Part shown: positions 1-64,000 of the stretch, one piece after another | Layout of the letters: every line of letters starts with the position of its first letter | Position numbering within the stretch: the first letter of the stretch is position 1 | From: Candidatus Fermentithermobacillaceae bacterium | Lineage (GTDB): Bacteria > Bacillota > Sulfobacillia > Fermentithermobacillales > Fermentithermobacillaceae | Reading direction: 5' to 3' | DNA: 64,000 bases | Assembly: GCA_018052475.1 (NCBI GenBank) | Contig: JAGPNG010000002.1 | Location: 62,001-126,000 of the forward strand | The notes under the pieces: generated by a model | Databases searched by the model: none | What the model was told of the DNA's origin: nothing | What the model saw: the letters and a program-made list of their open reading frames with translations, nothing else | Made by a program: the position numbers and the translations under genes

Positions 1-1
1 C

Positions 2-925
2 AAAAGCCAAACTACGAGACGGGTTGCCAAGATTTTGACGGATAGAGGTCTAAAGACCGCGGTCATTCGTCACCCAATGCCTTATGGCAATCTAGAGGAC
101 CAGATTTGGCAGAGGTTTGCTACTTATGAAGATCTAGACCGTCACAAGTGCACTATTGAGGAGCGCGAAGAATACGAGCCTCATATCGACAATGGAATAT
201 TAGTTTTTGCAGGAGTAGACTATGGCGAGATCCTAAAGCGAGCTGAAGAAGAGGCGGACGTAATTCTGTGGGATGGCGGGAACAATGACGTGCCGTTTTA
301 CAGTTCCGACTGTCAGATAGTGCTGGTAGACCCGCATAGACCGGGTCATGAAGTAAGGTACTATCCAGGGGAAACCAACTTAAGGATGGCCGATATTGTC
401 GTTATAAACAAGATAGATACCGCTGATCCGAAAAACGTAGGTCAGCTGAGAGATACTATAAGGAAGGTCAATCCTCAAGCCATTATCGTAGAGGCCGCAT
501 CTCCAATATTCACCGATGAACCGCAGCAAATAACCGGAAAGCGAGTTCTCGTGGTAGAAGATGGACCTACGCTTACACATGGCGAGATGCCTTATGGCGC
601 AGGAATGATTGCAGCCAGCAAATGGGGTGCTTTGGAAACAGTTGATCCACGACCCTGGGCGGTTGGCTCAATCAAGCATACCTTTGAGAAGTATAAGCAC
701 ATAGGTCCACTGCTGCCGGCCATGGGTTATTCCGACAAGCAGATAAAAGAACTGGAAGAAACAATAGAAAAGGTTCCTTGTGATGTAGTGCTCATTGCGA
801 CGCCTATCGATCTTCGTCGGGTCGTTAAGATAAACAAGCCGACAGTACGTATTAGGTATGAGTTGCAGGAAATTGGTACTCCGTCGCTAGAGGCAGCCAT
901 GAAGATGGTGGGCGTCATATCATAA
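2..925 (+). CDS. cyclic 2,3-diphosphoglycerate synthetase-like P-loop protein, 5' partial
   Basis: The reading frame is open from base 2 and enters the window inside the Walker A loop: the first codons read KSQTTRRVAKIL, so the true start lies upstream and the TTG at 35 is an internal Leu. Later segments DVILWDGGNNDVPFY, IVLVDPHRPGHE and ADIVVINKIDTAD (a NKxD-like guanine/nucleotide motif) are typical of the GTPase/cyclic 2,3-diphosphoglycerate synthetase-like family, which in archaea makes cyclic 2,3-DPG from 2,3-DPG and ATP. In bacteria the family's substrate is not settled. The protein is probably cytosolic. About 308 codons are visible, roughly two thirds of the usual ~450. It ends just before a strong terminator, so it is the last gene of its transcript. 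Confidence 0.75.
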   Translation, partial: KSQTTRRVAKILTDRGLKTAVIRHPMPYGNLEDQIWQRFATYEDLDRHKCTIEEREEYEPHIDNGILVFAGVDYGEILKRAEEEADVILWDGGNNDVPFYSSDCQIVLVDPHRPGHEVRYYPGETNLRMADIVVINKIDTADPKNVGQLRDTIRKVNPQAIIVEAASPIFTDEPQQITGKRVLVVEDGPTLTHGEMPYGAGMIAASKWGALETVDPRPWAVGSIKHTFEKYKHIGPLLPAMGYSDKQIKELEETIEKVPCDVVLIATPIDLRRVVKINKPTVRIRYELQEIGTPSLEAAMKMVGVIS

Positions 926-952
926 AGGCCTGAGTTTTTTAGCATGTATTGG

Positions 953-983
953 AAAAGGAGCGGTCACACACCCGCTCCTTTTC
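953..983 (+). terminator. intrinsic terminator after the cyclic-DPG-like gene
   Basis: A perfect 11-bp stem, AAAAGGAGCGG at 953-963 and its complement at 972-982, encloses an 8-base loop and runs into a T-rich end. Because the stem starts with A and ends with T it could work in both directions. It separates the partial first gene from the GDT1-like gene. Confidence 0.8.
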
Positions 984-1055
984 TACGTCTTTACGTAGAC
1001 GCTTCGGATATGTTCTAATATGATAGACTCTAAAGTACATCTGCAAGAGGAGGGA

Positions 1056-1352
1056 ATGGGGCTAGGACGCCCCGCGAGATTGAATTGGGAGACTGTACTA
1101 TCAACGTTTTTGGTTGTGTTTCTAGCTGAATTGGGAGACAAAACGCAGCTTTCTACGATGGCCCTAGCAGCTTCTGAAAAGGCAGTTTGGAGCGTTTTCC
1201 TGGGTTCTGCTCTTGCGCTTGTTTTATCCTCTTTTGTGGGGGCTTTGGTGGGGGCTAGCTTATACCACATAGTGTCACCGCATATTATCAGATTATGTGC
1301 TGGGGGCGCTTTTGTAGTGGTTGGGATCTTGATGCTTTTGGGCAAGATCTGA
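1056..1352 (+). CDS. GDT1/TMEM165 (UPF0016) family membrane protein, single-domain
   Basis: About 98 residues with three hydrophobic segments and the family hallmark ELGDKTQ near residues 25-31. Family members carry E-x-G-D-K/R-T/S motifs and are cation (Mn2+/Ca2+/H+) exchangers of membranes. Full-length members have two such motifs; this protein has only one half, so it probably works as a homodimer or with a partner half-gene not present here. Two starts are possible: ATG at 1056, with AGGAGGG ending only two bases upstream, or ATG at 1020, which would add 12 polar residues but lacks an obvious ribosome binding site. I give 1056 but the choice is not firm. The ion transported cannot be read from sequence. 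Confidence 0.75.
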   Translation: MGLGRPARLNWETVLSTFLVVFLAELGDKTQLSTMALAASEKAVWSVFLGSALALVLSSFVGALVGASLYHIVSPHIIRLCAGGAFVVVGILMLLGKI

Positions 1353-1370
1353 GAGCACATCCCCTACATA

Positions 1371-1399
1371 TTGAAGCAAAGGGTCATTGAAGATAATAT
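1371..1399 (+). promoter_or_regulatory. candidate sigma-A promoter for tRNA-Arg
   Basis: TTGAAG (1371-1376) and TAATAT (1394-1399) are separated by 17 bases and lie 25 bases upstream of the tRNA 5' end. Both hexamers match the consensus at 4 of 6 positions, so this is a plausible but unproven promoter. Confidence 0.4.
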
Positions 1400-1423
1400 T
1401 AATATGCAATTGGGTGAATAAAT

Positions 1424-1500
1424 GCGCCCGTAGCTCAAAAGGACAGAGCGTTGGCCTCCGGAGCCAAAGGTTGCGCGTTCGATTCGCGCCGGGCGCACCA
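1424..1500 (+). tRNA. tRNA-Arg (anticodon CCG)
   Basis: A full cloverleaf can be drawn. The acceptor arm GCGCCCG (1424-1430) pairs with CGGGCGC near the 3' end, followed by discriminator A and an encoded CCA (1498-1500). The anticodon arm is TTGGC/GCCAA at 1451-1455 and 1463-1467, with the 7-base loop CTCCGGA giving anticodon CCG at 1458-1460. The T arm GCGCG-TTCGATT-CGCGC is intact. It reads CGG codons. It stands alone, not in a tRNA cluster. Confidence 0.96.
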
Positions 1501-1609
1501 TATGTTCTGTAGCAAAAATCCAGTGAGCGTTTTGGCTTTTCCTGTTAGGCGCTGTAAATAAAGGATTTTTAAAAAGATCTAAACAAAACCAATTTAGGAG
1601 GAAATCATT

Positions 1610-2218
1610 GTGGAAGACAATCACTTTCCCATGACTAGACTTGCAGTATTCATTGACGGATGGAACTTTAAGTATGCTACGTACGATGCTTTCGGGATTC
1701 AAGTAGATTTTGTGAAACTGCTCGACTATTTAACTAGGCGAGGTATTTTGATAAGGGCTTATTACTACACCGGCGAATGGACTACAGACAGCATTGACCA
1801 GTATGTTAAACTTTCAACCCAGTCAGATCTCCACACCCTTAAGGAGGACCTCGAAGGTCAAAGACGTCGTTCTCAGTCGTTTTATAGATTTCTAAACCGC
1901 AATGGCTACATGGTCGTTCGCAAGCCTCTTAAGGTTTTCGCCGGCGGCGCGATAAAGGCTGATCTTGATTTGGAACTGGCGATAGACATGCTTTCCTTGG
2001 TTTCTCGATGTGACAAGTACATTCTTTGCTCAGGTGATGGCGACTTTGTTCCACTGGTACGTGCGGTGGCGCAGCGCGGTGTACGCATACAGGTGCTTTC
2101 TACTCAGCATCCGGAAGCCTATACGAGATGTAACTACAAGGCTGCAGATGAGCTGGTAGATGCCGCCGACGAGTTCATAGAACTATATGACATATTAGAC
2201 GATATCACTAGGGACTAG
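1610..2218 (+). CDS. NYN domain protein (LabA/DUF88-like, PIN-type nuclease fold)
   Basis: A 202-residue protein beginning with GTG at 1610, behind a good TAGGAGGAAA site. The N-terminal VFIDGWNF (about residues 12-19), the middle DLDLELAIDML (about 122-132) and the late CSGDGDFVPLV (about 144-154) are the acidic motifs of NYN domains, a PIN-like fold whose members cut or bind RNA. The three Asp clusters expected for metal binding are present. Its 3' end overlaps the convergent gene on the other strand by 11 bases. Substrate unknown; probably RNA processing or decay. Confidence 0.85.
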   Translation: MEDNHFPMTRLAVFIDGWNFKYATYDAFGIQVDFVKLLDYLTRRGILIRAYYYTGEWTTDSIDQYVKLSTQSDLHTLKEDLEGQRRRSQSFYRFLNRNGYMVVRKPLKVFAGGAIKADLDLELAIDMLSLVSRCDKYILCSGDGDFVPLVRAVAQRGVRIQVLSTQHPEAYTRCNYKAADELVDAADEFIELYDILDDITRD

Positions 2219-2543
2219 CTGCTTCTTCTGGTAAGCTACAGTCTGACATGATCTGAGATGCTAAATCCCTTGCGATATCCGGAAGATGTGCCGGAAATAC
2301 TGGTTCCGGAGCATTGTGTATTGCGGATAGCAGGTGTTTAGCTACCCTGTAGTCGAGATTGGGTAGCTCAACGCATGATATGGTTTCGCATACCTCGCCG
2401 CCATGGTCTTGTTCCATGAGGGTTGCTTTCATGGAGTACACGTTTGGATAGGACTTATGTTCGAACTGGTAGTGGATGAAAAAACGCCTATTTTCGCCGA
2501 GATGCTCTCTGGTTTCCTCGATCACCATGCTTTTGTCTAACAC
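2208..2543 (-). CDS. hypothetical protein, possibly DUF6514-like
   Basis: A soluble-looking protein of 111 residues starting with GTG at 2543, behind an AGAGGGGGA site. It has no signal peptide or membrane segment. The pattern FFIHYQF...YSMKATLMEQ...LLSAIHNAPEPVFPAHLPDIARDL recalls small Clostridial DUF6514 proteins, which end in a 'VTPVHLxDVIED'-type helix. This family call is from memory and weak. It is transcribed towards the NYN gene and overlaps its stop. No function can be assigned. Confidence 0.55.
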   Translation of the reverse strand: MLDKSMVIEETREHLGENRRFFIHYQFEHKSYPNVYSMKATLMEQDHGGEVCETISCVELPNLDYRVAKHLLSAIHNAPEPVFPAHLPDIARDLASQIMSDCSLPEEAASP

Positions 2544-2662
2544 TTATGTCCCCCTCTTTTTCTATTAATCTAGTTTGGTTAAGGCGCGTGCCCTCGCCGG
2601 TTCTTTGGATTTCGTTGGGAACCGTGTGAATTTCCTTGAGAGTATTTAGGAGTAAGCCGACA

Positions 2663-2821
2663 ATGAGCGACAGACGGCTGTTTAGAAAATGTGTGAAATT
2701 CACCGAAAAGTCATGGTCTGTCTGGCTTACCTTTGGGTTCTCGAATTCACCGGGGCAAGGGATGGCTAATCTTGCCGATCGATACTTTGCTCTTAAGAAA
2801 GCAGATGAAAAGTACCGGTGA
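2663..2821 (+). CDS. possible small protein (52 aa), unknown
   Basis: In the otherwise empty 2544-2937 stretch an ATG at 2663 follows TTTAGGAG with about 10 bases spacing and opens a 52-codon frame. It starts MSDRRLFRKCVKFTEKSWSV and ends in ANLADRYFALKKADEKYR. It is basic with no membrane segment, and its composition looks protein-like rather than random. I recognise no family. A competing minus-strand frame covers part of the region but lacks a convincing start. Treat as a candidate only. Confidence 0.4.
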   Translation: MSDRRLFRKCVKFTEKSWSVWLTFGFSNSPGQGMANLADRYFALKKADEKYR

Positions 2822-2937
2822 GAGACGAAAAACGAACCGTCGAGACCTTTTTGAGGGAACATCTTGTTTCAAAATAGGTCATAATAGATATCGTGATTTC
2901 AATATGTATATGACAAGTGATAGTACAAGGGGATGGA

Positions 2938-3642
2938 ATGTGTATGAAGCGCTCTCTTACGCTCCTGGTAATAGTAACTGTAGCAATGAGTTTTCTTGTA
3001 GTAGGTTGCGGTCCTAAAATCTATATCGATGGCACGTACAAGGGGGTTTCCCAGGTAGACGATAGAGGCTATGCGGTTGCCGAAGTTACCGTAAAAAACG
3101 ACAAGATTACAGAAGTAAAACTGTCCGAGTTTACGGTATATGGAGAAGAGAAAAACCTTGATACTTATGAATACAAAGAAGCAAAAAAAGCTAACGAAGA
3201 ACTCTCGAAACAGCTGATAGGGAAGCAGGATGCGGCCGTTGATGTGTATACCGGGGCGACAGCATCTTCGAAAAAGTATATAGCCGCCGTTTCTTTTGCG
3301 CTAGAAAAGGCAAAAAAGAAGCCTGATATTGAGACAATGTATTTTGATGGCACTTTTTTAGGCAAATCGCCTGTCGAAAATGGTGGGTATGGGATTGCTC
3401 TGGTGACAATAAAAAATGACATGATAACTGAGGTCCGTCTTTTGGAATATGACGAGAAAAATGAGCGCCGAGATTATCCAACTTATTCCTATACACCGGT
3501 GCTTCAGGCCAAAGAAAAGATGGAAAAGGCATTCGTAGAGAAAAACAGCGCCGAAGTTGAAGGATTTACCGGGGCCACAATCAGTTCTCGTAGGTGGATT
3601 GATGCTGTTTCAGACGCCCTGAATGCAGCGAGAGTTAGGTAA
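2938..3642 (+). CDS. lipoprotein with two tandem FMN-binding domains
   Basis: Starts at ATG 2938 (or 2944) behind AAGGGGAT. It has a lipoprotein signal: a hydrophobic stretch followed by the lipobox VVGC at residues 21-24, so it should be anchored outside the cytoplasmic membrane. Two similar halves follow, about residues 27-118 and 125-234. Each starts 'YxDGTxxGxS', continues 'GYGxAxVTIKND-ITEVxLxE' and ends in a TGATxSS motif (VYTGATASS, GFTGATISS). In FMN_bind domains this [S/T]GAT motif is where the flavin transferase ApbE attaches FMN to Thr. The protein may be an extracytoplasmic electron carrier or a sensor. No ApbE or Rnf gene lies nearby. Confidence 0.8.
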   Translation: MCMKRSLTLLVIVTVAMSFLVVGCGPKIYIDGTYKGVSQVDDRGYAVAEVTVKNDKITEVKLSEFTVYGEEKNLDTYEYKEAKKANEELSKQLIGKQDAAVDVYTGATASSKKYIAAVSFALEKAKKKPDIETMYFDGTFLGKSPVENGGYGIALVTIKNDMITEVRLLEYDEKNERRDYPTYSYTPVLQAKEKMEKAFVEKNSAEVEGFTGATISSRRWIDAVSDALNAARVR

Positions 3643-3675
3643 CAAACAGTCTCGGGCAAAAAACCAAGTGAAGTG

Positions 3676-3684
3676 TGTTATAAT
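3676..3684 (+). promoter_or_regulatory. extended -10 promoter for the ferredoxin gene
   Basis: TG-T-TATAAT at 3676-3684 is a perfect extended -10 element (TGnTATAAT). No good -35 hexamer is visible 17 bases upstream, which is common for extended -10 promoters. It lies 42 bases before the ferredoxin start. Confidence 0.6.
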
Positions 3685-3725
3685 TTTAGCGTAAAAAACC
3701 AAGTAAAAGAAAGGTGGGTAGAAAA

Positions 3726-3914
3726 ATGCCAAAGGTTTGCGTTGATCAAGATCTTTGCATTGGGTGCGGGCTATGTGCAGATACTTGTCCTGATGTGTTT
3801 GTACTAACCGATGAGGGCAAGGCAGCGGTAAAAGAAGGCGCGGAGTCCAACATCGACTGCGCGAGAGAGGCTGCCGATACTTGTCCTACCGAGGCAATCA
3901 AGATTGAGGAGTAG
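3726..3914 (+). CDS. [4Fe-4S] ferredoxin, monocluster type
   Basis: A 62-residue protein starting at ATG 3726 behind AAAGGTGG. CIGCGLCADTCP near residues 12-23 supplies the CxxCxxC triad, and the distal DTCP near the C-terminus supplies the fourth ligand. Two further Cys (the one before the first Pro and the one in NIDCAREA) match the disulphide-forming pair of Thermotoga-type single-cluster ferredoxins. It carries low-potential electrons in the cytosol in fermentative metabolism. It has its own extended -10 promoter and is followed by hairpins, so it is probably monocistronic. Confidence 0.9.
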   Translation: MPKVCVDQDLCIGCGLCADTCPDVFVLTDEGKAAVKEGAESNIDCAREAADTCPTEAIKIEE

Positions 3915-3970
3915 ATGGATCGGTACAGCTTCTTACATAGTGGTTCCTCCAAAAGAGGAATAGGTACAGG

Positions 3971-4010
3971 AATTGCCAGGTTTGGGCTATTAGCTAACCT
4001 GGCAATTTGA
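3971..4010 (+). terminator. stem-loop after the ferredoxin gene
   Basis: A perfect 12-bp stem (AATTGCCAGGTT at 3971-3982 with its complement at 3996-4007) has a 13-base loop and is followed only by a short TTTGA, so termination may be weak. A smaller hairpin with a 6-bp stem (3944-3960) precedes it. The downstream dipeptidase ribosome binding site starts right after. Confidence 0.6.
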
Positions 4011-4025
4011 TAAGGAGGAAGTTTC

Positions 4026-5030
4026 TTGACAGATGCTTTGAACCTTCACCAGAAATCTATAATAATCGACGGCCATTGCGATACGCTATTGGCTTTTGCC
4101 GGAAGAGGACTATACGCTTCTTCGCAGCAGCGCGATTTCTTTGAGAGAAATGAGAGTGGTCACATAGATCTCCCGCGGCTTAAGGAAGGCGGAGTGACGT
4201 GTCAAGTGATGGCTCTTTATATTGAGCCTCAGTACAAACCGACCCGTTCCGCGCGAAGATGTCTGGAACTTATGGATGCCTTCTACAGTCTGGTTGACGT
4301 TTCTGAGAGTTTTGTTCTTGCGACTTCCGCGCAAGACATCAGAAATGCAAAGGAAAGCGGTAAGGTGTGCGGTCTTTTGAGCATAGAGGGGGGCGAAGCG
4401 ATCGAAGGCAGCCTTCGCGTTCTGAGGACTTTTTACCGACTCGGAGTAAGGGCTATGGGTCTTACATGGAATCAGAGAAACGATCTAGCCGATGGAGTAG
4501 GAGAAAAACATGCGGGTTCCAGCATCACCGATTTGGGCATTTCAGTCATCAAGGAAATGGAGCGTCTTGGGATGCTCGTCGACGTGTCCCATCTTTCGGA
4601 ATCCAGTTTCTGGGGCGTTCATGAAGTTGCAGAAAGGCCTTATATAGCGTCTCACTCAAATGCTAGAGCCCTTGCCTCGCATCCGCGCAATCTCACGGAC
4701 AAACAAATAGAAGCACTAGCCGAAAAGGGCGGAGTTATCGGTGTGGTATATTGCCCGGCTTTTGTGGATGACGACGACGAAAAAGTGTCCCTTTCCAGGC
4801 TTTGCGATCATATAGATCACATAAAGAAGATTGCAGGGATAGACCACGTAGGTCTGGGTTCGGATTTTGACGGATTTGGGACTCCACCTGGAAAGCCTCA
4901 GGTATTCAAGGACGTTTCGGAATTGCCTCTCCTTACGCAAGAACTAATGAATCGCGGCTATAGCGAGGAAGACATTCAAAAAGTCCTCGGAGGTAACTGG
5001 CTTAGGGTGTATGAGGAAGTTCTCGGTTAG
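4026..5030 (+). CDS. membrane dipeptidase (peptidase family M19)
   Basis: A 334-residue protein starting with TTG at 4026, six bases after GGAGGAAG. Family M19 zinc dipeptidases cleave dipeptides, including D-amino-acid ones. The metal ligands are visible: IDGHCDT near residue 17 (H and D), IEGGEA near 124 (bridging Glu), VDVSHLSE near 187 and ASHSNAR near 209 (His ligands), and GLGSDFDG near 280. There is no signal peptide, as usual for bacterial cytosolic members. Length matches the family. Possible roles are peptide nutrition or recycling of wall peptides; the gene has no tight operon partner. Confidence 0.9.
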   Translation: MTDALNLHQKSIIIDGHCDTLLAFAGRGLYASSQQRDFFERNESGHIDLPRLKEGGVTCQVMALYIEPQYKPTRSARRCLELMDAFYSLVDVSESFVLATSAQDIRNAKESGKVCGLLSIEGGEAIEGSLRVLRTFYRLGVRAMGLTWNQRNDLADGVGEKHAGSSITDLGISVIKEMERLGMLVDVSHLSESSFWGVHEVAERPYIASHSNARALASHPRNLTDKQIEALAEKGGVIGVVYCPAFVDDDDEKVSLSRLCDHIDHIKKIAGIDHVGLGSDFDGFGTPPGKPQVFKDVSELPLLTQELMNRGYSEEDIQKVLGGNWLRVYEEVLG

Positions 5031-5081
5031 GCATGTTAGACTTGGGGCTATAACCCGAAGCACTAAGCGCGTCTGAAAATG

Positions 5082-5111
5082 GGGATAGGGCCTGAGCTCC
5101 ATCCCTGTTTT
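5082..5111 (+). terminator. weak terminator candidate after the dipeptidase
   Basis: GGGAT-A-GG (5082-5089) can pair with CC-ATCCC (5099-5105) with one bulge, followed by TGTTTT. The stem is short and imperfect. Confidence 0.35.
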
Positions 5112-5125
5112 GATCATTTAACGAA

Positions 5126-6835
5126 ATGGTAGTGATGACTGTCATCGGTATTGCGGGTAGCATTCCATCCAGAAGAAGCAGAAAAAGACGGAAGCGGTCG
5201 CCAAGGAAATGGCTACCGGCGTTAGTTCTAGTTGTCGTGGTCATTGGGATTTCGGCTTATTACTCATTACGAACGGTAGAACCGCCAGAAGCGGATCGGC
5301 CATATCTGGTTTACTTAGCGGAGATTCAGGAATTCCCGGTCATAATCGAAAACAAAGAACCATACATACCCCTTTCGTTTATAAAGGAGAAAATCGATCC
5401 GAATGTATATTGGGATGAATCAGGCGTTATGGTTGTCACAACGAAAGACAAGGTGATAAAGCTTAAGACAGACTCTCTTACAGCGTATGTGAACCGGCAT
5501 CCCGCTCCTTTGCAGTTTCCCGTTATACTGGTAGACGAAGAGCCTTACGTTCCGAGCAATACATTACAAGCTCTATATCCGGTTTCCACAACATACAATG
5601 CTGAAGCAGGTATGTTTTTAGTGAGAAGATTAGACCGGATGGCCAAGGTCGGAAAGTTGACGTCAGATGCCTTCCTGCGTCTCGGACCTTCGGTTTTTTC
5701 TCCCAGAGTAAAAGAGATCAAAGAGGGAACAGAGGTCGTCATATACTCAGAAAGCGGACGGTGGCTTAAGGTAGAAACTAAAGACGGACTATGCGGATTT
5801 GTTCGCACTAAACAGGTAGCGAATGTATTTGAAAGACCACCTGAAGTTAATGAGGTTTCAGATTACGTGCCAAAGTCTCTAGAGGGAGATAAAGTGGTTT
5901 TGGCGTGGGAGCAGGTGTATAGCGCCAGGATTGACACATCGAAAATAGGCGATATGCCTGGGCTAAATGTCGTATCACCTACGTGGTTCCATCTTTCGGA
6001 CGACCAAGGAGGCATCGAGAATCGGGGAGATATGAACTATGTAGATTGGGCTCACTCCAAAGGTTATCAGGTCTGGGCGCTTTTTTCCAACTCCTTTAAT
6101 CCCGAAAGAACTTCAAAAGTGCTCCGGGACTCTGAGATTAGAGATAGAGTGATCTCTCAGATACTTGTTTACTGCAAGATCTACAAACTTGACGGAATAA
6201 ACATCGATTTTGAAAATGTGTATCTCGATGACGGGCCATATCTCACTCAGTTTGTGCGGGAGATAACGCCATTGTTGCACGAACAAGGGCTTACCGTATC
6301 TATTGACGTGACCGTCAGGTCCGAAAGCCCTAATTGGTCGCTTTTCTTGGAAAGAGATAAACTATCAGATACTGTTGATTATGTGATGCTCATGTCGTAT
6401 GACCAATACCCGCAAGGCTCACATGTTGCGGGCCCAGTCTCGTCAATTCCGTGGACCGAATCCAATATCGAGACCACCCTCCTCGAAGTGCCAAGCAAGA
6501 AACTCGTGTTAGGAATACCGTTTTATACTAGGCTGTGGGAAGAGACCAAAGAAGAAGGTGAGACCAAGATCACATGCAAGGCCTTGGGGATGGAATCTGT
6601 GTCGAAATGGCTTAGAGAACATAACCCGACTACTACGTACCAAGAGGAAACGGGCCTTCTATATGCTGAGAAAACCGTCGGTAATAAAACCTACAAAGTC
6701 TGGATTGAAGATAAAGACTCTGTGGAGAAACGAGTACAGCTTGTAAACAAGTATAATCTAGCAGGAGTAGCCGCTTGGTCTCGTGGTTTCGAAACCCCAG
6801 ACATCTGGCATACTATAGCCAATACCATTGAATAA
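5126..6835 (+). CDS. membrane-anchored glycoside hydrolase family 18 protein with SH3-like domain
   Basis: 569 residues. A strongly basic N-terminus (RRSRKRRKRSPRK) precedes one membrane segment at about 29-45, so the rest lies outside the cell. Residues about 60-170 resemble a copper-amine-oxidase N-terminal-like wall domain, about 175-235 an SH3-like domain, and about 255-569 a GH18 barrel. The catalytic signature DGINIDFE is at 356-363, with Glu363 as the expected acid. The family hydrolyses beta-1,4 GlcNAc or related wall/spore cortex glycans (YaaH/YdhD-like). No clear ribosome binding site precedes ATG 5126; ATG 5135 is an alternative. Neighbouring NamZ and DUF4015 proteins suggest a wider wall-remodelling set. 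Confidence 0.85.
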   Translation: MVVMTVIGIAGSIPSRRSRKRRKRSPRKWLPALVLVVVVIGISAYYSLRTVEPPEADRPYLVYLAEIQEFPVIIENKEPYIPLSFIKEKIDPNVYWDESGVMVVTTKDKVIKLKTDSLTAYVNRHPAPLQFPVILVDEEPYVPSNTLQALYPVSTTYNAEAGMFLVRRLDRMAKVGKLTSDAFLRLGPSVFSPRVKEIKEGTEVVIYSESGRWLKVETKDGLCGFVRTKQVANVFERPPEVNEVSDYVPKSLEGDKVVLAWEQVYSARIDTSKIGDMPGLNVVSPTWFHLSDDQGGIENRGDMNYVDWAHSKGYQVWALFSNSFNPERTSKVLRDSEIRDRVISQILVYCKIYKLDGINIDFENVYLDDGPYLTQFVREITPLLHEQGLTVSIDVTVRSESPNWSLFLERDKLSDTVDYVMLMSYDQYPQGSHVAGPVSSIPWTESNIETTLLEVPSKKLVLGIPFYTRLWEETKEEGETKITCKALGMESVSKWLREHNPTTTYQEETGLLYAEKTVGNKTYKVWIEDKDSVEKRVQLVNKYNLAGVAAWSRGFETPDIWHTIANTIE

Positions 6836-6929
6836 GTCTTAAGTATATCTGCCTTAATCTCCATTTTCTTTGATGACCCCGTTTTTATCCCTTTTCAGTG
6901 CTCAACTTCCCTTGGCGTACTTTCGATAC

Positions 6930-6957
6930 ATTACATAGAGCAGGGAGGCGATGTAAT
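6930..6957 (+). promoter_or_regulatory. hairpin presenting the cheW ribosome binding site
   Basis: ATTACAT (6930-6936) pairs perfectly with ATGTAAT (6951-6957), with the GGGAGG site in the 14-base loop. The first two bases of the cheW start codon lie in the stem. It may tune translation of the chemotaxis operon; this is inference. Confidence 0.4.
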
Positions 6958-7471
6958 GGCAAAATCCGATACCTTACGTGAAGAAGCGGCCAAAAAGAAT
7001 GACGACAGACAAATCGTAGCTTTCTCGCTAGGAAGCGAAACCTATGGCGTGGACATAAGCCAGGTACGGGAGATAATCCCGATCCAAAAGATTGTTCCGG
7101 TGCCCAGAGCGCCCGAATTTGTAGAGGGCATCATAAACCTTAGGGGCAAAGTTATTCCCGTACTCGATCTAAGAAAACACTTTGGTTTTGAGAAAAAGGA
7201 AAGAGACGAGGAGCAAAAGATCGTACTTGCCGAATCTCACGGTGAGAGCATAGGCGTAATAGTTGATTCTGTGTCTTCGGTATTGAGGATTCAGGAAGAC
7301 TCTATAGAACCGCCCGCTTCTGTCATAAAAGGAGAAGGCGTTGACTACATAGCAGGTATCTGCAAAATGAACAGTTCTTTGATCGTGCTACTTGATCTCA
7401 CGAGAATAATATCCGATGCAGAAAGCCGAAGTCTCAAGGAAGTAGACCTGGCGTCTGCAGTGATGAAGTGA
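6956..7471 (+). CDS. cheW: chemotaxis coupling protein CheW
   Basis: 171 residues, ATG 6956 with GGGAGGCG upstream. After a charged leader the CheW fold begins at about residue 20: QIVAFSLGSETYGVDISQVREII, then FVEGIINLRGKVIPVLDLRKHF, which is the conserved coupling motif. CheW bridges chemoreceptors and the kinase CheA at the membrane signalling array. It is the first gene of a seven-gene che operon; cheA starts 10 bases downstream. No receptor gene is visible. A promoter is not obvious in 6836-6955. Confidence 0.96.
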   Translation: MAKSDTLREEAAKKNDDRQIVAFSLGSETYGVDISQVREIIPIQKIVPVPRAPEFVEGIINLRGKVIPVLDLRKHFGFEKKERDEEQKIVLAESHGESIGVIVDSVSSVLRIQEDSIEPPASVIKGEGVDYIAGICKMNSSLIVLLDLTRIISDAESRSLKEVDLASAVMK

Positions 7472-7481
7472 GTGGTGCCCA

Positions 7482-9482
7482 ATGAGCGGAAAAGACCGAA
7501 CCGAATTTCAAGAAGACTTACAGGTTTTCTTAGCTGAAGTCGATGAGATTTTGGCTGACACTGAAGAGAACCTGGTTGAGTTAGAAAAAGCCCCAGACAT
7601 CGGCATCATCCAAGAAGTCTTCAGGGCAATGCACACGATCAAGGGCGGGGCTGCTACGCTTGGTTTCCAAGATGCCGTTGAAGTGACCCATACGATGGAG
7701 AGCATCATGGAAAAGGTCCGTTCGGGAGAGCAAGAACTCACCTCAGATATGGTGGATGTATTGTTTGTGGTGCTTGACTGGTTAAAGGCATGGAAGGTTT
7801 CGCTAGAAGAAGAGACTGAGTGTCCATCCCGCGAGGAGGTCATGAATCTTATTAAGCGGTTTGCTTCTCCTACCGATGCCGGACGCCAAAGACCGCATCA
7901 GGAAGATTTGGAGGTTTTACCAGATGCAGACAGGGCTCTGGCCGAGAAACTTGATGGATATCTTTCGGACGGTGCGTCATTGTATGAGGTGAAAGTGGAT
8001 TTTAACCCCGAAGCCGATCTTTTGTCCGTACGGTGTTTCCAAGTGTATACCCTGGTATCCGAGTTGGTAGATATCATTGCTTCGAATCCGTCAATCGAAG
8101 ACATAGAGTCCGATCGCGTGGGAAACACTGTGGTTCTTTACGTTCCGGGGAAAGACGGTGCGGAATTGGCGCGAGTAACTGCTCAGTCGGTACAGGATGT
8201 GACGGAGGTAACCGTAGCACCTTACAGACCTAAGGCCAAAAAACCCTCTGAGCGCAAAGCTAACGGTGCGCAGGAAACTGTCTCGGCAGACAAAGCGCCT
8301 AAACGATCCTCACTGGGACGCACTGTCAGGGTTGATGTGGACCTTCTTGATTTTCTCATGAATATGGTAGGCGAACTCGTAATTGATAGGACCCGCCTTA
8401 CTCAGCTGGCCTCAAGGCTGTTGGTGGATAAAAGCACCTCGGTGATTGGCAATGAGTTGGCCGCACTTGCTTCTCATCTGCAGCGGACTTCACAAGAACT
8501 GCAAGAAGGAATAATGAGGGCTAGGCTCCTGCCCCTTAAGAATATATTCACAAAGTTTCCTAGGATGACACGAGATTTGGCAAGTCGGTGCGGAAAGCAG
8601 ATCGATCTACGAATTCAAGGCGAAGACACAGAACTGGATCGCACTGTCCTTGAAGCCATCGATGATCCTCTCATCCATATATTGAGAAATGCAGTTGATC
8701 ATGGCATTGAGAATCCGGAGGAAAGAAGGGCCCGTGGGAAACCGGAGTACGGCACTATTACGTTGTCTGCCTGGCATGAGGAGAATCAGGTTGTTATACA
8801 GGTAAAAGACGATGGCGCCGGGATGGAACCTGAGAAGCTAAAGCGATCTGCTGTCAATAAAGGGCTTATAACCCCGGAGGATTCAGCAAAGATGTCTGAT
8901 AAGGATGCGCTTGAACTTATCTTCATGCCCGGCTTTTCTACGGCAGAAGTTGCTACTCAAGTGTCCGGAAGGGGCGTCGGCATGGATGTTGTGCGGACTA
9001 ACCTTGAACGGATAAATGGCAACATCGAAGTAAGGAGCCGGGTAGGTTTGGGGACTTCTTTTACATTGAGGTTACCGTTGACCTTAGCCATAATGAGGGC
9101 TCTTCTGGTCGAGTGTTCGGAACTTATATATGCTGTACCTACGTCTTCCGTAGAAGAAGCCATTGCTCTGAGAAGGGAAGAAGTAAAGACCATACAAGGC
9201 AAACCGGCTTTGGTTGTGCGGGGTAGGATTTTTCCACTTGTCTCCCTCGAAGGAGCCTTGAATGGGGATTCATGGACTCTGAAAGACAGTCTACAATATG
9301 CGGTTCTTACCAGGAGTAACGATGAGCCTCTCGCTTTTGGAGTAGATGACCTAGTAGGAGAAGAAGAGATTGTACTCAAGGATATGGGTAGGATGTTGTC
9401 TAGGTTGAAGGGTATCACAGGCGCTACCATCCTTCCCGATGGTGATCCGGCACTGATTCTGGATGTTAATCGTCTGCTTTGA
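7482..9482 (+). CDS. cheA: chemotaxis histidine kinase CheA
   Basis: 666 residues. The domains in order are: HPt P1 with AMHTIKGGAATLGF and phospho-His51; a P2 CheY/CheB-docking domain at about 155-250; a charged linker; the dimerisation domain P3 at about 283-345; an HATPase P4 with N box HILRNAVDHGIE, G1 DDGAGME and G2 GRGVGMDVV; and the CheW-like P5 regulatory domain from about 530. All phosphotransfer and ATP motifs are intact, so it should autophosphorylate and pass phosphate to CheY (10683) and CheB (11048) in this operon. Length is normal. Confidence 0.97.
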   Translation: MSGKDRTEFQEDLQVFLAEVDEILADTEENLVELEKAPDIGIIQEVFRAMHTIKGGAATLGFQDAVEVTHTMESIMEKVRSGEQELTSDMVDVLFVVLDWLKAWKVSLEEETECPSREEVMNLIKRFASPTDAGRQRPHQEDLEVLPDADRALAEKLDGYLSDGASLYEVKVDFNPEADLLSVRCFQVYTLVSELVDIIASNPSIEDIESDRVGNTVVLYVPGKDGAELARVTAQSVQDVTEVTVAPYRPKAKKPSERKANGAQETVSADKAPKRSSLGRTVRVDVDLLDFLMNMVGELVIDRTRLTQLASRLLVDKSTSVIGNELAALASHLQRTSQELQEGIMRARLLPLKNIFTKFPRMTRDLASRCGKQIDLRIQGEDTELDRTVLEAIDDPLIHILRNAVDHGIENPEERRARGKPEYGTITLSAWHEENQVVIQVKDDGAGMEPEKLKRSAVNKGLITPEDSAKMSDKDALELIFMPGFSTAEVATQVSGRGVGMDVVRTNLERINGNIEVRSRVGLGTSFTLRLPLTLAIMRALLVECSELIYAVPTSSVEEAIALRREEVKTIQGKPALVVRGRIFPLVSLEGALNGDSWTLKDSLQYAVLTRSNDEPLAFGVDDLVGEEEIVLKDMGRMLSRLKGITGATILPDGDPALILDVNRLL

Positions 9483-9516
9483 GGAGTTTTGCTCATCTGC
9501 ATAAGGAGGAGCATGG

Positions 9517-10077
9517 ATGAATACATTGTTTTTCCGGGAGTGTACCAGGCTTGGTGTAGAGAAGGCAAGATCGACCCTTGTTGCGCTTACAGGGATGCCT
9601 TGTAGGGCAGACTTCGGGAACGTTAAATGCACTGAAGTCGACCATGTACCGATGCTATCCGGGTATCTCGATGACATCGTGCTGAGCTCTTGGGTTTCCT
9701 TTACAGGCGAAATGGACGGTCAAATCATAATACTGTTCAGGCCCGACTCGGCTCATGATGTGGTTTCTTCAATGGTCCCGCACTTCATAGAGGAAACGGA
9801 TTCGGAAAACCAGCAAGAACTGGAGGAGTCCATTGTATCCGAAATTGCAAACATGATAGGGGGCTCTCTTTTGAGCGCTATTGCGGATACGGCGCAAATG
9901 ACTCTCAAGCCGTCTCCACCTATGTTGATTAGGGAAATGGCCGGTGCGATCCTCGAAACAGCGTTAGCGACAAGCTATCTTTACTCCGGTGAGGTCTTTG
10001 CATCCGATGTGAAGTTCTCCCTTGCCGGGAGCGAGGCTCTTTTTGAGATAGTTTTGTTGTCCAGTAGGGAAAAGTAG
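9517..10077 (+). CDS. cheC: CheC-family CheY-phosphate phosphatase
   Basis: 186 residues, ATG 9517 with AAGGAGGAG upstream (an ATG four bases earlier is out of frame). The helix ESIVSEIANMIGG at about 109-121 carries the E-x2-N phosphatase signature of CheC/CheX/FliY. The expected second site near residue 155 (GAILETALAT) has lost the Asn, so probably only one active site works. In Bacillus and Thermotoga, CheC dephosphorylates CheY-P and binds CheD, which is encoded next here. That neighbour supports the call. Confidence 0.85.
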   Translation: MNTLFFRECTRLGVEKARSTLVALTGMPCRADFGNVKCTEVDHVPMLSGYLDDIVLSSWVSFTGEMDGQIIILFRPDSAHDVVSSMVPHFIEETDSENQQELEESIVSEIANMIGGSLLSAIADTAQMTLKPSPPMLIREMAGAILETALATSYLYSGEVFASDVKFSLAGSEALFEIVLLSSREK

Positions 10078-10110
10078 AACAGACGGCAGCACTTAGGACG
10101 GAGGATCCAA

Positions 10111-10677
10111 ATGGAGACGGACGGTTTGCGGGTCATCCCGGTGAAAATCGCAGAAATCAAAGTATCAAATAGCCAGGACGAGATCCTTGTTGCGTACTCG
10201 CTAGGTTCTTGCATAGGAGTTTGCTTGTGGGATCCGGTTTGTTGCGCCGGAGGAATGGCCCACGTATTCCTACCGCGCCCCAGGCAATATAGCTATGTAG
10301 CTGCTTCGGGTAACTCAGAGGTCATTCCTGCTTTCTTTCACCCACAGGAACCAAATGAACAACCTGGTAAATACGGGACTACGGCTGTCTCGAATCTGGC
10401 TCATTCGTTGGTGAGAATAGGCTGCAAGCGGGAAAGACTTATGGCAGCGATTGCAGGTGGAGCCAATGTTATCCCAGGCTTATCCTCTCCTTTTGGCGAA
10501 GTGGGAGTGATGAATCTAAAGGCAGTAGAGCAAGCGTTGGCGGATGAACGGATTGAAGTAGTCGGACGAGATACGGGCGGTAACTATGGAAGGTCGATGT
10601 ATCTATATGTTTCAAAAGGGGTTGTGAGAGTTACTTCCACAACAGGACCCGAAAAAGAATTCCGATTCAAGGAGTGA
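10111..10677 (+). CDS. cheD: chemoreceptor glutamine deamidase CheD
   Basis: 188 residues. The catalytic dyad is visible: SLGSCIGV with nucleophile Cys34, and GGMAHVFLP with His51; the later KYGTTAVSNL and AIAGGANV segments are also family hallmarks. CheD deamidates receptor Gln residues and is controlled by CheC in Bacillus-type adaptation. It lies immediately after cheC, and its stop codon falls inside the leader of cheY. The receptors it would modify are not in this window. Confidence 0.95.
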   Translation: METDGLRVIPVKIAEIKVSNSQDEILVAYSLGSCIGVCLWDPVCCAGGMAHVFLPRPRQYSYVAASGNSEVIPAFFHPQEPNEQPGKYGTTAVSNLAHSLVRIGCKRERLMAAIAGGANVIPGLSSPFGEVGVMNLKAVEQALADERIEVVGRDTGGNYGRSMYLYVSKGVVRVTSTTGPEKEFRFKE

Positions 10678-10682
10678 AAGGT

Positions 10683-11042
10683 ATGGCAAAAATCTTGGTT
10701 GTAGATGATGCGATGTTTATGAGAAACAAGACTTCAAGACTGCTTGCGGAGAACGGTTATGAAGTGGTAGAGGCGAGTAACGGCGAAGAGGCAGTAAAAC
10801 GCTACTTGCAGGAAAACCCTGACCTTGTACTTATGGATATTACCATGCCGGTACTAGATGGAATTGAGTCTCTCAAACAGATGAAGGAGCATGATCCTCA
10901 CGCGAAGGTAGTAATGGTGACGGCACTCGGACAAAAGAGCATGGTGTTAGAAGCCATAAAAGCGGGGGCACGAGATTTCATCGTAAAGCCCTTCCAGTCT
11001 GACAAATTGTTGGAAGCAGTAAGGAAACAATGCGAGGCGTAA
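10683..11042 (+). CDS. cheY: chemotaxis response regulator CheY
   Basis: A stand-alone receiver domain of 119 residues. ATG 10683 has AAGGAG nine bases upstream, at the end of cheD; the GTG at 10674 is less likely. Acidic pocket residues D8 and D9, phospho-acceptor D52 (LVLMDITMP), the switch Thr in VTALG, and Lys in FIVKPF are all present. Phosphorylated CheY binds the flagellar switch. Encoded between cheD and cheB, it is the likely phosphate acceptor of CheA. Confidence 0.95.
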   Translation: MAKILVVDDAMFMRNKTSRLLAENGYEVVEASNGEEAVKRYLQENPDLVLMDITMPVLDGIESLKQMKEHDPHAKVVMVTALGQKSMVLEAIKAGARDFIVKPFQSDKLLEAVRKQCEA

Positions 11043-11047
11043 GCTAA

Positions 11048-12142
11048 TTGCATATGACCGACGAGAAGATAAGGGTCTTAATAGCAGACGATTCCTTGTT
11101 TATGCGGCGGATGCTCAGGCAGATGCTCTCTGGCGATTCCCGGATTGAAGTAATAGACGAAGCGGCAGACGGCGTCGAAGCGGTTGCCAAGTGCATCTCG
11201 CTTAGTCCGGACGTGCTGGTCTTGGATGTAGAAATGCCCAAACTTGACGGGATCTCTGTTCTCAAAAACATAATGAACAATCGTCCTCTGCCGGTGGTAA
11301 TGTTTTCGTCATTGACGCAGCGCGGTTCTCAGGTAACGTTGGAGGCTCTTTCTATGGGGGCAGTAGATTTCGTTCCCAAACCTGCTTCCAGAGATAGCGT
11401 TACTTCGGTGGCCTCTGAGCTTTGTCAGAAGGTCATCCAAGCTTCTAAGGCCAGACTCAGGATCGGGGAGCCGTTGCGTCGCCACGAGAAAGAAAGAGCC
11501 AAGAGGAGGAAATCTTCTGCAGGCGAGGAGACTTTGGACTCTTTGGTCGTGATAGGTTCTTCTACCGGCGGACCGCAGGCTTTGGAGCAAATCGTATCTC
11601 ATCTTTTGCCCGATCTATCTTGCGGAATTGTCATCTGTCAGCACATGCCCAAAGGCTTCACGACTTCATTTGCTCAAAGGCTCGACAGCCTGTCTTCTTT
11701 GACTGTAAGAGAGTCTGAGCAAGAGGATGTGCTTGAGCCGGGGGTAGCGTTAGTAGCGAGGGGAGGATACCATCTTCGCCTCGACTCGTCAATTACAGAT
11801 GGACGACAGTCCTTCCATGTATATCTGGATGAAGGTACGCCTGTCCATGGAGTAAGGCCGTCTGTGGACATAACTCTTTTTGATGCTGTTTCTTTATTCG
11901 GATCCAATCTTATGGTAGTGATACTTACAGGCATGGGTTTTGATGGCGCCAAAGGAGCATGGGCCGCAAAACAAAAAGGGGCAACCGTTATCTGTCAAGA
12001 TCAAGAGACGTCTGTCGTATGGGGCATGCCCAAAGCTTGTTACGAAACCGGAGCTACCGATGTACTGGTTCCTATTACCGGCATCGCAAGTATGATCAAT
12101 GAATTCGGTGGACACCAATCGAAACGGAGTCTTGGGCGATGA
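11048..12142 (+). CDS. cheB: protein-glutamate methylesterase CheB
   Basis: 364 residues from TTG 11048 (GAGGCG about 10 bases upstream); ATG 11054 is an alternative. The N-terminal receiver has DD near 14-15 and phospho-Asp60 (VLVLDVEMP). After a basic linker (RRHEKERAKRRK) comes the methylesterase domain with the catalytic triad regions SSTGGPQAL (Ser), CQHMPKGFT (His) and GMGFDGAKG (Asp). It demethylates chemoreceptors and is activated by CheA. Its last four bases overlap the cheR start (ATGA), indicating translational coupling. Confidence 0.96.
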   Translation: MHMTDEKIRVLIADDSLFMRRMLRQMLSGDSRIEVIDEAADGVEAVAKCISLSPDVLVLDVEMPKLDGISVLKNIMNNRPLPVVMFSSLTQRGSQVTLEALSMGAVDFVPKPASRDSVTSVASELCQKVIQASKARLRIGEPLRRHEKERAKRRKSSAGEETLDSLVVIGSSTGGPQALEQIVSHLLPDLSCGIVICQHMPKGFTTSFAQRLDSLSSLTVRESEQEDVLEPGVALVARGGYHLRLDSSITDGRQSFHVYLDEGTPVHGVRPSVDITLFDAVSLFGSNLMVVILTGMGFDGAKGAWAAKQKGATVICQDQETSVVWGMPKACYETGATDVLVPITGIASMINEFGGHQSKRSLGR

Positions 12143-12963
12143 TAAGAAACGAAGGTATGTCAGAGAATGATGTTAACTTCTACGGCACTGAGTATGCCTA
12201 TTTCTGTAAGAAGGTAACGGATCTTTCAGGGATAAAACTACATAACTACAAAAGCCAGCAGATGCATCGCAGGCTAGTAAATTACATGAAAAGGAATGAG
12301 ATACCGGACTTCCTCACATTTGCCAAGCGTCTGGAGAAAGATGAGCGTGAGTTGGCAAAGTTGCTTGACTACCTGACTATAAACGTTTCCGAATTCTTCC
12401 GGAATTGCGAGCACTGGGATGTGCTATGCGATGAATTCATCCCGGAACTGATTCGCGCGAACTCACCTGCAAAGACCATACAGGCGTGGAGCGCAGGTTC
12501 TTCGGGAGGACAAGAGGCCTATTCGCTTGCGATGGCGTTTCTGGAAGCAGGTTGCCACAAAATATCAATACTTGGCACAGACATAGATGAAGGTAGCTTG
12601 AACAAAGCCAAAGAAGGGCGGTATTTGGCGGATGAAGTGAAAGGTGTTCCCGAAACCCTCATCTCTAAGTATTTCGATGTTGACGGCGATTCATACATAG
12701 TCAATAACAAACTAAAGAGATTTGTAAGGTTCGAAAAACACAATTTGTTGGGGACAGATTATCCCAAGAATATGGAACTCGTTTTATGTAGAAACGTTCT
12801 CATATATTTCACAGATCAAGGCAAGAACCATGTCATCTCGAACCTGGCGCGTTCAATCGTACCGGGCGGCATCTTGTTCATAGGTGCGACTGAAGCTCTG
12901 TTTAACGCTAGAGACTATGGTTTTTTGCAGGTTCGTCCGTTTTTCTATAGACGTTGTTCCTAA
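12139..12963 (+). CDS. cheR: chemoreceptor methyltransferase CheR
   Basis: 274 residues. The N-terminal helical domain ends in LDYLTINVSEFFRN at about 75-88, the CheR signature. The SAM-binding domain follows with AWSAGSSGGQEAYSLAM (motif I), LGTDIDEG and VLCRNVLIYF. It methylates receptor Glu residues using SAM and opposes CheB. ATG 12139 overlaps cheB by four bases; ATG 12154 is a possible alternative. This is the last gene of the tightly packed run; cheX follows after about 50 bases. Confidence 0.96.
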   Translation: MIRNEGMSENDVNFYGTEYAYFCKKVTDLSGIKLHNYKSQQMHRRLVNYMKRNEIPDFLTFAKRLEKDERELAKLLDYLTINVSEFFRNCEHWDVLCDEFIPELIRANSPAKTIQAWSAGSSGGQEAYSLAMAFLEAGCHKISILGTDIDEGSLNKAKEGRYLADEVKGVPETLISKYFDVDGDSYIVNNKLKRFVRFEKHNLLGTDYPKNMELVLCRNVLIYFTDQGKNHVISNLARSIVPGGILFIGATEALFNARDYGFLQVRPFFYRRCS

Positions 12964-12984
12964 GGGCAAGTGTATACATATAAT
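12954..12984 (+). promoter_or_regulatory. possible promoter for cheX
   Basis: A perfect TATAAT at 12979-12984 lies 32 bases before cheX. The best upstream hexamer is TTGTTC at 12954-12959, with a long 19-base spacer. cheX may therefore be expressed separately from the che operon. Confidence 0.35.
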
Positions 12985-13016
12985 TAGAACTGGATGCATA
13001 TTAGGAGGATTATCTA

Positions 13017-13490
13017 ATGTTAAAAGCGAGCTTGGTTAACCCGTTTTTGGAGTCTGCTTACAGTTTTCTTACCCAAGAGTTGGGCGCAGAGGTGAGCCGC
13101 GGACAACTGCGTCTCGAAGAATCAAGAGCTACGTCTGGAGAGGTCAACGTAGCCATAGGTGTGACGGGAGAGGCAGAGGGTATCGTCTTGTACTGCATGT
13201 CGGAGCGTACCGCAAAAGCCATTGCGGGGGCTCTGATCGGCGATGCCGTACCGGTATTTGATAATCTTGCTGAGTCGGCAATTGCTGAGATGGGGAACAT
13301 AATAACTGGACAAGCGGCTGTAGGGCTAGAAGAACACGGCTACACCTGCAAACTATCCCCCCCTACCATAATTTCAGGCAAGGGAGTAGTGATTTCCACG
13401 CTGGATATACAGAGGCTAATCATACCTTTGGATCTTTCTTTGGGACATCTTGACATCTGCGTTGCCCTCAGATACCTTGTGACGAGGTAG
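13017..13490 (+). CDS. cheX: CheX-family CheY-phosphate phosphatase
   Basis: 157 residues, ATG 13017 behind TTAGGAGGAT. ESAIAEMGNIITGQA at about 87-101 contains the single E-x2-N phosphatase motif of CheX. The opening LVNPFLESAYSFLTQELGAEV is also typical. It would remove phosphate from CheY. Together with cheC this gives the organism two phosphatases of the same superfamily in one locus. Confidence 0.88.
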   Translation: MLKASLVNPFLESAYSFLTQELGAEVSRGQLRLEESRATSGEVNVAIGVTGEAEGIVLYCMSERTAKAIAGALIGDAVPVFDNLAESAIAEMGNIITGQAAVGLEEHGYTCKLSPPTIISGKGVVISTLDIQRLIIPLDLSLGHLDICVALRYLVTR

Positions 13491-13623
13491 TTTTGGTATG
13501 CGATACGGAAACCAGTCATGGATTCTTCTCGTCATAGTACTATCAAAGATTGCCCAGACCATAGTAAGATTAAGTGACTAAGGGCGGGCAATCAATTGAA
13601 GCTACGCAGATTGGGAGAGAAGA

Positions 13624-14877
13624 ATGCAAGAACATGGCAGAACCAGGCAAAGTACTAGGGCTTCGGCAAAGCGAGAAAAGTCACGGGTAAGGTGGCGTGC
13701 TGTTTTCGGTACTCTCGTGGGGATCTTGCTTCTCACGGGAGTATGTGTCTTCTACGGTTATGGTGACGGATCACTTAAGGAGTTCTTCCGTCCAACACAT
13801 TCGTCCCCCGGTATTTCCAACCAAGAGCCAAATGGTGAACAATCCCCTGAGACCGAGCCTATTGAGACGGCAGACGCGATGGAAAAAGCTCTTCAAGCCA
13901 GAGGCGTTTATGTTACGATGGACGTTTTTGGCACGCCGTCCCAGTTCAAAAGGGTGATAACCTTTGTGAGAGAAAATCCGGGACTGAACTGTTTTGTAGT
14001 GGACGTAAAAGATAACAATGGCAGGATCCCTTGTACTCCGACAGGAGATTTCAACATTCCCGCTAGGATTGGAGGCTACGAGCATTTCTCCGCGTTAGTT
14101 GATGTTCTTGCCGAAGAAGAGTACTACATGATCGCTCGTGTAGTGGCTTTTCAAGATCCCTATCTGGCAAACCTCAAGCCTGAACAAGCCATAAGGAATG
14201 CAGACGGTAGTTTATGGAGAGATAGGGATGGAAGGTTGTGGCTTAACCCCTACGACGAGAGAAACTGGGAGTTTATCAGGGATATAGCCCTTTGGGCGTG
14301 CGAAATGGGCTTTGATGAGGTACAACTTGACTACGTGAGATTTCCTGACAGTGCCAGAGGACTAGAGCAAACCAGCGTCCTTATGCCCGGTTCCGAAAAA
14401 TTCGGGTCCAGAGGCGATGCTATTGCCGCGTTCCTTGAATACATGGATGATGCCTTGGAGGGGAAAGGCTTTCTGAGCGCGGATGTCTTCGGATTTGTGA
14501 CTATTGCGCAGGACGATATGGGCATCGGGCAAAAACTAGAGCAGCTTGCGTCTTTGGTTGATTTCATATCGCCCATGGTTTACCCTTCTCACTACTACAA
14601 TGCGGGTATTTATGGATTCGAGGTTCCCGAAGCTCACCCCTCAGAGGTGGTATATAAGGCTATGGAAGAGGCTATCCAAAGGACCGATGGCTTAAAAGCC
14701 AGAATACGTCCATGGCTGCAGGATTTTTCCATGAGGATCAAGTACGGTCCAAAAGAGGTACAGGCGCAGATTGATTCGGTTTACGAGCATGGCATAGAGA
14801 CCTTCATGCTATGGAACCCAGCTAATGTCTACACAGACGGCGTAACATATCTAAACGGTGAATCCATAGAACCCTAA
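13624..14877 (+). CDS. membrane-anchored putative glycoside hydrolase (DUF4015-type)
   Basis: 417 residues, ATG 13624 with GGGAGAGAAG upstream. A basic N-terminus precedes one membrane segment (about 27-47), then a low-complexity Pro/Ser/Glu linker (about 58-85). The catalytic-type barrel begins RGVYVTMDVFG and includes NCFVVDVKDNNGRIP, a substrate-proximal EVQLDYVRFPD motif and FISPMVYPSHY. This matches the DUF4015 'putative glycosyl hydrolase' family, found outside the membrane in Firmicutes. Substrate is unproven, likely a wall or capsule glycan. It is followed by a strong terminator shared with guaB. Confidence 0.82.
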   Translation: MQEHGRTRQSTRASAKREKSRVRWRAVFGTLVGILLLTGVCVFYGYGDGSLKEFFRPTHSSPGISNQEPNGEQSPETEPIETADAMEKALQARGVYVTMDVFGTPSQFKRVITFVRENPGLNCFVVDVKDNNGRIPCTPTGDFNIPARIGGYEHFSALVDVLAEEEYYMIARVVAFQDPYLANLKPEQAIRNADGSLWRDRDGRLWLNPYDERNWEFIRDIALWACEMGFDEVQLDYVRFPDSARGLEQTSVLMPGSEKFGSRGDAIAAFLEYMDDALEGKGFLSADVFGFVTIAQDDMGIGQKLEQLASLVDFISPMVYPSHYYNAGIYGFEVPEAHPSEVVYKAMEEAIQRTDGLKARIRPWLQDFSMRIKYGPKEVQAQIDSVYEHGIETFMLWNPANVYTDGVTYLNGESIEP

Positions 14878-14895
14878 GTATAGAAGGACTCATTA

Positions 14896-14932
14896 AAACA
14901 ACCCGGAAGTGTGCGCTTCCGGGTTGTTTCTT
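14896..14932. terminator. bidirectional intrinsic terminator between the DUF4015 gene and guaB
   Basis: A 14-bp perfect stem (14896-14909 with 14916-14929) has a 6-base loop. It carries T-rich flanks for the plus strand and, through its leading AAA, for the minus strand. It lies between two convergent genes. Confidence 0.88.
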
Positions 14933-14956
14933 TGTCGGATGTATCCAAAAGTTGCC

Positions 14957-16453
<1,497 letters not shown>

Positions 16454-16460
16454 TTACAAG

Positions 16461-16489
16461 AGTGTAACACTCGAGTAGTCGCATTACAA
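16461..16489 (-). promoter_or_regulatory. sigma-A promoter for guaB
   Basis: On the minus strand TTGTAA (16489-16484) and TACACT (16466-16461) are exactly 17 bases apart and end 38 bases before the guaB ATG. Confidence 0.6.
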
Positions 16490-16776
16490 GGTACACTGAG
16501 TATCTATGAGGGAATCTTGCGGGCAGCGTCCGGGGATGGTGAATGGATCGCCAATTTACTGTATAGTAAAGCTGTAGAGATTCAAACTCTTTTCAGCACT
16601 ACATGCTCGTCTTTGATGAGATTGGCGCAACGAAAAGAGGAATATTGCTAAACTAAGCGAAATTACTCATACCGATAGCATATCAACTCAACTTCGTATC
16701 TGACACGTAGCTTTATATTAGTTCATCGAAAATGCTCTCAAGTTAACATTTCGGACTAGGAAAGGAGGTTGCGCCC
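16490..16776. other. intergenic region between guaB and the MutL-like gene
   Basis: No convincing gene, tRNA or known riboswitch pattern is visible in these ~290 bases. It is AT-richer than the flanks and must hold the promoter for the downstream trio, but no hexamer pair is good enough to call. A strong AAAGGAGG site ends the region. Confidence 0.5.
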
Positions 16777-18585
16777 TTGTTTCGAAGAATCCTAGCGGCA
16801 GACATTGGCAGTACCACCACAAAAACCGTGCTTTTCGAAAGAAAAGACGACAAGTGGGCACTTGTGGGAAAGACTTCGGTTCCTACAACTGTTGAAGCTC
16901 CCCATCTTGACGTAATGATCGGACTTAAGAGTGCGCTATCTAGGCTGCAAGAGCGCACGGGTGTCCATATTCTAGAAGATTCAAGGCTTCTTATCGGCAT
17001 GGAGGGGGACGCAGGTGTAGACGCTTTGGTAGGCACATCGAGCGCCGGCGGAGGACTGCAGATGGTTGTGGCAGGCTTGGTCAAAGAGCTCACGGCAGAA
17101 TCTGCACACAGGGCAGCTCTTGGAGCAGGCGCTATTGTGGCCGATGTCATTGCGATCGATGATTCGAGAAGCACAATTGAGAAAATAGAGACCGTGAAAC
17201 GGATCAGACCTGACATGATCCTAATAACCGGGGGCACCGACGGTGGGAACATCTCGGAAGTGGCGTCTATTGCGGAAATCGTCGCCATGGGAACGCCGGA
17301 GCCTAGATTTGGCAAGGATTTCAAGCTGCCTGTTATCTTTGCGGGAAATGTTCAGGCGCGTCCCATCATAGAGAGGATTTTTGAAAAGCAGTCCGAGCGT
17401 ATGTACGTTGTCTATACAGACAACATACGACCTGTGCTTGAAAAAGAGGTGCTTGAGCCTGCAAGGAGAGCCATTCACGAATTGTTTCTGGAACATGTGA
17501 TGATGCATGCTCCGGGCTATGCTACGTTAGTTGCGTGGACACAAGGTAATGTGAAGCCCACACCTGTGGCAGTAGGAGATGCGCTAACGTACGTGAGCGA
17601 AATAGCTCAAGGTGACGTCTTGGCTGTTGACGTCGGAGGAGCGACCACCGACGTATTTTCCGTTATCGACGGTGAGTTTTATAGAACGGTATCCGCCAAC
17701 CTGGGCATGTCATATAGCATGGGAAATGTACTGGGTGAAGCAGGTATAGATGCGATCATGAGGTGGTTGCCTGGGAAATGGGATGACGACATTTTGAGGA
17801 ACTGGAATTTCAACAAAATGATAAGGCCGACCACATTACCTCAGACGCTAGAAGAACTCATGCTGGAGCAAGTAGTTTGCAAAGAAGTTCTGCGGCTCTC
17901 AATGAATCACCATAGGATGCTCATTCGCGAGCTCAAAGGAGTACAGCGGCGCCGCACTATCGGTGATATGTTTTACCAGACGCCCGGTGGGGAAACCCGG
18001 GTCGACATGATGAAAGTAAAAGCTATTGTAGGCACAGGCGGCGCTCTTTCCTATGCTCCTCGACGAAATCAGGCCGCTATGATACTCGTAGACGGCTTTC
18101 AACCGGAAGGCATAACCGATCTTTATGTCGACAGCCAGTTCTTGTTGCCGCACATGGGCGCCCTTATGGATATTGACAAAGAAATAGCTGCCCAGATGAT
18201 GATGACTGAATGCTTAATCCCTTTGGGTACTTGTATAGCGCCCATGGGACCGCGCGTCAGTCCAGGTAGTGTCATGGCGCAAGTCAAAATCCGAGGACGC
18301 ACCTATGAAGTGGTTGGAGGAGAGATCACGGTAATCCCTATCGACGATGCGGATGCAACAACCATAGAAGTTATTCCCGGAAGGAACTTTGATGTAGGAG
18401 CAGGTCCGGGTAAGCCCATGACGAAAGAGGCGGTAGGCGGCGTTACAGGCGTTATTCTTGACGGACGAGCTCGCCCCATAGTGTTTCCTGCGGCCAATGG
18501 CTACCAGTATGGAGCTGTAGCACGCTGGTATAGCGAGTTCGATGCTTACCCTGCTGAATTCCTAGATGAATTGACGAGGAGGTGA
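16777..18585 (+). CDS. MutL/GlmL-like ASKHA-fold ATPase (mutase-associated)
   Basis: 602 residues from TTG 16777, behind AAAGGAGGTTG. The opening ADIGSTTTKTVLFE is a phosphate-1 loop and VLAVDVGGATTDVF at about 286-299 a phosphate-2 loop, so this is an actin/Hsp70-like ATPase. DMILITGGTDGGN, GNVQARP and MAQVKIRGRTYEVVGGEI fit the MutL/GlmL family, whose genes usually sit between subunits of adenosylcobalamin-dependent amino-acid mutases and are thought to help repair or chaperone them. No mutase subunit is seen here. The gene overlaps the start region of the next one, so the two are co-translated. Role: possibly a reactivating ATPase for a remote enzyme. Confidence 0.8.
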   Translation: MFRRILAADIGSTTTKTVLFERKDDKWALVGKTSVPTTVEAPHLDVMIGLKSALSRLQERTGVHILEDSRLLIGMEGDAGVDALVGTSSAGGGLQMVVAGLVKELTAESAHRAALGAGAIVADVIAIDDSRSTIEKIETVKRIRPDMILITGGTDGGNISEVASIAEIVAMGTPEPRFGKDFKLPVIFAGNVQARPIIERIFEKQSERMYVVYTDNIRPVLEKEVLEPARRAIHELFLEHVMMHAPGYATLVAWTQGNVKPTPVAVGDALTYVSEIAQGDVLAVDVGGATTDVFSVIDGEFYRTVSANLGMSYSMGNVLGEAGIDAIMRWLPGKWDDDILRNWNFNKMIRPTTLPQTLEELMLEQVVCKEVLRLSMNHHRMLIRELKGVQRRRTIGDMFYQTPGGETRVDMMKVKAIVGTGGALSYAPRRNQAAMILVDGFQPEGITDLYVDSQFLLPHMGALMDIDKEIAAQMMMTECLIPLGTCIAPMGPRVSPGSVMAQVKIRGRTYEVVGGEITVIPIDDADATTIEVIPGRNFDVGAGPGKPMTKEAVGGVTGVILDGRARPIVFPAANGYQYGAVARWYSEFDAYPAEFLDELTRR

Positions 18586-18590
18586 GGCTA

Positions 18591-20015
18591 GTGGCTTTGA
18601 TGTCTACTCTTAAAATACTTGATATAGCAAGAATTGAGAAAGAAAGGAAAATCCCTACACCCGGTGAGGTTATGGTCAAAGTAGGTGATGTTTCGGCCCC
18701 TGACACTATCATTGCCAAGACTGAATTCATAAGAGGAAACCCGTACGTAATTGATCTCAAATCAGAGCTCAAACGTCCGTTAGATATGGATTTGGTCGAT
18801 AGCGTGTTGCTTAAAAAAGAAGGAGATCATGTACAGACAGGTGAGATAGTCGCTAGGTACCAGAAAGATTTTTGGTCTCCTGTCATAGAGGTGAAATCGC
18901 CTTGTGACGGGTTTATAGAACATATCTCAAGATTGAACGGTCAGATAGTCATTCGTGAAGATCCTCGGTCGGCAAGGCCATTGACCATTGTTGCCGCAGC
19001 GTCGCGGTTGTCTGTTCCGGCGCGGCTTCTTCGGATGTTTACAACCGTGAAGGAAGGCGAGTTTGTCAATGAGGGGCAGATAATCGCCGCTGCACCCGGA
19101 GTTGCGTCAGTAGATTTTGTATATGCGCCTATGAGCGGCGTAGTTGAGAAGATCTGCACCCTTACAGGTACTATTACTATTGCTAGGGTGATCAAGCACA
19201 TAGAGGTGCTGGCGCATATCCCGGGAGTAGTTAAGAGCATTGTACCCGACTATGGGGCAGTTGTGGAAACTGTCGGCGCATATATCCAAGGTGTATTTGG
19301 CATAGGGTACGAAGCTTATGGGCAGCTCTTGTTGCTAAGCGATGGGCCAAGGGAACCCATTTTGAGCGAGAGAATGGACAAAGAAGACGTAAAGGGTAAG
19401 GTCTTGGTGGGTGGTTCTTACGCAAGTGATGAAGTGGTTAGAAAAGCAAAGGAGAAAGGAGCTGCAGGTCTCATTATCGGCGGGGTAGACCAAAAGAGTC
19501 TGGTTTCTGTCCTCGGTAAAGAAATGTCTGCCGGTATCACAGGCTACGAAGAGTCAGATTTTACAATCATCATGCTAGAGGGGTTTGGAGAACTTCCCAT
19601 GAACGAACAGGCTTGGGATATCCTATCAAGCCGTGAAGGCAAGATTGCTTGCATAAACGGTACAACTCAGATAAGGGCAGGCGTAATAAGGCCGGAGATC
19701 GTGATCCCTGCTGACGATTTTGAAAAGTTGCTTAGCGACCCGTCTATCGACCAAATTCCTGTCGTGTCAGCATCTCAGTACGTCGAGTCCTCATCACATG
19801 TCATGTTTGCAGAAATCGAAAAAGGTGGGAGAGTAAGGTGCATAAGGCCCCCGTATTTCGGGATGTGGGGCTTCGTAGAAGACATAAGCCCAATGCCTGA
19901 ACAGGTTGAATCTGAGATTACTACAGAAGTAGCCGTGGTTAGGTTAGACGACGGGCGCCTTGTGAAAGTGCCTCAGGCTAATCTCGAGGTTTTTCCTAAT
20001 AGATCTCGGGAGTGA
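18591..20015 (+). CDS. uncharacterised barrel-sandwich (lipoyl-like) protein with KOW-like end
   Basis: About 474 residues; GTG 18591 with AGGAGGTGAG seven bases upstream is the best start. Three lipoyl/biotinyl-like hairpin segments can be read: GDHVQTGEIVARY...SPCDGFIEHI, EGEFVNEGQIIAA...APMSGVVEKI and HIPGVVKSIVPDYGAVVET. The last resembles RnfC-type sandwich domains. A Rossmann-like part follows (KVLVGGSYASDEVV...GAAGLIIGGVD). The end (GMWGFVEDI...VVRLDDGRLVKVPQANLEVF) resembles a KOW/NusG-like beta barrel. No conserved biotinylation Lys motif (MKM) is visible. It probably forms one unit with the upstream ATPase. Function unknown. Confidence 0.7.
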   Translation: MALMSTLKILDIARIEKERKIPTPGEVMVKVGDVSAPDTIIAKTEFIRGNPYVIDLKSELKRPLDMDLVDSVLLKKEGDHVQTGEIVARYQKDFWSPVIEVKSPCDGFIEHISRLNGQIVIREDPRSARPLTIVAAASRLSVPARLLRMFTTVKEGEFVNEGQIIAAAPGVASVDFVYAPMSGVVEKICTLTGTITIARVIKHIEVLAHIPGVVKSIVPDYGAVVETVGAYIQGVFGIGYEAYGQLLLLSDGPREPILSERMDKEDVKGKVLVGGSYASDEVVRKAKEKGAAGLIIGGVDQKSLVSVLGKEMSAGITGYEESDFTIIMLEGFGELPMNEQAWDILSSREGKIACINGTTQIRAGVIRPEIVIPADDFEKLLSDPSIDQIPVVSASQYVESSSHVMFAEIEKGGRVRCIRPPYFGMWGFVEDISPMPEQVESEITTEVAVVRLDDGRLVKVPQANLEVFPNRSRE

Positions 20016-20019
20016 AGCT

Positions 20020-20298
20020 ATGCGGATTAGAGGTTTTTTCAAACGCCAGCCTCCCATCTGGGAAACGCCTGAATGGGACGATATGTCGTGGGATGAGAAG
20101 ATGGCTCTTTGGGAAAGGCACAAAAAGATAAACTTCGTTCTGGGATGTATATTTGTGTGTTCTTTTCTGGGGAGCCTTGCATGGTATGTTAGAGGTGAGG
20201 TCAAAGGAACAGCAGGTGCCTATGACCTCATCATAGCAATTGGCGTTGTCTTAGTCATGGGACTCTGCCTGTATTTGGCCAGAAACCTAATGGACTAA
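20020..20298 (+). CDS. small two-span membrane protein of the MutL-like trio
   Basis: 92 residues, four bases after the preceding stop, ATG 20020. A Trp-rich cytosolic N-terminus (PPIWETPEWDDMSWDEKMALWERH) precedes two membrane helices at about 40-59 and 68-87. I recognise no named family. The tight spacing makes it the third gene of the trio and suggests that the ATPase/sandwich pair works at the membrane. Confidence 0.7.
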   Translation: MRIRGFFKRQPPIWETPEWDDMSWDEKMALWERHKKINFVLGCIFVCSFLGSLAWYVRGEVKGTAGAYDLIIAIGVVLVMGLCLYLARNLMD

Positions 20299-20321
20299 TA
20301 TAGCAGAAGTGAATCCCATGC

Positions 20322-20534
20322 TTAGGCAGCTGGTCCTTGGATTTCAGGAGCCTCCGGTATTATGATTGATGCTATAAAATAGACTATGACAAAAGGTATT
20401 ATGCCAGAGACAAGCATCAATAGCGCGGCTGCCAGGCGTACGAGTGTTTCGTCTATACCGAAGTATTCCGCTATTCCTCCACAAATCCCAGATATCATTC
20501 TATTTGTCCGGGAGCGGTACAGTTTCTTCTTCAT
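20322..20534 (-). CDS. PspC domain protein
   Basis: 70 residues, ATG at 20534 with AAGGAGGGTG upstream. YRSRTNRMISGICGGIAEYFGID is the PspC signature, followed by one or two membrane segments (about 33-58). Bacterial PspC proteins sit in the membrane and sense or respond to envelope stress. No other psp gene is nearby. It is convergent with the trio, with 23 bases between stops. Confidence 0.9.
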   Translation of the reverse strand: MKKKLYRSRTNRMISGICGGIAEYFGIDETLVRLAAALLMLVSGIIPFVIVYFIASIIIPEAPEIQGPAA

Positions 20535-20681
20535 GTGGCACCCTCCTTAATGGATTTGCCTATTACTGTTTTGTAATACGGATGGGTTGCGATTATGTAA
20601 CGGCCAAAGTGGGCATCGCTTGCATGTTTCGCTATATATTTTAGGTGAAAAGCGTGTTTTGTAAAGTCTTGCCTAAATTGT

Positions 20682-20710
20682 TTGACAATTTGATAGTTGG
20701 TTAATATGTT
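20682..20710 (+). promoter_or_regulatory. sigma-A promoter for the hpt-pur operon
   Basis: Perfect TTGACA (20682-20687), 17-base spacer, TATGTT (20705-20710, 4 of 6). It lies 63 bases before hpt. I see no purine riboswitch or PurBox in the leader. Confidence 0.65.
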
Positions 20711-20772
20711 ATTGCACAAAGAAGATCGTGATGATAGATTGGAGGCGAGAAAGTTCCTAAGGAGGTGAGCAT

Positions 20773-21300
20773 GTGGTAGGAGAAGACATCGATGTGCTTA
20801 TCAGCCAAGAGGAGATAAGAAAAAGGGTGAAGGAAATGGCTCTTGAGATATCCCGCGACTACTCGGGGAAAGATCTCCTCATGGTGGGCATATTGAAAGG
20901 GAGTTTTGTGTTTTTGGCAGATCTGCTAAGGAGTCTAGAGCAGGACGCCGCCGTGGACTTCATGGGGACCGTAAGTTACGGGGTATCTACTGAGTCTTCA
21001 GGAGAAGTAAGGATTACTAAAGACCTTGAACAAAGTGTGTCAGGTAGACATGTGCTTCTTGTAGAAGATATCGTTGACACAGGCTTGACCCTCAGGTACC
21101 TCTTAGACACCCTCAAGACTAGACAACCGGCAAGTCTCAAGGTTTGTGCCCTCCTCGACAAGCCCGCTCGCAGAAGGACCAGAGTGAATTTGGACTACTA
21201 TGGTTTTATAATTCCCAACGTTTTTGTGGTAGGTTACGGACTAGACTATGGTGAGAAATATCGTGGGCTGCCCTATGTAGGCGTTCTCAAGAATCCATAG
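20773..21300 (+). CDS. hpt: hypoxanthine phosphoribosyltransferase
   Basis: 175 residues, GTG 20773 with AAGGAGGTGAG upstream (the overlapping ATG is followed by a stop). MVGILKGSFVFLADLLR, the PRPP loop VLLVEDIVDTGLTL at about 95-108 and VGYGLDYGEKYRGLPYVGVL near the end are typical of bacterial HPRT. It makes IMP/GMP from hypoxanthine/guanine and PRPP. It heads a purine operon: a purine permease follows at once, then de novo genes. Confidence 0.95.
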   Translation: MVGEDIDVLISQEEIRKRVKEMALEISRDYSGKDLLMVGILKGSFVFLADLLRSLEQDAAVDFMGTVSYGVSTESSGEVRITKDLEQSVSGRHVLLVEDIVDTGLTLRYLLDTLKTRQPASLKVCALLDKPARRRTRVNLDYYGFIIPNVFVVGYGLDYGEKYRGLPYVGVLKNP

Positions 21301-21355
21301 TCTATGATATGGCATCAAATGATAATTAGTGGTGCTAAAGAAGGGGGAGGAATTG

Positions 21356-22645
21356 TTGCTAGAAAGAATGTTCAAACTCAAAGAGAATGGTACTGACGTA
21401 AAGACTGAGGTTATTGCAGGACTTACAACGTTTATGACCATGGCATACATCATTTTCGTAAACCCGGATATTCTAAGCGCCGCAGGCATGCCATTTGGCG
21501 CGGTTATGACCGCAACCGTTCTATCGGCAGGGATCACAACAATTCTGGCTGGTCTGATTGCCAACTACCCGTATGCTTTGGCAAGTGGGATGGGCTTAAA
21601 CGCATTCTTCGCGTTTGTCGTTTCGGCTCAAGCCGGTTGGCAGGTAGCGCTAGGGGCAGTGTTTTTGTCTGGGGTTGTGTTTTTGATCCTTGCACTGACG
21701 GGTGCAATTAACGTGATAGATGCTTCTATTCCGAAGACCATAAAGCAGGCGGTAGGTGTAGGAATAGGATTGTTCATCGCATTCATAGGGGTGAAAAACG
21801 CCGGCATAATTACCTCCGATGCTGCTACGATACTTACAAGAGGCGATTTGTCTGTGCGCGGACCGGCTCTCGCCTTAATAGGACTCATGATTACCGCAAT
21901 TCTCATGGCGAGGAATGTAAGAGGTGCAATTCTCATCGGGATATTCGTAACTACCCTAATCGGGATTCCTATGGGAGTCACGCACATTGAAGGCAGCATA
22001 ATAGGGAAACCGGAATCAATAGCCCCTATTTTCGGCAAGATGGATATTAAAGGAGCTCTTGACCTTGGTTTCATGACGATATTCAGTTTTTGGTTTGTAG
22101 ACGTATTCGACACCGTAGGGACTTTGATGGGTACTGCGGCGAGAGCCAATATGCTCGACGAAAAAGGTCAGCTTCCCCGCATAAGACAAATGATGACGGT
22201 TGATGCTATAGGCACGTGCCTCGGCGCACTCCTAGGAACAAGTACCGTGACTACATATGTTGAATCAAGCGCCGGTATCGCCGAAGGTGGCAGAACCGGG
22301 CTCACCGCAATCGTAGTGGGCGTTCTTTTCTTGGTGAGTTTGGTTTTTGCACCCTTGGCCGGTATGATTCCTACCGAAGCCACAGCTCCCGCACTTATTA
22401 TCGTCGGCGTGCTCATGATGCTTCCCGTGAGGGAGATTGACTGGTCCGACTTTTCAGAAGCTTTTCCGGCATTTATGACTATAGCGATGATGCCTTTTGC
22501 GTTTTCAATTTCGGACGGTATTTCCGCAGGATTCATCAGCTACGTGGTTGTTAAGGTCTTTTCTGGGAAAGCCAAGGATATACATTGGTTGGTCTACCTA
22601 TTGGGTTTGATTTCAATAGTCCACTTGATCCCCGGGTTGTTCTAG
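21356..22645 (+). CDS. NCS2/AzgA-type purine permease
   Basis: 429 residues. TTG 21356 gives MLERMFKLKENGT, matching the common family start, with GGGGGAGG five bases upstream. VKTEVIAGLTTFMTMAYIIFVNP and YALASGMGLNAFFAF are the family hallmarks, and about 12 membrane spans can be drawn. These proton symporters import adenine, guanine or hypoxanthine. It lies between hpt and purE, so uptake, salvage and synthesis are jointly expressed. Confidence 0.93.
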   Translation: MLERMFKLKENGTDVKTEVIAGLTTFMTMAYIIFVNPDILSAAGMPFGAVMTATVLSAGITTILAGLIANYPYALASGMGLNAFFAFVVSAQAGWQVALGAVFLSGVVFLILALTGAINVIDASIPKTIKQAVGVGIGLFIAFIGVKNAGIITSDAATILTRGDLSVRGPALALIGLMITAILMARNVRGAILIGIFVTTLIGIPMGVTHIEGSIIGKPESIAPIFGKMDIKGALDLGFMTIFSFWFVDVFDTVGTLMGTAARANMLDEKGQLPRIRQMMTVDAIGTCLGALLGTSTVTTYVESSAGIAEGGRTGLTAIVVGVLFLVSLVFAPLAGMIPTEATAPALIIVGVLMMLPVREIDWSDFSEAFPAFMTIAMMPFAFSISDGISAGFISYVVVKVFSGKAKDIHWLVYLLGLISIVHLIPGLF

Positions 22646-22692
22646 GGAGATTTGGTTGTGTATTTTGTATTGCCGTAGGGGGCGTATTGCTA

Positions 22693-23214
22693 ATGAGCAA
22701 AGAGGAGAAGATTCGTATTGGTGTAGTCTTGGGTTCTGCGAGCGATGTGGGCAGAGTTAGGGACCTGTTTCAAATACTAGATGATTTTGAAGTTAGGTAC
22801 GAACTTGCGATTATATCAGCCCATAGGACGCATGCCTTGCTTGAAGAGTACGCCCATTCGGCGATCTCAAGGGGCATTGAGGTTATCATAGCGGCCGCAG
22901 GTCTATCGGCCGCTCTTCCCGGTGTACTTGCATCGCTTGTAGATATCCCAGTTATCGGTATTCCCGTGAGCGCGGGGACCTTAGGCGGAATGGACGCTCT
23001 TTTATCAATTGCTCAGATGCCGCCGGGGGTTCCTGTAGCAGCTGTCGGGATTGATGCGTCGAGAAACGCAGGTCTCTTGGCCTTAAGGATCCTTGGTCTT
23101 AACGATGGGGACCTGGCGGAAAAGCTGCGTCAATACAAAAAGGATATGGCTGACGATATATCTCACAAATCACTTAACCTAAAGAAAGAAGGATACCCGA
23201 TATGGGAGATCTGA
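22693..23214 (+). CDS. purE: N5-CAIR mutase PurE, atypical sequence
   Basis: 173 residues from ATG 22693. Upstream in-frame codons overlap the permease end and are unlikely to be used. VVLGSASDVGRV and IISAHRTH match the substrate loops of class I PurE (GSxSD, SAHRTP). In place of the usual AGGAAHLPG the third loop reads AGLSAALPGVLAS, followed by GTLGGMDALLSIAQMPPGVPVAAVGID, a version I associate with archaeal and some Clostridial PurE. It interconverts N5-CAIR/AIR and CAIR in IMP synthesis. No purK follows. It overlaps purF by 13 bases. Confidence 0.88.
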   Translation: MSKEEKIRIGVVLGSASDVGRVRDLFQILDDFEVRYELAIISAHRTHALLEEYAHSAISRGIEVIIAAAGLSAALPGVLASLVDIPVIGIPVSAGTLGGMDALLSIAQMPPGVPVAAVGIDASRNAGLLALRILGLNDGDLAEKLRQYKKDMADDISHKSLNLKKEGYPIWEI

Positions 23215-24611
23215 GCGAAAACGGAATATCGGAAAAGTGCGGAGTATTTGCTGTAGTTGGCCACCCTGATGCATCGCTCATGTGCTACTACGGTCTTTAC
23301 GCCCTTCAGCACAGGGGACAGGAATCCGCAGGCATTGCCGTTAGCGACGGAACCAGGATCCGTACTGAAAAGGGGACAGGTTTGGTTTCTGAAGTTTTTT
23401 CTAAAGAAGACATACTAGGTATGGTGGGTAGTGCGGCTCTTGGGCACGTGAGATATTCGACTGCAGGCGAGGGTGGAATCGAAGACTCTCAGCCTATAAC
23501 TGTTAAAATGTGGCAGGGCCAAATGTCTTTCGCGCATAATGGCAACTTGGTAAATGCCAGAAAGATACGGGCCGAACTTGAGCGTGAGGGTTCTATTTTT
23601 CAGACCACTTCTGATTGTGAAGTAATACCTCACCTTATGGCGAGGAGCAATGAGACCGATCCGTTCAAGGCTTTTACCAGCATATTGCCATACATCAAAG
23701 GGGCTTATTCGTTATGCATCCTTACGTCGAACGGTGTAATCGCAGCAAAAGATCCCAATGGTTTTAGACCACTGTGTCTAGGGCGATTGGACGACGCATA
23801 TATTGTATGTTCTGAGACGTGCGCACTAGATGCGGTTGGTGCCGAGTTTCTTCGCGAACTAGAGCCTGGGGAAGCGATATTCATCGATTCTTCTTGCGGA
23901 AGGATCGAGTCCTACCGCAGAAATCCACTAGATATTCAGCCGTCTTTATGCGCTTTTGAGTTTATCTACTTTGCACGACCTGATTCGGATATCTATGGGT
24001 TGAATGTGCATGCGGCACGAAAGGCGCTTGGACGTAGGTTAGCCGAAAAGGATTCTTGCAGCGCAGATCTTGTTACCGGAATTCCTGACTCATCGATTTC
24101 TGCTGCTACGGGTTACGCGGAAGAGGCGGGGATACCCTACGAAATCGGGCTTGTAAAGAACAGATACATCGGCAGGACTTTTATTACTCCAGGACAGTCC
24201 ATGAGGGAATTAGGGGTAAAGATAAAGCTCAATCCTTTAAGGAGAGTTATTTCCGGAAAGCGCGTCGTTATGGTTGACGATTCTATAGTGAGAGGAACAA
24301 CGTCCAAGTATATCGTGAACCTCTTTAGAGCGGCAGGAGCCAAAGAAGTACACGTTCGAATTAGTTCTCCGCCATATAGATTTCCTTGTTACTATGGCAT
24401 AGACACTTCCTCAAAAGGCGAACTGATAGCCGCAGGAAGAAGCGAAGAAGAGGTTCGAGCGGCTATTGGCGCGGATAGTCTTAGATTTTTGGAAATCCAA
24501 GACCTAGAGGATCTATTGGGTGCAAAGGTAGGCAACGTCTGCACGGCTTGTTTTACGGGTCAGTACCCGGTTTTTGTCGAAGATATGGCAAGGCCTGGCA
24601 GGATTGAGTGA
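23202..24611 (+). CDS. purF: amidophosphoribosyltransferase
   Basis: 469 residues, ATG 23202 inside the end of purE. A 12-residue propeptide precedes Cys13 (CGVFAVVGH), the glutaminase nucleophile after processing. ALQHRGQESAGI and the PRPP loop VVMVDDSIVRGTT are intact. CAFEFIYFARPDS, the Cys of RFPCYYGID and the GNVCTACFTG pair supply the ligands expected for the oxygen-sensitive [4Fe-4S] cluster of Bacillus-type PurF. It catalyses the committed step of purine synthesis. Confidence 0.97.
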   Translation: MGDLSENGISEKCGVFAVVGHPDASLMCYYGLYALQHRGQESAGIAVSDGTRIRTEKGTGLVSEVFSKEDILGMVGSAALGHVRYSTAGEGGIEDSQPITVKMWQGQMSFAHNGNLVNARKIRAELEREGSIFQTTSDCEVIPHLMARSNETDPFKAFTSILPYIKGAYSLCILTSNGVIAAKDPNGFRPLCLGRLDDAYIVCSETCALDAVGAEFLRELEPGEAIFIDSSCGRIESYRRNPLDIQPSLCAFEFIYFARPDSDIYGLNVHAARKALGRRLAEKDSCSADLVTGIPDSSISAATGYAEEAGIPYEIGLVKNRYIGRTFITPGQSMRELGVKIKLNPLRRVISGKRVVMVDDSIVRGTTSKYIVNLFRAAGAKEVHVRISSPPYRFPCYYGIDTSSKGELIAAGRSEEEVRAAIGADSLRFLEIQDLEDLLGAKVGNVCTACFTGQYPVFVEDMARPGRIE

Positions 24612-24644
24612 CTAAAATCATACGCAACTAGGAGCTGAGAAGCG

Positions 24645-25661
24645 ATGACCTTGGGCAGATCGGACGAATACAAGAAAGCCGGAGTTAATATCGATGCGGC
24701 ATCGGAATGGGTTCTGAGGATAAAGGAACTTGCCGCACGATCTCACAGCGATGCGGTTTTGTCTGGAATCGGGGGGTTCTCAGGGCTCTACTCTATGAAG
24801 GAGTTTGGTTCTGAAAACTTGGTTTTGGCAGCCGGAAGTGACGGTGTCGGCACAAAAGTGATTGTCGCTCAAATGATGGGTAAAAACGACACAGTAGGCA
24901 TAGACTTGGTTGCGATGAACGTGGATGATGTGGTTACTTCGGGAGCAAAACCCTTATTCTTCTTAGACTATATATCCGGCGCGAGTCTGAGCCCCAAGGT
25001 AGTTGAAGACATAGTTTCAGGTGTTGTAGAAGGATGTGTTCGTGCCGGGTGTGCTTTGCTCGGAGGCGAGACGGCGCAAATGCCCGATCTCTATAGCCCC
25101 GGGGAGTACGACCTCGCAGGGTTTTGTGTGGGAGCAGTCATGAGAAGCGAAATCATAGACGGAAAGAGCATAAGAAAGGGAGATGTACTTTTAGGACTTG
25201 GTTCTACCGGGCTGCATTCGAATGGATATACTCTTGCTCGCAGAGTTTTCTTGGAAACGGCAGGTTGGCAAATTGATAGGTATGTCGAAGAATTTGGAAG
25301 AACTTTGGGTGAAGAGCTTCTTGAACCTACCAGGATATACGCGCCCTTCATTTTGAAGTTGAAAGAAGCCGTCCCCTTAAAGGGCATTGTGCATGTAACC
25401 GGTGGGGGGCTGATTGAAAACGTTCCGCGAATAATGCCTGAAGGTCTCAAAATGAGACTCTCTAAGGACTGGGAGATTCCACGCGTGTTCGAACTGCTTC
25501 AGGAACTAGGCGGTATTCCTTCCGATGAAATGTATCGGGTGTTTAACATGGGAGTGGGTATGGTCGTTGTAGTTCAAGAGACTGACGCGGACAGAGTCAT
25601 TTCTATGAGCAAAGAATCGCAAATTCCGTGTTTTGTGGTAGGTGACATAGATGAAAGATGA
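24645..25661 (+). CDS. purM: phosphoribosylformylglycinamidine cyclo-ligase
   Basis: 338 residues, ATG 24645. YKKAGVNIDAA, the ATP loop LAAGSDGVGTKVIVA, DLVAMNVDDVVTSGAKPLFFLDYI and LLGGETAQMPDLY are the PurM signatures. It closes FGAM to AIR using ATP. Its substrate FGAM would come from PurL, which is not in this cluster. The 3' end overlaps purN by 11 bases. Confidence 0.97.
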   Translation: MTLGRSDEYKKAGVNIDAASEWVLRIKELAARSHSDAVLSGIGGFSGLYSMKEFGSENLVLAAGSDGVGTKVIVAQMMGKNDTVGIDLVAMNVDDVVTSGAKPLFFLDYISGASLSPKVVEDIVSGVVEGCVRAGCALLGGETAQMPDLYSPGEYDLAGFCVGAVMRSEIIDGKSIRKGDVLLGLGSTGLHSNGYTLARRVFLETAGWQIDRYVEEFGRTLGEELLEPTRIYAPFILKLKEAVPLKGIVHVTGGGLIENVPRIMPEGLKMRLSKDWEIPRVFELLQELGGIPSDEMYRVFNMGVGMVVVVQETDADRVISMSKESQIPCFVVGDIDER

Positions 25662-26301
25662 AGGAAGTAAGAGGCTCTCTCTGGGCGTCCTTGTTTCAGG
25701 ACGGGGTACTAATCTTCAAGCCATCTTAGATCGGTGTGAAGAAGGCGTTCTTTCTGCTGAAGTGAAAGTCGTCATATCTAATAGACCCGGTGTAATGGCG
25801 CTTGAAAGGGCATCTGCCAAAGGGGTCCCTTGCTTCGTCATAGAACCGAGGGATTTCGGCAAATGGCCAGACTGTAAGGGCAGATACGAAGAGAAGATAG
25901 TGCAAGAGCTAAAATCATACGGAGTCGAATTGGTTGTGCTAGCCGGGTACGACCGCTTGGTCGGGGAGACCTTACTTAATGCATATCCCATGAAGGTAAT
26001 CAACATACACCCCGCCCTCCTGCCATCCTTTCCGGGACTAAATGCTCAGAAACAGGCGTTGGAATACGGCGTTAAAGTATCCGGTGCCACTGTGTTTTTT
26101 GTAGACCTATCTGTAGATGGGGGGCCTATAATCCTGCAAGATGCCTGCAAGGTTATGGACGACGATACGGTCGAGTCTTTGTCTCAGCGAATACTAGAAA
26201 TTGAACATAGGATTCTCCCTAGAGCAATATCCCTTATAGCCGAAGATAGGCTGAGGATCGAGGGAAGGAAAGTAAGAATCCTAGATCCATCTCAAAAGTG
26301 A
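25651..26301 (+). CDS. purN: phosphoribosylglycinamide formyltransferase (folate-dependent)
   Basis: 216 residues, ATG 25651 within the end of purM. LVSGRGTNLQAILD binds the GAR phosphate, INIHPALLPSFPG carries the catalytic His and Asn region, and GATVFFVDLSVDGGPII completes the motif set. It transfers a formyl group from 10-formyl-THF to GAR. Normal length. It is coupled to purM by overlap. Confidence 0.96.
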   Translation: MKDEGSKRLSLGVLVSGRGTNLQAILDRCEEGVLSAEVKVVISNRPGVMALERASAKGVPCFVIEPRDFGKWPDCKGRYEEKIVQELKSYGVELVVLAGYDRLVGETLLNAYPMKVINIHPALLPSFPGLNAQKQALEYGVKVSGATVFFVDLSVDGGPIILQDACKVMDDDTVESLSQRILEIEHRILPRAISLIAEDRLRIEGRKVRILDPSQK

Positions 26302-26319
26302 AAAGGGGAGGCGCAAGCG

Positions 26320-27879
26320 TTGAAGCGTGCGATCATTAGTGTAGCCGATAAGACTGGAATATCGGAATTTGCCAAGGCTCTTTCGGAACTTGGCTGGGAA
26401 ATAGTATCCTCAGGTGGTACTGCACGATTCCTTAGGGAGCATGGCATCGCTGTTGTGGAGGTAACCGAGATAACTGGATTTCCCGAGATTTTGGGCGGCA
26501 GAGTAAAGACGCTTAACCCGATGATACACGGTGGGATTTTGGCAAGGCGTGATGTTTCGGAGGATATGCGCCAGATTGAGGAGCTAAAGATCACGGCGGT
26601 TGACATGGTTGTGTGCAACCTGTATCCCTTTGTCGAATACGCTTCACGGCCTGACGTGGCAATAAAAGACATGATTGAGCAGATAGATATAGGCGGACCA
26701 AGTCTGATGCGTGCCGCGGCGAAAAACTACCAGTGGGTGACTGTTATCTGCAAACCGGAAAGATACAGCGAGGTGATCCGGGAACTAAGGGACAAAGGCG
26801 ATGTGCCTGAAAAACTTAGACAGGAGCTAGCTCTTGAGGTTTTCAGACATACAGCTTGCTACGACGCTGCCATCGCTTCATACTTGGGTTCAACATGGGC
26901 GGGAATCGGATCCCAGTTCCCCGACGAACTTGCGCTAGGCTTTAACAAGGCATTTAGTCTTAGGTATGGAGAAAATCCGCACCAGAAAGCGGCCTATTAC
27001 GAACCTATACTGGGAGGTACGGTTCCTTCTCTCAAAGGACGTCAGCTCCAAGGAAAAGAGATTTCATACAATAACATAAACGACATGGACAATGCATTCC
27101 ATGCGGTGTGGGATCTGGAATCTCCGGGATGCGTAATAGTTAAGCACGCTTCTCCTTGTGGAGCTTCAGTTGGAGATTCTGCCGAAGATGCATTCGAAAA
27201 AGCTCTTGCCTCAGATCCTGTATCTGCTTTTGGCGGTGTTGTGGCCTTTAACTGTGAAGTAGACAAATCCTGCGCGTCTGCGATGAAGAAACTGTTTCTT
27301 GAAGTTTTGGTAGCTCCTTCTTTTACGGAAGAAGCGCTAGAGATTCTAAAGAAGAAGAAAGATTTGAGAGTAATCGAACTTGATCCCTGTACGGCACCTC
27401 AGGATCGTTTTGGGGAGCCTGTGGCCTTGAGCATAAAGTCGGCTATGGGTGGAGTGTTGGTGCAGGAACGTGATACCTATCTTCCCAAAGATGAAACATG
27501 GAAGGTAGTCTCAAAGAGGGAACCAACTCCCGAGGAACTATGGGATCTTCGATTTGCAGTAAAGGTATGCAAATATGTAAGGTCAAACGCTATCGTACTG
27601 GCTAAAGATCTCTTTACGGTAGGGATTGGAGGAGGACAGCCTAACAGAGTTGACTCTGTCAGAATTGCGGTAGAGAGAGCGGGCGAAAGATCATTTGGAT
27701 CTTGCATGGCATCGGACGCTTTCTTTCCTTTCCCAGACTCTGTCGAAGAGGCAGGGAAAGCAGGGATTACCGCTATAGCGCATCCCGGCGGGTCGCTGAG
27801 AGATCAGGAATCGATAGATGTTGCTGACCGGCTGGGACTAGCAATGGTTACTACAGGAACGCGTCACTTTTTGCATTGA
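26320..27879 (+). CDS. purH: bifunctional AICAR transformylase/IMP cyclohydrolase
   Basis: 519 residues, TTG 26320 with GGGGAGGCG upstream. The N-terminal MGS-like IMP cyclohydrolase domain (about 1-195) contains ISVADKTGISEFAKAL and GGRVKTLNP. The AICAR transformylase part contains ISYNNINDMDNA, IVKHASPCGA with the conserved Lys-His, and the end AIAHPGGSLRDQE. It performs the last two steps to IMP. A full-length, intact gene in the pur operon. Confidence 0.97.
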   Translation: MKRAIISVADKTGISEFAKALSELGWEIVSSGGTARFLREHGIAVVEVTEITGFPEILGGRVKTLNPMIHGGILARRDVSEDMRQIEELKITAVDMVVCNLYPFVEYASRPDVAIKDMIEQIDIGGPSLMRAAAKNYQWVTVICKPERYSEVIRELRDKGDVPEKLRQELALEVFRHTACYDAAIASYLGSTWAGIGSQFPDELALGFNKAFSLRYGENPHQKAAYYEPILGGTVPSLKGRQLQGKEISYNNINDMDNAFHAVWDLESPGCVIVKHASPCGASVGDSAEDAFEKALASDPVSAFGGVVAFNCEVDKSCASAMKKLFLEVLVAPSFTEEALEILKKKKDLRVIELDPCTAPQDRFGEPVALSIKSAMGGVLVQERDTYLPKDETWKVVSKREPTPEELWDLRFAVKVCKYVRSNAIVLAKDLFTVGIGGGQPNRVDSVRIAVERAGERSFGSCMASDAFFPFPDSVEEAGKAGITAIAHPGGSLRDQESIDVADRLGLAMVTTGTRHFLH

Positions 27880-27949
27880 CTAGATGGGCATTTACGGTGA
27901 GTTCGAGTTGGATTGTCTTGCGAGTAGGTAAAGACAAGGGGGCATTTCG

Positions 27950-29233
27950 GTGAGAGTAGCAGTTATTGGGTCCGGTGGAAGAGAGCATGCTCTTGCCTGG
28001 GCGATTGCTCGAAGCCCGGAAGTAGAGAAGATCTGGACGGTGCCTGGGAATCCGGGGACTGAAATGATCGGGAAAAACGTGTCCTTGGATCCTATGGACT
28101 TTGCAGGCATCTTAGAATTATGCAAAGAAGAAGCAATTGATTTTGTAGTTGTGGGGCCCGAAGATCCGCTGGCAGGAGGAATTACAGACTTTTTATCTCG
28201 ACACGGTATCTCGGTGTTTGGCCCATCGAGATCCGGAGCTATGTTGGAGGCTAGCAAAAGCGTAGCCAAGAATTTCATGGTAAGACATGGTATTCCCCAC
28301 GCCTTATTTCGCGTTTTCGAATCTTCTAAGGAAGCAGTTGATTACGTAAGGTCTGAGCCGGGTCCTTGGGTCATTAAAGCCGACGGTTTGGCAAAAGGTA
28401 AGGGAGTGACAATTACCGGGAACTTAGATGAAGCGGTAACGGTTATTGAGGGGCTGGTTTCGGGCAAACTCTATGGCGAAGCAGGACGTAGGATTGTTAT
28501 TGAGGAGTTTCTTGAGGGTGCCGAGGCTACAGCGATGGCTCTTTGCGATGGCAATGGCATATACTGCCTTCCTATTGCCAAAGACCACAAACGAGTGTGG
28601 GATGGCGATAGAGGGCCCATGACCGGAGGGATGGGAGTATACTCCCCGGTTCCATTTGTGGATGAAGACATGAAGAAAAAGATCTGCACAGATATTTTGA
28701 GACAAACCTTTCTTGGCTTGAAAGAAGACGGCATTGACTATCGCGGAGTCATCTATGCGGGTTTGATGCTGACCGCCAAAGGGCCGAAAGTGCTTGAATA
28801 CAATGTTAGATTTGGCGATCCGGAAGCTCAGTGCGTTTTGCCTAGGCTTTCGGGAGACATCGCAGGCATATTGAGCGCATGTTCTCACGGAAGACTTCTT
28901 GATTTTCTTCGCGAAAATGAGATGAAAGTTTTAGATGAATCTGCGGTTACCGTAGTGGTTGCTTCCGAGGGATATCCTCACAGATATACCACAGGTTTTG
29001 TCGTCGAAGGGATTGAGCAAGCAGAAAATGTATCTCCGGGCAACGTGTTTGTTTTTCATGCAGGTACTGCGAGGAATTCGCAAGGGCAGGTTATAACCGC
29101 GGGCGGGAGAGTCCTTGCTGTTACTGCTCTTTCCGACACTATTGAGAATGCGCGAGAGGTTGCATACAGTGCGGTGAAAGAAATCAATTTTACGGGTGCA
29201 TATTATAGGAAAGATATCGGCAAGTTGAAGTGA
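27950..29233 (+). CDS. purD: phosphoribosylamine-glycine ligase
   Basis: 427 residues, GTG 27950 with AAGGGGGC upstream. The N-terminal VIGSGGREHALAW, the ATP-grasp core VIKADGLAKGKGVTI, FLEGAEATAMALCDG, DHKRVWDGDRGPMTGGMG and YNVRFGDPEAQCVLPRL match GARS throughout. It joins glycine to phosphoribosylamine. It is the last recognisable purine gene of the operon; 70 bases separate it from purH. Confidence 0.97.
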   Translation: MRVAVIGSGGREHALAWAIARSPEVEKIWTVPGNPGTEMIGKNVSLDPMDFAGILELCKEEAIDFVVVGPEDPLAGGITDFLSRHGISVFGPSRSGAMLEASKSVAKNFMVRHGIPHALFRVFESSKEAVDYVRSEPGPWVIKADGLAKGKGVTITGNLDEAVTVIEGLVSGKLYGEAGRRIVIEEFLEGAEATAMALCDGNGIYCLPIAKDHKRVWDGDRGPMTGGMGVYSPVPFVDEDMKKKICTDILRQTFLGLKEDGIDYRGVIYAGLMLTAKGPKVLEYNVRFGDPEAQCVLPRLSGDIAGILSACSHGRLLDFLRENEMKVLDESAVTVVVASEGYPHRYTTGFVVEGIEQAENVSPGNVFVFHAGTARNSQGQVITAGGRVLAVTALSDTIENAREVAYSAVKEINFTGAYYRKDIGKLK

Positions 29234-29242
29234 GAGAGGGTT

Positions 29243-29725
29243 ATGAGAAAAGGCAGCACTTCTGAACTAACTAGAATCGGAATGTTGGCGGGTTTGTATG
29301 CTGTGCTTACTGTGTTGCCTCCCTTTTCGGGCTTCAGCTACGGTCCTATCCAAATAAGGGTTGCCGAAATGTTTGCCGTGTTACCCTTCGTATATCCGTG
29401 GGCTAAGTGGGGGCTTTACCTTGGGTGTATTCTTGCCAACCTGGGGAGTCCCTTTTTTATCTGGGACGTTACTATTGGTGCTCTTGCCACTCTCTTAAGC
29501 GCATACCTTACTGAGAAAATGCCAAATCCTTACTTGGCGCCCATGCCGCCTGTGATCGTAAACGCCATCTTTGTCTCATCGTATGTGTCATTTCTGAGCG
29601 GCCTTGGGTACCCTATCGTGCTTGCGCAGATTTTCTTAGGAGAGGTCGTCTCGTGCTACATATTAGGTCTACCTCTCTTGCTCTTTCTCGTCAGAAACCC
29701 TGCTTTCACCGAAAAACTCAAATGA
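29243..29725 (+). CDS. QueT-family transporter
   Basis: 160 residues, ATG 29243, nine bases after purD with GAGAGAGGG upstream. About five hydrophobic spans. The motif SYGPIQIRVAEMFAVLPFVYPWAKWGLYLGC is the QueT family hallmark (S-x-G-P-x-Q-x-R-x-x-E). QueT proteins are thought to import queuosine precursors and are often under PreQ1 riboswitches. None is seen here; the gene is simply appended to the purine operon, so the substrate could be a queuosine precursor or another purine-related compound. Confidence 0.85.
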   Translation: MRKGSTSELTRIGMLAGLYAVLTVLPPFSGFSYGPIQIRVAEMFAVLPFVYPWAKWGLYLGCILANLGSPFFIWDVTIGALATLLSAYLTEKMPNPYLAPMPPVIVNAIFVSSYVSFLSGLGYPIVLAQIFLGEVVSCYILGLPLLLFLVRNPAFTEKLK

Positions 29726-29782
29726 AATGATAGGCAGGAAGATATAGAGGATTTTTCGGATTTAAAGACAAATGATGCGTGT

Positions 29783-30163
29783 TTAGTGCAGGATGAAATC
29801 GATTTCGGGTTGAGCGCCTTCTAGAGTGATTACTAATTTGTTTGGCACACACACTATTGACTGACCGGGTGCGGAAATCCATCCTGTTCTCCAGCATATC
29901 TCGTTTGGGCAGACTGAGTGGTCTAAGGGTAGTACCCGGACCTTTCCCTGTCCATACTCAATGGTAATCTTTCCCCTAGGAGCAGATACAGTCACTTGTG
30001 ATAGGTCTCCGGTGTCTAGGGGGAGTCTTTTTATTTCTTTACCATCTATGACGACTACTGCTACCAGTTCATCCTGATTATGGGCCAACAGACCAAACCC
30101 TGCCCAGACCATGGCTGTGATTACCACGCATGAAAGGACGAGAATCTTGTCGTTCTTGGTCAC
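29783..30163 (-). CDS. NusG domain II-containing exported protein
   Basis: About 126 residues. GTG at 30163 has AAGGAAGG eight bases upstream; GTG 30172 is an alternative. One N-terminal membrane segment (about 6-26) is followed by a small beta domain with CPNEICWRTGWISAPGQSIVCVPNKLVI, the Cys-containing core of 'NusG domain II' proteins of Firmicutes (unrelated in role to NusG). These are usually found near FMN-binding proteins and membrane redox systems; here it is alone, divergent from the first four-gene cassette. Function unknown. Confidence 0.82.
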   Translation of the reverse strand: MTKNDKILVLSCVVITAMVWAGFGLLAHNQDELVAVVVIDGKEIKRLPLDTGDLSQVTVSAPRGKITIEYGQGKVRVLPLDHSVCPNEICWRTGWISAPGQSIVCVPNKLVITLEGAQPEIDFILH

Positions 30164-30264
30164 ATAAGTCACCTTCCTTTCATGATTATAGCAGACATGA
30201 AGGCCCTAGACTTAGCGGTACATGTCCGGTAGTAGCAGTCCGATCACATTCTCGGATATAGCTA

Positions 30265-30294
30265 TTGAATATACAGCTGGAATGGGATTATAAT
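30265..30294 (+). promoter_or_regulatory. candidate sigma-A promoter upstream of cassette 1
   Basis: TTGAAT (30265-30270), an 18-base spacer and a perfect TATAAT (30289-30294). It would give a leader of about 195 bases before the gene at 30497. Confidence 0.5.
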
Positions 30295-30324
30295 GAAAAG
30301 TTAAACATAGATGAATAAAGAAGA

Positions 30325-30349
30325 AGGATTTTGCCGAACTCCGTCGAAG
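30325..30349 (+). promoter_or_regulatory. AGGATTT-N11-GTCGAAG element (sigma-H-like or 0A-box-like) of cassette 1
   Basis: AGGATTT (30325-30331) is followed after 11 bases by GTCGAAG (30343-30349), close to the sigma-H pattern RnAGGAwWW-N11-RnnGAAT remembered from Bacillus. The same stretch also holds two 0A-box-like heptamers 10 bases apart: TGCCGAA (30332-30338) and CGTCGAA (30342-30348). Cassette 2 has AGGA and GTCGAA at the identical offset. Rest of 30164-30496: no gene seen. Confidence 0.5.
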
Positions 30350-30496
30350 AGGTAATAGCAAACAAGGTCATGCGGAAATTTCATCACACATTTGTACGCA
30401 GCAAAGTCGCACCAAATTCCATCAATCAGCATCACCTTAGATAACGTTGTGCTAAACAGGGAATGCATGACTTATTTTCAAAAAGGAGGTGAAAAC

Positions 30497-31324
30497 ATGA
30501 CTAATTTGTTGATTTTGGCTGCAGAAGCGCCGGCTAGAAAATGGGGCATCTTTGTACCGGATGACAGCACGATATTCGGTCTCTTCTTCGGGATCTTTAT
30601 GCTGATCTTGGTGTACGTCATGATCCAACGTGCCAGAGCCGGGTTGCCGATTCCCGAGATCCGCCGGATCCCCGGAATGGAGGCTTTTGAAGAGGCTGTA
30701 GGCAGAGCGACTGAGATGGGCAGGCCGGTTCACATCACCAACTACTCAGCTGACGTTGGAGACTATGACACTTGGGCATTCTGGTCATATCTGGCACACG
30801 TGGCAAAACTGTGTGCTTCGTATGACACGAGGATAATCAACACCAACGCCGAGTACCTGACCATGACAGTTAACGAAGAGATCATTAAGCAGGCTTATCT
30901 TGAAGCCGGAAGGCCAGACGCTTTCAACCCGGACGATGTAAGGTTCGTTTCGCCCTGGCAGTTTGGCTACACCATGGGTGTCGCTGGAATAATTGCCCGA
31001 GAAAAACCGGCAGCGAACTTCCTAACGGGCTATTTCTATGCAGAAGCACTCATATTGGCTGAAGCGGGTGCGTTGGTAGGAGCGATTCAGGTTGCTGCAA
31101 GTGCTTCAACCGCCCAGCTGCCTTTCTTCATTGCCGCTTGCGACTATACCATGATTGCTGAGGAATTCTATGCCGGAGCAGCCGCTCTATCCAAGGAACC
31201 TGTCATCTACGGTTCGGTGGTTGCCCAGGACATAGGGCGTGTCGTCCTTACTGCTCTCATTATCGTAGGCGCAATCATGAACACTTTCGGTAGCGATGCG
31301 ATCATAAGGCTGACCAAGTTCTAG
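30497..31324 (+). CDS. cassette 1 gene A: DUF6754-like membrane-associated protein
   Basis: 275 residues, ATG 30497 with AAAAGGAGGTGA upstream. One N-terminal membrane helix (about 25-45) precedes a large domain with EEAVGRATEMGRPVH at about 66-80, AREKPAANF at about 171-179, QLPFFIAACDYTMIAEEFYAGAAALS at about 208-233 and GSVVAQDIG, then a hydrophobic C-terminal helix (about 246-264). It resembles proteins annotated DUF6754; that name is from memory. The motifs are repeated in the paralogue at 43298. No known catalytic motif is visible. First gene of a four-gene run; its partners are at 31358, 32112 and 33048. Confidence 0.72.
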   Translation: MTNLLILAAEAPARKWGIFVPDDSTIFGLFFGIFMLILVYVMIQRARAGLPIPEIRRIPGMEAFEEAVGRATEMGRPVHITNYSADVGDYDTWAFWSYLAHVAKLCASYDTRIINTNAEYLTMTVNEEIIKQAYLEAGRPDAFNPDDVRFVSPWQFGYTMGVAGIIAREKPAANFLTGYFYAEALILAEAGALVGAIQVAASASTAQLPFFIAACDYTMIAEEFYAGAAALSKEPVIYGSVVAQDIGRVVLTALIIVGAIMNTFGSDAIIRLTKF

Positions 31325-31357
31325 TGCCCAATAAGAGGGACAAGGAGGTGAAGAAAT

Positions 31358-32014
31358 TTGAAAAGGGAAGTCCCAATGGTATTGACCCTCATATTCGCCA
31401 TCATCCGATGCGGGTTTGAGTTGATTGAGCCTATGCTTTCCTGGGAATTAGCACCGGGCCAAACAGTATTCTCAAGGTTGTCCTTTTCAATCACGTTCAT
31501 GACCGTTATGGGCCTCTTAATGGGACTCATTAACCTTACGCGACTCCACGTGAACACAATTAGGCGCAAACGGGAAAACTGGGTGTATAGTATATGGCTG
31601 CTTTTTGTACTGTACGGTTACGCTATCGTAGGACTCGGATGGGGGCCTAATGGCACCACTTTCAACTGGATCTATGAAGCGGTGATCGTTCCTCTTGACT
31701 CAACCATGTTCTCGATGCTGGCATTTTTCATCGCGTCTGCGGCATATAGAGCCTTTAGAGCAAGAAATATCGAAGCCAGTATATTGCTGGTGGTCGCGTT
31801 CATAGTGATGCTTGGCAACGTATCCATAGGAGAAATGATATGGAGTTCCTCGGGTTGGTTAGGAGGATTCAAAGGTATCAAGGACTGGATATTGGCGGTA
31901 CCCAACGTCGCACATGCCCGAGCGCTTGCAATAGGAATATTCCTCGGGGCGTATGCGGCTACCTTGCGTGTGTTTCTGGGACTGGACAAGAAATATCTTG
32001 GCGGTACTGACTAG
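31358..32014 (+). CDS. cassette 1 gene B: polytopic membrane protein
   Basis: 218 residues, TTG 31358 with AAGGAGGTGAAG upstream. Six or so hydrophobic segments. The diagnostic pieces, shared with the paralogue at 44094, are the start MKREVPMVLT, the cytosolic-loop motif FFIASAAYRAFRARN, MLGNVSIGEMIWS and the end GLDKKYLG. I do not recognise a named family. It probably forms a membrane complex with the products of genes A, C and D. Confidence 0.65.
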   Translation: MKREVPMVLTLIFAIIRCGFELIEPMLSWELAPGQTVFSRLSFSITFMTVMGLLMGLINLTRLHVNTIRRKRENWVYSIWLLFVLYGYAIVGLGWGPNGTTFNWIYEAVIVPLDSTMFSMLAFFIASAAYRAFRARNIEASILLVVAFIVMLGNVSIGEMIWSSSGWLGGFKGIKDWILAVPNVAHARALAIGIFLGAYAATLRVFLGLDKKYLGGTD

Positions 32015-32111
32015 TCATGTTTTGCGTTTGCAAGTACCCGTTCAAGTTTAGTTTGGTGAAAACCACGGAATATTCTAGGGAGATTATGACTGTTGAAGGG
32101 AGGGAAATGAT

Positions 32112-32963
32112 GTGACATTTTGGGAGAAGTTGGCAGTTATTGACCCAAGATGGATTTTTCTTGGAATGGCTGTTCTCCTTACTTTCCCCGTGCTGAGCCC
32201 CTTAGGTCTGGCCATTACAATTGACCAGGAAACGACAGTACCTATCTACAACTGGATTGAGAATCTTAATCCGGGAGATATAGTGTTTGCCGACGTGTCT
32301 TTCAGCGGAGGTTCCGAAGGAGAGCTGGGCCCCCAGCTTCAGGCCTGGTTTAGGCATTGCCTGCAAAAGGGCGTCAAAGTCGTATGGGTTGCTCAGTGGA
32401 ACACAGGTGAACGGTTGGGGTACAACATGTGCGTGGAGGTTACTGAGAAGCTCGAAGAAGAGGGCATTCACACTGAGTATGGAGTAGATTGGGTGTACGT
32501 AGGCTGGAAAGCCGGCGGCACTACCATGTGGCGCAATATGCAGATCGATTTCTGGGATGCATGCGCAGGAACCGACATGCTCGGGAATTCGTTCGATGAC
32601 CTTCCGCTGATGGAAAGAGTGCGGAAGTGGGATAAAGAGACATGCAAGGGCATTATGCTGTTTACTGCAGGTTCCCCGGGAGTTCCTACCTACACAACGT
32701 ATTTCCATGATTACGACATCTATCTTGGAGACGTTGCGGTACAGGTTCCAGGGAACATGAACTTGCTCAGGTCGGGGCAGATAAAGGGAATCCTTTGCGG
32801 TCTGCCGGGAGCAGCTCAGTATGAGATCCTTTTGGAGAAACCAGGCAGGGCAGTAAAACTCATGGATGCTCAGTCACTGGGTCACCTTTGGATTATGGTA
32901 CTTGTTATCTTGGGGAACATTGGTTTCTATGTGAGAAGGAAAAGCGGCACACCGGTAGATTGA
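32112..32963 (+). CDS. cassette 1 gene C: protein with terminal membrane anchors and alpha/beta domain
   Basis: 283 residues, GTG 32112 with AGGGAGGGAAATG upstream (the ATG just before runs into a stop). A membrane helix lies at about 15-34 and another at about 258-276, with a roughly 220-residue alpha/beta domain between. That domain has Rossmann-like strands (DIVFADVSFSGG, GVKVVWVAQWNTG, GIMLFTAGSPGVPTY, LLRSGQIKGILCGLPGAAQYE) and ends DAQSLGHL before the last helix. The paralogue at 44736 keeps SPG, SGTPGVP, QSGQIVGMI, GAAGYE and DAQSISHL. Four Cys occur here that the paralogue mostly lacks. Function unknown; it may bind a small ligand. Confidence 0.65.
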   Translation: MTFWEKLAVIDPRWIFLGMAVLLTFPVLSPLGLAITIDQETTVPIYNWIENLNPGDIVFADVSFSGGSEGELGPQLQAWFRHCLQKGVKVVWVAQWNTGERLGYNMCVEVTEKLEEEGIHTEYGVDWVYVGWKAGGTTMWRNMQIDFWDACAGTDMLGNSFDDLPLMERVRKWDKETCKGIMLFTAGSPGVPTYTTYFHDYDIYLGDVAVQVPGNMNLLRSGQIKGILCGLPGAAQYEILLEKPGRAVKLMDAQSLGHLWIMVLVILGNIGFYVRRKSGTPVD

Positions 32964-33047
32964 GGTTGTGCAATAGATAGATGAGAGAAAACTCACAGAG
33001 CTCAAAGGAAAAGAGCATCTGTCCAAAAAGATGGGAGGTGAACTCAA

Positions 33048-33653
33048 TTGACAACTGCTCAAGTCTGGGTTGCCGCACTTTGTACCCTGGCAGTTTACAG
33101 TTATCTATATAAAGAAAATCCGGCGTACAGAATCGCTGAATATACGCTCGTGGCTCTGTACACATCTTACTCAATAACCCTGGACTTTCATGAATACTTG
33201 ATACCCTACGCCCAGCGGTATGCTATAGAAGAAGGTCAATGGTATTTCTGGGTGATGGGCGCGCTAGGCTTGCTCCTTTATTTCCGGTATGCTCCGCCAA
33301 AGTATAACTGGCTTGCCAGGTATCCGATTTCTATCGCTGTTGGATGGGGTTTGGGATACAACCTGATTAGACTCCCCAGGCCGGTTATGGTCCAGGTGAG
33401 GGATGCAATGAGACCTTTGAATACAGTGAATAACGTGCTGTTCTTTGTATTCTTCCTGTGCATTCTGTTCTACTTCTTCTTTACGACAGGCAAGGAGTCT
33501 AAGTTCATACAGGGTTCCGGCCGAATCGGCAGGTACATCATGATGGTTGGATTTGGATGTGCATTTGGAAATACGGTTCAAGGGCGTATTTCTTTGTTCC
33601 TAAACAGGCTGTCTTTCTTGTTGATAGATTGGCTTGGCATACAGATCTGGTAA
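33048..33653 (+). CDS. cassette 1 gene D: polytopic membrane protein
   Basis: 201 residues, TTG 33048 with GGGAGGTGA upstream. About five membrane spans. Shared with the paralogue at 45569 are the opening YSYLYKENPAYRIAEYTLV, LLLYFRY, RYPISIAVGWGLGYNL, MRPLNTVNNVLFF and GRYIMMVGFGCAFGNTVQGRISLFLNRL. Unknown family. It ends cassette 1 and is followed by a strong terminator, so A-D form one transcript. Confidence 0.65.
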   Translation: MTTAQVWVAALCTLAVYSYLYKENPAYRIAEYTLVALYTSYSITLDFHEYLIPYAQRYAIEEGQWYFWVMGALGLLLYFRYAPPKYNWLARYPISIAVGWGLGYNLIRLPRPVMVQVRDAMRPLNTVNNVLFFVFFLCILFYFFFTTGKESKFIQGSGRIGRYIMMVGFGCAFGNTVQGRISLFLNRLSFLLIDWLGIQIW

Positions 33654-33680
33654 AACAAAAGAGCATATAAAATAAGTTAC

Positions 33681-33716
33681 AACCAGGAAGGTTGTTACAG
33701 AAACCTTCCTGGTTTT
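33681..33716. terminator. intrinsic terminator after cassette 1
   Basis: A 13-bp perfect stem (33681-33693 with 33702-33714), an 8-base loop and a TTTT end. It lies between convergent genes and abuts the stop codon of the Nudix gene on the other strand. Confidence 0.85.
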
Positions 33717-33717
33717 G

Positions 33718-34344
33718 CTATGTCATGTTGGCGAGGATAAGTGACGACCACGTCTCTAGGGGTTCTAAGGTTGGAGCCTTGCTCAGTTCGATCCAGCTGC
33801 CCATCATCTTGTCTTTTTCCCTTACTGCGAGTATGGGTGACGGCAGTTGGACAACTGATGCAATGCCAAGATGGACGCTTCCGACATCGTTTGCGTCATC
33901 ATTGATGAAACCTATTATACTCAAAGATGGATTTCCGCAGAGAATGACTTCTTCACGTATCTCCCTCATAGTATTTAGTCCAACGATTGTTTTGAGATCG
34001 GAAATCAGCCTTCGCCCCGGCCACGGTATGTCATCTATAGGGTTCATATGGCCGCCCACTCCAACCGACAAAAGACCCTGGAGCCTTGTTTCCGTTTGGG
34101 TGTTTAATCGTTTCATAACGAAAATCTGTTTTCTCGATAAAAAGAGCGTGTAAGAAATAAGCTGCTTGAACGAAGGGTCAGTCTCAACAACCGCCCTCGA
34201 TTTGAAAGTCGAGTGTCTCGCAATAGCTTGCCACAGGTCTGAAGTAGGCATCTTGAGGCCGCGCCACTGCCCTACTCGTGAGTATAAATGTCTCACGGGA
34301 ATGCATAGGACTTCTTCATCTTCATATTTGTCTGGTAAAGACAC
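33718..34344 (-). CDS. Nudix-family hydrolase-like protein
   Basis: 208 residues, GTG at 34344 with AAAGGAGCGTG upstream. GLLSVGVGGHMNPIDD and, after an insertion of about 20 residues, NTMREIREEV give a Nudix box (GX5EX7REUXEE) with an enlarged loop and intact REIREE metal-binding core. The insertion is seen in a subgroup of Nudix proteins called 'predicted phosphoesterase'. The N-terminal 90 residues (EEVLCIPVRHL, SYTLFLSRKQIFVMKR) form a domain of their own. Substrate unknown. It lies four bases downstream of the next minus-strand gene, so the two are one operon. Confidence 0.75.
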   Translation of the reverse strand: MSLPDKYEDEEVLCIPVRHLYSRVGQWRGLKMPTSDLWQAIARHSTFKSRAVVETDPSFKQLISYTLFLSRKQIFVMKRLNTQTETRLQGLLSVGVGGHMNPIDDIPWPGRRLISDLKTIVGLNTMREIREEVILCGNPSLSIIGFINDDANDVGSVHLGIASVVQLPSPILAVREKDKMMGSWIELSKAPTLEPLETWSSLILANMT

Positions 34345-34348
34345 AGGT

Positions 34349-34834
34349 TCACGCTCCTTTAGTAGTCAATGTGTATTTTACCAAGTTTATTTCGTCCAGA
34401 AGCGGTCTATTGCCGCACGCTACCGTAAACACGTAGCTATTGCTTAGGTCGTAGCATGTGTAGAAGGTTCGTCTCGCTTCCGGATCGATATAACAAGCGG
34501 TGTAGAACGCGTATGTAAGGTGTTTTGGGTTGGTTTTGAGCATTACCTGGCACAAATAGCCTTTTCCGGGTACGGGGCGCGATGCTATGTCGACCTTTAT
34601 GCATGTATCTCCCACGAAAATATCCGGTCCGGATTGGAGAGGCTTCACCCCAGTCTGACATGACATGAAGAACTTTGCCCATGTGCTTGCTTCTTCAAAA
34701 GATGGGTAGGAGATGCATATCAGTGCGGAGGGGTTCGGATCTTCCGGTCCAAGCTGCATGGCACCTACTATTATGTCTGGGGAAGTAACTATTTGCTCAC
34801 AGTAGTTCAATGCGAAAGCCTCTATGTTTTCCAC
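34349..34834 (-). CDS. conserved hypothetical protein, co-transcribed with the Nudix gene
   Basis: 161 residues, GTG at 34834 with AAGGGAGGG upstream. Soluble, Cys-rich (eight Cys) and without signal or membrane segment. Readable parts include IVGAMQLGPEDPNPSALICISYPSFEEASTW, LKTNPKHLTYAFYTACYIDPEARRTFYTCYDLSNSYVFTVACGNRPLLDEIN. I do not recognise the family. Its own promoter lies just upstream and its stop is four bases from the Nudix start codon, which ties the two functions together. Confidence 0.65.
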   Translation of the reverse strand: MENIEAFALNYCEQIVTSPDIIVGAMQLGPEDPNPSALICISYPSFEEASTWAKFFMSCQTGVKPLQSGPDIFVGDTCIKVDIASRPVPGKGYLCQVMLKTNPKHLTYAFYTACYIDPEARRTFYTCYDLSNSYVFTVACGNRPLLDEINLVKYTLTTKGA

Positions 34835-34856
34835 GCCAAAACCCTCCCTTTATAGT

Positions 34857-34884
34857 ACTATACCAATCTTCATACGAATGGCAA
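34857..34884 (-). promoter_or_regulatory. sigma-A promoter with palindromic -10 for the minus-strand pair
   Basis: On the minus strand TTGCCA (34884-34879), a 16-base spacer and TATAGT (34862-34857). The -10 is part of the perfect 12-base palindrome TATAGTACTATA (34851-34862), which might also be a repressor site. Confidence 0.6.
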
Positions 34885-34936
34885 ATTGTTTGAGATAAGT
34901 GTTCTAGTAAATATCCACTCTTGGTTTTGAGCAGGT

Positions 34937-34942
34937 TATAAT
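34937..34942 (+). promoter_or_regulatory. -10 element upstream of the radical SAM operon
   Basis: A perfect TATAAT at 34937-34942, 79 bases before the TTG start at 35021. No good -35 hexamer is seen at the right distance, so this is only a candidate. Confidence 0.35.
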
Positions 34943-35020
34943 ATAAAGTGAGAGTGTAAGCAGTAATCTTGCATGTTCTGATGCTTGCGATTTTTTACGT
35001 GAAGAAAGGTATGGAAGCGA

Positions 35021-36874
35021 TTGTCTGAAAGAAAACCCGAAGTGATTTCCTGGGATGAACTCAAATGGCATCTAGGTAAAGTCGAAAAGCCTTCAAGATA
35101 CACCGGAGGCGAGATCAATGTCAGCAATAAGGATCCCCTGTCGGCAAAGGTCCTTTTTGCCCTGGCTTTTCCGGATGTCTACGAAGTTGGCATGAGTCAT
35201 CTCGGGTCTCATATCTTGTACCACGTCATTAACCAAAGGCCCGATGTTGTTTGTGATCGCGTGTATGCTCCTTGGATCGATATGGAAAACCTCCTGCGAG
35301 ATATTGGTTTTCCGCTATTTAGCGCTGAGAACAGAATGTCCCTTTCATCTTTTGACATTGTAGGGTTCTCATTGCAGTATGAGCTTACTTACAGTAACGT
35401 TCTTTCAATGCTCGATCTAGGCGGCATCCCCTTGAGATCCGAACAAAGAAGAATAGGCGATCCCTTAGTGATAGCGGGTGGGCCGTGTGCTATGGCTCCG
35501 GAGCCAATTGCGCCTTTCATAGATGCTTTTGCTTTGGGCGACGGTGAAGAGATTGTCCTTGAGATCATAGATACGTATAAGGGATGGGCAGATTCAGGGA
35601 AATCGAGGTTGGAGCTTCTGGCTGCACTTTCCAAATTGGAGGGCGTCTACGTCCCGTCCCTCTATGGGATGGAGTACGGAAGCGACGGGACTATCAAAGG
35701 TATTCGCAGTTCAAAGGGTGCACCCTCGTGCGTGAGGCGAAGGGTCGTAAAATCTCTTGATGAAGTTTCATTTCCGGACAAGCCGCTGATTCCTCTTATG
35801 GAACCGATTCACGATAGGGCTATGGTAGAGATCTTTCGAGGATGTACACAAGGCTGTAGGTTTTGCGAAGCAGGCACCATATATAGGCCCGTGCGTGAGC
35901 GTTCTTTGAATGGCTCTTGCGATCTTGCGCGAAACCTAGTCCGGGCTTCGGGGTATGAAGAAGTATCCTTGGTATCTTTGTCCTCGGCTGATTACAGTCG
36001 TATTGAAGAACTGATTGGAAGGCTTGTGAAGGATGATCCTTGCGGGGCGAAGGTGTCACTACCTTCTCTTCGCGTAGATTCGTTTTCTGTCGAACTTGCT
36101 CAAATACTATCCACGGGTCAAAAAGTTGGACTGACTCTGGCGCCCGAAGCCGGTTCTCAGCGAATGAGAGACGCAATAAACAAGAAAGTTACCGAGAAAG
36201 ATCTTGTCGATGCAGCTTCTTACGCGTTCTCAAACGGGTTTTCTCACATCAAACTTTACTTTATGGTGGGACTTCCCGGGGAAACTGATGAAGATGTTTT
36301 GGCCATTGCAGATGTGGCGAAGAAGATTAGGCAGATCGGAAGGGACATGAAAGTTCGTCCAAATGTGGTCGTATCAGTTTCAGGGTTTGTGCCAAAACCT
36401 AACACGGCGTTTCAGTGGGAAGAAGGAGTCTGTCAAGAGGAACTAAAGAGGCGACAGGTGCTCTTGGGCAAAGCCTTGAAAGGTCCGGGCCTTACCTATA
36501 AGTATCACGATGCGAAGACTACCTGGCTTGAGGCGGTGTTTGCCAGAGGCGATCGAAGGCTCTCTAAGACGTTAGAGATAGCTTATCGGAAGGGCGCTAG
36601 GTTTGACGCATGGCCGAGCATGATGGATGAAAACTTGTGGATGGCATCTTTTGAAGAATCCGAACTGGATCCGTCGTTTTTCGCTCATAGAGAACGCGAG
36701 GAAACCGAAATACTTCCATGGGATCATTTGGATTCGGGTGTAGACAAAGAGTTTTTGCTCTCAGAGCGTTCGAAGGCCAAAGCAGGAATCACAACCCCAG
36801 ATTGTAGGCGTGAAGGATGTGTTGGGTGCGGAGTATGTCCTAGCTTTGGAGTCGAAAACAAGATATATCATTAG
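35021..36874 (+). CDS. TIGR03960-type radical SAM protein with B12-binding-like N-terminus
   Basis: 617 residues, TTG 35021 with GAAAGG upstream. The N-terminal half (about 45-190) resembles a cobalamin-binding fold. The radical SAM core begins at about 268 with FRGCTQGCRFCEAGTIYRPVRERS, giving the CxxxCxxC cluster ligands, and continues LAPEAGSQRMRDAINKKV and YFMVGLPGETDEDV. A C-terminal CRREGCVGCGVC motif may bind a second cluster. This family sits next to a TIGR03936 partner (here at 36889) and near rng/rplU in many Firmicutes; its reaction is not known to me. Probably tRNA or rRNA modification, by context only. Confidence 0.85.
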   Translation: MSERKPEVISWDELKWHLGKVEKPSRYTGGEINVSNKDPLSAKVLFALAFPDVYEVGMSHLGSHILYHVINQRPDVVCDRVYAPWIDMENLLRDIGFPLFSAENRMSLSSFDIVGFSLQYELTYSNVLSMLDLGGIPLRSEQRRIGDPLVIAGGPCAMAPEPIAPFIDAFALGDGEEIVLEIIDTYKGWADSGKSRLELLAALSKLEGVYVPSLYGMEYGSDGTIKGIRSSKGAPSCVRRRVVKSLDEVSFPDKPLIPLMEPIHDRAMVEIFRGCTQGCRFCEAGTIYRPVRERSLNGSCDLARNLVRASGYEEVSLVSLSSADYSRIEELIGRLVKDDPCGAKVSLPSLRVDSFSVELAQILSTGQKVGLTLAPEAGSQRMRDAINKKVTEKDLVDAASYAFSNGFSHIKLYFMVGLPGETDEDVLAIADVAKKIRQIGRDMKVRPNVVVSVSGFVPKPNTAFQWEEGVCQEELKRRQVLLGKALKGPGLTYKYHDAKTTWLEAVFARGDRRLSKTLEIAYRKGARFDAWPSMMDENLWMASFEESELDPSFFAHREREETEILPWDHLDSGVDKEFLLSERSKAKAGITTPDCRREGCVGCGVCPSFGVENKIYH

Positions 36875-36888
36875 AAAGAGGTTCACCG

Positions 36889-37617
36889 GTGGGAGAGCTG
36901 AAAGTAAGGGTCAATTACGTCAAAGGTGATGAAGTCAGGTTTTTGAGTCATCTTGACTTAGCACGAACGATCAAGATGGCGCTTAGAAGAGCTAGGTGGC
37001 CTGTTGCTGTGACAGGCGGATTCTCGCCGAAAATGAGGGTGTCCTTCTATTCTCCTTTACCTGTAGGGACTGCAGGATATGATGAATACGCGGACGTGGT
37101 TATGGATGTACCTACCGATATCCCTGACGGAAAGTTTCCGATTGAAGGCGACATGTCATCAATGCCTGAGTTTTTGTCTCAACTTACCCTTCGTCTTTCC
37201 GAAACCTTGCCGTTAGGCATTTCGGTGAAAGAAGTCTTTCAGGCTCCAAAAGACGAAGAACCTTTTGAATCGAGGATTGCATGTTCTTTGTATGAGGCGC
37301 ATATTAGAGGAGCAGAGGGCAAAGCACTATCATCTGCGATAGATGATTTCCTTATCTCCCCGAGTGTTTCTTATGATATACACGGACCAAAGGGAACTAG
37401 GACCCTAGATTTACGTCGATTTGTAGAAAATGGACACATCACGCTAAGCGCGAACCCAGAAACAGGCATTATTCGGTTATCGATGAAGATAAAGCATATG
37501 GACGGACGAACGGCTAGACCGCAATGGGTCATTGACTCCTTGTCTAGGTTCGGGTTTTGCGTAGATGCGAGAGAGATAATAGTAAACAGGCTCGAGATTA
37601 TTCTCGGCCGATATTAA
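36889..37617 (+). CDS. TIGR03936 (DUF2344) radical SAM-associated protein
   Basis: 242 residues, GTG 36889, 14 bases after the radical SAM gene. VNYVKGDEVRFLSHLDLARTIKMALRRARWPVAVTGGFSPKMRVSFYSPLPVGTAGYDEYADVV contains the whole family signature (split here only for reading). No catalytic motif is known. In some bacteria the domain is fused to the C-terminus of the TIGR03960 protein, so the two very likely act together. rng follows 20 bases downstream. Confidence 0.88.
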   Translation: MGELKVRVNYVKGDEVRFLSHLDLARTIKMALRRARWPVAVTGGFSPKMRVSFYSPLPVGTAGYDEYADVVMDVPTDIPDGKFPIEGDMSSMPEFLSQLTLRLSETLPLGISVKEVFQAPKDEEPFESRIACSLYEAHIRGAEGKALSSAIDDFLISPSVSYDIHGPKGTRTLDLRRFVENGHITLSANPETGIIRLSMKIKHMDGRTARPQWVIDSLSRFGFCVDAREIIVNRLEIILGRY

Positions 37618-37637
37618 TAGGAGATGATGTTACTCCC

Positions 37638-39344
37638 ATGAATAGGGAGATCCTTGTGAATGTTAATCCGGATGAAACCAGAGTTGCCCTTGTAGAGGGC
37701 GGTTCTGTTGTGGAGTTTTACTTAGAGAGGCCCACGACTCATAAAACAGTGGGAAACATTTACCTAGGCAAGGTAACCAATGTTTTGCCTGGTATGCAGG
37801 CTGCGTTTGTAGACATAGGAGAAGACAAGAACGCCTTTTTGTATGTAGATGATGCCTCGCTACCACCTGAGTTACAGGTGGGAAAAGCTCCCAAACCTGC
37901 AGCCAGACGGAAAAGGGCCATCAATGATTTGGTCAAGCCCGGACAAAGCATATTAGTACAGGTGACCAAAGAAGCTATGGGCACAAAGGGCTCTAGGGTG
38001 ACACGGCACGTTACCTTACCCGGGAGATATCTTGTACTTATGCCTACGGTAAACTACGTAGGTGTATCCAAGAGAATTGCAGATGAGGAAGAGAGACAAA
38101 GGCTCAGGCAATTGGCGAAAGATGTGAAACCCGAGAATATGGGGGTTATCATAAGGACAGTTGCAGAGAACAAGTCTCGGGAGGAGATCGAAAGAGACCT
38201 AAACTTTGGGATAAGGCTTTGGGAGAAGATTCAGGCGGAAGCAAAATTGAAGCAAGCTCCTGCCTTGGTACACGAAGATCTCGATCTGGTCGCTAGGATG
38301 GTAAGAGACGAGCTCAACGAGAAAACCGCAAAGATGATCATTGATGATGGCCCTACGTATGGTAGGGTATTGGATTTATTGGATGCAGTGTCGCCTGAAA
38401 TGAAAGATAGGGTCGTATACTACAGAGACAAAGACATTCCTCTTTTCAGTTTGTATGGTGTCGATGCTGCTATCGAGCAGGCGTTGCAGCGTCAGGTTAG
38501 GCTGAAGTCAGGCGGTTATATAGTCATAGATAGGACAGAAGCGTTGACAGTGATCGATGTAAATACGGGCCGATACGTAGGCACGAAGAACCTTTCTGAC
38601 ACAGTGCTAAAGACGAACTTGGAGGCATGTGACGAGATATGCAGGCAATTGCGTTTGCGTGACATCGGCGGAATCATCGTTATAGATTTCATAGACATGG
38701 ACAATCCCGAAGACAAAGCCATGGTTCTTAGCGAACTTGAACAGCATCTAAAAAAAGATCACACTAAGACCGTTGTGGTTGGCCTTACTGGTCTTGGACT
38801 AGTGGAGATGACTAGGAAAAAGGCCAGGCAGAGTCTAGATGCTATGCTCACTAGGATGTGCCCCTATTGCGGCGGTAAAGGAACTGTGATGTCTGAGGAA
38901 GCTGTTGCCTCAAAGATAAGGCGGGAGATTAGGACGCTTTTGAGGAACACATCATGTGAGGCGGTTTTAGTAGAGGTAAGCCCGGGTGTCGCGTCATACC
39001 TTATTGGCCCAGGGGGGTCAAATCTCAAAGATCTGGAGAAGGAGACGGGGAAGAGCATTTTCATACGGGGATCAGAAGATCTCCACATTGAAGATATGAA
39101 CGTAAAGGCTCTGGGCACCAAAGAGGAGATCGCGGTGAGGGCCGCTCCGGTCAAGGTCGGTGAAGTTTTGGACTTGGTGATTGAGGAACCCCATTCTCAG
39201 AGCGATAGCGATGGAATTGCGCGGATAGAGGGTTACGTTATCCAGGTAGAAGGGGCAGGTTCAAAAGTCGGACAAAAAGTGCGGGTCGAGATCACTTCAA
39301 GTCTTAGGACTTTTGCAAAAGCTGTCATGATAGACGAAGATTAA
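37638..39344 (+). CDS. rng: ribonuclease G/E family endoribonuclease
   Basis: 568 residues from ATG 37638; AGGAG lies a rather long 14 bases upstream. In order: an S1 domain (about 35-125, interrupted by a basic insert KPAARRKRA), the RNase H-like and DNase I-like catalytic parts with GGYIVIDRTEALTVIDVNTG and GIIVIDFIDM (the metal-binding Asp residues), the zinc-link CPYCGGKG at about 411, and a C-terminal TRAM-like barrel (about 510-568). It processes rRNA precursors and mRNA. The TRAM end is a Firmicutes feature. The order rng-rplU-prp-rpmA is conserved. Confidence 0.95.
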   Translation: MNREILVNVNPDETRVALVEGGSVVEFYLERPTTHKTVGNIYLGKVTNVLPGMQAAFVDIGEDKNAFLYVDDASLPPELQVGKAPKPAARRKRAINDLVKPGQSILVQVTKEAMGTKGSRVTRHVTLPGRYLVLMPTVNYVGVSKRIADEEERQRLRQLAKDVKPENMGVIIRTVAENKSREEIERDLNFGIRLWEKIQAEAKLKQAPALVHEDLDLVARMVRDELNEKTAKMIIDDGPTYGRVLDLLDAVSPEMKDRVVYYRDKDIPLFSLYGVDAAIEQALQRQVRLKSGGYIVIDRTEALTVIDVNTGRYVGTKNLSDTVLKTNLEACDEICRQLRLRDIGGIIVIDFIDMDNPEDKAMVLSELEQHLKKDHTKTVVVGLTGLGLVEMTRKKARQSLDAMLTRMCPYCGGKGTVMSEEAVASKIRREIRTLLRNTSCEAVLVEVSPGVASYLIGPGGSNLKDLEKETGKSIFIRGSEDLHIEDMNVKALGTKEEIAVRAAPVKVGEVLDLVIEEPHSQSDSDGIARIEGYVIQVEGAGSKVGQKVRVEITSSLRTFAKAVMIDED

Positions 39345-39429
39345 AGTTAGGAACGATGGAAGCGGTCCGAGAATCGGACGTAAGGCGAGTCGCGAAACAG
39401 TGTGCCTATGGCCCTGGCAGACATGTTTC

Positions 39430-39459
39430 TTGACATAGGTTTTGCAGGCGTGCTAGACT
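39430..39459 (+). promoter_or_regulatory. strong promoter of the rplU-prp-rpmA operon
   Basis: Perfect TTGACA (39430-39435), an 18-base spacer and TAGACT (39454-39459) preceded by TG, an extended -10. The leader before the rplU start is about 40 bases. Confidence 0.75.
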
Positions 39460-39505
39460 GTAGCGGTAACTGTATAGTTGGCTCAAGACTAGGGGGTTTA
39501 CTAAG

Positions 39506-39841
39506 TTGTATGCGATAGTTGAAACAGGTGGTAAGCAGTATAGAGTGTCACCAGGAAGCACTCTGAGAATTGAAAAAGTAGATGGGGACCGCGGCGGGAG
39601 AGTAGTTCTTGACAAGGTGCTCGCTGTATCTGATGGAGAGTCCCTGACAATTGGGGCGCCCTATGTTCAAGGAGCCGTGGTGAAGGGTACAATTGTTAGG
39701 CAAGGCAAGGGAAGGAAGATTCTGGTTTTCAAGTACAGAGCCAAGACCAACTACAGAAAGCGATATGGGCACAGGCAGGCTTTTACTGAAGTGAAAATCG
39801 AATCTATTGAAACCGATGCTGAAAGTACAGCTTCTGCGTAA
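39506..39841 (+). CDS. rplU: 50S ribosomal protein L21
   Basis: 111 residues, TTG 39506 after AGGGGG. YAIVETGGKQYRVSPG, VLAVSDGESLTIGAPYVQGAVV and KILVFKYRAKTNYRKRYGHRQAFTEVKI are diagnostic for bL21, which binds 23S rRNA domain VI. It overlaps prp by 26 bases. Confidence 0.98.
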   Translation: MYAIVETGGKQYRVSPGSTLRIEKVDGDRGGRVVLDKVLAVSDGESLTIGAPYVQGAVVKGTIVRQGKGRKILVFKYRAKTNYRKRYGHRQAFTEVKIESIETDAESTASA

Positions 39842-40169
39842 ATGTCCGCCAGATGACGAAGAGACGAGCCCGGGTGTATTGGTTGGATTCATCATCGAGG
39901 GCCATGCAGAGTTCGCTGAACACGGTCAGGATATTGTGTGTGCGGGGGCATCTGCAATAGCTCAAGCAGCTTTGTTAGGGTTAAAGGATTTCCTGGGCGA
40001 AAAGGTTTCGTTTGAGAAAGGTCCCGGGTTCTTGGAGGTTTCTATTGACACAGAAGCTGCATCTGAGACCCAGTCTAAGGCTATTATGAGAGTGTTAGAA
40101 CTCGGGCTGCAATCGATTTGCCGGGCGTATGCAGGGCATATAGATATAAGATATTGTGATGTGGTTTAG
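39816..40169 (+). CDS. prp: ribosomal-processing cysteine protease Prp
   Basis: 117 residues, ATG 39816 inside the end of rplU. IIEGHAEFAEHGQDIVCAGASAIAQ holds the catalytic His (GHA) and Cys (VCAGAS) of Prp. In Firmicutes and relatives Prp cuts an N-terminal extension off ribosomal protein L27 before assembly. The substrate gene follows and carries the expected cleavage motif. It is translationally coupled to L21. Confidence 0.95.
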   Translation: MLKVQLLRKCPPDDEETSPGVLVGFIIEGHAEFAEHGQDIVCAGASAIAQAALLGLKDFLGEKVSFEKGPGFLEVSIDTEAASETQSKAIMRVLELGLQSICRAYAGHIDIRYCDVV

Positions 40170-40238
40170 GTAGGTGCGCATAGGCATATGGGGGACAAAT
40201 GCGAGTCTCTTTGTGCCAATAGGGAGGAGGGGAGAAAT

Positions 40239-40562
40239 ATGATGCTGATAGATCTCCAATTGTTTGCTAAGAAAAAGGGCGTAGGAAGCTCAAGGAATGG
40301 ACGAGACTCCCACTCCAAACGGCTTGGAGTGAAGAACCATGATGGGCAGTTTGTCAAAGCCGGAAGCATTATAGTTAGGCAGAGAGGCACAAAGGTACAT
40401 CCGGGCTTAAACGTTGGGATTGGAAATGACTATACTATTTTTGCCAAAACCGACGGATACGTCTCTTTCGAAAGGAAAGGCAGGGATAGAAAGATCGTAT
40501 CCGTGCTGCCGGAAAATAGTGCCAGAGAAGGTGTGGCTTCTTTGCCCGATGACAACAACTGA
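40239..40562 (+). CDS. rpmA: 50S ribosomal protein L27 with cleavable N-terminal extension
   Basis: 107 residues, ATG 40239 five bases after GGGAGGAGGGGAG (a second ATG follows directly). The N-terminus [24 protein letters not shown] carries the Prp recognition sequence LQLF|AKKKG, so the mature protein should start [35 protein letters not shown] is standard bL27, which reaches into the peptidyl transferase centre. The extension explains the neighbouring prp gene. Confidence 0.97.
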
Positions 40563-40627
40563 AGAAACGGATGTCTGTGATTTTGGGTGGTTAGTTTTTG
40601 CCGGATTGCAATAAAATGACGGTATGT

Positions 40628-40651
40628 GCGGCGGCTTTGCCCGCCGCTTTT
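40628..40651 (+). terminator. intrinsic terminator between rpmA and obg
   Basis: GCGGCGG (40628-40634), a six-base loop and CCGCCGC (40641-40647), followed by TTTT. A GC-rich 7-bp stem. obg starts 45 bases later, so partial read-through or a separate promoter must serve obg. Confidence 0.7.
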
Positions 40652-40695
40652 GGTATTATAGCCTTGCCCTTTTGGGCTTGGGAGGAGTTTTCGAG

Positions 40696-41715
40696 TTGGG
40701 TGCGCGTTTCATCGATAGAGCAAAGATATATGTTAAAGCCGGAGATGGGGGAAATGGATGCGTTGCATTTCGCCGGGAGAAGTTTGTGCCTTTTGGCGGG
40801 CCGGCAGGAGGAGATGGGGGCAACGGAGGCAACGTCATTTTTGTAGTTGACCCGAACATAAACACGTTACTGGATTTCAGACACAGACCCCACCTTGTTG
40901 CCCAGAACGGGCGTCCTGGAGAAGGGAGCAACAGGTCCGGAAAGAAAGGGAAGGACTTGGTCATTATGGTGCCCCCAGGTACCGTTTTGTTTGACGCTGA
41001 AACAGGCGAGATGATTGCAGATCTTACCGATGTGGGCCAAGAAGTAGTGGTCGCAAAAGGTGGCAAAGGAGGTAAGGGTAATGCCAGATTCGCGACTTCG
41101 GTCAATCAGGCACCTAGGAAGTTCGAAGAAGGCAAACCCGGAGAAGAGCGCTGGATTCAACTGGAGCTTAAGTCAATCGCAGACGTTGGACTGGTAGGTC
41201 TTCCAAACGCGGGAAAGTCTACTCTACTGCGGGCGATATCAAAAGCTACTCCGGAAGTCGGACCTTATCCGTTCACAACTCTTACTCCCCACTTGGGTGT
41301 TGTCGATGGCGATGGTTGCAGGTTTGTAGTTGCAGACATACCGGGACTTATAGAGGGCGCCAGTGAAGGAAAGGGCCTAGGGCACGAGTTCTTGAGGCAC
41401 ATCGAAAGGACCCAGGTACTTCTTTATGTGATAGATGGGTGCAACGGTTTTAAGGCTGCTATCGATGATTTTGTCACAGTGCAACGTGAGGTTATGCAAT
41501 ATAGCGAAGATATGAAGAGGAAAGAAAGCCTAGTTGCGATAAACAAGATAGATTTGGTAGGCTCTACCGAAGAATTAAAGGAACTTAAGGAGAATTTTGA
41601 ACAATTCTTGCAAAAACCAGTCTTTTTGATCTCAGCCGAGCAAAAAACAGGGATAAACCCCCTCATTTCTGAGCTTTGTCACATTTTGGAGGCTGAAAAG
41701 AAGGATTTTGGGTAG
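40696..41715 (+). CDS. obgE: GTPase ObgE/CgtA, short form lacking the OCT domain
   Basis: 339 residues from TTG 40696, with GGGAGGAG eight bases upstream. The start is placed to give the usual ARFIDRAKIYVKAGDGGNGC opening. The glycine-rich Obg fold (about 1-160) contains FVPFGGPAGGDGGNGG. The G domain has GLPNAGKSTLL (P-loop), a DIPGLIEGASEGKGLG switch II and NKIDL. It ends shortly after SAEQKTG, so the C-terminal OCT domain present in many Firmicutes Obg proteins is missing. It functions in 50S maturation and stress control. Confidence 0.95.
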   Translation: MGARFIDRAKIYVKAGDGGNGCVAFRREKFVPFGGPAGGDGGNGGNVIFVVDPNINTLLDFRHRPHLVAQNGRPGEGSNRSGKKGKDLVIMVPPGTVLFDAETGEMIADLTDVGQEVVVAKGGKGGKGNARFATSVNQAPRKFEEGKPGEERWIQLELKSIADVGLVGLPNAGKSTLLRAISKATPEVGPYPFTTLTPHLGVVDGDGCRFVVADIPGLIEGASEGKGLGHEFLRHIERTQVLLYVIDGCNGFKAAIDDFVTVQREVMQYSEDMKRKESLVAINKIDLVGSTEELKELKENFEQFLQKPVFLISAEQKTGINPLISELCHILEAEKKDFG

Positions 41716-41786
41716 ATTTAGAGAATACAAGAAAAAACTCTAAAGGCTAATTTCGACGAGGGTTACTTGGTTTTGGAGGCATGTTA

Positions 41787-42434
41787 GTGACAGCGATTGG
41801 TATAATGGGTGGCACTCTCGATCCGATTCACTATGGACATCTCAGAGCCGCTGAAGAGGTATTGCAAGGGTTTGGGCTTAGACGAGTGGTGTTTGTACCT
41901 TCAGGTAGGCCTCCGCATAAGTCCCCTGCTGAAGTGACTTCTGCCGAACACAGATATATGATGGCAGAACTTGCTACTGCCGACAATCCGAATTTTGAGG
42001 TGTCCAGAATTGAGATCGATAGAGAAGGGCCTTCTTACACGATAGATACCCTCAGAGAGTTCAGGAGCGCTCTTGGCAGTGACACAAAAATCTATTTCAT
42101 AACAGGGCTTGACGCAATAGTTGATGTTTATACTTGGAATGAATTTGAACATCTATTTGAACTTGCCGAATTCATCGCGGTGTCGAGACCCGGATACAGT
42201 GTCGAAACCTTGGGTACTCTTGAAAAGGTGATTGGGCCCGAGCGCTTTAGCAAAATACACCACTTTCCTATCACGCTATTGGCCATTGCATCTCGTGAGA
42301 TAAGGCAGCGAGTCAAAGAGGGCAGGTCAATCCGGTATCTGGTGCCAGAATCAGTGCGTCTATATGTTGAAAAAGGCGGGCTTTACACCGAAAGCACAAG
42401 CAAGAAGTTTTGGCTTCCCGGTTGTCTAGATTGA
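41787..42434 (+). CDS. nadD: nicotinate-nucleotide adenylyltransferase
   Basis: 215 residues. GTG 41787 has GGAGG seven bases upstream; ATG 41781 is only one base from it and less likely. GIMGGTLDPIHYGHL carries the HxGH nucleotide-binding motif, VPSGRPPHK and the late ASREIRQRVKEG (ISSTxIR motif) complete the family pattern. It adenylates nicotinate mononucleotide in NAD synthesis. In Firmicutes it typically lies next to obg and yqeK, here separated from yqeK by the RRM gene and cassette 2. Confidence 0.95.
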   Translation: MTAIGIMGGTLDPIHYGHLRAAEEVLQGFGLRRVVFVPSGRPPHKSPAEVTSAEHRYMMAELATADNPNFEVSRIEIDREGPSYTIDTLREFRSALGSDTKIYFITGLDAIVDVYTWNEFEHLFELAEFIAVSRPGYSVETLGTLEKVIGPERFSKIHHFPITLLAIASREIRQRVKEGRSIRYLVPESVRLYVEKGGLYTESTSKKFWLPGCLD

Positions 42435-42571
42435 TGTGGGTGTTAGGTTAGAGCGGAAGCGAATGTGCAGGCTTCCCTGTATTTGCTGCACAATAGAAAA
42501 TCAGGTATCTAGCTGTAAGCTCAAGGTGATGTTGGGGATCGGTCAGGTTCTATGAGGGGAGGTGCGTATTT

Positions 42572-42826
42572 GTGAGGACTCTATATGTTGGAAATTTGCC
42601 ATGGGAGACGACCAGTGAGGAACTATCTGAAATGTTCAGCGCGTATGTAAATGTGCTAAACTGCCGTATTATCACGGATAGAGATACTGGGAGATCCAGA
42701 GGTTTTGGGTTCGTTGAAGTTAACGATGAAGACGTAGAAAAGGCCATAGAAGCGATCAATGGCGCTATGCTCGGTGGCCGACAGTTGGTAGTAAACGAAG
42801 CAAGACCGAGGCAGCCCAGGATGTAA
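42572..42826 (+). CDS. RRM-type RNA-binding protein
   Basis: 84 residues, GTG 42572 with GGGGAGGTG upstream. A single RNA recognition motif fills the protein: RNP2 is LYVGNLPW at about 4-11 and RNP1 is SRGFGFVEV at about 42-50. Such stand-alone RRM proteins occur in many bacteria and bind single-stranded RNA; targets are unknown. Monocistronic, followed by a terminator. Confidence 0.92.
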   Translation: MRTLYVGNLPWETTSEELSEMFSAYVNVLNCRIITDRDTGRSRGFGFVEVNDEDVEKAIEAINGAMLGGRQLVVNEARPRQPRM

Positions 42827-42954
42827 TCACACAAGACGCCGGGAGAAAGTATATCGGTTTTCTGAAGTTATCCGGGACTACATGACGGTATCAATAAAGA
42901 TGGGCGCGATAGCGATAGCGCCTGGTGGCAAAGAAGCAATTTGATCTTTGTAGT

Positions 42955-42983
42955 ACGGCATGGCTGAAAGGCTATGCCGTTTC
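42955..42983 (+). terminator. terminator after the RRM gene
   Basis: ACGGCATGGC (42955-42964) pairs with GCTATGCCGT (42971-42980) with one G:T pair and a six-base loop, then TTTC. A smaller GGCGC/GCGCC hairpin lies upstream (42903-42922). Confidence 0.65.
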
Positions 42984-43148
42984 GCTTTCTGCTGGGTTCA
43001 CGGCTCTTAGTGCGGCATCGCTAAGCGTTAGGTACGCTCTGGGCAAGTGAACAAAAACCGCTAGACGATGCATACTCAGATCGGAGAAATTCTTCCTGAG
43101 GACGTCCCATATTCCGTGTAAATTTTCAAAAGAATCGTGATCTCTTGA

Positions 43149-43173
43149 AGGAGTCTTACTTTTGTTGTCGAAT
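43149..43173 (+). promoter_or_regulatory. AGGA-N14-GTCGAAT element of cassette 2
   Basis: AGGA (43149-43152) and GTCGAAT (43167-43173) stand at exactly the offset found before cassette 1. The segment TGTCGAA (43166-43172) is also a perfect Spo0A 0A-box. Between it and the first gene a 7-bp inverted repeat ATGGCGA/TCGCCAT (43209-43235) could fold in the leader. In the rest of 42984-43297 I see no gene. Confidence 0.5.
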
Positions 43174-43297
43174 TATATACAATTGGCAGCTATGTAGGCG
43201 GTTGAGAAATGGCGAGGAGGTATCCGAGTCGCCATGGAAAGGAAACAAGAAAGCATTTTGATTAGCGATTCAGAGAATTATGGGAGGTGATTCTGCT

Positions 43298-44077
43298 TTG
43301 ACTTTAGTAAAAGGCAGAGTTTTTTCATTTTGGCTGCTCGTAATAGTTATTGGTTGCCTTTTGTACTCTATGTGGAAGGCGTCAAAGGGAGGCAATGTCT
43401 CGATAAGGAAGATTGCCGGACTTGACTCCATTGAAGAAGCGGTTGGCCGTGCGACAGAAATGGGCAGACCCGTTCATTACTGTCCGGGCCTAGGAGGAAT
43501 AGGTGCTGTTGAAGCACCGCAGACGTTTTCCGGATTGGCGATCTTGAGTCACATCGCAAGACTGACTGCCAGGTTCGATGTGCCGCTCATTGTCACCATA
43601 AGGCAGCCTGAGGTATTTCCTATGGCCGAAGAAACGGTTAGGCAAGCGTATCTAGAGGAAGGTAAAAGCGACAGATACGATCCTAACAACATACGATTCC
43701 TTTCATCTCAGCAGTTTGCCTACGCTGCCGCGCTTCTGGGGATTATGGCTAGGGAACGGCCTGCCGCGAACTTCATGATGGGAGCCTTCTGGGCTGAATC
43801 CCTCATGTTGGCCGAGGTAGGTTCTGAGGTTGGTGCGCTGCAGATTACAGGCACCGCCCAGCTATCTCAGGTACCTTTTTTCGTGGCCTCTTCGGATTAT
43901 ACGCTCATCGGAGAAGAGCTCTTTGCAGCAGCAGCGTATCTTTCTGGAGACAGGATGCAGCTCGGTTCCATCGTAGGTCAGGATATGGCAAAAGTGATAG
44001 TAGCAGTTCTAATAATCGCCGGTGTAGTGACTCGAAGTTTTGGCTCTAATTTCTTCGGGGAACTTCTGAGCAAGTGA
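43298..44077 (+). CDS. cassette 2 gene A: DUF6754-like membrane-associated protein
   Basis: 259 residues, TTG 43298 with GGGAGGTGA seven bases upstream. It has the same plan as the protein at 30497 but a shorter N-terminus: one membrane helix at about 9-25, then EEAVGRATEMGRPVH, the motif ARERPAANF, QVPFFVASSDYTLIGEELFAAAAYLS and GSIVGQDM, and a final hydrophobic helix (about 232-250). The two copies align over their whole length but differ in many positions, so the duplication is old or one copy was acquired separately. No enzymatic motif recognised. Confidence 0.72.
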   Translation: MTLVKGRVFSFWLLVIVIGCLLYSMWKASKGGNVSIRKIAGLDSIEEAVGRATEMGRPVHYCPGLGGIGAVEAPQTFSGLAILSHIARLTARFDVPLIVTIRQPEVFPMAEETVRQAYLEEGKSDRYDPNNIRFLSSQQFAYAAALLGIMARERPAANFMMGAFWAESLMLAEVGSEVGALQITGTAQLSQVPFFVASSDYTLIGEELFAAAAYLSGDRMQLGSIVGQDMAKVIVAVLIIAGVVTRSFGSNFFGELLSK

Positions 44078-44093
44078 AAGGGGCGATAAGTCT

Positions 44094-44720
44094 ATGAAAC
44101 GTGAATTACCCATGATACTGGCGTTTATCGTCGGTTTACTCATGATTGTATCATTCTTTTTCTCGTCTGAGCCTTTGAGCCAAGCGGCCAATACGGTGCA
44201 GAACTGGGGAGTGATAATTGCAGCGTTTGCCCTAGGATTGGCTTCAATCAATCTTATTCAAATTCACGCGAAAAGAATCGTGAAGGGCAAGGACTTGGAC
44301 TGGCTGTATTCAGGAGCACTCTTGTTTTCTATGATAGGCATAGCGATACTGGGGATCGCCAAAGGGCCTACCGACACAAACTACCAATTCTGGTTCGATG
44401 CTCTTTTTGTTCCGGGACAAGCTACGGTATACGCGATGACCGGATTTTTCATTGCCTCGGCTGCATATAGAGCATTTAGGATTAGGAACCTTGATTCGGC
44501 GATATTATTGGTATCGGCGGCCATCCTGATGCTTGGCAATGTGCCGATCGGCGAGACGATATGGTCACAGTTCCCCGTGATAGGTGAATGGCTGATGAAC
44601 ATTCCTAACCTGGCAGGGCAGCGGGGCATGCTCATAGGTGCCGGAATTGGCGGCATAGCCTCAGGCGTAAGGGTGCTTCTAGGGATCGAAAGAACGTACC
44701 TAGGCAGCTCAAGCTCATAA
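44094..44720 (+). CDS. cassette 2 gene B: polytopic membrane protein
   Basis: 208 residues, ATG 44094 after AAAGGGGCG, 17 bases from gene A. About six spans. It shares MKRELPMIL, FFIASAAYRAFRIRN, MLGNVPIGETIWS and GIERTYLG with the protein at 31358. The FFIASAAYRAFR loop is the best-conserved piece and may be the functional or interaction site. No known family. Confidence 0.66.
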   Translation: MKRELPMILAFIVGLLMIVSFFFSSEPLSQAANTVQNWGVIIAAFALGLASINLIQIHAKRIVKGKDLDWLYSGALLFSMIGIAILGIAKGPTDTNYQFWFDALFVPGQATVYAMTGFFIASAAYRAFRIRNLDSAILLVSAAILMLGNVPIGETIWSQFPVIGEWLMNIPNLAGQRGMLIGAGIGGIASGVRVLLGIERTYLGSSSS

Positions 44721-44735
44721 AAGGAGGGACAAACA

Positions 44736-45569
44736 TTGTTTGATAAGCTCGTACACATGGACCGCCGTGTTATATATGGAGTTGTTTTTCTGTCCCTCAC
44801 TATTCCCCTTATTTGGCCTATAGGTCTTGGAGTAGTAGTAGGGCCGGAGACGAAACAACTCTATGACATGGTTGAAGCATTACCCAGTGGCAGTGCGGTT
44901 ATAGTATCGATGGACACTTCTCCGGGCGGATATGGGGAGTTGTCTTCCGGCTCACTGGCGCTTTTGAACCATCTTGCGGAGAAAGGCATAAGAGTGATAG
45001 GCATGGGCTTTTTTGATACAGGCCCAAGTCTTTTGGAAACTGCGCTTGGTGGCTCCAAGTTTCGCGATAAGGAGTACGGGGTAGACTATGTAAACCTTGG
45101 GTACCTCGCCGGCGGAGAAACTGCCATGGCAAAGGTAGCCAAAGATATACTCGACAGCTTTCCAAGAGATTACAGAGGTAACGTTACCAGCGACCTTCCT
45201 GTTATGAAAGGCATAACTTCATGCGAGGATATAGCTCTTATAATTAGCATTTCGTCAGGAACTCCGGGAGTACCTGAGTGGATAAGGCAAGTTGGTGACC
45301 CTCTAGGTGTTCCCATTGCCACGGTTATCGTTGCGGTGAATGTGCCCAATATGACTCCTTATGTCCAGTCGGGGCAGATCGTTGGCATGATACCAAGCAT
45401 GAAGGGTGCGGCGGGGTATGAGAGCCTTATGGGTACTGCCGGACTCGGCACAAGGGGAATGGACGCTCAGTCAATTTCCCATCTGACCATACTTGGGTTG
45501 GTAGTGCTCGGTAACGTAGTATATCTTGCGACGAAAAATACTAAGCCCTCCGAAGGAGGTGCCCACTAA
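44736..45569 (+). CDS. cassette 2 gene C: protein with terminal membrane anchors and alpha/beta domain
   Basis: 277 residues, TTG 44736 with AAAAGGAGGG upstream. Membrane helices at about 12-32 and 248-265 flank an alpha/beta domain with SAVIVSMDTSPGGYGE, KGIRVIGMGFFDTG, DIALIISISSGTPGVPEW, PIATVIVAVNVPNM and YVQSGQIVGMIPSMKGAAGYE, ending DAQSISHL. The strand-loop pattern resembles a Rossmann or periplasmic-binding-like half, but no nucleotide motif (GxGxxG) is present. Its last base is the first base of gene D's start codon (TAATG), so they are translationally coupled. Confidence 0.66.
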   Translation: MFDKLVHMDRRVIYGVVFLSLTIPLIWPIGLGVVVGPETKQLYDMVEALPSGSAVIVSMDTSPGGYGELSSGSLALLNHLAEKGIRVIGMGFFDTGPSLLETALGGSKFRDKEYGVDYVNLGYLAGGETAMAKVAKDILDSFPRDYRGNVTSDLPVMKGITSCEDIALIISISSGTPGVPEWIRQVGDPLGVPIATVIVAVNVPNMTPYVQSGQIVGMIPSMKGAAGYESLMGTAGLGTRGMDAQSISHLTILGLVVLGNVVYLATKNTKPSEGGAH

Positions 45570-46174
45570 TGCGGATAAGTGGCGATCTTGGAACGTGGAT
45601 TGCGGCTATAGCTACCATAGGTATTATGAGTTTTGTCTTCAAAGACAACCCGCTTTACAGAATTGTTGAAAATGTCTACGTAGGGGTGTCTGCAGGGCAT
45701 GCTCTTGTATTAGGTTGGATAAACATAAGGGACCAAGGCATAACTCCTTTGACTTCTGAGGGTGAGTGGAGTGTCATAATCCCTTTGTTGCTAGGATTGC
45801 TTCTCTATACCAGATACTTCAAGGATATAGCATGGCTTTCCAGATTCCCCCTGTCCATCTTGGTAGGTATAGGAACAGGTTTAGCCATTAGGGGGACAAT
45901 CGGATCCCAGATAGTCAACCAAGTGAAAAGCACTGTACTTCCGCTAAACAACATCAATAATGCCATTATCGTCTTTGGAACGCTTGGAGTCCTTTCTTAC
46001 TTCTACTTCTCCAAAGAACACAGAGGAGTTCTCAAGCATGTTTCAACTTTTGGAAGATGCGTTATGATGGTGTCTTTTGGCGCAGCATTCGGAAGCACAG
46101 TTATGGGGCGTATGGCACTTCTTATCGACAGGCTGTACTTCCTTTACTCCAACTGGTTGGGTATCATTAGGTAA
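45569..46174 (+). CDS. cassette 2 gene D: polytopic membrane protein
   Basis: 201 residues, ATG 45569 with GAAGGAGGTG upstream. About five spans. It matches the protein at 33048 in FKDNPLYRIVENVYVG, LLLYTRY, RFPLSILVGIGTGLAI, VLPLNNINNAIIVF and GRCVMMVSFGAAFGSTVMGRMALLIDRL, and is exactly the same length. Unknown family. Last gene of cassette 2. Confidence 0.66.
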   Translation: MRISGDLGTWIAAIATIGIMSFVFKDNPLYRIVENVYVGVSAGHALVLGWINIRDQGITPLTSEGEWSVIIPLLLGLLLYTRYFKDIAWLSRFPLSILVGIGTGLAIRGTIGSQIVNQVKSTVLPLNNINNAIIVFGTLGVLSYFYFSKEHRGVLKHVSTFGRCVMMVSFGAAFGSTVMGRMALLIDRLYFLYSNWLGIIR

Positions 46175-46216
46175 GATTAGGTCCATTGGGCATTGATCTG
46201 GATTGAGACTCTTTGG

Positions 46217-46240
46217 GGCGGGCGGCAAGAGCCGTCCGCC
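46217..46240 (+). terminator. GC-rich stem-loop after cassette 2
   Basis: GGCGGGCGGC (46217-46226) pairs with GCCGTCCGCC (46231-46240), one G:T pair, four-base loop AAGA. No T-run follows, so it may stabilise the 3' end or terminate weakly. Confidence 0.5.
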
Positions 46241-46344
46241 TCATGCGTAAAGGAGACCAAGAGTCCCCTTATTGTGTTAGACTGTCATTGCAACCCGCGC
46301 TAAGGTTTTGATGTCTAATAATATAGGGGGATATCAGTCAGTTG

Positions 46345-46920
46345 ATGTATAGTCATATTCACGATTTTGTGAGAAATCGTATCGATGAAGAACGGTTTGT
46401 ACACAGTGAGAATACGGCTTGTTATGCATATGATATCGCACAGACTTATGGAGTTGATCCCGAAAGAGCTTATTTGTCAGGATTGCTTCATGACATCGCT
46501 AGAGATCTCTCACCCCAAGAGATTTTGCGAGTGGCATTAAAAGAAGGTATAATACCTAGAAAAGAAGAGCGCATTTGTCCTTTTTTATTGCACGGGAAGG
46601 TTGGGGCGCAGATAGTTAAAGAAGAAATCGGTCTTTTGGATGAGGGAGTCCTTAATGCAATTTCTTTTCATGTTACGGGAAGACCAAATTGGACCAGATT
46701 GGAACAGGTCCTTTATCTGGCTGATAAGGCTGAGCCGGAAAGAGTCTATCCTGGAGCGGATAGGATACGAGATCTGCTGAAAAGAGGAGATTTTGAGGGC
46801 GCCCTCTTTGAATGTCTGCGCGAAAATATTATATATGCAGCCAAGACTCAAGGCTGGATTGTGGACACTGACACGGTGGTGATATTTAATGGGATGGCGA
46901 CGAGATTCTCATCGAAGTAA
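46345..46920 (+). CDS. yqeK: HD-domain diadenosine tetraphosphate hydrolase YqeK
   Basis: 191 residues from ATG 46345 (the adjacent TTG 46342 is possible); AGGGGG lies upstream. HSENTACYAYDIA, GLLHDIARDLS and the later ISFHVTGRP and YLADKAEPER are the His/Asp metal ligands of the HD fold in YqeK. It splits Ap4A symmetrically to two ADP. It is conserved next to nadD, LCP and rsfS in Firmicutes. The 3' end overlaps the next gene by about 30 bases. Confidence 0.93.
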   Translation: MYSHIHDFVRNRIDEERFVHSENTACYAYDIAQTYGVDPERAYLSGLLHDIARDLSPQEILRVALKEGIIPRKEERICPFLLHGKVGAQIVKEEIGLLDEGVLNAISFHVTGRPNWTRLEQVLYLADKAEPERVYPGADRIRDLLKRGDFEGALFECLRENIIYAAKTQGWIVDTDTVVIFNGMATRFSSK

Positions 46921-48202
46921 TTCCGGGAACGATATTGATGAAACAAGGATATATGAAATGCCGAAAGAGTCAGTCAAGCCGCAGAAGCGGCGACGGCTAA
47001 AGAAGGCGTGGATAGTAGTGCTGGCAGTCGTTTTGTTCGGGGCAGGTACTGTCTTCGGAATGTACTCTTATCTAAAAGCGTACTCTAGCAGTTATCCTTT
47101 TTCGAGTGGCGATGTGGTGGCCGAAAGTTCCAGGATAAACATACTTGTTATAGGCATAGATGGCGGAGTGAACGGAAAAGTAAATACTTCAGGGAAGACA
47201 GGAACACGGTCGGATGTGATGATGGTTGTAAGTATTGACCCTGAACTCAAAAAGGTCGGCATACTATCTGTTCCGAGAGACACTCGGGTTTTGATACCTA
47301 CGGTAAATAGCATAGAAAAGGCAGGACATGCTCATGCCTATGGCGGACCCGACCTTGTTGTCGAAACCTTAGAGAACCTGCTCGAGATAGATATCCATCG
47401 ATACGTGCGAGTTGACTTCGAAGGCTTTAAGAAAGTTATCGATGTTTTGGGTGGGGTATATATCGATGTGCCGGAAGACATGGATTATGAAGATCCTTAC
47501 CAGAACCTTTATATTCACATAGAGAAAGGTCCTCAGGTTCTCAATGGCGAAAAGGCTTTGGGATTTGTTCGGTACAGGCAGTACAGAAATGCAGATATTG
47601 GAAGAATAGAAGCACAGCACCTTTTTTTGCAGGCACTTGCAGATAAAGTTCTCAGCGTCGCAACTCTGCCTAAGATACCTCAGTTAGTATCGGAGATTAT
47701 GCCCTACGTTGTGACCGATCTTTCTAACGAGGATATCATGTACTTGGCTTCTGTGGGGCTCAATATGAAGATGCAAGACGTTGAGATGGGCGTTTTGCCT
47801 GGAAGCGATGGATATATAGGCGATTTGAGTTATTGGCTTGTCGATGCAGAAAAGGCCCAAGAGGCTGTTGATAGGCTTATAAGAGGCATAGATCGTACCA
47901 AGAACGCTAACGTCAAAGTGTCTGTACAAAACGGATGCGGAATTCCCGGCGCCGCTGATTACGTTGCTTCGATTCTAAGGAGCTACGATTTTCAAGTGGT
48001 GAGCGTGGACGATGCTAGCCGGTTTGACTATAAAGAAACGAGAGTGTTGGCCCCTAAGGAACAAAAGGACGTCCAGATAGAGATCTTAAGGATTCTAAAG
48101 AGCACTTCTGATCAGGCAAAAGCGTACGTTTCTCACGACCTACCGGATGAAGCGGATGTGTTGGTCATAATAGGCAATGACTTTAGCAAATATGGGCAGT
48201 AA
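46889..48202 (+). CDS. LCP (LytR-CpsA-Psr) family protein with LytR_C domain
   Basis: 437 residues from ATG 46889 (GGTGGTGA upstream); ATG 46958 is an alternative that drops 23 residues. A basic segment KPQKRRRLKK precedes one membrane helix (about 40-60). The extracellular LCP domain follows: ILVIGIDGG, GTRSDVMMVVSIDP, GILSVPRDTRV, GGVYIDVPEDMDY and LGFVRYRQY...DIGRIEAQ with the Arg and Asp residues that bind polyprenyl pyrophosphate. A LytR_C domain (about 345-437) starts NVKVSVQNGCGIPGAADYV. LCP enzymes attach teichoic acids or other glycans to peptidoglycan. Confidence 0.92.
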   Translation: MGWRRDSHRSNSGNDIDETRIYEMPKESVKPQKRRRLKKAWIVVLAVVLFGAGTVFGMYSYLKAYSSSYPFSSGDVVAESSRINILVIGIDGGVNGKVNTSGKTGTRSDVMMVVSIDPELKKVGILSVPRDTRVLIPTVNSIEKAGHAHAYGGPDLVVETLENLLEIDIHRYVRVDFEGFKKVIDVLGGVYIDVPEDMDYEDPYQNLYIHIEKGPQVLNGEKALGFVRYRQYRNADIGRIEAQHLFLQALADKVLSVATLPKIPQLVSEIMPYVVTDLSNEDIMYLASVGLNMKMQDVEMGVLPGSDGYIGDLSYWLVDAEKAQEAVDRLIRGIDRTKNANVKVSVQNGCGIPGAADYVASILRSYDFQVVSVDDASRFDYKETRVLAPKEQKDVQIEILRILKSTSDQAKAYVSHDLPDEADVLVIIGNDFSKYGQ

Positions 48203-48238
48203 GAAGCTGGGTCCGTACGGACTTATCTTAAGGGAGGC

Positions 48239-48643
48239 GTGATTTTTATAGACAGGACCGATACAGGAAATAAAGGATCTTTCCAGTCTGATCCTGAGGC
48301 GCGAGCTGCAAGAGAGTTTGCGGTTGACGCTGCCAGAGCTTTATATGATGGAAAAGGTCTAGATGTTGACATACTGGACGTAAGAGAAGTCACCCTCATC
48401 GCAGACTATTTTGTCATTGCATCCGGCTCTAGCGTAAGGCATGTTAAAGGCCTTGCAGACCGCGTACTCTACCTATCTGAGGGCAAAAGAAAACCAATTC
48501 ACGTGGAAGGCTATCAGCTAGGCACTTGGGTCCTTTTGGACTACGGGGACGTAGTAGTGCACATATTTAGAGAGTCGGAGCGAAGTTTCTATGGTTTGGA
48601 GCGGCTCTGGGGTGACGCACCTATGGTGGACTTTTCCAAGTAA
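48239..48643 (+). CDS. rsfS: ribosomal silencing factor RsfS
   Basis: 134 residues, GTG 48239 directly after GGGAGGC (close spacing). DARALYDGKG-like DAARALYDGKGLDVDILDVREVTLIADYFVIASG and the end WVLLDYGDVVVHIFRESERSFYGLERLWGDAP are diagnostic. It binds L14 and blocks subunit joining in starved cells. It lies where expected, after yqeK and LCP. Confidence 0.95.
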   Translation: MIFIDRTDTGNKGSFQSDPEARAAREFAVDAARALYDGKGLDVDILDVREVTLIADYFVIASGSSVRHVKGLADRVLYLSEGKRKPIHVEGYQLGTWVLLDYGDVVVHIFRESERSFYGLERLWGDAPMVDFSK

Positions 48644-48690
48644 CACCTCGGATTTTCGTTATTGGAATTATTCGTTTGGAGAGATTAATC

Positions 48691-50292
48691 ATGAAAAAGA
48701 CGTTTATGAGTGCTTTGACAATGATTTTGGCACTTTGCTTTTTGGCCTTACCTTTGGCGTCAGTGGTGAAAGCTCAAGTTCCCGGAGTAGAATTCAAGTT
48801 GGGCAATGAGGTCTTATTTGACTCCGAGCGATACTATGACCTCATGAAAGGCAAAAAGGTTGGCCTTGTAACCAATCAAACGGGCGTCAACAGTCAAGGC
48901 ATAAGTACCATAGACCGTTTGGCCGGAGATCCTAACGTGAAGTTGACGGCTCTTTTTTGTCCTGAGCACGGACTCGATGGTACGGCGCCGGCTGGTTCAT
49001 ATGTGAAATCCTATACCCATCCTACGCTACAGATCCCGGTGTATAGCCTATACGGTAGCACGAGGAAACCTACTTTAGACATGCTGCAGAATGTGGATGT
49101 ATTGGTTTTTGACATCCAGGATGTAGGCGCCAGATGGTATACATATATTTCCACTTTGAACTACGTCTTGGAAGTCGCAGGCTCATGCGGCAAACCTGTT
49201 ATCGTGCTTGACAGGCCCAATCCTCTTGGGGGTGAGATCGTAGAAGGTCCTGTGCTGGAAGACAGGTTCAAGACTTTCGTGGGTGTAGATAACATCCCTA
49301 TGGCGCATGGGATGACCATAGGGGAACTGGCTCGCTTTTTCAATCGCCCTAGCAATGGTTTCAATGCCGACCTTACGGTTGTACCTATGCAAGGGTATAC
49401 GCGGGATATGATTTGGCAGGATACGGGCCTTAGCTGGATTCCAACCTCCCCAAATATCCCTACTATCGAGTCAGTCTTTTGCTATATGGCTACCGGCTTA
49501 GGAGAAGGGACTGGCGTTGGTCAGAGAGACAAATTCACTTGGGTAGGGGGATTGGGGATTGATAGCCAGAGGTTTGCAGATCTCTTGAACGGGTCTAATC
49601 TCTCAGGCGTGGAGTATATCCCTGACACGAGAGGATCGTATGGTGGAGTGAAACTCAAGATCACTGACTACACGACGTTTAATCCTGCGCGCTCCGGTAT
49701 ATACGCCTTGGCGTACGCCAGACAGCTGAGCAGTTTCAAAGTGCCAAAAAGCGGTTCTACCACTTCGAGCATAGTTATGTTCGATAAGATTATGGGTACG
49801 GATAGGATGGGTATATGGCTTGAACAGAAACTCTCGCCTCGAGAAATTGAAAAGAAATATGCCGCCGAACTCGAACGGTTCAAGAATGAGAGACAGAAGT
49901 ATCTAATCTACGGATACGCCGGAAAACCGGGAATGGTTGCTGTGGTTGTTGACCGCGTGCCTCTTTTCTTTGATTCTGAACCATACATAGATGAAAATGG
50001 TCGCACAATAGTACCGGTTAGAGCGATTGCAGAAGCTCTTGGTGCCGAAGTGAATTGGAATCAGGAGCGACGTGAGGTTACTATAGCGAATGGTTCGTCG
50101 TCTGTTAGTATGATCATAGGGAGTAACGTGGCGTGGATTGATGGTCAGGAGTTTGTCATGGACACAGTTCCTGTCTTGGTGAACGGCCGCACGATGGTTC
50201 CGGCTAGGTACGTTTCTGAACTTCTAGGTGCTGTGGTTGACTTTGACTACGCCGTGGAGTATGGATACAAGACCGTGCTGATTAATAGATAG
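48691..50292 (+). CDS. NamZ-type exo-beta-N-acetylmuramidase (DUF1343) with copper-amine-oxidase-like wall domain
   Basis: 533 residues, ATG 48691 with GGAGAG upstream. A signal peptide ends at about residue 29 (VVKAQ). The DUF1343/NamZ part (about 33-405) shows GLVTNQTGVNSQG, FCPEHGLDGTAPAG, VFDIQDVGARWYTYIST, LDRPNPLGGEIVEGP and SPNIPTIESVFCY. NamZ releases terminal MurNAc from peptidoglycan fragments. A C-terminal copper-amine-oxidase N-terminal-like domain (about 420-533, GRTIVPVRAIAEALGAEV and GRTMVPARYVSELLGA) probably binds the wall. Role: wall recycling. The gene is preceded by rsfS with a 47-base gap. Confidence 0.92.
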   Translation: MKKTFMSALTMILALCFLALPLASVVKAQVPGVEFKLGNEVLFDSERYYDLMKGKKVGLVTNQTGVNSQGISTIDRLAGDPNVKLTALFCPEHGLDGTAPAGSYVKSYTHPTLQIPVYSLYGSTRKPTLDMLQNVDVLVFDIQDVGARWYTYISTLNYVLEVAGSCGKPVIVLDRPNPLGGEIVEGPVLEDRFKTFVGVDNIPMAHGMTIGELARFFNRPSNGFNADLTVVPMQGYTRDMIWQDTGLSWIPTSPNIPTIESVFCYMATGLGEGTGVGQRDKFTWVGGLGIDSQRFADLLNGSNLSGVEYIPDTRGSYGGVKLKITDYTTFNPARSGIYALAYARQLSSFKVPKSGSTTSSIVMFDKIMGTDRMGIWLEQKLSPREIEKKYAAELERFKNERQKYLIYGYAGKPGMVAVVVDRVPLFFDSEPYIDENGRTIVPVRAIAEALGAEVNWNQERREVTIANGSSSVSMIIGSNVAWIDGQEFVMDTVPVLVNGRTMVPARYVSELLGAVVDFDYAVEYGYKTVLINR

Positions 50293-50374
50293 CCACCATG
50301 CTATGCTCTTGAATCTATAGGTGCTTTATTTAGGCAGTTTCCCAAAACTGCTCGGTCATGTGCCTTTCATGGGT

Positions 50375-50698
50375 TTAGAGCGTTCTTATGAGAATCGTTG
50401 TGCCGATGGTATCCTCTATAACGCTGAGAAGTTTTGGAAGATCTATGCTGGGATCCAAAAGACACCTGTAGGTTTCAGATTCAGTTTCTATTTCTATTTC
50501 GGGGACTTTTTTTCGTAGAAGGGATATAGAGACTATGTCATCTGCGTCGATCATTATGGGCCTTTGTTGAGTCCCGTGATCTTGCGGCGTTAGCACGATC
50601 TCTGATCGTGTGCTTTGCATTCTGCATGGAGTGGTCTGATAGAAGCCAGTCCTGAGTCTTACAAGAACGTCTATTGTTATCGCCTCCCTAATTCCCAT
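50375..50698 (-). CDS. hypothetical protein, divergent from the HTH regulator
   Basis: About 107 residues (110 if ATG 50707 is used). Readable parts are VLVRLRTGFYQTTPCRMQSTRSEI, RPIMIDADDIVSISLLRKKVPEIEIETESETYRCLLDPSIDLPKLL, which look like a real beta-rich soluble protein. The start is unclear: neither ATG (50707, 50698) has a ribosome binding site, while a good AGGGAGGCG (about 50690-50682) is followed at normal distance by ATA, not a standard start. Possibly a small regulator or partner of the gene at 50860. No family recognised. Confidence 0.45.
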   Translation of the reverse strand: MGIREAITIDVLVRLRTGFYQTTPCRMQSTRSEIVLTPQDHGTQQRPIMIDADDIVSISLLRKKVPEIEIETESETYRCLLDPSIDLPKLLSVIEDTIGTTILIRTL

Positions 50699-50737
50699 TG
50701 TGCACATATGAGATTACTTTGATATACCTTCTCGTCA

Positions 50738-50752
50738 TTTGGCAATGCCAAA
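50738..50752. promoter_or_regulatory. inverted repeat TTTGGCA-A-TGCCAAA
   Basis: A perfect 7-1-7 palindrome in the 150-base gap between divergent genes. The shape is that of a dimeric repressor operator. It lies about 110 bases before the HTH regulator start. Confidence 0.5.
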
Positions 50753-50761
50753 TACTTTCAC

Positions 50762-50789
50762 GGATTGTGTCAATCCAGTGCAGGATTGA
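50762..50789. promoter_or_regulatory. triple GGATTG/CAATCC inverted-repeat array
   Basis: GGATTG (50762-50767), CAATCC (50771-50776) and GGATTG (50783-50788) form two overlapping inverted repeats: 6-3-6, and 7-6-7 as TCAATCC/GGATTGA. They may be operator half-sites or mutually exclusive hairpins in the leader of the regulator. Confidence 0.5.
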
Positions 50790-50859
50790 AACAAATTGGA
50801 GGAGAAGTCTAAGGTATCAAGATCAGGTGCTTGCGTATTCGGAAAAGGGGGGGCTCGCT

Positions 50860-52395
50860 ATGCACCTTTCTCAGAAACTAGACGCCCTGATGGGTGTCAC
50901 AAACACTACCAATAGTATGCTCGCTCGATATGTTTCTTTGGATCCTTCATATATAAGCAGGTTGCGATCTGGAGCCAGAGTGTTCATTAAGAAAGAAACC
51001 AGAGAAGAGTATTTCCAAAGCATGGCTACCTACTTCGCTCGCCATTGTACCTTGGACTATCAGCGGAGGGCGCTATACGATCTACTGAAGATAAACCCTT
51101 ATTCATATGACGAGGATGAAATTGCGGAGGCCATCTACGAGTGGCTTTTGGTTGAGGACACCAATGCTCAAACCGTAGGGAGTTTTCTTGAAGGACTGTC
51201 AAATATTCAGTTCGGCAGAGGCCAGCGATCCTATGAGGATGATCCGTCGACCCCTGTCTCCAGACCCGATACCTCTGTTTATTATGGCGTGCAGGGCAAA
51301 AGGCAAGCAGCGATAGATTTTCTGTCTGAGGTTATCCAGCATGAGACCCCCCAGACTCTATTACTGTTTAGCGATGAAGACATAGAATGGCTCGTTGGCG
51401 ATCGCCAATTCACGCTTAAGTGGGCTGAACTCATGGCCGAGATTGTTTCGCGAGGTAATCGCATAAGGATCATACATGTCGTAAGCAGGGATCTAGATGA
51501 GATGCTCGCTGCGATTGCCCAATGGATGCCGCTTTATATGTCTGGTGCGATAGAACCTTACTTTTACCCCAAAAAGCGAGATGGTATCTTCAAGCGTACC
51601 CTCTTTATTGCTCCGGAGACCGCTGCCGTTGTGTCTACGTCGGTAGGAAGTGAAGAGACCAGACCTGCGAATTTTCTATTCAGAGACAAAGAGACCATAG
51701 GATCTTTCGTCGATGAATACAATGCATATTTCAAGATGTGTAGACCTCTCATGAAGATCTTTACCACTAAGGATAGAGATTACTACATTTCAACACTTGT
51801 CGAGTTCGAGAGGGAAGAGACGAATTCTATCATTTCAACCAATTCCATCTCTATTCTAACCATGCCGGAAAGTCTGGTGCACGATGTGTTCGCCGAGTTT
51901 GGCCCTAAGGAAAAGGGTAAGTTTCTCAATGAACACAGGTTAAGACGAGATAATTTCGAGAAACAGATCCAGAGCCACCTCTTCACTGAGATTATGAGCC
52001 TTCCGGACGTGGCGGCTGTGAAAGAAGGACGTGTCAAGATAGCCTCAGCAGACATGCTAAGTATGAGTTCCGCCTACTATACTTCTGAGCAATATGTTGA
52101 ACATCTCGAGCACATCATCTATCTCGTTGACACATACCCGAATTTCCATGTCTCAATCGATAGATCCGTTGCAGAAGACAGATCAATTGTTTACGCAAAA
52201 GAAGACGTAGGCGTCATCGTCGCCAAAACTTCCGTCCCAACAGTTGCTATGGCAATCAACGAAAGCAACTTAACTGCAGCTTTCTGGGATTACCTGAGAC
52301 AGTCCATAGACGACAGAGACTACGCAAACCCGCACAAGAAGAAAGAAGTAGCCAATACACTGCGCGAATTCGCAAACCACATCAAAGAATCGTGA
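50860..52395 (+). CDS. large XRE-type helix-turn-helix regulator with unknown sensor domain
   Basis: 511 residues. ATG 50860 lies behind AAAAGGGGGGG; the frame is open further upstream but that part covers the operator-like repeats. An HTH is seen at about 16-40 (TTNSMLARYVSLDPSYISRLRSGAR). The remainder has no membrane segment and contains LLFSDEDIEWLVGDRQF, RGNRIRIIHVVSRDLDEMLAAIAQWMPLY, FKRTLFIAPETAAVVSTS and EYNAYFKMCRPLMKIFT, a pattern I recall from long Clostridial XRE regulators but cannot name. It probably senses a ligand and controls itself and the divergent small gene. Confidence 0.72.
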   Translation: MHLSQKLDALMGVTNTTNSMLARYVSLDPSYISRLRSGARVFIKKETREEYFQSMATYFARHCTLDYQRRALYDLLKINPYSYDEDEIAEAIYEWLLVEDTNAQTVGSFLEGLSNIQFGRGQRSYEDDPSTPVSRPDTSVYYGVQGKRQAAIDFLSEVIQHETPQTLLLFSDEDIEWLVGDRQFTLKWAELMAEIVSRGNRIRIIHVVSRDLDEMLAAIAQWMPLYMSGAIEPYFYPKKRDGIFKRTLFIAPETAAVVSTSVGSEETRPANFLFRDKETIGSFVDEYNAYFKMCRPLMKIFTTKDRDYYISTLVEFEREETNSIISTNSISILTMPESLVHDVFAEFGPKEKGKFLNEHRLRRDNFEKQIQSHLFTEIMSLPDVAAVKEGRVKIASADMLSMSSAYYTSEQYVEHLEHIIYLVDTYPNFHVSIDRSVAEDRSIVYAKEDVGVIVAKTSVPTVAMAINESNLTAAFWDYLRQSIDDRDYANPHKKKEVANTLREFANHIKES

Positions 52396-52408
52396 GAATC
52401 GGTAAGGC

Positions 52409-52438
52409 GAAGCAAGGGGGACGGTTCTTTTTGCTTCA
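52409..52438. repeat. left copy of an inverted repeat flanking tRNA-Ala
   Basis: The segment 52411-52438 (core GGGGGACGGTTCTTTTTGC) recurs as its reverse complement at 52775-52802 with one mismatch in 28. The ends GAAGCAA/TTGCTTC (52409-52415, 52431-52437) are self-complementary, so each copy can also fold. Similar GGACGGTTCTTTTTG units are dispersed in many Clostridial genomes, from memory. Possibly also the terminator of the HTH gene. Confidence 0.75.
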
Positions 52439-52612
52439 CCTGAAATTGTCTAAGGTGAATCGGACGGGCAAAAAAGGAAGGGCGACATTGATTTATATGG
52501 CCCGTAACCGTATGTTTTTTTGCTCCCTTAGTACGCCTGTTGGAAATTGAAGGCGAAGATAATCACCGTGCCGGCGCGGTTTCACCGCTAAAGATTGCAG
52601 GATATGGTAGGC

Positions 52613-52688
52613 TGGTGGAGCCGATGGGGGTCGAACCCACGACCTCCTGAATGCCATTCAGGCGCTCTCCCAACTGAGCTACGGCCCC
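52613..52688 (-). tRNA. tRNA-Ala (anticodon GGC)
   Basis: On the minus strand the acceptor GGGGCCG (52688-52682) pairs with CGGCTCC, followed by A and an encoded CCA (52615-52613). D arm, the T arm GTGGG-TTCGACC-CCCAT and the anticodon arm CCTGA-ATGGCAT-TCAGG are intact; the loop gives GGC. It decodes GCC/GCT. A strong promoter lies 20 bases upstream. Confidence 0.96.
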
Positions 52689-52708
52689 GCCTGTGTTGCT
52701 ACTCTACT

Positions 52709-52736
52709 ATCATACTGGTGCTGGAACAAAAGTCAA
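52709..52736 (-). promoter_or_regulatory. promoter of tRNA-Ala
   Basis: On the minus strand TTGACT (52736-52731), a 16-base spacer and TATGAT (52714-52709), each 5 of 6 to consensus, placed about 21 bases before the tRNA. Confidence 0.75.
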
Positions 52737-52774
52737 GTGCGCATAGGGTACAACTTCCCAAACGTCGGCGTTGC

Positions 52775-52802
52775 TGAAGCAAAAAGAACCGTCCCTCTTG
52801 CT
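52775..52802. repeat. right copy of the inverted repeat flanking tRNA-Ala
   Basis: Reverse complement of 52411-52438 with one mismatch (27 of 28). A degenerate third unit in the opposite orientation, AAGGAACGGTTCCTCGTGC, follows at about 52818-52836, next to the oppF stop codon. The two good copies enclose the tRNA-Ala gene together with its promoter. Confidence 0.75.
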
Positions 52803-52848
52803 TTCCCCTTGCTTTCAAGGAACGGTTCCTCGTGCTTTGCTTGTTCGG

Positions 52849-53805
52849 TCAGTACAGAAAACACGACACCCAGTGGTCCGGTTCGAGTTCTTCTAGGTAC
52901 GGGTCTTCTTCTCTGCAGCGATCGTGTGCCTGCGGGCACCTACCCGCGAATCTGCATCCGGGCGGTGGGTTGATTGGACTTGGCACTTCTCCAGGTAAGC
53001 TTATGCGCGCTCTTGACTTTTCTATGTTCGGATCGGGTATAGGGTTGGCTGACATAAGCGCTTTAGTGTATGGATGAAGCGGCCACTCGTAAATGCGCTC
53101 GGATGGAGCGATCTCGACGATCTTACCTAGGTACATTACTGCAACCCTGTGAGATATATGGCGAACCATAGAGAGATCGTGGGCTATGAACATAAACGAC
53201 AGTTCTCGTTCTTCCTGGAGTTTTGTAAGTAGGTTTACTACTTGCGCTTGTATTGATACGTCCAAAGACGAGATGGGTTCGTCCGCTATGATGAATGCGG
53301 GATCGACCGCTAAGGCTCGAGCTATCCCGATTCTTTGTCTTTGCCCGCCCGAGAACTCGTGCGGGAACCTATTGGCATGTTCCCTGCTGAGGCCGACGAT
53401 TTCGAGGAGGTGATGTATTTTATCGGTACGCTCTTGTCCTGACTCAAGCCCGTGAATATCCAAGGGTTCACCTATGATTTCACCTACTGTCATCCGTGGG
53501 TCTAGCGATGCATAGGGATCCTGGAAGATCATCTGCAGTCTCCTACGGAACCATAGGAGATCCTTTTCCGGAACCCTGGTGATGTCCTTGCCATCAAAGA
53601 TGATCGTGCCATCTGTTGGCTCATAGAGTCGTGATACGGTTCTACCCACAGTTGTCTTACCGCATCCACTTTCTCCAACTATACCTAAAACCTCGCCTTT
53701 CCTCACCTCGAAAGACACATCATCGACGGCTTTGAGGATTTTACGCTTTCCTACCCTGAAGTACTTTTTCAAGTTGTCAATCTTGAGGGCGATTTCATCA
53801 GTCAT
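52849..53805 (-). CDS. oppF: oligopeptide ABC transporter ATP-binding protein OppF
   Basis: 318 residues, ATG at 53805 with GGGGGTGG upstream, overlapping oppD. Walker A GESGCGKTTVGR at about 47-58, the signature FSGGQRQR, Walker B FIIADEPISSLD and the H-loop HDLS are intact. The C-terminal oligopeptide-type extension has PGCRFAGRCPQAHDRCREEDP, whose Cys residues may bind an Fe-S cluster. With OppD it drives peptide import through OppB/OppC. Last gene of the operon. Confidence 0.95.
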   Translation of the reverse strand: MTDEIALKIDNLKKYFRVGKRKILKAVDDVSFEVRKGEVLGIVGESGCGKTTVGRTVSRLYEPTDGTIIFDGKDITRVPEKDLLWFRRRLQMIFQDPYASLDPRMTVGEIIGEPLDIHGLESGQERTDKIHHLLEIVGLSREHANRFPHEFSGGQRQRIGIARALAVDPAFIIADEPISSLDVSIQAQVVNLLTKLQEERELSFMFIAHDLSMVRHISHRVAVMYLGKIVEIAPSERIYEWPLHPYTKALMSANPIPDPNIEKSRARISLPGEVPSPINPPPGCRFAGRCPQAHDRCREEDPYLEELEPDHWVSCFLY

Positions 53806-54865
53806 GTGCACCACCCCCGCCGTATAATTCTACAGGTAGCCGGTTCGGATTTGCCTCATGGTGGAGCCAGCAGGACACACGATGGCTGTCTCCAACGCTT
53901 ATAGGTTCCGAGTCGTGTTCCAAACAGATCTTCATAGAGTACTTACACCTTGGTGCAAAGGCGCAGCCCGTCGGAGGTTCAAATAGATCAGGCGGGGTAC
54001 CTGGAATTGACGCTAATTCCATTCGAGACGGCGCATCCAGCCTAGGCACAGCCTGTAGGAGCGCCCTGGTATATGGATGCGCAGGTCGGTAGAATATGTC
54101 CGACGAGCTTCCGCTTTCCACAACCTTGCCTGCGTACATTACCACGATATTGCGCGCCAGACGGGCTACAACACCCAAGTTGTGAGTTATGAGGACTATA
54201 GTCATCCCCATCTTATCCTGCAAGCTTTGCAGGAGTTCAAGTATTTGAGACTGAATCGTCACATCAAGAGACGTAGTAGGCTCATCAGCGATTAAGAGCA
54301 TCGGCTCGCAGGCAAGGGCAATAGCTATCATTGCCCTCTGGCGCATCCCGCCGCTAAACTCGTGCGGATATTGTGACGCACGAACCGTAGGGTTAGGGAT
54401 CTCTACGAGGTTTAGCATTTCAACTGCTCTTTCCATAGCTTCGTGTTTTGGTACGCGTTGATGCTTCATCACTGCTTCTGCAATCTGATTACCTACTGTC
54501 ATCGTAGGATTTAGCCCTGTCATAGGATCTTGGAAGATCATGCCTATTTCTCTTCCTCGAACAGACTGCATTTGTTTTTCGGTTAAAGATAAAATATCCT
54601 TACCGTTGAAAGTGATCTTACCGCCCTTTATCTCTCCGGGTGGCATTGGTGTAAGTCTCATCACGGCTTGGACAGTTACAGTTTTGCCGCAGCCCGATTC
54701 GCCGACAACGGCGAGCGACCCTCCCTGTTCCACCGAATAGGTTACTCCGCGTACTGCATGTACTTCGCCTGCGTAAGTGTGGAAAGAAACCTGGAGGTCT
54801 TCTATGGACAGCAACTTTTGTTCAGCGAGTTCCGCAAACTCCTGGTTAGCAATGTTTTGTTCCAT
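53798..54865 (-). CDS. oppD: oligopeptide ABC transporter ATP-binding protein OppD
   Basis: 355 residues, ATG at 54865. Walker A GESGCGKTVTVQ, the Q-loop MIFQDPMTGLNPTMTVG, the signature FSGGMRQRAMIAIALA, Walker B LLIADEPTTSLD and HNLG are all present. The C-terminal domain has PTGCAFAPRCKYSMKICLEHDSE with conserved Cys. It pairs with OppF. Its first 20 residues are a slightly long leader. Gap to oppC is 13 bases. Confidence 0.95.
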   Translation of the reverse strand: MEQNIANQEFAELAEQKLLSIEDLQVSFHTYAGEVHAVRGVTYSVEQGGSLAVVGESGCGKTVTVQAVMRLTPMPPGEIKGGKITFNGKDILSLTEKQMQSVRGREIGMIFQDPMTGLNPTMTVGNQIAEAVMKHQRVPKHEAMERAVEMLNLVEIPNPTVRASQYPHEFSGGMRQRAMIAIALACEPMLLIADEPTTSLDVTIQSQILELLQSLQDKMGMTIVLITHNLGVVARLARNIVVMYAGKVVESGSSSDIFYRPAHPYTRALLQAVPRLDAPSRMELASIPGTPPDLFEPPTGCAFAPRCKYSMKICLEHDSEPISVGDSHRVSCWLHHEANPNRLPVELYGGGGAHD

Positions 54866-54878
54866 GTTGGCTCACTCC

Positions 54879-55802
54879 CTATTGACGCAGGCGCGGGTCA
54901 AGAGCATCTCTTAATCCATCGCCAACAAAGTTGAATGATAGTATAAGTAGACTCATAACCAAAGCGGGGATAATCATGTTTTGCGGATATATCCTGAGCA
55001 CCTGATATCCCTCGTTTGCAAGAGTTCCCAGACTGGCTTGGGGCATTGGGACTCCTAAGCCTATGAAGCTCAAGAATGCTTCTCCAAATATTGCCCCCGG
55101 TATGCTAGACGTTAGACTGACAAGGACGACACCCATGGTGTTGGGAATGAGGTGCCTGGCAATTATCCGGCGGGGAGGAGCTCCTACCGACTTGGCCGCG
55201 AGTACGTACTCCATTTCTTTTAACTGAAGGATTTGTCCACGCACTAATCGGGCCATGCCGACCCATCCGGTCAAACTCATGGCGATGATTATCGAGGCAA
55301 GCCCGGGTTCCATAACTACCAGAAGCAATATAACTACCAGTAGATATGGTACGCCGTAGAGAATGTCTACTATGCGCATCATTATGTCATCTACGATACC
55401 GCCGAAGTAACCCGCTATTCCTCCCCAGACTACTCCAATCACCAAGTCTATTAGGGCAGCTGTGATTCCTATGAACACCGAGATCCTTGTGCCGTGCCAC
55501 AACCGAGTGAACATATCGCGGCCAAGATAGTCGGTGCCAAACCAGTGGCGACTGCTGATGAACTCGTTGATGTGACCGTAGTCGCAGGTTCTATAGTCCC
55601 ATGGACTAACGATGGGACCGAAAATGGCCATCACTGCAAGTATGGCGAGGATGCTTAGCCCGATGACCGCCAGTTTGTTCTTGCGGAACCGCATCCAAAC
55701 ATCTTCCCAGTACCCAATCGGCGGCCTGGTAATAGCATCGCTCACTTTCTCGTCGAGTGTAAGAGGCGCAAAGTCTTGGGGTTCAGGATAAAAGTTCAGC
55801 AT
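54879..55802 (-). CDS. oppC: oligopeptide ABC transporter permease OppC
   Basis: 307 residues, ATG at 55802, three bases from oppB. Six membrane helices; the first at about 45-67 after a cytosolic N-terminus (DVWMRFRKNKLAVIGL, the OppC_N motif). HWFGTDYLGRDMFTRLWHGTRISV and the EAA loop VLAAKSVGAPPRRIIARHLIPN contact the ATPases. It forms the channel with OppB. Confidence 0.95.
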   Translation of the reverse strand: MLNFYPEPQDFAPLTLDEKVSDAITRPPIGYWEDVWMRFRKNKLAVIGLSILAILAVMAIFGPIVSPWDYRTCDYGHINEFISSRHWFGTDYLGRDMFTRLWHGTRISVFIGITAALIDLVIGVVWGGIAGYFGGIVDDIMMRIVDILYGVPYLLVVILLLVVMEPGLASIIIAMSLTGWVGMARLVRGQILQLKEMEYVLAAKSVGAPPRRIIARHLIPNTMGVVLVSLTSSIPGAIFGEAFLSFIGLGVPMPQASLGTLANEGYQVLRIYPQNMIIPALVMSLLILSFNFVGDGLRDALDPRLRQ

Positions 55803-55805
55803 TTG

Positions 55806-56735
55806 CTAGTCCTCCTTTCCTCGCGCGATTCGAATTCTAGGATCGATTAGGCCGTATGCTATATCCACGAGAAATGTCATGAATAGCAGCAATGCGGAAT
55901 AGAAAACAGTGGTCCCCATTATCATGGGATAATCCCTGTTGTATATGCTTTCAACGAAATACTTGCCAAGCCCGGGTATGCCGAACATGCGCTCAATCAC
56001 AAGAGTGCCCGTGGTTATGCCTGCAATCAAGGGACCCAGGATTGTTACTATCGGTAAGATTGCATTTCTGACTCCGTGTTTCCAAATTATCTGGGCAGAA
56101 TTGAGGCCCTTTGCTTTTGCGGTACGTATATAGTCTTGGTTGAGAACCTCAAGCATGCTTGACCTCATCATTCTTGTCATAGTTGCCAATGTGCCAAGGC
56201 CAAGTGCAAACGCGGGAAGTATGGTATGTCTGAAACTCTCCCACCTGGCTATAGGTAGAAGCTTCAGCTTGTATCCCAGTAGATACTGAAGGATCGATGC
56301 TACGATGAAGTTTGGTATCGAAACGCCGATTACTGCGATGATTATTGCAATGTAGTCAAGGGCTTGGCCCCGATATAATGCAGCTATGATTCCAAGCGCA
56401 AGACCTATGGTAACTGCAAAAACTAAGGCTTCAATACCCAGTACCGCTGACGTTGGAAATGTGTATTTGATTATATCATTGACGCTACGGCCTCGTTCAC
56501 GGATAGAAAGACCCAGGTCGAAGTGGAGTAGGTTTTTGAGCAAAGTGGTATACTGTTGCCATTTGGGTTTGTCTAGCCCGTATTTGCGTTCAAGTTGTTT
56601 TTCGACCAGGGGCGTCAGTTTCACACTGGTAAATGGGCCGCCGGGTACTGCGTTCATCAGTATGAAACTAACGGTGACGATTACCCATAGCGATAAGAGC
56701 ATGAAACCGAACCGCCTAACAACATATCGCCCCAT
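55806..56735 (-). CDS. oppB: oligopeptide ABC transporter permease OppB
   Basis: 309 residues, ATG at 56735 with AAGGAGGCG upstream. Six membrane helices. The N-terminal VRRFGFMLLSLWVIVTVSFILMNAVPGGPF and the EAA loop YIRTAKAKGLNSAQIIWKHGVRNAILP are typical. It lies downstream of the binding-protein gene, from which a hairpin separates it. Confidence 0.95.
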   Translation of the reverse strand: MGRYVVRRFGFMLLSLWVIVTVSFILMNAVPGGPFTSVKLTPLVEKQLERKYGLDKPKWQQYTTLLKNLLHFDLGLSIRERGRSVNDIIKYTFPTSAVLGIEALVFAVTIGLALGIIAALYRGQALDYIAIIIAVIGVSIPNFIVASILQYLLGYKLKLLPIARWESFRHTILPAFALGLGTLATMTRMMRSSMLEVLNQDYIRTAKAKGLNSAQIIWKHGVRNAILPIVTILGPLIAGITTGTLVIERMFGIPGLGKYFVESIYNRDYPMIMGTTVFYSALLLFMTFLVDIAYGLIDPRIRIARGKED

Positions 56736-56753
56736 TTCTTCGCCTCCTTATGC

Positions 56754-56784
56754 AAACGGGGAGCCTGAGCGAGGCTCCCCGTTT
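56754..56784 (-). terminator. attenuating hairpin between oppA and oppB
   Basis: A perfect 13-bp stem AAACGGGGAGCCT (56754-56766) with its complement (56772-56784) and a 5-base loop. On the minus strand only TTT follows. Such hairpins after a binding-protein gene usually stabilise its mRNA and reduce, but do not stop, transcription into the permease genes. Confidence 0.75.
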
Positions 56785-56824
56785 TCGCACTCTCTCAAAT
56801 GCTTGTTGATGGATATATCACTTG

Positions 56825-58543
56825 CTACTTGCCAGGAGGTGTAGGCGCTTCGTAACCAAGTGCCTCGACCGCTTCCTTGAAGAGTTTCTGAGCTTCAGCA
56901 GGATCGCCATTTATGGGCAGATAGTCTTTCAGATACTTTTCAACAAAAACCTCGCCGGGTTGTGCTCCTTGCATTGAAGGAGGGTTGTAGGCGTAGGCGG
57001 GTGCGGAGTAGTTTCTTAGAACGTTATCGCAATATTCCTGCCTGTCAATGGCTAGAGACAGAGCCTTTCTAACCTTGGCGTCTTTAAGCAACGGATGTTC
57101 TAGATTGCATTCAAGATAGAAGCATACGGCTTCCGGCATTTGCTTGAACTCGTCTGGGCGCTCGGCCTGGAACTTCGGAATGAAGTCGCCGGGAACGCCG
57201 ATAACATCCAGTTCTCCTGCTTCGTACATGGTAACCGGCGTGTTGATATCTTTGATCATGTCAAAGTTTATTGCGTCTAGTTTTACGTTTGAAGCATCCC
57301 AGTAATTGGGATTCTTCTTCAATACCATCTTGCTTCCATGTTTCCAATCGTCGATTACGTACGGCCCGCAGTAGAGCATCTTATCGAGCTCAGTAGCATA
57401 GGATTCGCCCCACTCTTTGTGTGCTTTCTCGTTAAGTGGGAAATAGGTTGCAAATGCAGTAAGGCTAAGGAAGAAAGTGCTTGGAGCTTCCAGGGTTACT
57501 ACAAGATGTCGGTCATCAGTTGCCTTGACACCCATATTATCCATGGCTTCTTGTAGTTCCTTGAGAGCTGCGGCGTTTCCGTCGGGATCTTCGTTTACAT
57601 CTGGGATCTCAACATTGGCCACAGCTTCGGCGCCCTTGACGAAGAACAGCATGTAGTTGTACTGAGAAGCAGTTCGCGGATCAACTGCTGTTTTCCATGC
57701 GTACTCAAAGTCATGAGCAGTCAGCGGTTCTCCATTGGACCATTTCAGTCCATCTTTGATCGTGAATTCGTACACAAGACCATCTTCTGATATTGTCCAA
57801 CTTTCCGCGAGCCCTGAGCCCTGTTCGTATGCGCCGTCGGGGTTCATACGTACAAGGCCTTCCAACACGGCGTTAAGGACGTCTAAGGACACCGTATCGG
57901 TACAAGTGACTGACTGAAGATCTGGGGGCTCTTCACCAAGGTTCAGGTTAAGTACGTTGTCACCGTCCGGACGTCCTTCTGTGTAGGCCCATTTCCATTC
58001 GTTACTGGGCATGAAAGCGGTTCTGACAATGCCTTTCACCCACGGATGTTCGGCGTAGTTCCTCTGACGCCAGTAGACCGGGATGATCGGGGCTTCATCC
58101 AAAAGGATCTTTTCCGCCTCGGCCATCAGTTCCATACGTTCTTGCTGATCAGTGGATTTCTTGGCTTGGGCTATGAGTTCGTCATATCTGGCATTCGACC
58201 AGCCCACGTCATTGTAAGGACCATCAGTAACCCAAAGATCGAGGAAACTCATGGGGTCGTTGTAATCAGCACCCCAACCTGCGAAGACAAGATCAAAATC
58301 ATGATCTCTCATCTTCTGCAGTCGTGTTTTGAAGTCGACATTTTCCAGCACTAACTCGATGCCAAGGTTCGTCCTCAGGATTTCCTGAAGCCCCTGCGCG
58401 TATTTCTTAGCGGCTTCGCTATCATCTGATAGGAACCGGATGGCTGGTAATGCCTCCTTCTCTTGTTCCGGCCCACAGCCTGCGAGCATTGATGCAATTA
58501 AAAGAGCGCAGGTTAAGGCCACCACAACCTTTTTGATTCGCAT
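56825..58543 (-). CDS. oppA: peptide-binding lipoprotein OppA with circularly permuted domain order
   Basis: 572 residues, ATG at 58543 behind GGGAGGGAAG; lipobox LAGC at residues 20-23. The order of segments is unusual. Residues about 32-188 (IRFLSDDSEAAKKYAQGLQE, NLGIELVLENVDFKTRLQ, GWGADYNDPMSFLDLW, AEKILLDEAPIIPVYW, then KGIVRTAFMPSNEWKWAY) correspond to what is normally the C-terminal third of OppA. Residues about 195-572 start with VLNLNLGEEPPDLQSVTCTDTVS and run through LKWSNGEPLTAHDFEYAWK, YFPLNEKAHKEWG, KNPNYWD and VRKALSLAIDRQEYCDNV to EAVEALGYEAPTPPGK, i.e. the normal N-terminal start through the inter-lobe point. The junctions fall where natural OppA would be opened and closed. 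First gene of the opp operon; binds peptides outside the membrane. Confidence 0.9.
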   Translation of the reverse strand: MRIKKVVVALTCALLIASMLAGCGPEQEKEALPAIRFLSDDSEAAKKYAQGLQEILRTNLGIELVLENVDFKTRLQKMRDHDFDLVFAGWGADYNDPMSFLDLWVTDGPYNDVGWSNARYDELIAQAKKSTDQQERMELMAEAEKILLDEAPIIPVYWRQRNYAEHPWVKGIVRTAFMPSNEWKWAYTEGRPDGDNVLNLNLGEEPPDLQSVTCTDTVSLDVLNAVLEGLVRMNPDGAYEQGSGLAESWTISEDGLVYEFTIKDGLKWSNGEPLTAHDFEYAWKTAVDPRTASQYNYMLFFVKGAEAVANVEIPDVNEDPDGNAAALKELQEAMDNMGVKATDDRHLVVTLEAPSTFFLSLTAFATYFPLNEKAHKEWGESYATELDKMLYCGPYVIDDWKHGSKMVLKKNPNYWDASNVKLDAINFDMIKDINTPVTMYEAGELDVIGVPGDFIPKFQAERPDEFKQMPEAVCFYLECNLEHPLLKDAKVRKALSLAIDRQEYCDNVLRNYSAPAYAYNPPSMQGAQPGEVFVEKYLKDYLPINGDPAEAQKLFKEAVEALGYEAPTPPGK

Positions 58544-58710
58544 TAACTTCCCTCCCAATAGTTTTGTGTTGATTCGCCAGCTGCCAAAAACGAAACGCCA
58601 ACTGGTCCGGTTAGGGTGAGATTCCCCGGACACCAACGAAAATCCTCCTTAGCTGCCTAGAATCTCCAAGGAAGATGTCTTAAATGGCCATCTTACACGA
58701 AAGACTCGAT

Positions 58711-58739
58711 TTGCCTTGCCCATAATAATAGTGTATTGT
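58711..58739 (+). promoter_or_regulatory. candidate promoter for the aspartase gene
   Basis: TTGCCT (58711-58716), a 17-base spacer and TATTGT (58734-58739), about 60 bases before the start. Matches are only moderate. The 258-base gap to oppA also holds a GTCCGG/CCGGAC hairpin (58605-58631). Confidence 0.4.
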
Positions 58740-58801
58740 TAATGTGTGTGCCTTATGGGCAGCACACGTTTGGGAAACCAAATACTGATACCTAAGAAAG
58801 G

Positions 58802-60229
58802 ATGACAGATGTGTCACTGGAAAAGGAACTCCAGGATGTTAGGGTGGAAAAGGATTTGTTGGGTACTCGCACCTTGCCCGCCCAAGCGTACTACGGAATC
58901 AACAGCCTTCGTGCATCGGAAAACTACACTGTAAGCGGTTACAGCCTTCATCCTGAGCTGATCGTAGGTCTTGCAATGGTCAAGAAAGCAGCCGCTATGG
59001 CTAATCTACGGGCTGGGCAGCTCGAACCAGATAAGGCTCAGGCTATTGCCAAAGCAGCAGATGAGATTATAGAAGGCAAATTGCACGACCAGTTTATCGG
59101 GCAAGCAATTCAAGGGGGAGCCGGTACAGGTATTAACATGAATGCCAACGAGGTGATTGCTAACCGTGCGCTGGAAATTCTGGGCCACAGGCCAGGCGAC
59201 TACCAGATCATTCATCCCCTAGATCACGTTAACAAGGGTCAATCCACCAATGATGTAGTGCCTACAGCTATACGCATAGCTGCGATTCGAATGTTCCAAG
59301 GGTATATAGAAGCGGCTCAGACGTTAGTCGACGCGTTGAAAGAAAAAGCGTCCGAGTATGAAGATGCACCTAAACTCGGCAGAACGCATCTGCAAGACGC
59401 TGTTCCCATAACCATAGGGCAGGAACTGCAAGCGTGGGCATCGGCCGTGTCCAGAGACGTACAGCGGGGACATAGGGCGATCGATCTTTTGTCGGTAGTC
59501 AACTTAGGCGGAACTGCTATCGGCACCAGCCTAAACGCAGATCCTTTATATGTTGAATATGTAGTTGAAGAACTGCGCAAGTGCAGCGGAATAGATAGTT
59601 TGAGACCGGCTTCAGACCGGGTAGATGCAACTCAGAATCTGGATATCTTGGTTGAGGTGTCGGGGCTCCTCAAGGCTAATGCTACTACCCTTACTAAGAT
59701 CGCCAACGACCTTCGCCTTATGGCTTCGGGTCCTATGGCCGGGCTGGCGGAAGTAAGACTTCCTGCCATTGCCGCAGGTTCCAGCATCATGCCCGGAAAG
59801 GTGAATCCGGTTATACCCGAGATGGTCAATCAAGTGTGTTTCCGTGTCTATGGCAACGATCTGACCATTGCGCTTGCTGCCTCAGCCGGCCAATTTGAAC
59901 TCAACGTTATGCAGCCCGTACTCTCCTTCTCACTCTTTGAGAGCATTGGCATGTTGCGAGAATCCATGAATTCTCTGGCCGTTAAGGTTATAAAAGGTAT
60001 GGAGTTTAACACTGAGAGATGCGAACGATATGCGAGCAGTTCTTTGAGCTTGGTTACAGCTCTTGCCCCCATAATTGGGCACTCTGCTGCGACTGAAGTA
60101 TCAAAGAAGGCCATGGAAACCGGGCAGGATATCCTGAGCGTGGTTACCAAATCGGGCATATTGGACGAAAACACAGCCAAGACGCTGCTCGATCCGAGAC
60201 ATATGCTTAACGTAGCTTCGAGCGATTAA
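58802..60229 (+). CDS. aspA: aspartate ammonia-lyase
   Basis: 475 residues from ATG 58802; GTG 58811 is better spaced from GAAAGGATG and may be the true start. RVEKDLLGTRTLPAQAYYGINSLRA, QGGAGTGINMNANEVIANRALEI, HPLDHVNKGQSTNDVVPTA and the catalytic loop GSSIMPGKVNPVIPEM mark the aspartase/fumarase superfamily, closer to aspartase (RxEKDxLG start, IHPxDHVNxxQSTND). It converts L-aspartate to fumarate and ammonia. The fumarase and malic enzyme genes follow, consistent with aspartate catabolism. A class II fumarase role cannot be fully excluded, but a separate fumarase is present. Confidence 0.87.
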   Translation: MTDVSLEKELQDVRVEKDLLGTRTLPAQAYYGINSLRASENYTVSGYSLHPELIVGLAMVKKAAAMANLRAGQLEPDKAQAIAKAADEIIEGKLHDQFIGQAIQGGAGTGINMNANEVIANRALEILGHRPGDYQIIHPLDHVNKGQSTNDVVPTAIRIAAIRMFQGYIEAAQTLVDALKEKASEYEDAPKLGRTHLQDAVPITIGQELQAWASAVSRDVQRGHRAIDLLSVVNLGGTAIGTSLNADPLYVEYVVEELRKCSGIDSLRPASDRVDATQNLDILVEVSGLLKANATTLTKIANDLRLMASGPMAGLAEVRLPAIAAGSSIMPGKVNPVIPEMVNQVCFRVYGNDLTIALAASAGQFELNVMQPVLSFSLFESIGMLRESMNSLAVKVIKGMEFNTERCERYASSSLSLVTALAPIIGHSAATEVSKKAMETGQDILSVVTKSGILDENTAKTLLDPRHMLNVASSD

Positions 60230-60319
60230 GGTATATACTCAGGTTAGATGCAGCATAGTTTTGCAAGGGTATGTTGAGAAGAGATTAGCGGCAATATGGA
60301 GCACCGGGTGGTGTAGCGA

Positions 60320-61162
60320 ATGAAGGAAATCCAGGCAAAAGAGATTACTGATGTCGTTGAAAAGTTATGCGTGGATGCGTGTACTAGGTTGGGCGAGGAC
60401 TGGTGGCAAGCCATAGATAATGCTATTTCGCAAGAAGAATCTCCTTTAGGCAAAGACATGCTGAGGATTGTGAAGGAGAACGCTCGTCTGGCCGCCGATA
60501 CAGGTGAGGCCATCTGCCAGGATACAGGGCTGGCAGTAGTGTTTTTGGAGATTGGCCAAGATGTGCATGTTGTAGGCGGAGATCTCTACGAAGCGGTAAA
60601 CGAAGGAGTACGGCGCGGATATGTGAACGGTTATCTACGAAAATCTGTGGTGAAAGATCCCCTTATCAGAGAAAATACTGGCGACAACACTCCTGCGATA
60701 ATACACGTACAGATAGTACCGGGTTCTGATCTCAAGATAGTGGTAGCTCCGAAGGGAGCAGGCTCTGAGAACTCTTCGGGACTAAAGATGCTTAAGCCTG
60801 CAGATGGGAAAGATGGCGTGGTGAATTTCGTCCTTGAGACAGTTGAGGCTGCAGGGCCCAACGCTTGTCCGCCCATTGTACTAGGTGTGGGAATAGGGGG
60901 AAATCTTGAGACATCAGCTCTATTAGCGAAGAAAGCGCTTTTGCGTCCCCTGGGGAGGAGGCATCCCGAGCCGCATATAGCAGGGCTTGAGGAAGAGATC
61001 TTGGAATTGGTGAATAAAACCGGCATAGGTCCCCAGGGATTAGGCGGACGCATAACTGCGTTGGATGTGCACGTGGAGGTCTATCCGACTCACATAGCAA
61101 GTCTGCCTGTGGCGGTGAATATTCAATGCCATGCGTCTCGCCACGCAGAAGCTGTATTGTAA
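60320..61162 (+). CDS. fumarate hydratase class I, alpha subunit
   Basis: 280 residues, ATG 60320. ICQDTGLAVVFLEIGQDVHV, ENTGDNTPAIIHVQIVPG, APKGAGSENSSGLKMLKPADG and GIGPQGLGGRITALDVHVE are the N-terminal-half motifs of [4Fe-4S] fumarases; CQDTG and GPNACPP carry cluster Cys. It hydrates fumarate to malate with the beta subunit encoded 16 bases downstream. Oxygen-sensitive, fitting an anaerobe. Tartrate dehydratase is the main alternative; context favours fumarase. Confidence 0.92.
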   Translation: MKEIQAKEITDVVEKLCVDACTRLGEDWWQAIDNAISQEESPLGKDMLRIVKENARLAADTGEAICQDTGLAVVFLEIGQDVHVVGGDLYEAVNEGVRRGYVNGYLRKSVVKDPLIRENTGDNTPAIIHVQIVPGSDLKIVVAPKGAGSENSSGLKMLKPADGKDGVVNFVLETVEAAGPNACPPIVLGVGIGGNLETSALLAKKALLRPLGRRHPEPHIAGLEEEILELVNKTGIGPQGLGGRITALDVHVEVYPTHIASLPVAVNIQCHASRHAEAVL

Positions 61163-61177
61163 AAAGAGGTGACTCAA

Positions 61178-61732
61178 ATGATTCGGATCAAGACACCCCT
61201 TGATTCTGAAACGATCGATAGACTTCAGGCTAAGGACCAGGTGAGCCTTAGCGGAGTCATTTTTACTGCGAGGGATGCGGCTCACAAGAGAATGGTTGAT
61301 AGTTACTTGGCAGGCGAGGCTCTGCCGGTGGATCTAAAAGGGCAGGTAATATACTACGTTGGTCCGTGCCCCGCAAAGCCCGGAAAAGTTATCGGCTCCG
61401 CCGGACCTACGACAAGCACTCGAATGGATCCCTATACTCCTTTATTGTTGCGAGAACTGGGGCTAAAAGGGATGATCGGCAAAGGCAATAGGAGCAAAGA
61501 GGTCGTTGATGCGATTAAGGAACAAGGAGCCGTGTATTTCCTTACCATAGGAGGAGCTGCTGCCTACTTGGCTCAACGGATCAAGAAGGCAGAAGTGGTC
61601 GCTTACCCTGAGTTTGGACCCGAAGCTATATACCGTTTGGAAGTAGAGGACTTTCCTCTAATCGTGGGTATAGATCGCTATGGACGAAATGCATATGAAG
61701 AAGGAAGAGCATTGTATAGGCAGATTTCCTAG
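61178..61732 (+). CDS. fumarate hydratase class I, beta subunit
   Basis: 184 residues, ATG 61178 after AAAGAGGTGA (GTG 61169 is less likely). KTPLDSETIDRLQAKDQVSLSGVIFTARDAAHKRM, YYVGPCPAKPGKVIGSAGPTTSTRMDPYTPLLL and MIGKGNRSKEV are the C-terminal-half motifs, including the GPTTSxRM substrate loop. It works with the alpha subunit just upstream. Confidence 0.93.
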   Translation: MIRIKTPLDSETIDRLQAKDQVSLSGVIFTARDAAHKRMVDSYLAGEALPVDLKGQVIYYVGPCPAKPGKVIGSAGPTTSTRMDPYTPLLLRELGLKGMIGKGNRSKEVVDAIKEQGAVYFLTIGGAAAYLAQRIKKAEVVAYPEFGPEAIYRLEVEDFPLIVGIDRYGRNAYEEGRALYRQIS

Positions 61733-61813
61733 AGTTATGAATTTGGTGTAAGAAGGCAGCGGGTTTAGGAGTCTGTGAAACCGAGGATCTAAAAATGAGG
61801 AGGTAATGAGTCT

Positions 61814-62986
61814 ATGGATATTCGTACCAAGGCGTTGGCTCTGCACAGAGATAACAAGGGCAAGATCGCGATCCAAAGCAAGATAGAGCTTAAGGGTAAA
61901 GAAGACCTAGGTTTGGCGTATACCCCTGGGGTAGCCGAGCCATGCAAGGAGATTCATCGAGATAAGAACCTAGTTTGGGAGTATACTTTCAAAGGCAACA
62001 TTATAGCTGTCGTAACAGATGGAAGCGCAGTATTGGGGTTAGGCAATATCGGACCTGAAGCAGCATTGCCTGTCATGGAAGGCAAATGTGTTCTTTTCAA
62101 GAAGTTTGGTAACGTAGACGCATTTCCCTTGTGCCTTGGAACGCAAGATGTAGATAAGATAGTGGAGACAGTGAAGCTTGTTTCTCCGACCCTAGGCGGG
62201 ATTAACCTTGAAGATATCTCGGCGCCCAGATGTTTTGAGATTGAAAAGAGACTTAAGAAGGAAATCGATATACCGGTTTTCCATGATGACCAACACGGTA
62301 CAGCGATAGTAGTAGCCGCCGCAATGATCAACGCATTGAAGGTTGTGAAGAAAACTCTCAAAGACATAAAGATCGTTGTAAACGGGGCCGGAGCGGCGGG
62401 TATGGCCATCACCAATCTTCTTATGAATATGGGTGCAGGCGACGTAATCTTGTGCGATAGCAAAGGGGCTATCTATCAGGGTCGCGCCGAAGGCATGAAC
62501 CCTTACAAAGAAGAAATAGCTCAAAGGACGAACAAAGAAGGAGCCAAGACCTTGGCCGAAGCCTTGCAGGGTGCTGACGCATTCATAGGCGTATCTGTAG
62601 GCGGTGTGCTGACTCAGGATATGGTAAGGACCATGGCCCAAGACGCTATAGTTATGGCTATGGCCAACCCGGTGCCGGAAATATACCCCGACGAAGCCAA
62701 GGCTGCGGGAGCGAAAGTTGTAGGTACCGGGCGATCCGATTTTCCCAACCAAATCAACAACGTGTTAGCCTTCCCAGGGATCTTCAGAGGAGCACTTGAT
62801 GTTAGAGCGCGCGATATCAATGAAGAGATGAAGATAGCTGCTGCAAACGCACTGGCAAGTCTGGTAAGCGAGGACAAACTGGGTCCCGACTTTATCATCA
62901 CCGACGTTTTTGATCCGCGAGTAGGTTCTGTAGTAGTAAAAGCAGTGGCCAAGGCCGCTATAGATAGTGGCGTAGCTAGAGTGTAA
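61814..62986 (+). CDS. NAD(P)-dependent malic enzyme (oxaloacetate-decarboxylating)
   Basis: 390 residues, ATG 61814 after GAGGAGGTAATG. LGLAYTPGVAEPCKEI, VTDGSAVLGLGNIGPEAALPVMEGK, NLEDISAPRCFEIE and PVFHDDQHGTAIVV give the malate/metal site; IVVNGAGAAGMAITNLL is the dinucleotide loop. Malate is decarboxylated to pyruvate. The Asp following the loop's strand (VILCDSKG) suggests NAD preference. It completes aspartate > fumarate > malate > pyruvate with its neighbours. No PTA domain is fused; standard short form. Confidence 0.95.
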   Translation: MDIRTKALALHRDNKGKIAIQSKIELKGKEDLGLAYTPGVAEPCKEIHRDKNLVWEYTFKGNIIAVVTDGSAVLGLGNIGPEAALPVMEGKCVLFKKFGNVDAFPLCLGTQDVDKIVETVKLVSPTLGGINLEDISAPRCFEIEKRLKKEIDIPVFHDDQHGTAIVVAAAMINALKVVKKTLKDIKIVVNGAGAAGMAITNLLMNMGAGDVILCDSKGAIYQGRAEGMNPYKEEIAQRTNKEGAKTLAEALQGADAFIGVSVGGVLTQDMVRTMAQDAIVMAMANPVPEIYPDEAKAAGAKVVGTGRSDFPNQINNVLAFPGIFRGALDVRARDINEEMKIAAANALASLVSEDKLGPDFIITDVFDPRVGSVVVKAVAKAAIDSGVARV

Positions 62987-62999
62987 TCATCGAGCACGG

Positions 63000-63092
63000 A
63001 AAGAGCCGGGGTTGGTTTCCTTGACCCACTAAGTTGCCCTTTCTTGGCTTCTTGGTGGCAGGTAGAGATTGGCGACCCGCCCCGGCTTTTTT
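63000..63092 (+). terminator. terminator with long loop after malic enzyme
   Basis: GCCGGGG (63005-63011) pairs with CCCCGGC (63080-63086), followed by TTTTTT. The roughly 70-base loop contains further short complementarities, so the end of this transcript is a structured domain rather than a simple hairpin. Confidence 0.6.
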
Positions 63093-63466
63093 ATTTGGAG
63101 CCTAAGTCCGTTAAGAAATGCAAACAATGCATAAGTATGCATCCCCATCGTTTTAGCCGAAGACCGTATAGATCTCTGCCATGCACGGGAGCAAATTGCA
63201 TCTTGCCCAAAAAACATCCTATAGGAATTCGCATGAAAAATTCATCTTTTCATAGTGACAAGATATGCACATTGATGATAAGATATTCAGCAATTGTTCC
63301 TATGGGTTCCGAGGCTCTTGCACATTGAAAAGCTGCAAGGGACAAAACAGATCAAATGGCGGTACACGGGGTTTCATTGGTTAAAATTCCGCCATGGATA
63401 CAAGCGCCAGGAGATTCGGAAGAACCGCAGTGAATAGGGACGGAAGAAAGAGGGGACGCATGGCAA
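63093..63466. other. intergenic region before the last gene
   Basis: About 370 bases with no convincing gene. A 94-codon plus-strand frame crosses it (63044-63328) but overlaps the terminator, lacks a ribosome binding site and has no protein-like pattern. The region must hold the promoter of the binding-protein gene; I could not pick a good hexamer pair. Confidence 0.5.
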
Positions 63467-64000
63467 ATGACTAAAAAAATGAGTCTGGTCGTTATACTAC
63501 TATTGGTTTTTTCATTGGTAGCAAGCGGTTGTGGATCGGGTAACCAAGAAGAAGGCAGTAATGGGGAACCAATGACCGGAGGCGTTATCACCTATGGTAT
63601 AACCGGGGATCCGGTAACGTTCAACCCCATATTGTCTACAGGCGGTACTGCAACCCTTATCATTTCGAGAGTTTTTAACGGTCTGCTTAAACAAGACGAG
63701 AATCTCCAAATGGTTGGAGACCTTGCGGAATCATGGGAGTTTTCAGAAGACGGTCTGGTGTGGACGTTTAAGCTAAAAGATGGTGTGAAGTTTCACGATG
63801 GAGTGCCTCTTACATCAGAGGATGTGAAATACACTTATGATGCTATTCGACATCCTGATTACCAAGGCGTAAGAGCTACGGATTTTGAGCCTATCGACAA
63901 GGTAGAAACCCCGGATGAACACACAGTAGTGCTTTATCTTAAGGAGCCATTTTCGCCGCTTCTATCCAAACTGTCGATTGGAATCATACCTAAACACATT
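63467..64000 (+). CDS. peptide/nickel-type ABC substrate-binding lipoprotein, 3' partial
   Basis: 178 codons are visible, running off the end. ATG 63467 has AGGGGACG upstream. A lipoprotein signal ends in VASGC at about residues 18-22. The mature part starts in canonical order: GGVITYGITGDPVTFNPILSTGG, VFNGLLKQDENLQMVGDLAESW and VWTFKLKDGVKFHDGVPLTSEDVKYTYDAI. It belongs to the DppA/OppA (SBP_bac_5) family and is a useful contrast to the permuted protein at 56825. Its transporter genes probably follow downstream. Confidence 0.92.
   Translation, partial: MTKKMSLVVILLLVFSLVASGCGSGNQEEGSNGEPMTGGVITYGITGDPVTFNPILSTGGTATLIISRVFNGLLKQDENLQMVGDLAESWEFSEDGLVWTFKLKDGVKFHDGVPLTSEDVKYTYDAIRHPDYQGVRATDFEPIDKVETPDEHTVVLYLKEPFSPLLSKLSIGIIPKHI

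Follow-up and report, generated by a model that had tools for sequence, protein, structure and literature searches.

The window analysed here, a stretch of 64,000 nucleotides from the genome of an uncultured Candidatus Fermentithermobacillaceae bacterium (genome G000, 1.4 Mb in 23 contigs, 92.6% complete), contains two copies of a four-gene cassette, A-B-C-D, both encoded on the forward strand. In copy 1, gene A (30497..31324) is followed by genes for membrane protein B (31358..32014), protein C (32112..32963) and membrane protein D (33048..33653), none of which matches a Pfam family; the TTG start of gene B was picked by its likeness to copy 2 (MKREVP/MKRELP). Copy 2 consists of genes A (43298..44077), B (44094..44720), C (44736..45569) and D (45569..46174). 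Both A proteins belong to the DUF6754 family (PF20539), scoring 291 bits (copy 1) and 318 bits (copy 2) against a curated cut-off of 27. Copy 2 is embedded in a usually housekeeping cluster (40624-48643) with the order obg, nadD, the cassette, an HD domain gene (yqeK-like), a LytR-like gene and an rsfS-like gene. A terminator-like hairpin at 42955-42990 (11 pairs, then TTCGCTTTCT) separates nadD from copy 2, so that transcription from the nadD promoter may end before the cassette.

With regard to copy number, DUF6754 genes occur 11 times in the window's own genome, 15 times in G002, 14 times in the complete genome G004 and 27 times in G028, such that a genome of 1.4 Mb carries 11 cassettes and a relative up to 27, all as old, diverged paralogues. 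The order A-B-C-D is found at nearly all loci with enough DNA and also at most loci of other phyla. Our literature search retrieved no paper naming DUF6754, a Pfam family without described function; NCBIfam holds no family for A to D, and a PDB sequence search gave nothing useful. A role in anti-phage defence was rejected, as PADLOC returned no match, and so was a known structured leader RNA, as the sole Rfam matches in the window are two tRNAs. AlphaFold2 models of the copy 2 proteins A and C (pLDDT 93.9 and 95.5, respectively) feature an alpha/beta domain between N- and C-terminal helices that are membrane-spanning by their look. The positive-inside rule would place the domain of A in the cytoplasm and that of C outside. 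Foldseek gave no match for either model at E <= 0.001, while VIA aligned both with Sir2-type chains (gene A: Z about 12, rmsd 3.3, 141 aligned; gene C: Z 9.4, rmsd 3.8, 140 aligned). The models thus suggest that A and C contain Rossmann-like domains, fold matches that give no function. Our best guess is that the cassette specifies a membrane complex with two Rossmann-like domains, that of A being cytoplasmic and that of C extracytoplasmic.

A sequence-only reading of this DNA had drawn attention to an AGGA and a GTCGAA that recur at an identical 18-base offset upstream of both cassettes. Sequences and offsets were confirmed: the copy 1 element is AGGATTTTGCCGAACTCCGTCGAAG (30325-30349) and the copy 2 element AGGAGTCTTACTTTTGTTGTCGAAT (43149-43173), and GTCGAA indeed lies 154 and 131 bases, respectively, upstream of the gene A starts (ATG at 30497, TTG at 43298). 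AGGA-N14-GTCGAA has two matches in the window, both at cassettes, with 0.09 expected on the plus strand, and at other AGGA-to-GTCGAA spacings from 6 to 29 there is a single match, at spacing 27. Both sites can be read as promoters of the SigH type, with an RnAGGAwWW -35 element, a spacer of 11-12 bases and an RnnGAAT -10 element, if departures are allowed. On the plus strand, the copy 1 promoter (30323..30349) would comprise the -35 element GAAGGATTT (30323-30331), 11 bases and the -10 element GTCGAAG (30343-30349), and that of copy 2 (43147..43173) the -35 element GAAGGAGTC (43147-43155), 11 bases and GTCGAAT (43167-43173). RnAGGAwWW-N11-RnnGAAT is perfect in neither copy, copy 1 departing once (it ends in GAAG) and copy 2 twice (including GTC for WWW). 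In Bacillus subtilis and Clostridioides difficile, SigH (Spo0H) promoters have the same AGGA -35 and GAA(T) -10 elements and a spacer of 11-12 bases; AGGAGTTTTTATATTATTGTCGAATTATA, the promoter of C. difficile lplA, is close to the copy 2 site, AGGAGTCTTACTTTTGTTGTCGAATTATA, and ssuA of the same species shares GTCGAAG with copy 1 (PMC7438776).

Beyond the window, AGGA-N17-GAA was present in 40 of 95 gene A leaders from 14 genomes of the family, compared to 3.3 +/- 1.7 in dinucleotide shuffles. This spacing forms a sharp peak, with 13 leaders at spacing 18 and 1 to 16 at any other spacing between 6 and 35, and 24 of the 95 leaders fit a fuller SigH consensus (0.3 in shuffles). Orthologous leaders are related, so the raw counts overstate the number of independent events; counted by orthologue cluster of gene A, 11 of 25 have the site. 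Among other Bacillota, 17 of 26 leaders contain AGGA-N17-GAA (13 with GAAT), corresponding to about 15 of 24 distinct leaders since two of them repeat a genome that had been included before (L127 = L023, L192 = L028), whereas leaders from other phyla have it in only two of 70 cases. No peak at spacing 17 was detected in 164 leaders of other genes from the same loci. Positions unused in the selection recover the SigH preferences, namely G at -2 (54/59), T/A after AGGA, G or A at position 18 (49/59) and T at position 24 (40/59).

An independent weight matrix, built from 29 promoters of the published C. difficile SigH table (PMC7438776), placed the copy 1 site third (score 18.2) and the copy 2 site fourth (16.0) among the 128,000 positions of the window. 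Scores of at least 12 were reached by 43 of the 95 family leaders (reverse complements: 3), by 18 of the 26 from other Bacillota (0) and by one of the 70 from other phyla (1). In the window's own genome, five of the 11 cassettes (copy 1, copy 2, C11, C14b and C9) score at least 16 and the other six, all below 9, are without the site; the element is not universal.

It could be objected that the window offers just two sites, both mismatched and both in front of paralogous genes, and that the shared element arose by chance or was left behind by a duplication. The spacing peak, the conserved footprint, the independent matrix and the controls all contradict this, and we consider it barely credible. 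In the gene A tree, copies 1 and 2 fall into different orthologue groups, both older than the family, and the site is absent from sister copies. At 33-44% protein identity, the two cassettes are paralogues that diverged long ago, and the element is therefore not derived from recent duplication, just as the sequence-only reading had maintained.

Comparison of orthologous leaders, which that reading had recommended, revealed the copy 1 site throughout its orthologue group (7/7), four members of which come from a second genus, one that retains the sporulation markers. In the three species of the window's genus, AAGAAGGATTT and CGTCGAA stay unchanged at a single spacing, whereas the bases between and upstream of them differ; in G001 the copy 1 leader even carries the full consensus AGGATTT-N11-GTCGAAT. 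The copy 2 site, on the other hand, is confined to G000 and its close relative G002 among six cluster members, being degenerate in G001 and absent from the G003 and G004 orthologues.

The same leaders bear on the proposal that GTCGAA belongs to Spo0A boxes (TGNCGAA), making the cassettes direct targets of Spo0A in the manner of abrB. A spo0A gene is present in the genome and copy 2 contains an exact TGTCGAA, while the SigH -10 element in this lineage often reads GTCGAA. However, G001 and G002 do not conserve TGCCGAA, the first of the copy 1 heptamers, and TGNCGAA outside the element occurs at chance level (8/95 family leaders, with about 8.7 in shuffles; 1/26 in other Bacillota; 11/70 in other phyla). 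In addition, GTAGAA, which is no 0A box, works equally at the fixed distance from AGGA. The tandem 0A boxes suggested earlier by analogy to the abrB promoter thus find no backing in the conservation or enrichment of TGNCGAA, and direct Spo0A control through these motifs appears very improbable.

Copy 1 might alternatively be driven by a vegetative SigA promoter, with the AGGA/GTCGAA element secondary or unused. The TATAAT at 30289 that had been singled out as a potential competing start does exist, as part of TTGAAT-N18-TATAAT (30265-30294) with 10 of 12 consensus positions matched, but hits of this quality are at chance level (one found, mean 1.3 in shuffles), the TATAAT is lost in G001 where the SigH-type element is kept, and a search before copy 2 gave no SigA-like match. 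We regard this explanation as highly unlikely; dual SigA and SigH promoters may nevertheless exist.

SigH-type promoters call for the corresponding regulators, and both genes that the earlier reading proposed to look for are present in the genome: sigH (NF006148, 378 bits; TIGR02859, 358 bits) and spo0A (TIGR02875, 353 bits). All 20 genomes of cassette-bearing Bacillota that were tested encode SigH, and Spo0A occurs throughout the 14 genomes of the family, although the Spo0A effector domain scores lower in the window's genus (128-137 bits vs. 153-156). The close sigma-H pattern claimed for the element is therefore strongly supported by footprint, spacing peak, matrix, restriction to Bacillota and the presence of sigH and spo0A, even if neither copy in the window is perfect.

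Core sporulation genes present a different picture. None of the three genomes of the window's genus (metagenome-assembled genomes, 85-93% complete) has SpoIVA or SpoIIGA, and SigF, SigE, SigG and SigK are missing as well, while SpoIVA and SpoIIGA are present in the other 11 family genomes (one SpoIVA match is a fragment). Genomes of the window's genus encode five to six sigma factors compared to 8-18 elsewhere; those of G000 are SigA, SigH, a FliA/WhiG factor and three ECF factors. True loss is likely because three incomplete genomes lack the same genes, and the window's group appears to have lost spore formation. In B. subtilis, spoIVB is located between recN and spo0A; in the window's own genome (L001, contig C21, 49750-53061) spo0A directly follows a recN-like gene and spoIVB seems to be missing between them. 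For Candidatus Fermentithermobacillus carboniphilus Bu02, sporulation has been predicted (PMC10215811). The presence of Spo0A and SigH combined with the lack of SpoIVA, SpoIIGA and SigF/E/G/K points to expression at the transition phase and not during sporulation. Of the proposed tie to entry into stationary phase or sporulation, the transition or stationary phase part remains, and sporulation control of the cassettes is unlikely in the window's genus.

Genome-wide, the exact SigH pattern yielded 31 matches vs. eight for a reversed control. The genes behind them, a wider regulon read purely from pattern matches, include two cassettes, mraZ, ireB, nadD, several regulators and an ATP-synthase subunit c-like gene. 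The site before nadD (41700..41726, plus strand; GAAGGATTT-N11-AGAGAAT) ranks second in the window with a score of 19.4, and the nadD gene (about 41787-42434) has kept it in G002 and G001. At locus L105 (contig C18 of G000, minus strand) exact sites lie at 124190 and 124640, one of them just before mraZ, which heads a probable division cluster. Another exact site (L094, contig C10 of G000, 18597) is located upstream of two further MutL-like genes (C10:19541-25244).

The strongest SigH-like site of the window (16636..16662, plus strand; AGAGGAATA-N11-AGCGAAA; score 19.9, rank 1) precedes a gene pair about 10 kb from a cassette, encoding a MutL-like ASKHA protein (PF13941, 391 bits; 16777..18585, plus strand) and a barrel-sandwich (RnfC_N/biotinyl) protein (18582..20015, plus strand). 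Both are probable cassette partners as judged from gene neighbourhoods in other lineages, in which homologues of the pair are the commonest cassette neighbours, on either side of A-B-C-D; for the MutL-like protein, homologues adjoin cassettes in 23 loci. MutL/GlmL proteins (PF13941) belong to glutamate mutase operons; the probable partner is a full-length member of this family, and its homologues adjoin DUF6754 cassettes along with a barrel-sandwich protein. Strong sites precede the MutL-like orthologues in eight of 13 family genomes, representing three genera, at -78 to -142, and are missing in five. These sites suggest that the pair shares a regulon with the cassettes. Given the same promoter type and the adjacency in other phyla, cassette and partners are probably expressed together and may well share a function.

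Taken as a whole, the comparisons of leaders and genomes make it very likely that both cassettes lie behind SigH-type promoters, with control at the transition phase as the best reading; conservation, spacing, likeness to documented SigH promoters, confinement to Bacillota and the regulators present are shown, whereas use of the sites by SigH, operon transcription, timing and partnership are inferred. Both sites would act as -35/-10 elements for RNA polymerase with SigH, the sigma factor of the transition phase. Active at the end of growth, SigH would transcribe the downstream genes A-B-C-D, most likely as one unit, with the transcript starting a few bases past the -10 element, and the partner pair, behind the same promoter type, would be expressed together with the cassette. 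With the late sporulation programme gone and SigH and Spo0A kept, the site would serve transition or stationary phase physiology.

The DUF6754 cassette is not among the targets in the C. difficile SigH table (PMC7438776), and in contrast to B. subtilis and C. difficile the window's genus is devoid of the late sporulation programme. Retention of a SigH-like factor without sporulation has a precedent in Lactobacillus sakei, where the factor is reported to activate competence genes (PMC3364868). In the bacterium studied here, Spo0A is present too and the predicted targets are membrane cassettes. More tentatively, and with appreciable reservation, we propose that the DUF6754 cassette and its partners could form an undescribed membrane system that is under transition-phase (SigH) control and independent of sporulation in many Bacillota, that has expanded to as many as 27 copies in a genome and that stayed with SigH when the ability to sporulate disappeared. 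The likely timing of expression provides a first functional handle on a four-gene membrane cassette of many phyla, and the window's genus would offer a test case, with defined predicted targets, for the Spo0A/SigH circuit after the loss of sporulation.

Follow-up and report, generated by a model that had tools for sequence, protein, structure and literature searches.

A repeated four-gene membrane cassette of Bacillota, inherited as a block and possibly part of a larger system with a GlmL/MutL-type ASKHA ATPase

The window, a stretch of 64,000 nucleotides from a Candidatus Fermentithermobacillaceae genome, contains between positions 30497 and 33653 four adjacent genes on the + strand, here called A, B, C and D (copy 1).

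30265..30294, + strand: promoter-like site (10/12) upstream of A copy 1
30497..31324, + strand: A copy 1, DUF6754 protein with a terminal helix at both ends, middle domain predicted cytoplasmic
31358..32014, + strand: B copy 1, membrane protein with six helices, predicted N-in/C-in, TTG start
32112..32963, + strand: C copy 1, GTG start; helix, Rossmann-like domain of about 200 residues (predicted extracytoplasmic), helix
33048..33653, + strand: D copy 1, polytopic membrane protein, TTG start
33681..33714, + strand: terminator-like hairpin 3' of D copy 1, short T run

Good ribosome-binding sites are present 5' of all four genes (AAGGAGGTG for A and B, GGGAGG for C, GGGAGGTGA for D), as an earlier note on this DNA had described, and the TTG at 31358 is the most likely start of B. 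The same note had the run closed by a strong terminator. The hairpin itself is genuine, with 13 pairs and -21.8 kcal/mol (z -5.0, none of 200 shuffles equally good), but its T run is only 4 long and a terminator scan of the + strand did not list it. The total of promoter-like sites in the region was not above chance expectation.

The same four genes in the same order were said to occur again at 43298-46174, and this is the case, with 32-40% identity between the two copies:

43298..44077, + strand: A copy 2
44094..44720, + strand: B copy 2
44736..45569, + strand: C copy 2
45569..46174, + strand: D copy 2

Every one of the conserved pieces listed earlier is found in both copies, among them RE(K/R)PAANF in A, MLGNV-IGE in B, GTPGVP/GSPGVP, SGQI-G and DAQS--HL in C and GR-(I/V)MMV-FG-AFG in D. 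Both copies are real, but two is an understatement: the genome has 11 A-B-C-D cassettes, which in 1.4 Mb make up a sizeable part of the membrane proteome. By gene calls, ten of them have the strict A-B-C-D order, the sole departure in the eleventh being an over-long B open reading frame. Among these paralogues the A proteins are the most alike (44%) and the C proteins the least (36%).

A, which had been called DUF6754-like, is a full member of this family (PF20539, cut-off 27 bits), matching with 291 bits (E 8e-87, model positions 14-253 of 257) in copy 1 and 318 bits (E 5e-95, positions 10-254) in copy 2. DUF6754 is a domain name only, carries no information on B, C, D or the partner proteins described below, and a literature search found no mention of DUF6754 or PF20539. 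For B, C and D, profile searches against Pfam and NCBIfam gave nothing above cut-off, in accordance with the earlier statement that no motif could be assigned to a known system, and no weak family recurred consistently when 49 C, 44 B and 44 D homologues were scanned. A BPD_transp_1 match in C copy 2 (E 7e-4) was rejected; only 2 of the 49 C proteins match it (E up to 1), with a best score of 19.8 bits, in one C, against a cut-off of 26.4. Searches of PDB sequences with single proteins and profiles gave no convincing match, and one to aspartate-semialdehyde dehydrogenase (E 0.03) was taken as chance. Profile comparison of A with C and of B with D did not show homology. None of eight proteins matched PADLOC-DB at E up to 0.01, that is, no known anti-phage defence system, and a search for viral or plasmid homologues found none.

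Hydropathy bears out the topologies that had been proposed, with six helices in B, several in D and one at each end of C around a soluble domain predicted to be alpha/beta. From the charges flanking the helices the soluble domain of C is predicted outside and that of A inside. With a mean pLDDT of 42.3, the structure model of A-B could not be used, and the C-D model was poor in its D part. With the domain of C, Foldseek gave nothing in the PDB at E <= 0.001; the best VIA match in the PDB has Z 7.7, and transhydrogenase domain III, UbiX and dehydrogenases align with Z up to 7.5, where values below 8 may reflect a common arrangement only. These matches are of a generic Rossmann-like kind.

To examine the distribution of the cassette we surveyed 398 genomes, all of Bacillota. 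A is present in 32 of them, in 11 families, and B and D in 30 each. The A, B and D surveys scored at most 6, 8 or 7 candidates per genome and so give minimum copy numbers; the cassettes number from 1 to 30 per genome. In none of the 398 genomes does B or D occur without A, so the independent occurrence of the genes, which was to speak against a common unit, was not found. Order and strand are kept in every complete copy seen. Over 51 units the distances of A to D correlate (Mantel r 0.85-0.91, permutation maxima <= 0.18), and the tree has orthologous cassettes common to different genera. Single cassettes can also be lost, for example copy 1 in Bu02. Comparison of sequences thus shows that A-B-C-D behaves as one block in inheritance, duplication and loss. 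The proposal of one membrane complex, made from gene order, is supported by the order and strand, by the lack of B or D without A and by these correlations, and we infer that the four proteins physically associate.

The cassette nevertheless appears, from gene neighbourhoods and co-occurrence, to be only a part of a system to which the proteins G, F and also S belong. The four-gene unit of the earlier note stands, but it was incomplete, as these partners were not seen as members. Two of them lie upstream in the window:

16777..18585, + strand: G, GlmL/MutL-type ASKHA ATPase, long form (PF13941, E 6e-117)
18582..20015, + strand: F, barrel-sandwich-hybrid protein, long form, overlapping G by 4 bases

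The G of the window, a paralogue of the G found in operons with a cassette in other families, belongs to PF13941 (391.5 bits, cut-off 27), the GlmL/MutL family of accessory proteins of glutamate mutase and ornithine degradation. It matches over 450 positions with the ASKHA motifs kept: D9 G11 S12 T13, D285 G287 G288 and G419 G421 G422, which we take to be the phosphate and adenosine motifs, are conserved to at least 90% in 33 G proteins. However, G has about 600 residues instead of 460, with an extra C-terminal region, falls below all three NCBIfam GlmL cut-offs and, unlike GlmL/MutL, is paired with F and a membrane cassette. F matches RnfC_N (E 2e-8; 34.4 bits, cut-off 25.6) and Biotin_lipoyl (E 2e-7), so that it shares the N-terminal barrel-sandwich hybrid of RnfC and NqrA, to whose models it has weak matches. 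It scores far below the RnfC subfamily cut-off (16 bits against 245.95) and has no ferredoxin (Fer4) match, and the C-terminal region is another one, with a weak PA-domain match instead.

In three families G and F are co-operonic with a cassette, and in two of them S is too; the arrangement S-ABCD-G-F is found in six genomes of two families and T-ABCD-G-F-S-G-F in the third. F matched 60 of the 398 genomes at E <= 0.001. Of these, 29 with weak matches only (E > 1e-6, short stretches) were set aside before counting because they were taken as shared barrel-sandwich-hybrid domains. F (E < 1e-30) is then present in 31 genomes, A in 32 and both in 30 (hypergeometric 1e-41, with no correction for kinship), so that the co-occurrence of F with A-B-C-D is almost perfect. 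Two exceptions fit the system. G048 has lost the S-ABCD part, and in its G about 130 internal residues are missing. In G134 there is no match to F and the cassette has diverged fast, the identity of its A-D to three members of the family being about 30-40%, while these share 70-98% among themselves. One could also suppose that G and F are a separate chaperone pair of a cobalamin-dependent mutase or radical enzyme, which accompanies A-D through shared ancestry only. The named relatives of G in PF13941 do assist glutamate mutase and ornithine degradation, and related genomes are non-independent samples. But the operon shared in three families, the concerted loss or decay seen in G048 and G134 and the score of long G under the GlmL equivalog for methylaspartate mutase accessory proteins (NF040745, 243.7 against 475 bits) make this very unlikely.

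Our tentative explanation, which may quite possibly hold, is that A-B-C-D is the membrane module of an undescribed multi-protein system in which substrate-specific cassettes share an ATPase, the likeliest function being ATP-dependent transport. B and D would form the membrane core, C would hold a ligand-binding alpha/beta domain outside the cell, and A would hold the DUF6754 domain inside, on which the ATP-binding G would work via F as adaptor and the small protein S. One core G-F pair could in this way serve many cassettes differing in specificity, the work being uptake (or export) of small molecules; the transport step itself we infer. Peptides or amino-acid derivatives would be a first guess for the substrates, since their fermentation is predicted for a relative that has been described. 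In ECF transporters of group II, too, many substrate modules use one ATPase module encoded elsewhere. The proposed logic would be similar, but the ATPase there is a P-loop ABC protein and here an ASKHA protein; A-D matched no EcfT or S-component family of Pfam or NCBIfam, and ABC_tran matched none of A-D, G and F. That exchangeable A-B-C-D modules docking on a shared G-F-S power unit make up a new primary transport class, driven by an ASKHA (actin/Hsp70/GlmL-type) instead of a P-loop ABC or V/F ATPase, seems to us rather unlikely. Of 10 genomes scored in full, 8 have a single operon-type short F, whereas cassettes number from 1 to 30. G029, G040 and G102, however, have at least one A and at least three or four F genes (with no more than 4 candidates scored per genome, the F survey gives minimum copy numbers), and the count of G-F pairs therefore departs from a simple scheme of one core with many cassettes. 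The link to G and the carrier-like F makes of four orphan proteins a system that has an ATPase and can be tested. Long GlmL-like proteins, now called after glutamate mutase by similarity alone, gain a possible role. If the cassettes are transporters, nutrient uptake has been misunderstood throughout a class of uncultured anaerobes.

The partner proteins also bear on two other explanations. In the type IV pilus and type II secretion platforms an ASKHA protein, PilM or GspL, stands beside small membrane proteins, an arrangement that A-D with G resemble, although neither A-D nor G matches those families in Pfam. G could accordingly be an actin-like or PilM/FtsA-like scaffold, organising the membrane proteins of an envelope or surface-assembly machine and not energising transport, as its weak MreB-like_C match (E 0.009), the two soluble domains predicted on opposite membrane sides and the autonomy of the cassettes, with no consistent metabolic neighbour, would allow. 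Up to 30 paralogous cassettes and the loss of single ones, as in Bu02, would be unusual for a structural machine, and in the loci read by eye no pilin, secretin or peptidoglycan gene recurs beside them; we consider this rather unlikely. A membrane-bound enzyme or redox/ion pump, in which the Rossmann-like domain of C would bind a nucleotide or substrate and F would be an NqrA/RnfC-like subunit, would agree with the matches of F and the alignments of C, and according to its description Bu02 is without respiratory complexes (PMC10215811). This is unlikely, as no ferredoxin, flavin or quinone-binding family was found in A-D, F or G, by eye C has no GxGxxG and A-D no invariant cysteine, and the Z scores of C, being under 8, may reflect a common arrangement only.

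The function was not decided by the search for folds, the scan for RNAs, the motifs upstream or the test of hydrolase neighbours. The Rfam scan found no riboswitch or T-box directly before a cassette in the loci scanned, and no upstream 9-mer was shared in two family genomes. ABC_tran had fewer than 2 matches among 92 near neighbours. A Pfam scan of these 92 genes gave 4 M20, 3 Amidohydro_1, 2 TldD/PmbA and 2 S9 proteins, and that of a far set, 86 genes at distances above 5 kb, one M19 among the best 25 of the list. The idea of hydrolase neighbours, promising in the loci and in this comparison, was not borne out by position: among the matches listed in 5 of 14 family genomes, 8 of 122 M20 and Amidohydro_1 genes lie within 2 kb of a cassette, against 2 of 57 for the Radical_SAM control (Fisher p 0.51). 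One cassette is in an operon with RpiR and a creatininase and one with IclR. Such regulators adjoining some copies, the large number of paralogues and the predicted topology of A and C could also suggest a sensory or signalling complex, with C sensing different ligands outside and A signalling inside. This we hold to be quite improbable, as no kinase, cyclase, chemotaxis or other output domain is fused to A-D or consistently adjacent to them, and two polytopic proteins exceed the needs of a sensor.

A cassette of four membrane-protein genes, A, B, C and D, is present twice in the window, complete each time:

30497-33653, forward strand, A-B-C-D copy 1 (A1-D1), complete
43298-46174, forward strand, A-B-C-D copy 2 (A2-D2), complete

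Identity between the copies is 40% for A, 39% for B, 32% for C and 36% for D, and ribosome binding sites are good in both, with TTG starts in B1, D1 and A2 and a GTG start in C1. A belongs fully to DUF6754, with E 8e-87 for A1 and 5e-95 for A2. For B, C and D nothing scored above the Pfam or NCBIfam cut-offs, scans of 49, 44 and 44 homologues for weaker families gave no consistent family, and a sequence search of solved structures returned no convincing relative. Where the earlier note saw a strong terminator closing copy 1, D1 is followed by a hairpin of 13 pairs (z -5.0); its T run is short and a terminator scan did not accept it.

The earlier note had taken A-B-C-D for one membrane complex of unknown function, and this reading withstood a survey of 398 Bacillota genomes for independent occurrence of A, B and D. 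A was found in 32 of them and B and D in 30 each, with B or D never present without A. A occurred without D in G229 and G425 and without B in G229 and G323; A in G229 and G323 consists of fragments only, and G425 is 72% complete. The four genes are also inherited as a block: their pairwise distances correlate at r 0.85-0.91 over 51 units (permutation maxima at most 0.18) and at r 0.33-0.58 and 0.58-0.77 inside the single genomes G000 and G004, respectively. Several orthologous cassettes are common to different genera in the tree, therefore the paralogues are old.

In several single-cassette genomes the cassette belongs to a longer operon, S-A-B-C-D-G-F in G168, G293, G270, G197, G222 and G362 and T-A-B-C-D-G-F-S-G-F in G040; D of G222 was detected in one reading of the locus and masked by a longer opposite ORF in another. 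G, a likely ATPase, is a MutL/GlmL-type protein of ~610 residues (PF13941, E 2e-128) whose ASKHA motifs are at least 90% conserved across 33 sequences; both G forms scanned from the window's source genome and the G of G168 score under the cut-offs of the NCBIfam GlmL models. F contains a barrel-sandwich hybrid (RnfC_N, NqrA_N, Biotin_lipoyl) and weakly matches a PA domain, and no family was found for the small proteins S (~90-140 residues) and T. In many-cassette genomes G-F pairs are encoded away from the cassettes, as in the window:

16777-18585, G of the separate G-F pair
18582-20015, F of the same pair, overlapping G by 4 bases

Of the 398 genomes surveyed for A, 31 have strong F matches (E <1e-30; 29 further genomes with weak matches only, E >1e-6, were left out), and A and F occur together in 30, with a hypergeometric probability of 1e-41 uncorrected for kinship, A spanning 11 families. 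Three genomes depart from this overlap, and they are instructive. In G048 F is present, the cassette is absent and G is without ~130 internal residues; in two other members of its genus the operon is complete. G134 has A-D and no F match, and its A-D are ~30-40% identical to three family members which are 70-98% identical among themselves. Such matched loss and fast divergence are predicted by mutual dependence. G058 (78% complete) has S-A-B-C-D adjoined by genes other than G-F.

Of ten genomes with all F candidates scored, eight have one operon-type short F, G057 has two and G028 has one and unclear pieces. The number of cassettes per genome ranges from 1 to 30, compared with a mostly single short F, which is what exchangeable modules around a common core would give. 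However, G029, G040 and G102, with one A among the matches listed and three or four F genes in all, speak against a simple version of one core and many modules.

Topology was read from the charge beside helices in 43-49 aligned members. It places the C domain (~210 residues) outside and the A domain (206 residues) inside, and B has six helices, its conserved arginines (AYRAFR) lying towards the cytoplasm. Identity of the G000 paralogues is highest in A (44%) and lowest in C (36%). The predicted C domain (residues ~40-245) is Rossmann-like with block pLDDT mostly 70-95; its Foldseek search gave no match at E 0.001, and with a VIA Z below 8 the fold may be just a common arrangement. From flanking charges, paralogue identities and the C fold we infer that C would be the ligand-binding part outside the cell, B and D the membrane core and A the docking part inside the cell for G-F-S, with ATP used by G. 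The likeliest work of such an assembly is substrate uptake, a reading which for the whole chain we hold tentatively, at somewhat less than even chances; an envelope scaffold, a redox or ion pump and a sensor are less probable alternatives.

Upstream of core G-F pairs a PLP enzyme (PALP), Peptidase_C26 and Peptidase_S58 recur (L124:11776-13490, L120:3589-6556, L121 and L126), PALP and C26 in L124 and S58 in L120 by family scan and the others by eye, pointing to a possible unusual amino-acid or gamma-glutamyl metabolism. Core pairs of several families also adjoin tsaE/tsaB-like (t6A tRNA modification) and thiL-like genes, identified by eye rather than by family scan (L120, L122, L124, L137, L080, L084). 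T is a small membrane protein whose soluble tail is conserved; one genome has it directly ahead of the cassette, and three have it inside the G-F locus:

L087:9050-9520, T
L120:6675-7397, T
L121:6775-7479, T
L124:11187-11684, T

Among 5.39 million papers outside subscription journals and preprints, no mention of DUF6754 or PF20539 was found, nor anything on glutamate mutase, MutL, ATPase and reactivation together; a match for GlmL with glutamate mutase concerned mesaconase. PADLOC gave no match and none of the families tested covers the whole system.

An RpiR regulator and a creatininase share an operon with one cassette, and another is preceded by an IclR regulator; a general link between cassettes and hydrolases was tested and not shown. 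Neither an RNA regulator directly in front of a cassette (in the loci scanned) nor a shared upstream motif was found. A thiD-like gene, recognized by eye, adjoins a cassette in two families (L034:7497-11799, L141:7199-12001), with a TPP riboswitch between D and thiD in L034, and cobalamin riboswitches lie near two cassettes, yet before other genes (L021:3869-4065, L023:13146-13339).

The source genome (1.40 Mb, 93% complete), with the window on its contig 23, has its nearest named records in Candidatus Fermentithermobacillaceae MAGs (class Cand. Fermentithermobacillia, Bacillota), with C identity up to 91%. A complete genome of the same family, Cand. Fermentithermobacillus carboniphilus Bu02 (2,316,832 bases), belongs to an organism described as a peptide and amino-acid fermenter without respiratory chains, whose transporters were looked for in TCDB; A-B-C-D cassettes are not mentioned in the passages of its paper covered here (PMC10215811). 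Individual cassettes decay, the Bu02 counterpart of copy 1 (L019:7779-9109) being reduced to the end of C plus D, and a second locus (L029:15920-17012) retaining A and D fragments. Across the 14 genomes of the family the number of A varies from 5 to 15, and G028 has 30 C matches. In G345 (L095, L096) seven whole cassettes follow one another in tandem at ~3.2 kb intervals, every one having a spacer of its own. A and C each number 11 in the source genome, and 10 of its 11 cassettes are complete A-B-C-D runs by gene calls, the eleventh differing solely in an over-long B ORF overlapping A. Two of its cassettes (L022:2442-8455) are arranged tail to tail, with 134 bases separating their facing D genes.

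Follow-up and report, generated by a model that had tools for sequence, protein, structure and literature searches.

Two diverged copies of a four-gene cassette

The 64,000 nt stretch of Candidatus Fermentithermobacillaceae DNA analysed here (the window) carries two versions of a four-gene cassette, A-B-C-D, with 9.6 kb between the end of copy 1 and the start of copy 2 (Table 1), which raises the question of how the two copies are related and what their products do. All eight open reading frames of the original prediction were recovered in position, with two candidate starts each for A2 (43298, or an ATG further upstream at 43280) and A1 (ATG at 30497, or TTG at 30392 upstream). The counterparts had been described as clearly alignable, and BLASTP indeed paired each gene with its counterpart only, with 42% identity across 248 aa for A1 and A2 (E 6e-70) and E values of 6e-43, 3e-40 and 3e-35 for the B, C and D pairs, respectively (identities in Table 1). 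Cross-matches between different A, B, C and D genes all had E values of about 0.03 or worse, so the similarity goes beyond common hydrophobicity, and chance or hydrophobicity alone was ruled out as its source.

The tight packing noted for copy 2 was evident from intergenic distances of 16, 15 and -1 bp versus 33, 97 and 84 bp in copy 1, with base 45569 common to C2 and D2. The D proteins do have the same length in both copies (201 aa), but since D spans 196–212 aa over the 11 copies in the genome, the equal length is a coincidence. Similarly, A1 is longer than A2 at the N-terminus, but only by ~10–16 aa, and the description of a long leader was overstated. C2 lacks most of the cysteines of copy 1, as had been noticed (one Cys versus five in C1), and the C proteins of the 11 copies contain 1–5 Cys. 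With the five cysteines of C1 retained only in its closest orthologs, a Cys-based metal or redox role was dropped as a trait of the C family.

Table 1. Features of the two cassettes, the copy-2 insertion site and the additional F-E pair in the window
Feature	Description	Coordinates	Strand	Evidence
F	MutL/GlmL-like ASKHA ATPase, extra F-E pair of the genome	16777..18585	+	PF13941 391.5 bits; profile match
E (long form)	Barrel-sandwich-hybrid protein paired with F	18582..20015	+	RnfC_N 34.4 bits, cut-off 25.6; profile match
A1	DUF6754 protein, copy 1	30497..31324	+	PF20539 291 bits
B1	Polytopic membrane protein, copy 1	31358..32014	+	BLASTP vs B2; hydropathy
C1	Membrane-anchored alpha/beta protein, copy 1, 5 Cys	32112..32963	+	BLASTP vs C2; Cys counts
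D1	Membrane protein, copy 1	33048..33653	+	BLASTP vs D2
nadD	Left flank of copy-2 insertion site	41781..42434	+	
A2	DUF6754 protein, copy 2; predicted cytosolic alpha/beta domain between two TM helices	43280..44077	+	PF20539 317.9 bits, cut-off 27; AlphaFold2, mean pLDDT 93.7
B2	Polytopic membrane protein, copy 2, 5-6 predicted TM	44094..44720	+	38% identity with B1; hydropathy
C2	Membrane protein, predicted extracytoplasmic alpha/beta domain flanked by two TM helices	44736..45569	+	33% identity with C1; AlphaFold2, mean pLDDT 95.9; positive-inside count
D2	Membrane protein, copy 2	45569..46174	+	37% identity with D1
yqeK-like	HD protein, right flank of copy-2 insertion site	46342..46920	+	

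The copies are two of eleven ancient paralogues

Where two copies had been proposed, the 1.4 Mb genome (G000) contains eleven complete A-B-C-D cassettes, which occupy ~2% of its length and include copies 1 and 2. Gene A is present in 5–15 copies in each of 14 genomes of the family, and reaches 27 copies in genome G028. FastTree phylogenies were built separately for A, B, C and D with 149 cassettes per tree, and in all four trees copy 1 and its 6 orthologs formed a clean clade (support 0.93–0.999), as did copy 2 and its 5 orthologs (support 0.8–1.0), and none of these eight clades included further sequences. The smallest clade uniting copies 1 and 2 had 77–149 members and included 10–11 of the 11 copies of the genome. 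Each copy thus groups with its own orthologs from other genera, which indicates that the duplication behind copies 1 and 2 is ancient; a recent local duplication is ruled out by the four trees, as the original prediction had anticipated.

The suggested insertion of copy 2 between nadD and yqeK was also borne out by the spacing in relatives, as the pair is interrupted in this genus only: the nadD-yqeK distance is 3.85–3.93 kb in its 3 genomes and 34–650 bp in the remaining 12 of the 15 genomes carrying both genes. The copy-2 orthologs in G003 and G004, outside the genus, are located elsewhere, away from nadD-yqeK, indicating that the cassette relocated as a unit. A mobile plasmid origin was rejected after a tblastn search with A2 gave zero matches among 72,556 plasmids, and no constant neighbour gene was seen beside the cassettes in the eight regions of this genome that were inspected.

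A shared core with an ASKHA ATPase

In many phyla, four more conserved genes adjoin the cassette, namely P and S together with F, which encodes a GlmL-like ATPase, and E, which encodes a barrel-sandwich hybrid; the gene order is either P-S-F-E-A-B-C-D or P-A-B-C-D-F-E-S-F-E. The A-B-C-D order was found at 72 of 80 named loci, 34 of the 80 loci lie no more than 2 kb from a core gene, and two A genes (loci L060 and L093) lacked B-D despite remaining downstream sequence. Among 61 related genomes, 35 encode S and 33 encode A, and each of those 33 also encodes S (Fisher p 3e-15, ignoring relatedness among the genomes). Mean copy numbers were 6.1 for A versus 1.15 for S, and the two counts were uncorrelated; S remains at 1–2 copies while A climbs to 27, and therefore one common core serves many cassettes.

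F is a member of the ASKHA/MutL family by its PF13941 score (gathering cut-off 27 bits), and has invariant DxGSTTTK and DxGGATTD motifs in 27/27 aligned sequences, which we take to be conserved phosphate-binding motifs. The F protein of the window scored below each of the three GlmL cut-offs in NCBIfam (243.7 vs 475, 234 vs 600 and 187.9 vs 204.05 bits). Mean column identity across phyla was 64% for F versus 25–33% for A to D, as calculated from different sequence sets. Genes near the core were tallied in a random, length-limited sample (147/319 near genes; near genes only, so the tally gives no enrichment figure). Peptidases of families S58, C26, M20 and M55 and a PLP enzyme were seen near core clusters of Bacillota, and glycine-cleavage genes near those elsewhere, in both cases without a background set.

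Predicted folds and paralogue-specific residues of A and C

The A proteins of both copies score far above the PF20539 gathering cut-off (Table 1), and no match to any known family was found for B, C and D, including zero Pfam families above cut-off for B2 and zero matches above cut-off in the family search with D2. Positive-inside counts (K+R) were 3.28 after TM1 versus 1.53 before it in A, and 3.65 after TM2 versus 1.56 before it in C, and the alpha/beta domains of A and C are predicted to lie on opposite faces of the membrane. Homology of A and C was rejected based on an hhalign probability of 2.8%, and therefore the two are alike in topology only. Foldseek returned zero matches at E ≤ 0.001 for either protein. 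With VIA-align, the A model aligned with Sir2Af2 (Z 12.2, rmsd 3.2, 141 aligned) and transhydrogenase domain III (Z 9.9, rmsd 3.4, 142 aligned; Foldseek E > 0.001), and the C model with MT0777 (Z 9.5, rmsd 3.5, 141 aligned). Comparison of the B, D, S and F profiles with the PDB gave no convincing relatives, an absence that proves nothing, and the E profile gave a weak NusG-like match (E 0.0012) in the C-terminal third only.

We scored sites that are fixed within, and different between, nine paralogue groups, with five threshold settings being concordant. In A, 7/10 such sites were at C-terminal ends of strands (2.9 expected, p 0.0075), as were 11/15 in C (4.0 expected, p 0.00013), with none at the opposite edge of either protein. 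Folds of this type bind ligands at these strand ends, which make up the predicted ligand edge of the models. The suggestion that the copies handle different substrates is thereby supported, but only indirectly, by the concentration of paralogue-specific residues at this edge in A and C. Each version of the cassette seems to be tuned to a different ligand, and the system may therefore represent a novel type of uptake machinery. As substrates, amino acids or peptides are weakly favoured. Riboswitches were discarded as pointers to the substrate: in the stretches scanned, none was located directly upstream of a cassette; two cobalamin riboswitches adjoin cobalamin-transport-like genes near cassettes, and in locus L131 one c-di-AMP riboswitch precedes a cassette by ~1.7 kb.

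Comparison with known systems

Gene A of both copies falls within DUF6754 (PF20539), but this Pfam model describes one protein of unknown function, without the four-gene cassette or the core. GlmL is a putative chaperone or reactivase for glutamate mutase; F shares its ASKHA family (PF13941) and phosphate-loop-like motifs, but is ~610 aa versus ~460 aa for GlmL, misses every GlmL cut-off, and is accompanied by E, S and a membrane module. In the comparison with RnfC and NqrA, the long E protein of the window matches the RnfC_N domain, but only over the barrel-sandwich part, and is far under the rnfC and nqrA cut-offs.

ECF transporters combine a common energy module with many paralogous substrate-specific membrane parts, a logic shared by the core and cassettes, whose scanned components however had no ABC ATPase, EcfT or S-component match. 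ABC importers with a binding protein likewise pair a ligand lobe outside the cytoplasm with two membrane proteins and an ATPase in the cytosol; here, however, the ATPase is ASKHA-like rather than ABC, and the external lobe of C is fused to two TM helices. No ABC_tran match was found in A-D, E, F and S, with P scanned in NCBIfam and PADLOC only. A sub-threshold BPD_transp_1 match of C2 (19.8 vs 26.4 bits) overlaps its alpha/beta domain and is probably a chance match.

A possible ligand-specific importer

We tentatively favour reading A-B-C-D as a ligand-specific membrane module within a hitherto undescribed complex that is linked to an ATPase and most likely works as an importer, with the cassettes sharing the P/F/E/S core. 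The architecture of the system is well supported. Our computations show that the gene order is invariant, that the divergence is ancient, that one core goes with many cassettes, and that residues specific to each paralogue lie at the ligand edges predicted for A and C; the opposite sidedness of A and C is a prediction, and transport, energy coupling and substrate are what we infer. Copies 1 and 2 would be two of eleven ancient paralogous modules using one cytosolic or peripheral core (P, F, E and S), in which C may capture a ligand outside the cell, the ligand would pass via B and D, A may take it up on the inner side, and the ATPase F, through E, would power or reset the cycle. The paralogues would then differ by substrate. 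None of the components scanned matches a known transporter family above cut-off, and we know of no ASKHA ATPase that drives transport. It is rather doubtful, though conceivable, that this represents a new class of multi-subunit transporter in many uncultured bacterial phyla, with an ASKHA (actin/Hsp70-fold) instead of an ABC ATPase, alpha/beta ligand lobes on both membrane faces, and one core serving up to 27 interchangeable substrate-specific cassettes.

Ligand edges that differ between paralogues would also be compatible with a sensor family or membrane enzymes. Transmembrane sensors, in which C would perceive a ligand on the outer side, A would pass the signal inward and F/E would act as the common output, with eleven paralogues for eleven signals, would account for paralogue-specific residues on both sides of the membrane and for many membrane modules per common core, but the components scanned had no kinase, cyclase, methyl-accepting or DNA-binding output domain, and two polytopic subunits per module exceed the needs of a relay, making such a role unlikely. 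A membrane enzyme complex, in which A and C would bind a nucleotide cofactor and catalyse transmembrane redox or group-transfer reactions, is suggested by the nearest solved folds, which are of the NAD-binding kind, Sir2 and transhydrogenase domain III among them (VIA-align Z 9.5–12.2); we consider this quite unlikely, as Rossmann-like folds are generic, neither A nor C reached the Foldseek threshold, and the varied edge residues of the 11 paralogues suit varied ligands more than one constant cofactor.

Finally, F and E could form a chaperone or reactivase that assembles or repairs the A-D complex, with transport or sensing by A-D independent of its ATP cycle. The relationship of F to the GlmL family is consistent with such a role, and one core could service many complexes, but F, E and S cluster with the membrane genes in many phyla and a B12 enzyme was not seen as constant neighbour in the loci read, and we regard this role as distinctly improbable. 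An anti-phage defence system was rejected, with 0 PADLOC families for the 8 proteins.

In the PubMed Central open literature we found no papers on DUF6754, PF20539 or DUF4438, and nothing relevant linking MutL/GlmL or ASKHA proteins with a transporter. The cassette and core make up an eight-component membrane system with a gene order conserved across many phyla and without an assigned function, and the paralogue-specific edge positions make it testable which copy handles what. Nutrient import by this system, if real, would account for the feeding of these uncultured anaerobes and would extend energy coupling in transport to an ATPase fold that is, to our knowledge, new there.

Two cassettes of the window and their genomic sites

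The four ORFs of each copy lie where the original prediction had placed them, and the gene-by-gene pairing of the copies was borne out by BLASTP (42% identity for A1/A2, 38% for B, 33% for C and 37% for D, E 6e-70 to 3e-35), whereas none of the four genes resembled any of the other three (best such match E about 0.03). The tight packing of copy 2 and the gaps in copy 1 (33–97 bp) were also confirmed, as was the difference in Cys residues of the C protein (5 in copy 1 versus 1 in copy 2). The Cys count ranges from 1 to 5 across the 11 copies in this genome, and all five C1 positions are intact only in the three genomes of the same genus. The A1 leader is indeed longer than that of A2, but 'long' overstates a start-dependent excess of only about 10–16 aa.

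The copy 1 site (purD, queT, nusG-like / NUDIX, radical SAM) is retained in three related genomes (G001, G002, G007), while in G003 the contig stops at A and the downstream side matches this site. Copy 2 is located between nadD and yqeK in 3/3 genomes of the genus. Both genes were found in 15 genomes, and the 12 outside the genus have a nadD-yqeK spacing of 34–650 bp; a yqeK match was absent in 6/21 genomes compared. In G003 and G004 the copy-2 ortholog is found on another contig, or 0.8 Mb from nadD. The proposed insertion is specific to the genus and is most simply explained by a move of the cassette to this site in the genus ancestor.

Descent of the cassettes

A concatenated FastTree tree was built from 149 complete of 165 detected cassettes, with the 16 incomplete ones left out, a few entered twice (as named and unnamed locus) and the root placed at the midpoint. 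The window copies were on opposite sides of the first split within the clade containing the Bacillota cassettes (supports 0.999 and 0.997), in which an archaeal MAG sequence (L038) was also found. Both copies grouped separately with their own orthologs in the trees of A, B, C and D, which supports the original suggestion that they do not stem from a recent duplication. In 4/4 of these trees the copy 1 clade contained orthologs of G001, G002, G003, G007, G014 and G015 and no other member, and the copy 2 clade those of G001, G002, G003 and G004 and no other member; a named record (L028, Ca. Fermentithermobacillaceae UBA3907) is identical to the G001 copy-2 ortholog. Since the four single-gene trees agree with the concatenated tree, the A-B-C-D cassettes have been inherited as units.

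One core, many cassettes

Both window cassettes are complete, but they are not the only two: in the genome (1.40 Mb, 23 contigs, 92.6% complete), 11 A genes scored above the DUF6754 cut-off and 11 C genes were found, forming 11 complete cassettes, two of which share a contig (L021) in tail-to-tail orientation. Pairwise identities between these copies average 44% for A, 38% for B, 35% for C and 39% for D. Each of the 14 family genomes has 5–15 A genes, and a more distant class member (G028, listed contamination 6%) has the maximum of 27. At least one A gene was found in 33/61 genomes searched, and none in 14 control genomes.

Neighbour clustering and profile searches identified four recurrent partners: F (about 610 aa), a PF13941 MutL/GlmL-like ASKHA protein; E (about 375 or 475 aa), a barrel-sandwich hybrid with a weak NusG-like tail; S (about 120 aa), matching no family; and P, which has two TM segments and what appeared to us a small PH-like domain, with no NCBIfam match. 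Among the best 80 of at least 573 A relatives, 34 loci had a core gene ≤2 kb from an ABCD gene. The usual order is P-S-F-E-A-B-C-D in Gram-negative-type phyla, and P-A-B-C-D-F-E-S-F-E in Bacillota with few cassettes. The genome of the window has its core (P-F-E-S-F-E) at one place (L163), without A-B-C-D there, and relatives in the family share its extra F-E pair.

S was present in 35 of the same 61 genomes, including 33/33 A-positive genomes (Fisher p 3e-15, a descriptive value because the genomes are related, with 14 from one family); in the other two (G023, G045), which lack A, the S gene lies at the end of a contig or close to it. E (36/61) and PF13941 overall (48/61) are less specific than S, the latter because true GlmL-type proteins are included, such as one on contig C11 scoring above the cut-off of a GlmL-related ornithine family. 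S is present once in all 14 family genomes and at most twice anywhere, with A copies ranging from 1 to 27, and the two counts were not correlated (Spearman -0.22, p 0.23).

Distribution across phyla

The genome-contig scan for A gave at least 573 relatives, the best 80 of which defined the set of loci. Their MAG labels were Bacillota, Planctomycetota, Cloacimonadota, Eisenbacteria, Fermentibacteria, Zixibacteria, Latescibacteria, WOR-3 types, Marinimicrobia, Poribacteria and others. A single archaeal and a single proteobacterial label may stem from misbinning. Complete A-B-C-D in order was found at 72/80 of these loci, with two or three complete cassettes at 9/80. At L051, L059, L061, L070 and L092 the remainder of the cassette runs off or nearly off the locus end, and at L072 C is split.

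Locations of features in the window and at related loci
Feature	Location	Remark
Extra F-E pair	window 16777-20015	GlmL-like ASKHA ATPase and long barrel-sandwich protein, apart from the contig C10 core cluster
Copy 1	window 30497-33653 (+)
nadD	window 41781-42434 (+)
RRM-type ORF	window 42572-42826	84 aa, RNA-binding, between nadD and copy 2; named by sequence reading
Copy 2	window 43280-46174 (+)
yqeK-like	window 46342-46920 (+)
Tail-to-tail ABCD cassettes	L021:2442-8455	differing; adjoin glycyl-radical enzyme and proline-racemase-like cluster (names by sequence reading)
A alone	L060:9431-10564; L093:3-992	B, C, D not detectable although downstream sequence remains
gcv genes and core-cassette operon	L079:1276-13823; L080:1587-13737	gcvT, gcvH, gcvPA, gcvPB precede P-S-F-E-A-B-C-D; lipoate-ligase-like gene after
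c-di-AMP riboswitch	L131:9424-9618	about 1.7 kb upstream of ABCD cassette, same strand
DUF4438 genes beside core	L171:12265-13134; L172:3831-4700; L175:3249-4112; L176:1982-2926

Structure and variable sites of A and C

AlphaFold2 models of A and C, built from 74 and 78 sequences, were confident (pLDDT 93.7 and 95.9). In both, a six-strand alpha/beta domain lies between two TM helices, without detectable sequence homology between A and C. Foldseek gave no match for either at E ≤ 0.001, and comparison of A with Sir2Af2 (Z 12.2, rmsd 3.2, 141 aligned) and of C with MT0777 (Z 9.5, rmsd 3.5, 141 aligned) suggests folds that are Rossmann-like at class level only. Positively charged residues come after TM1 in A but after TM2 in C, and A of Gram-negative-type phyla has an N-terminal extension ahead of TM1 which matches FN3/titin domains and often begins with a signal-like segment; charge placement and extension together point to a cytosolic A domain and a C domain outside.

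Rossmann-like folds hold their ligand at the C-terminal edge of the strands. We searched nine paralogue groups, picked by us from the tree (3–6 members each, g20 holding two genes of one genome), for residues fixed within and differing between groups, treating sites as independent and taking strands from the predicted models. Such sites were at strand C-terminal ends for 7/10 in the A alpha/beta domain (2.9 expected, p 0.0075) and 11/15 in C (4.0 expected, p 0.00013), with none at the opposite edge in either. Five threshold settings gave p 0.0018–0.0075 for A and 4.5e-5 to 3e-4 for C, and universal sites were not concentrated at these ends.

Predicted function

DUF6754 (PF20539), the domain of unknown function that constitutes A, was named in no paper found in the open PubMed Central literature, B, C, D and S matched no Pfam family above cut-off, and defence models matched none of the parts scanned. 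We therefore call the system new, as undescribed in searchable literature and different from the classes of transporter that we know, with a function that is predicted.

The core at L163 adjoins a PLP enzyme and C26-like and S58-like peptidases (read by eye, with G004 counterparts matching Pfam), and related cores adjoin M20, M55 and S58 peptidases and DUF4438, a family present in 29/33 A-positive versus 2/28 A-negative genomes. Glycine-cleavage P proteins were the commonest family among sampled neighbours (9/147), mainly at Eisenbacteria/Fermentibacteria-type loci. These substrate clues are circumstantial. Transport is favoured, though unproven, over three rival explanations: sensing or membrane enzymology by the system, or F acting as a chaperone. 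In the favoured transport function, C on the outside and A on the inside would recognise a cassette-specific ligand, B and D would provide a path through the membrane, and F, as the ASKHA ATPase, would energise or reset the complex together with E (and S, P).

Follow-up and report, generated by a model that had tools for sequence, protein, structure and literature searches.

The window analysed here, a stretch of 64,000 nucleotides, carries on its reverse strand an oppA–oppBCDF operon whose first gene, a single reading frame of 572 codons plus stop (56825..58543), is annotated as a circularly permuted oppA with a type I breakpoint. The frame has an ATG start and a strong ribosome-binding site, GGGAGGG (58550..58556), as read from the sequence, and its product is an OppA-type lipoprotein. 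Directly downstream, on the same strand, are genes for the permeases OppB (55806..56735; Pfam BPD_transp_1) and OppC (54879..55802; BPD_transp_1 and OppC_N), and for the ATPases OppD (53798..54865) and OppF (52849..53814), both of which match ABC_tran and oligo_HPY. Because oppBCDF adjoins the permuted gene, the most likely role of the protein is ordinary peptide capture for this importer. The same genes lie downstream of the permuted gene in many relatives too, and in some other clades (L305–L308) the permuted gene sits after oppF instead.

Three other genes near the operon or at the window's end were recorded. A NamZ-type exo-beta-N-acetylmuramidase gene with a copper amine oxidase N-terminal-like domain (48694–50292, forward strand) is found close by, and could speculatively be connected with the uptake of murein peptides. 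Upstream of the neighbour of this gene is a long orf (50698–52395, forward strand) without a Pfam match from 50854 on. A distant SBP_bac_5 gene with an adjoining OppB-like permease gene crosses the right end of the window (contig coordinates 125560–127077); it is the only other match in this 1.4-Mb genome, with pieces at about 30% identity, and it maps as a single colinear match, which is the ordinary order.

Architecture of the permuted protein

The lipoprotein signal peptide extends through Cys23 (58475..58543, reverse strand, as are all features of this protein). It is followed by the segment found at the C-terminal end of ordinary OppA (residues 31–188; 57980..58453; about reference positions 384/387–548), a linker, EGRPDGDN, that connects the old C-terminus with what was the mature N-terminus (residues 189–196; 57956..57979), and the N-terminal and middle segment of ordinary OppA (residues 197–565; 56849..57955; about 37/42–387). 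These assignments come from phmmer and from mapping on ordinary references; reference numbering throughout is that of the Thermoanaerobacter wiegelii OppA in L044, which has the ordinary order and on which the first segment maps to 384–548 and the second to 37–387. The 572-residue protein consequently presents the normal C-terminal third first and the normal N-terminal two thirds second; each ordinary part occurs once, the old termini are fused, and new termini are created. A second C-terminal third was sought after residue 565 and is absent, only a seven-residue tail being present.

The protein matches Pfam SBP_bac_5 with an E-value of 3e-90. When it was compared with all PDB chains using phmmer, the best matches (E about 1e-91 to 1e-89) each consisted of two stretches in inverted order. 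With B. subtilis OppA (8are), residues 189–537 align with chain positions 11–340 and residues 31–174 with positions 367–511, and 6npo and 5kzt are likewise matched in two inverted stretches. Residues W90 and D93 form a W-x-x-D motif (58265..58276) that is invariant across the type I alignment; it corresponds to W498/D501 of AliD, a Trp/Asp pair by which the N-terminus of the peptide is clamped (PMC11192437). Judged by these sequence comparisons, the product of 56825–58543 is a circularly permuted OppA, each part of which matches its counterpart in the same ordinary subfamily.

An initial sequence-only reading had anticipated much of this arrangement. The swapped segment order that it proposed is borne out by the inverted matches to 8are, 6npo and 5kzt and on the ordinary references, each part aligning with its own stretch of an OppA of known structure. 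The intact lipobox, LAGC at residues 20–23, can be read in the translation, the switch that it put near residue 190 corresponds to the linker, and its claim that both joins are in frame in one 572-codon gene agrees with the single frame, ATG start, ribosome-binding site and oppBCDF operon. It had placed the break at the inter-lobe point; the break lies instead within Domain III (lobe 2), immediately ahead of the LPxIxFL strand, at residues 386/387 of an ordinary relative. The motif IRFLSDDSE, which by that reading would normally follow the end of the protein, is present and opens it at residues 35–43. The idea that a complete, ordinary OppA acquired an unrelated domain at its N-terminus can be discarded, since the first segment aligns with the C-terminal third of the nearest ordinary OppA proteins at 47–57% identity, no other C-terminal third is present downstream, and no evidence favouring such a domain was found.

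A model of the protein predicted by AF2 without templates, using 18 permuted sequences, has a pLDDT of 90.2 and a pTM of 0.83; the corresponding values for a permuted protein with a different breakpoint (type III, L250; see below) are 81.1 and 0.78. The best Foldseek match to the predicted model is B. subtilis OppA, over 394 columns. Foldseek aligns in sequence order, so that only about two thirds of the model could be covered; an order-free superposition was not part of the comparison.

Conservation within the order

The same segment order is present in 12 proteins from 11 of the 17 genomes searched of Candidatus Fermentithermobacillales, spanning two families, and also beyond the order. The sequence-only reading had advised looking for it in related genomes, and had not foreseen its recurrence. 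Identities among the members of the order with this arrangement are 56–93%, and one of the 12 proteins (in G006) is N-terminally truncated. Most of the named records (L034–L042) are Candidatus Fermentithermobacillaceae assemblies, and a single-contig genome (L011, G004) carries the same permuted order. The permuted gene is kept under purifying selection where this was measured: dN/dS is 0.05 and 0.08 for the two closest usable orthologue pairs and is low in both parts, synonymous sites being saturated in the remaining pairs tried. At one locus of the same order (L314, G016; 5928–6926) there is an eroded type I permuted oppA beside a broken oppD/oppF.

The source genome is a draft of 23 contigs that is 92.6% complete, and tandem oppA copies could in principle have been collapsed or wrongly joined during metagenome assembly. 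Such an error is rejected, as many relatives whose genomes were assembled independently, some as one contig, have the identical arrangement at identities as low as 56%; in addition, the isolate Romboutsia timonensis has a permuted oppA at another breakpoint, and purifying selection acts on both parts of the gene in step. Neither of the two findings that the sequence-only reading had named as refuting it—a misassembly at the junction, or an extra domain with a normal C-terminal third following—was encountered. We are therefore confident that the gene encodes a real, functional permuted oligopeptide-binding lipoprotein serving the downstream OppBCDF importer, with the reservation that peptide binding and transport are inferred, without experiment. 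The protein would bind peptides by the ordinary Venus-flytrap mechanism, with its lipid anchor hanging from lobe 2 instead of lobe 1.

Permuted OppA proteins across Bacillota

The class, the phylum, other classes and one family were screened with a profile that bridges the join (A1), two further searches used single permuted proteins as queries, and segment order was established by mapping the open frames of every locus to ordinary references. This yielded 81 distinct permuted proteins, to which L312 adds five tandem copies and L313 one, giving over 80 permuted OppA genes in Bacillota, of which four belong to the isolate Romboutsia timonensis. For L014, L210, L242 and L244, which are among the 81, the protein is truncated or its first match is extended, and the type was taken from near relatives. 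Some matches to the junction profile contain stop codons (Leptotrichia, Brachyspira and one Bacilli genome); these look like tandem ordinary genes and were not counted. In even samples about 2% of genomes have a permuted oppA, which is a lower bound with six candidates scored per genome, and on the same scoring no confirmed permutant was found in a sample of 399 Bacilli genomes.

Three breakpoints recur, at about reference positions 387 (type I), 308 (type II) and 473 (type III). Type I includes the order of the source genome, families f158, f96 and f140, the Clostridia loci L043 and L210–L212, and the group L213/L238–L242; in three families beyond the order of the source genome, proteins with the type I order share the linker EGRPGGD. 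Type II includes the Romboutsia family, L200, L312, L243, and L214 with L268–L273, and type III includes L246, L248–L253 and L265. In the Romboutsia family, type II proteins are present in 20 of 71 genomes, with up to seven copies per genome (the fetched frames were mapped individually). The join of the old C-terminus to the old N-terminus is constant in all types, running from about reference positions 527–550 to 37–51. Type I proteins at L153–L160 (families f158, f96 and f140) have a signal peptide that ends in AxA without a lipobox, and so probably have no lipid anchor. The Pfam model spans the middle of the protein only, which creates a blind spot in annotation: a type III permutant such as L250 looks like one continuous normal domain.

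In OppA relatives the N- and C-terminal segments are both in Domain I, and lobe 2 is Domain III (PMC11192437, PMC5736914). In AliD, Domain I comprises residues 29–63, 191–296 and 583–617, and Domain III is one continuous stretch, 297–582 (PMC11192437); the layout of BbOppA4 is similar (PMC5736914). By a hand count on a printed alignment, the type II break is at about residue 279 of Salmonella OppA (1b05), and the type I and type III breaks on this alignment are later than that of type II and before the last Domain I segment. Breaks within Domain III relocate both chain ends to lobe 2, together with the lipid anchor where there is one, and we infer that the membrane tether has moved from lobe 1 to lobe 2.

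Number and route of origins

Maximum likelihood trees (LG+C20) were built after the permuted proteins had been rotated into the ordinary order. Type I proteins form three clades among ordinary proteins, and AU tests reject joining Ia with Ib (p = 3.6e-4) and joining all three (p = 3.8e-4). Type II proteins also form three clades, of which IIa is weakly supported (68/31). Here the rejections rest on pairs (IIa with IIcd, 1.4e-4; IIb with IIcd, 1.8e-4), without a result for all type II proteins joined. The tests on both types used smaller sequence sets than the large tree. The clade groups were named after the first tree had been seen, and the AU p-values are therefore somewhat optimistic. A proposed separation of L272/L273 from L214 as distinct origins was dropped after a denser tree was made; these groups may be one. 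Three type I clades, three type II clades and type III would together give about seven origins on these sequence data, the exact number being uncertain. The N- and C-terminal parts of each permuted protein have the same nearest ordinary subfamily in nearly all cases, and a chimeric origin of the permuted proteins from distant genes is accordingly ruled out. Ordinary proteins surround several of the permuted clades in the trees, the nearest of them being up to about 70% identical.

The coincidence of break positions was evaluated with a simple simulation, devised after the data had been seen and indicative only. Two triples of near-identical positions are obtained with a frequency of 1.5e-5 if any position is allowed, and of 3e-4 to 7e-4 if breaks are limited to lobe 2 or its loops.

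All permuted OppA proteins might instead descend from one ancient permutation, with losses or further rearrangement giving the rest. The same join of the old termini is common to all of them, and permuted forms of one type can resemble each other; yet the breaks fall at three different sites, the AU tests reject joining clades within type I and within type II, and a chance reversion to exactly the ordinary order is implausible. The nesting of several permuted clades among ordinary proteins also speaks against a single origin, which we regard as very improbable. In our assessment OppA-type proteins are probably prone to permutation, having undergone about seven independent permutations in Bacillota, at three sites in lobe 2 only, which carry the chain ends (and the tether, if present) from lobe 1 to lobe 2. 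We infer that this recurs because the old N- and C-termini are both in Domain I of lobe 1, making their fusion cheap, and because certain lobe-2 loops tolerate new ends.

In the route that we propose, oppA would first be duplicated in tandem, the C-terminus of copy 1 would then be fused to the mature N-terminus of copy 2, and the outer parts would be lost with the first signal peptide being kept. Tandem arrays of ordinary oppA are frequent among the loci examined, which makes this route plausible, and in Leptotrichia and Brachyspira successive copies lie so close together, end to start, that the profile can span the gap via stop codons. The loci examined yielded no intermediate in the form of a fused or partial duplicate, so the duplication route remains an inference. 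The alternative that oppA was split and its pieces rejoined in the other order, without tandem duplication, seems doubtful without being excluded. In 3o6p, 229 residues from the C-terminal part of an OppA relative, starting near the type II break, were solved as a separate chain, which suggests that OppA pieces may fold alone; against this, no split oppA genes were seen, although there was no systematic search for them, and the tandem arrays that tandem duplication needs are frequent.

The closest known system is B. subtilis OppA (8are/8arn) with its SBP_bac_5 (PF00496) relatives. The permuted protein shares with these proteins both segments, the W-x-x-D motif, the predicted fold over the two thirds that could be aligned, the lipoprotein signal and the oppBCDF neighbours, and differs from them in its rotated segments, its fused old termini, and the position of its termini and tether in lobe 2. 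For glycine betaine-binding and molybdate-binding proteins, CPSARST identified circular permutation at the level of structure, at less than 24% identity (PMC2395249). That case is also a circular permutation within two-lobed solute-binding proteins; however, it concerns distant relationships in other families, whereas in OppA close relatives, repeated origins and fixed sites are involved. Pneumococcal AliC (8qlh) forms a domain-swapped dimer (PMC11192437), which shows that lobes 1 and 2 of an OppA relative can come apart at the hinge, near the site of the type II break, but the swap is between two chains of ordinary segment order and is not a permutation. The sequence-only reading knew of no described permutation in this family, and none was found for OppA-type proteins in the open-access literature searched, subscription papers and preprints being outside the scope of that search.

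As a rule, natural circular permutations are ancient single events that are difficult to date. The most striking feature of OppA permutation is its recurrence, and the two forms of this large two-lobed protein, permuted and ordinary, are both extant, at about 45–70% identity. With such close coexisting forms, repeated origins and fixed breakpoints, the route of permutation, the constraints on folding and the effect of tether position become directly comparable. If this reading is correct, it amounts to a natural experiment in which the order of the chain, its folding and its docking vary inside one protein family. At one Bacillota locus (L312, G1064; 2340–12490) five type II permuted oppA genes stand in tandem, showing that permuted genes themselves duplicate.
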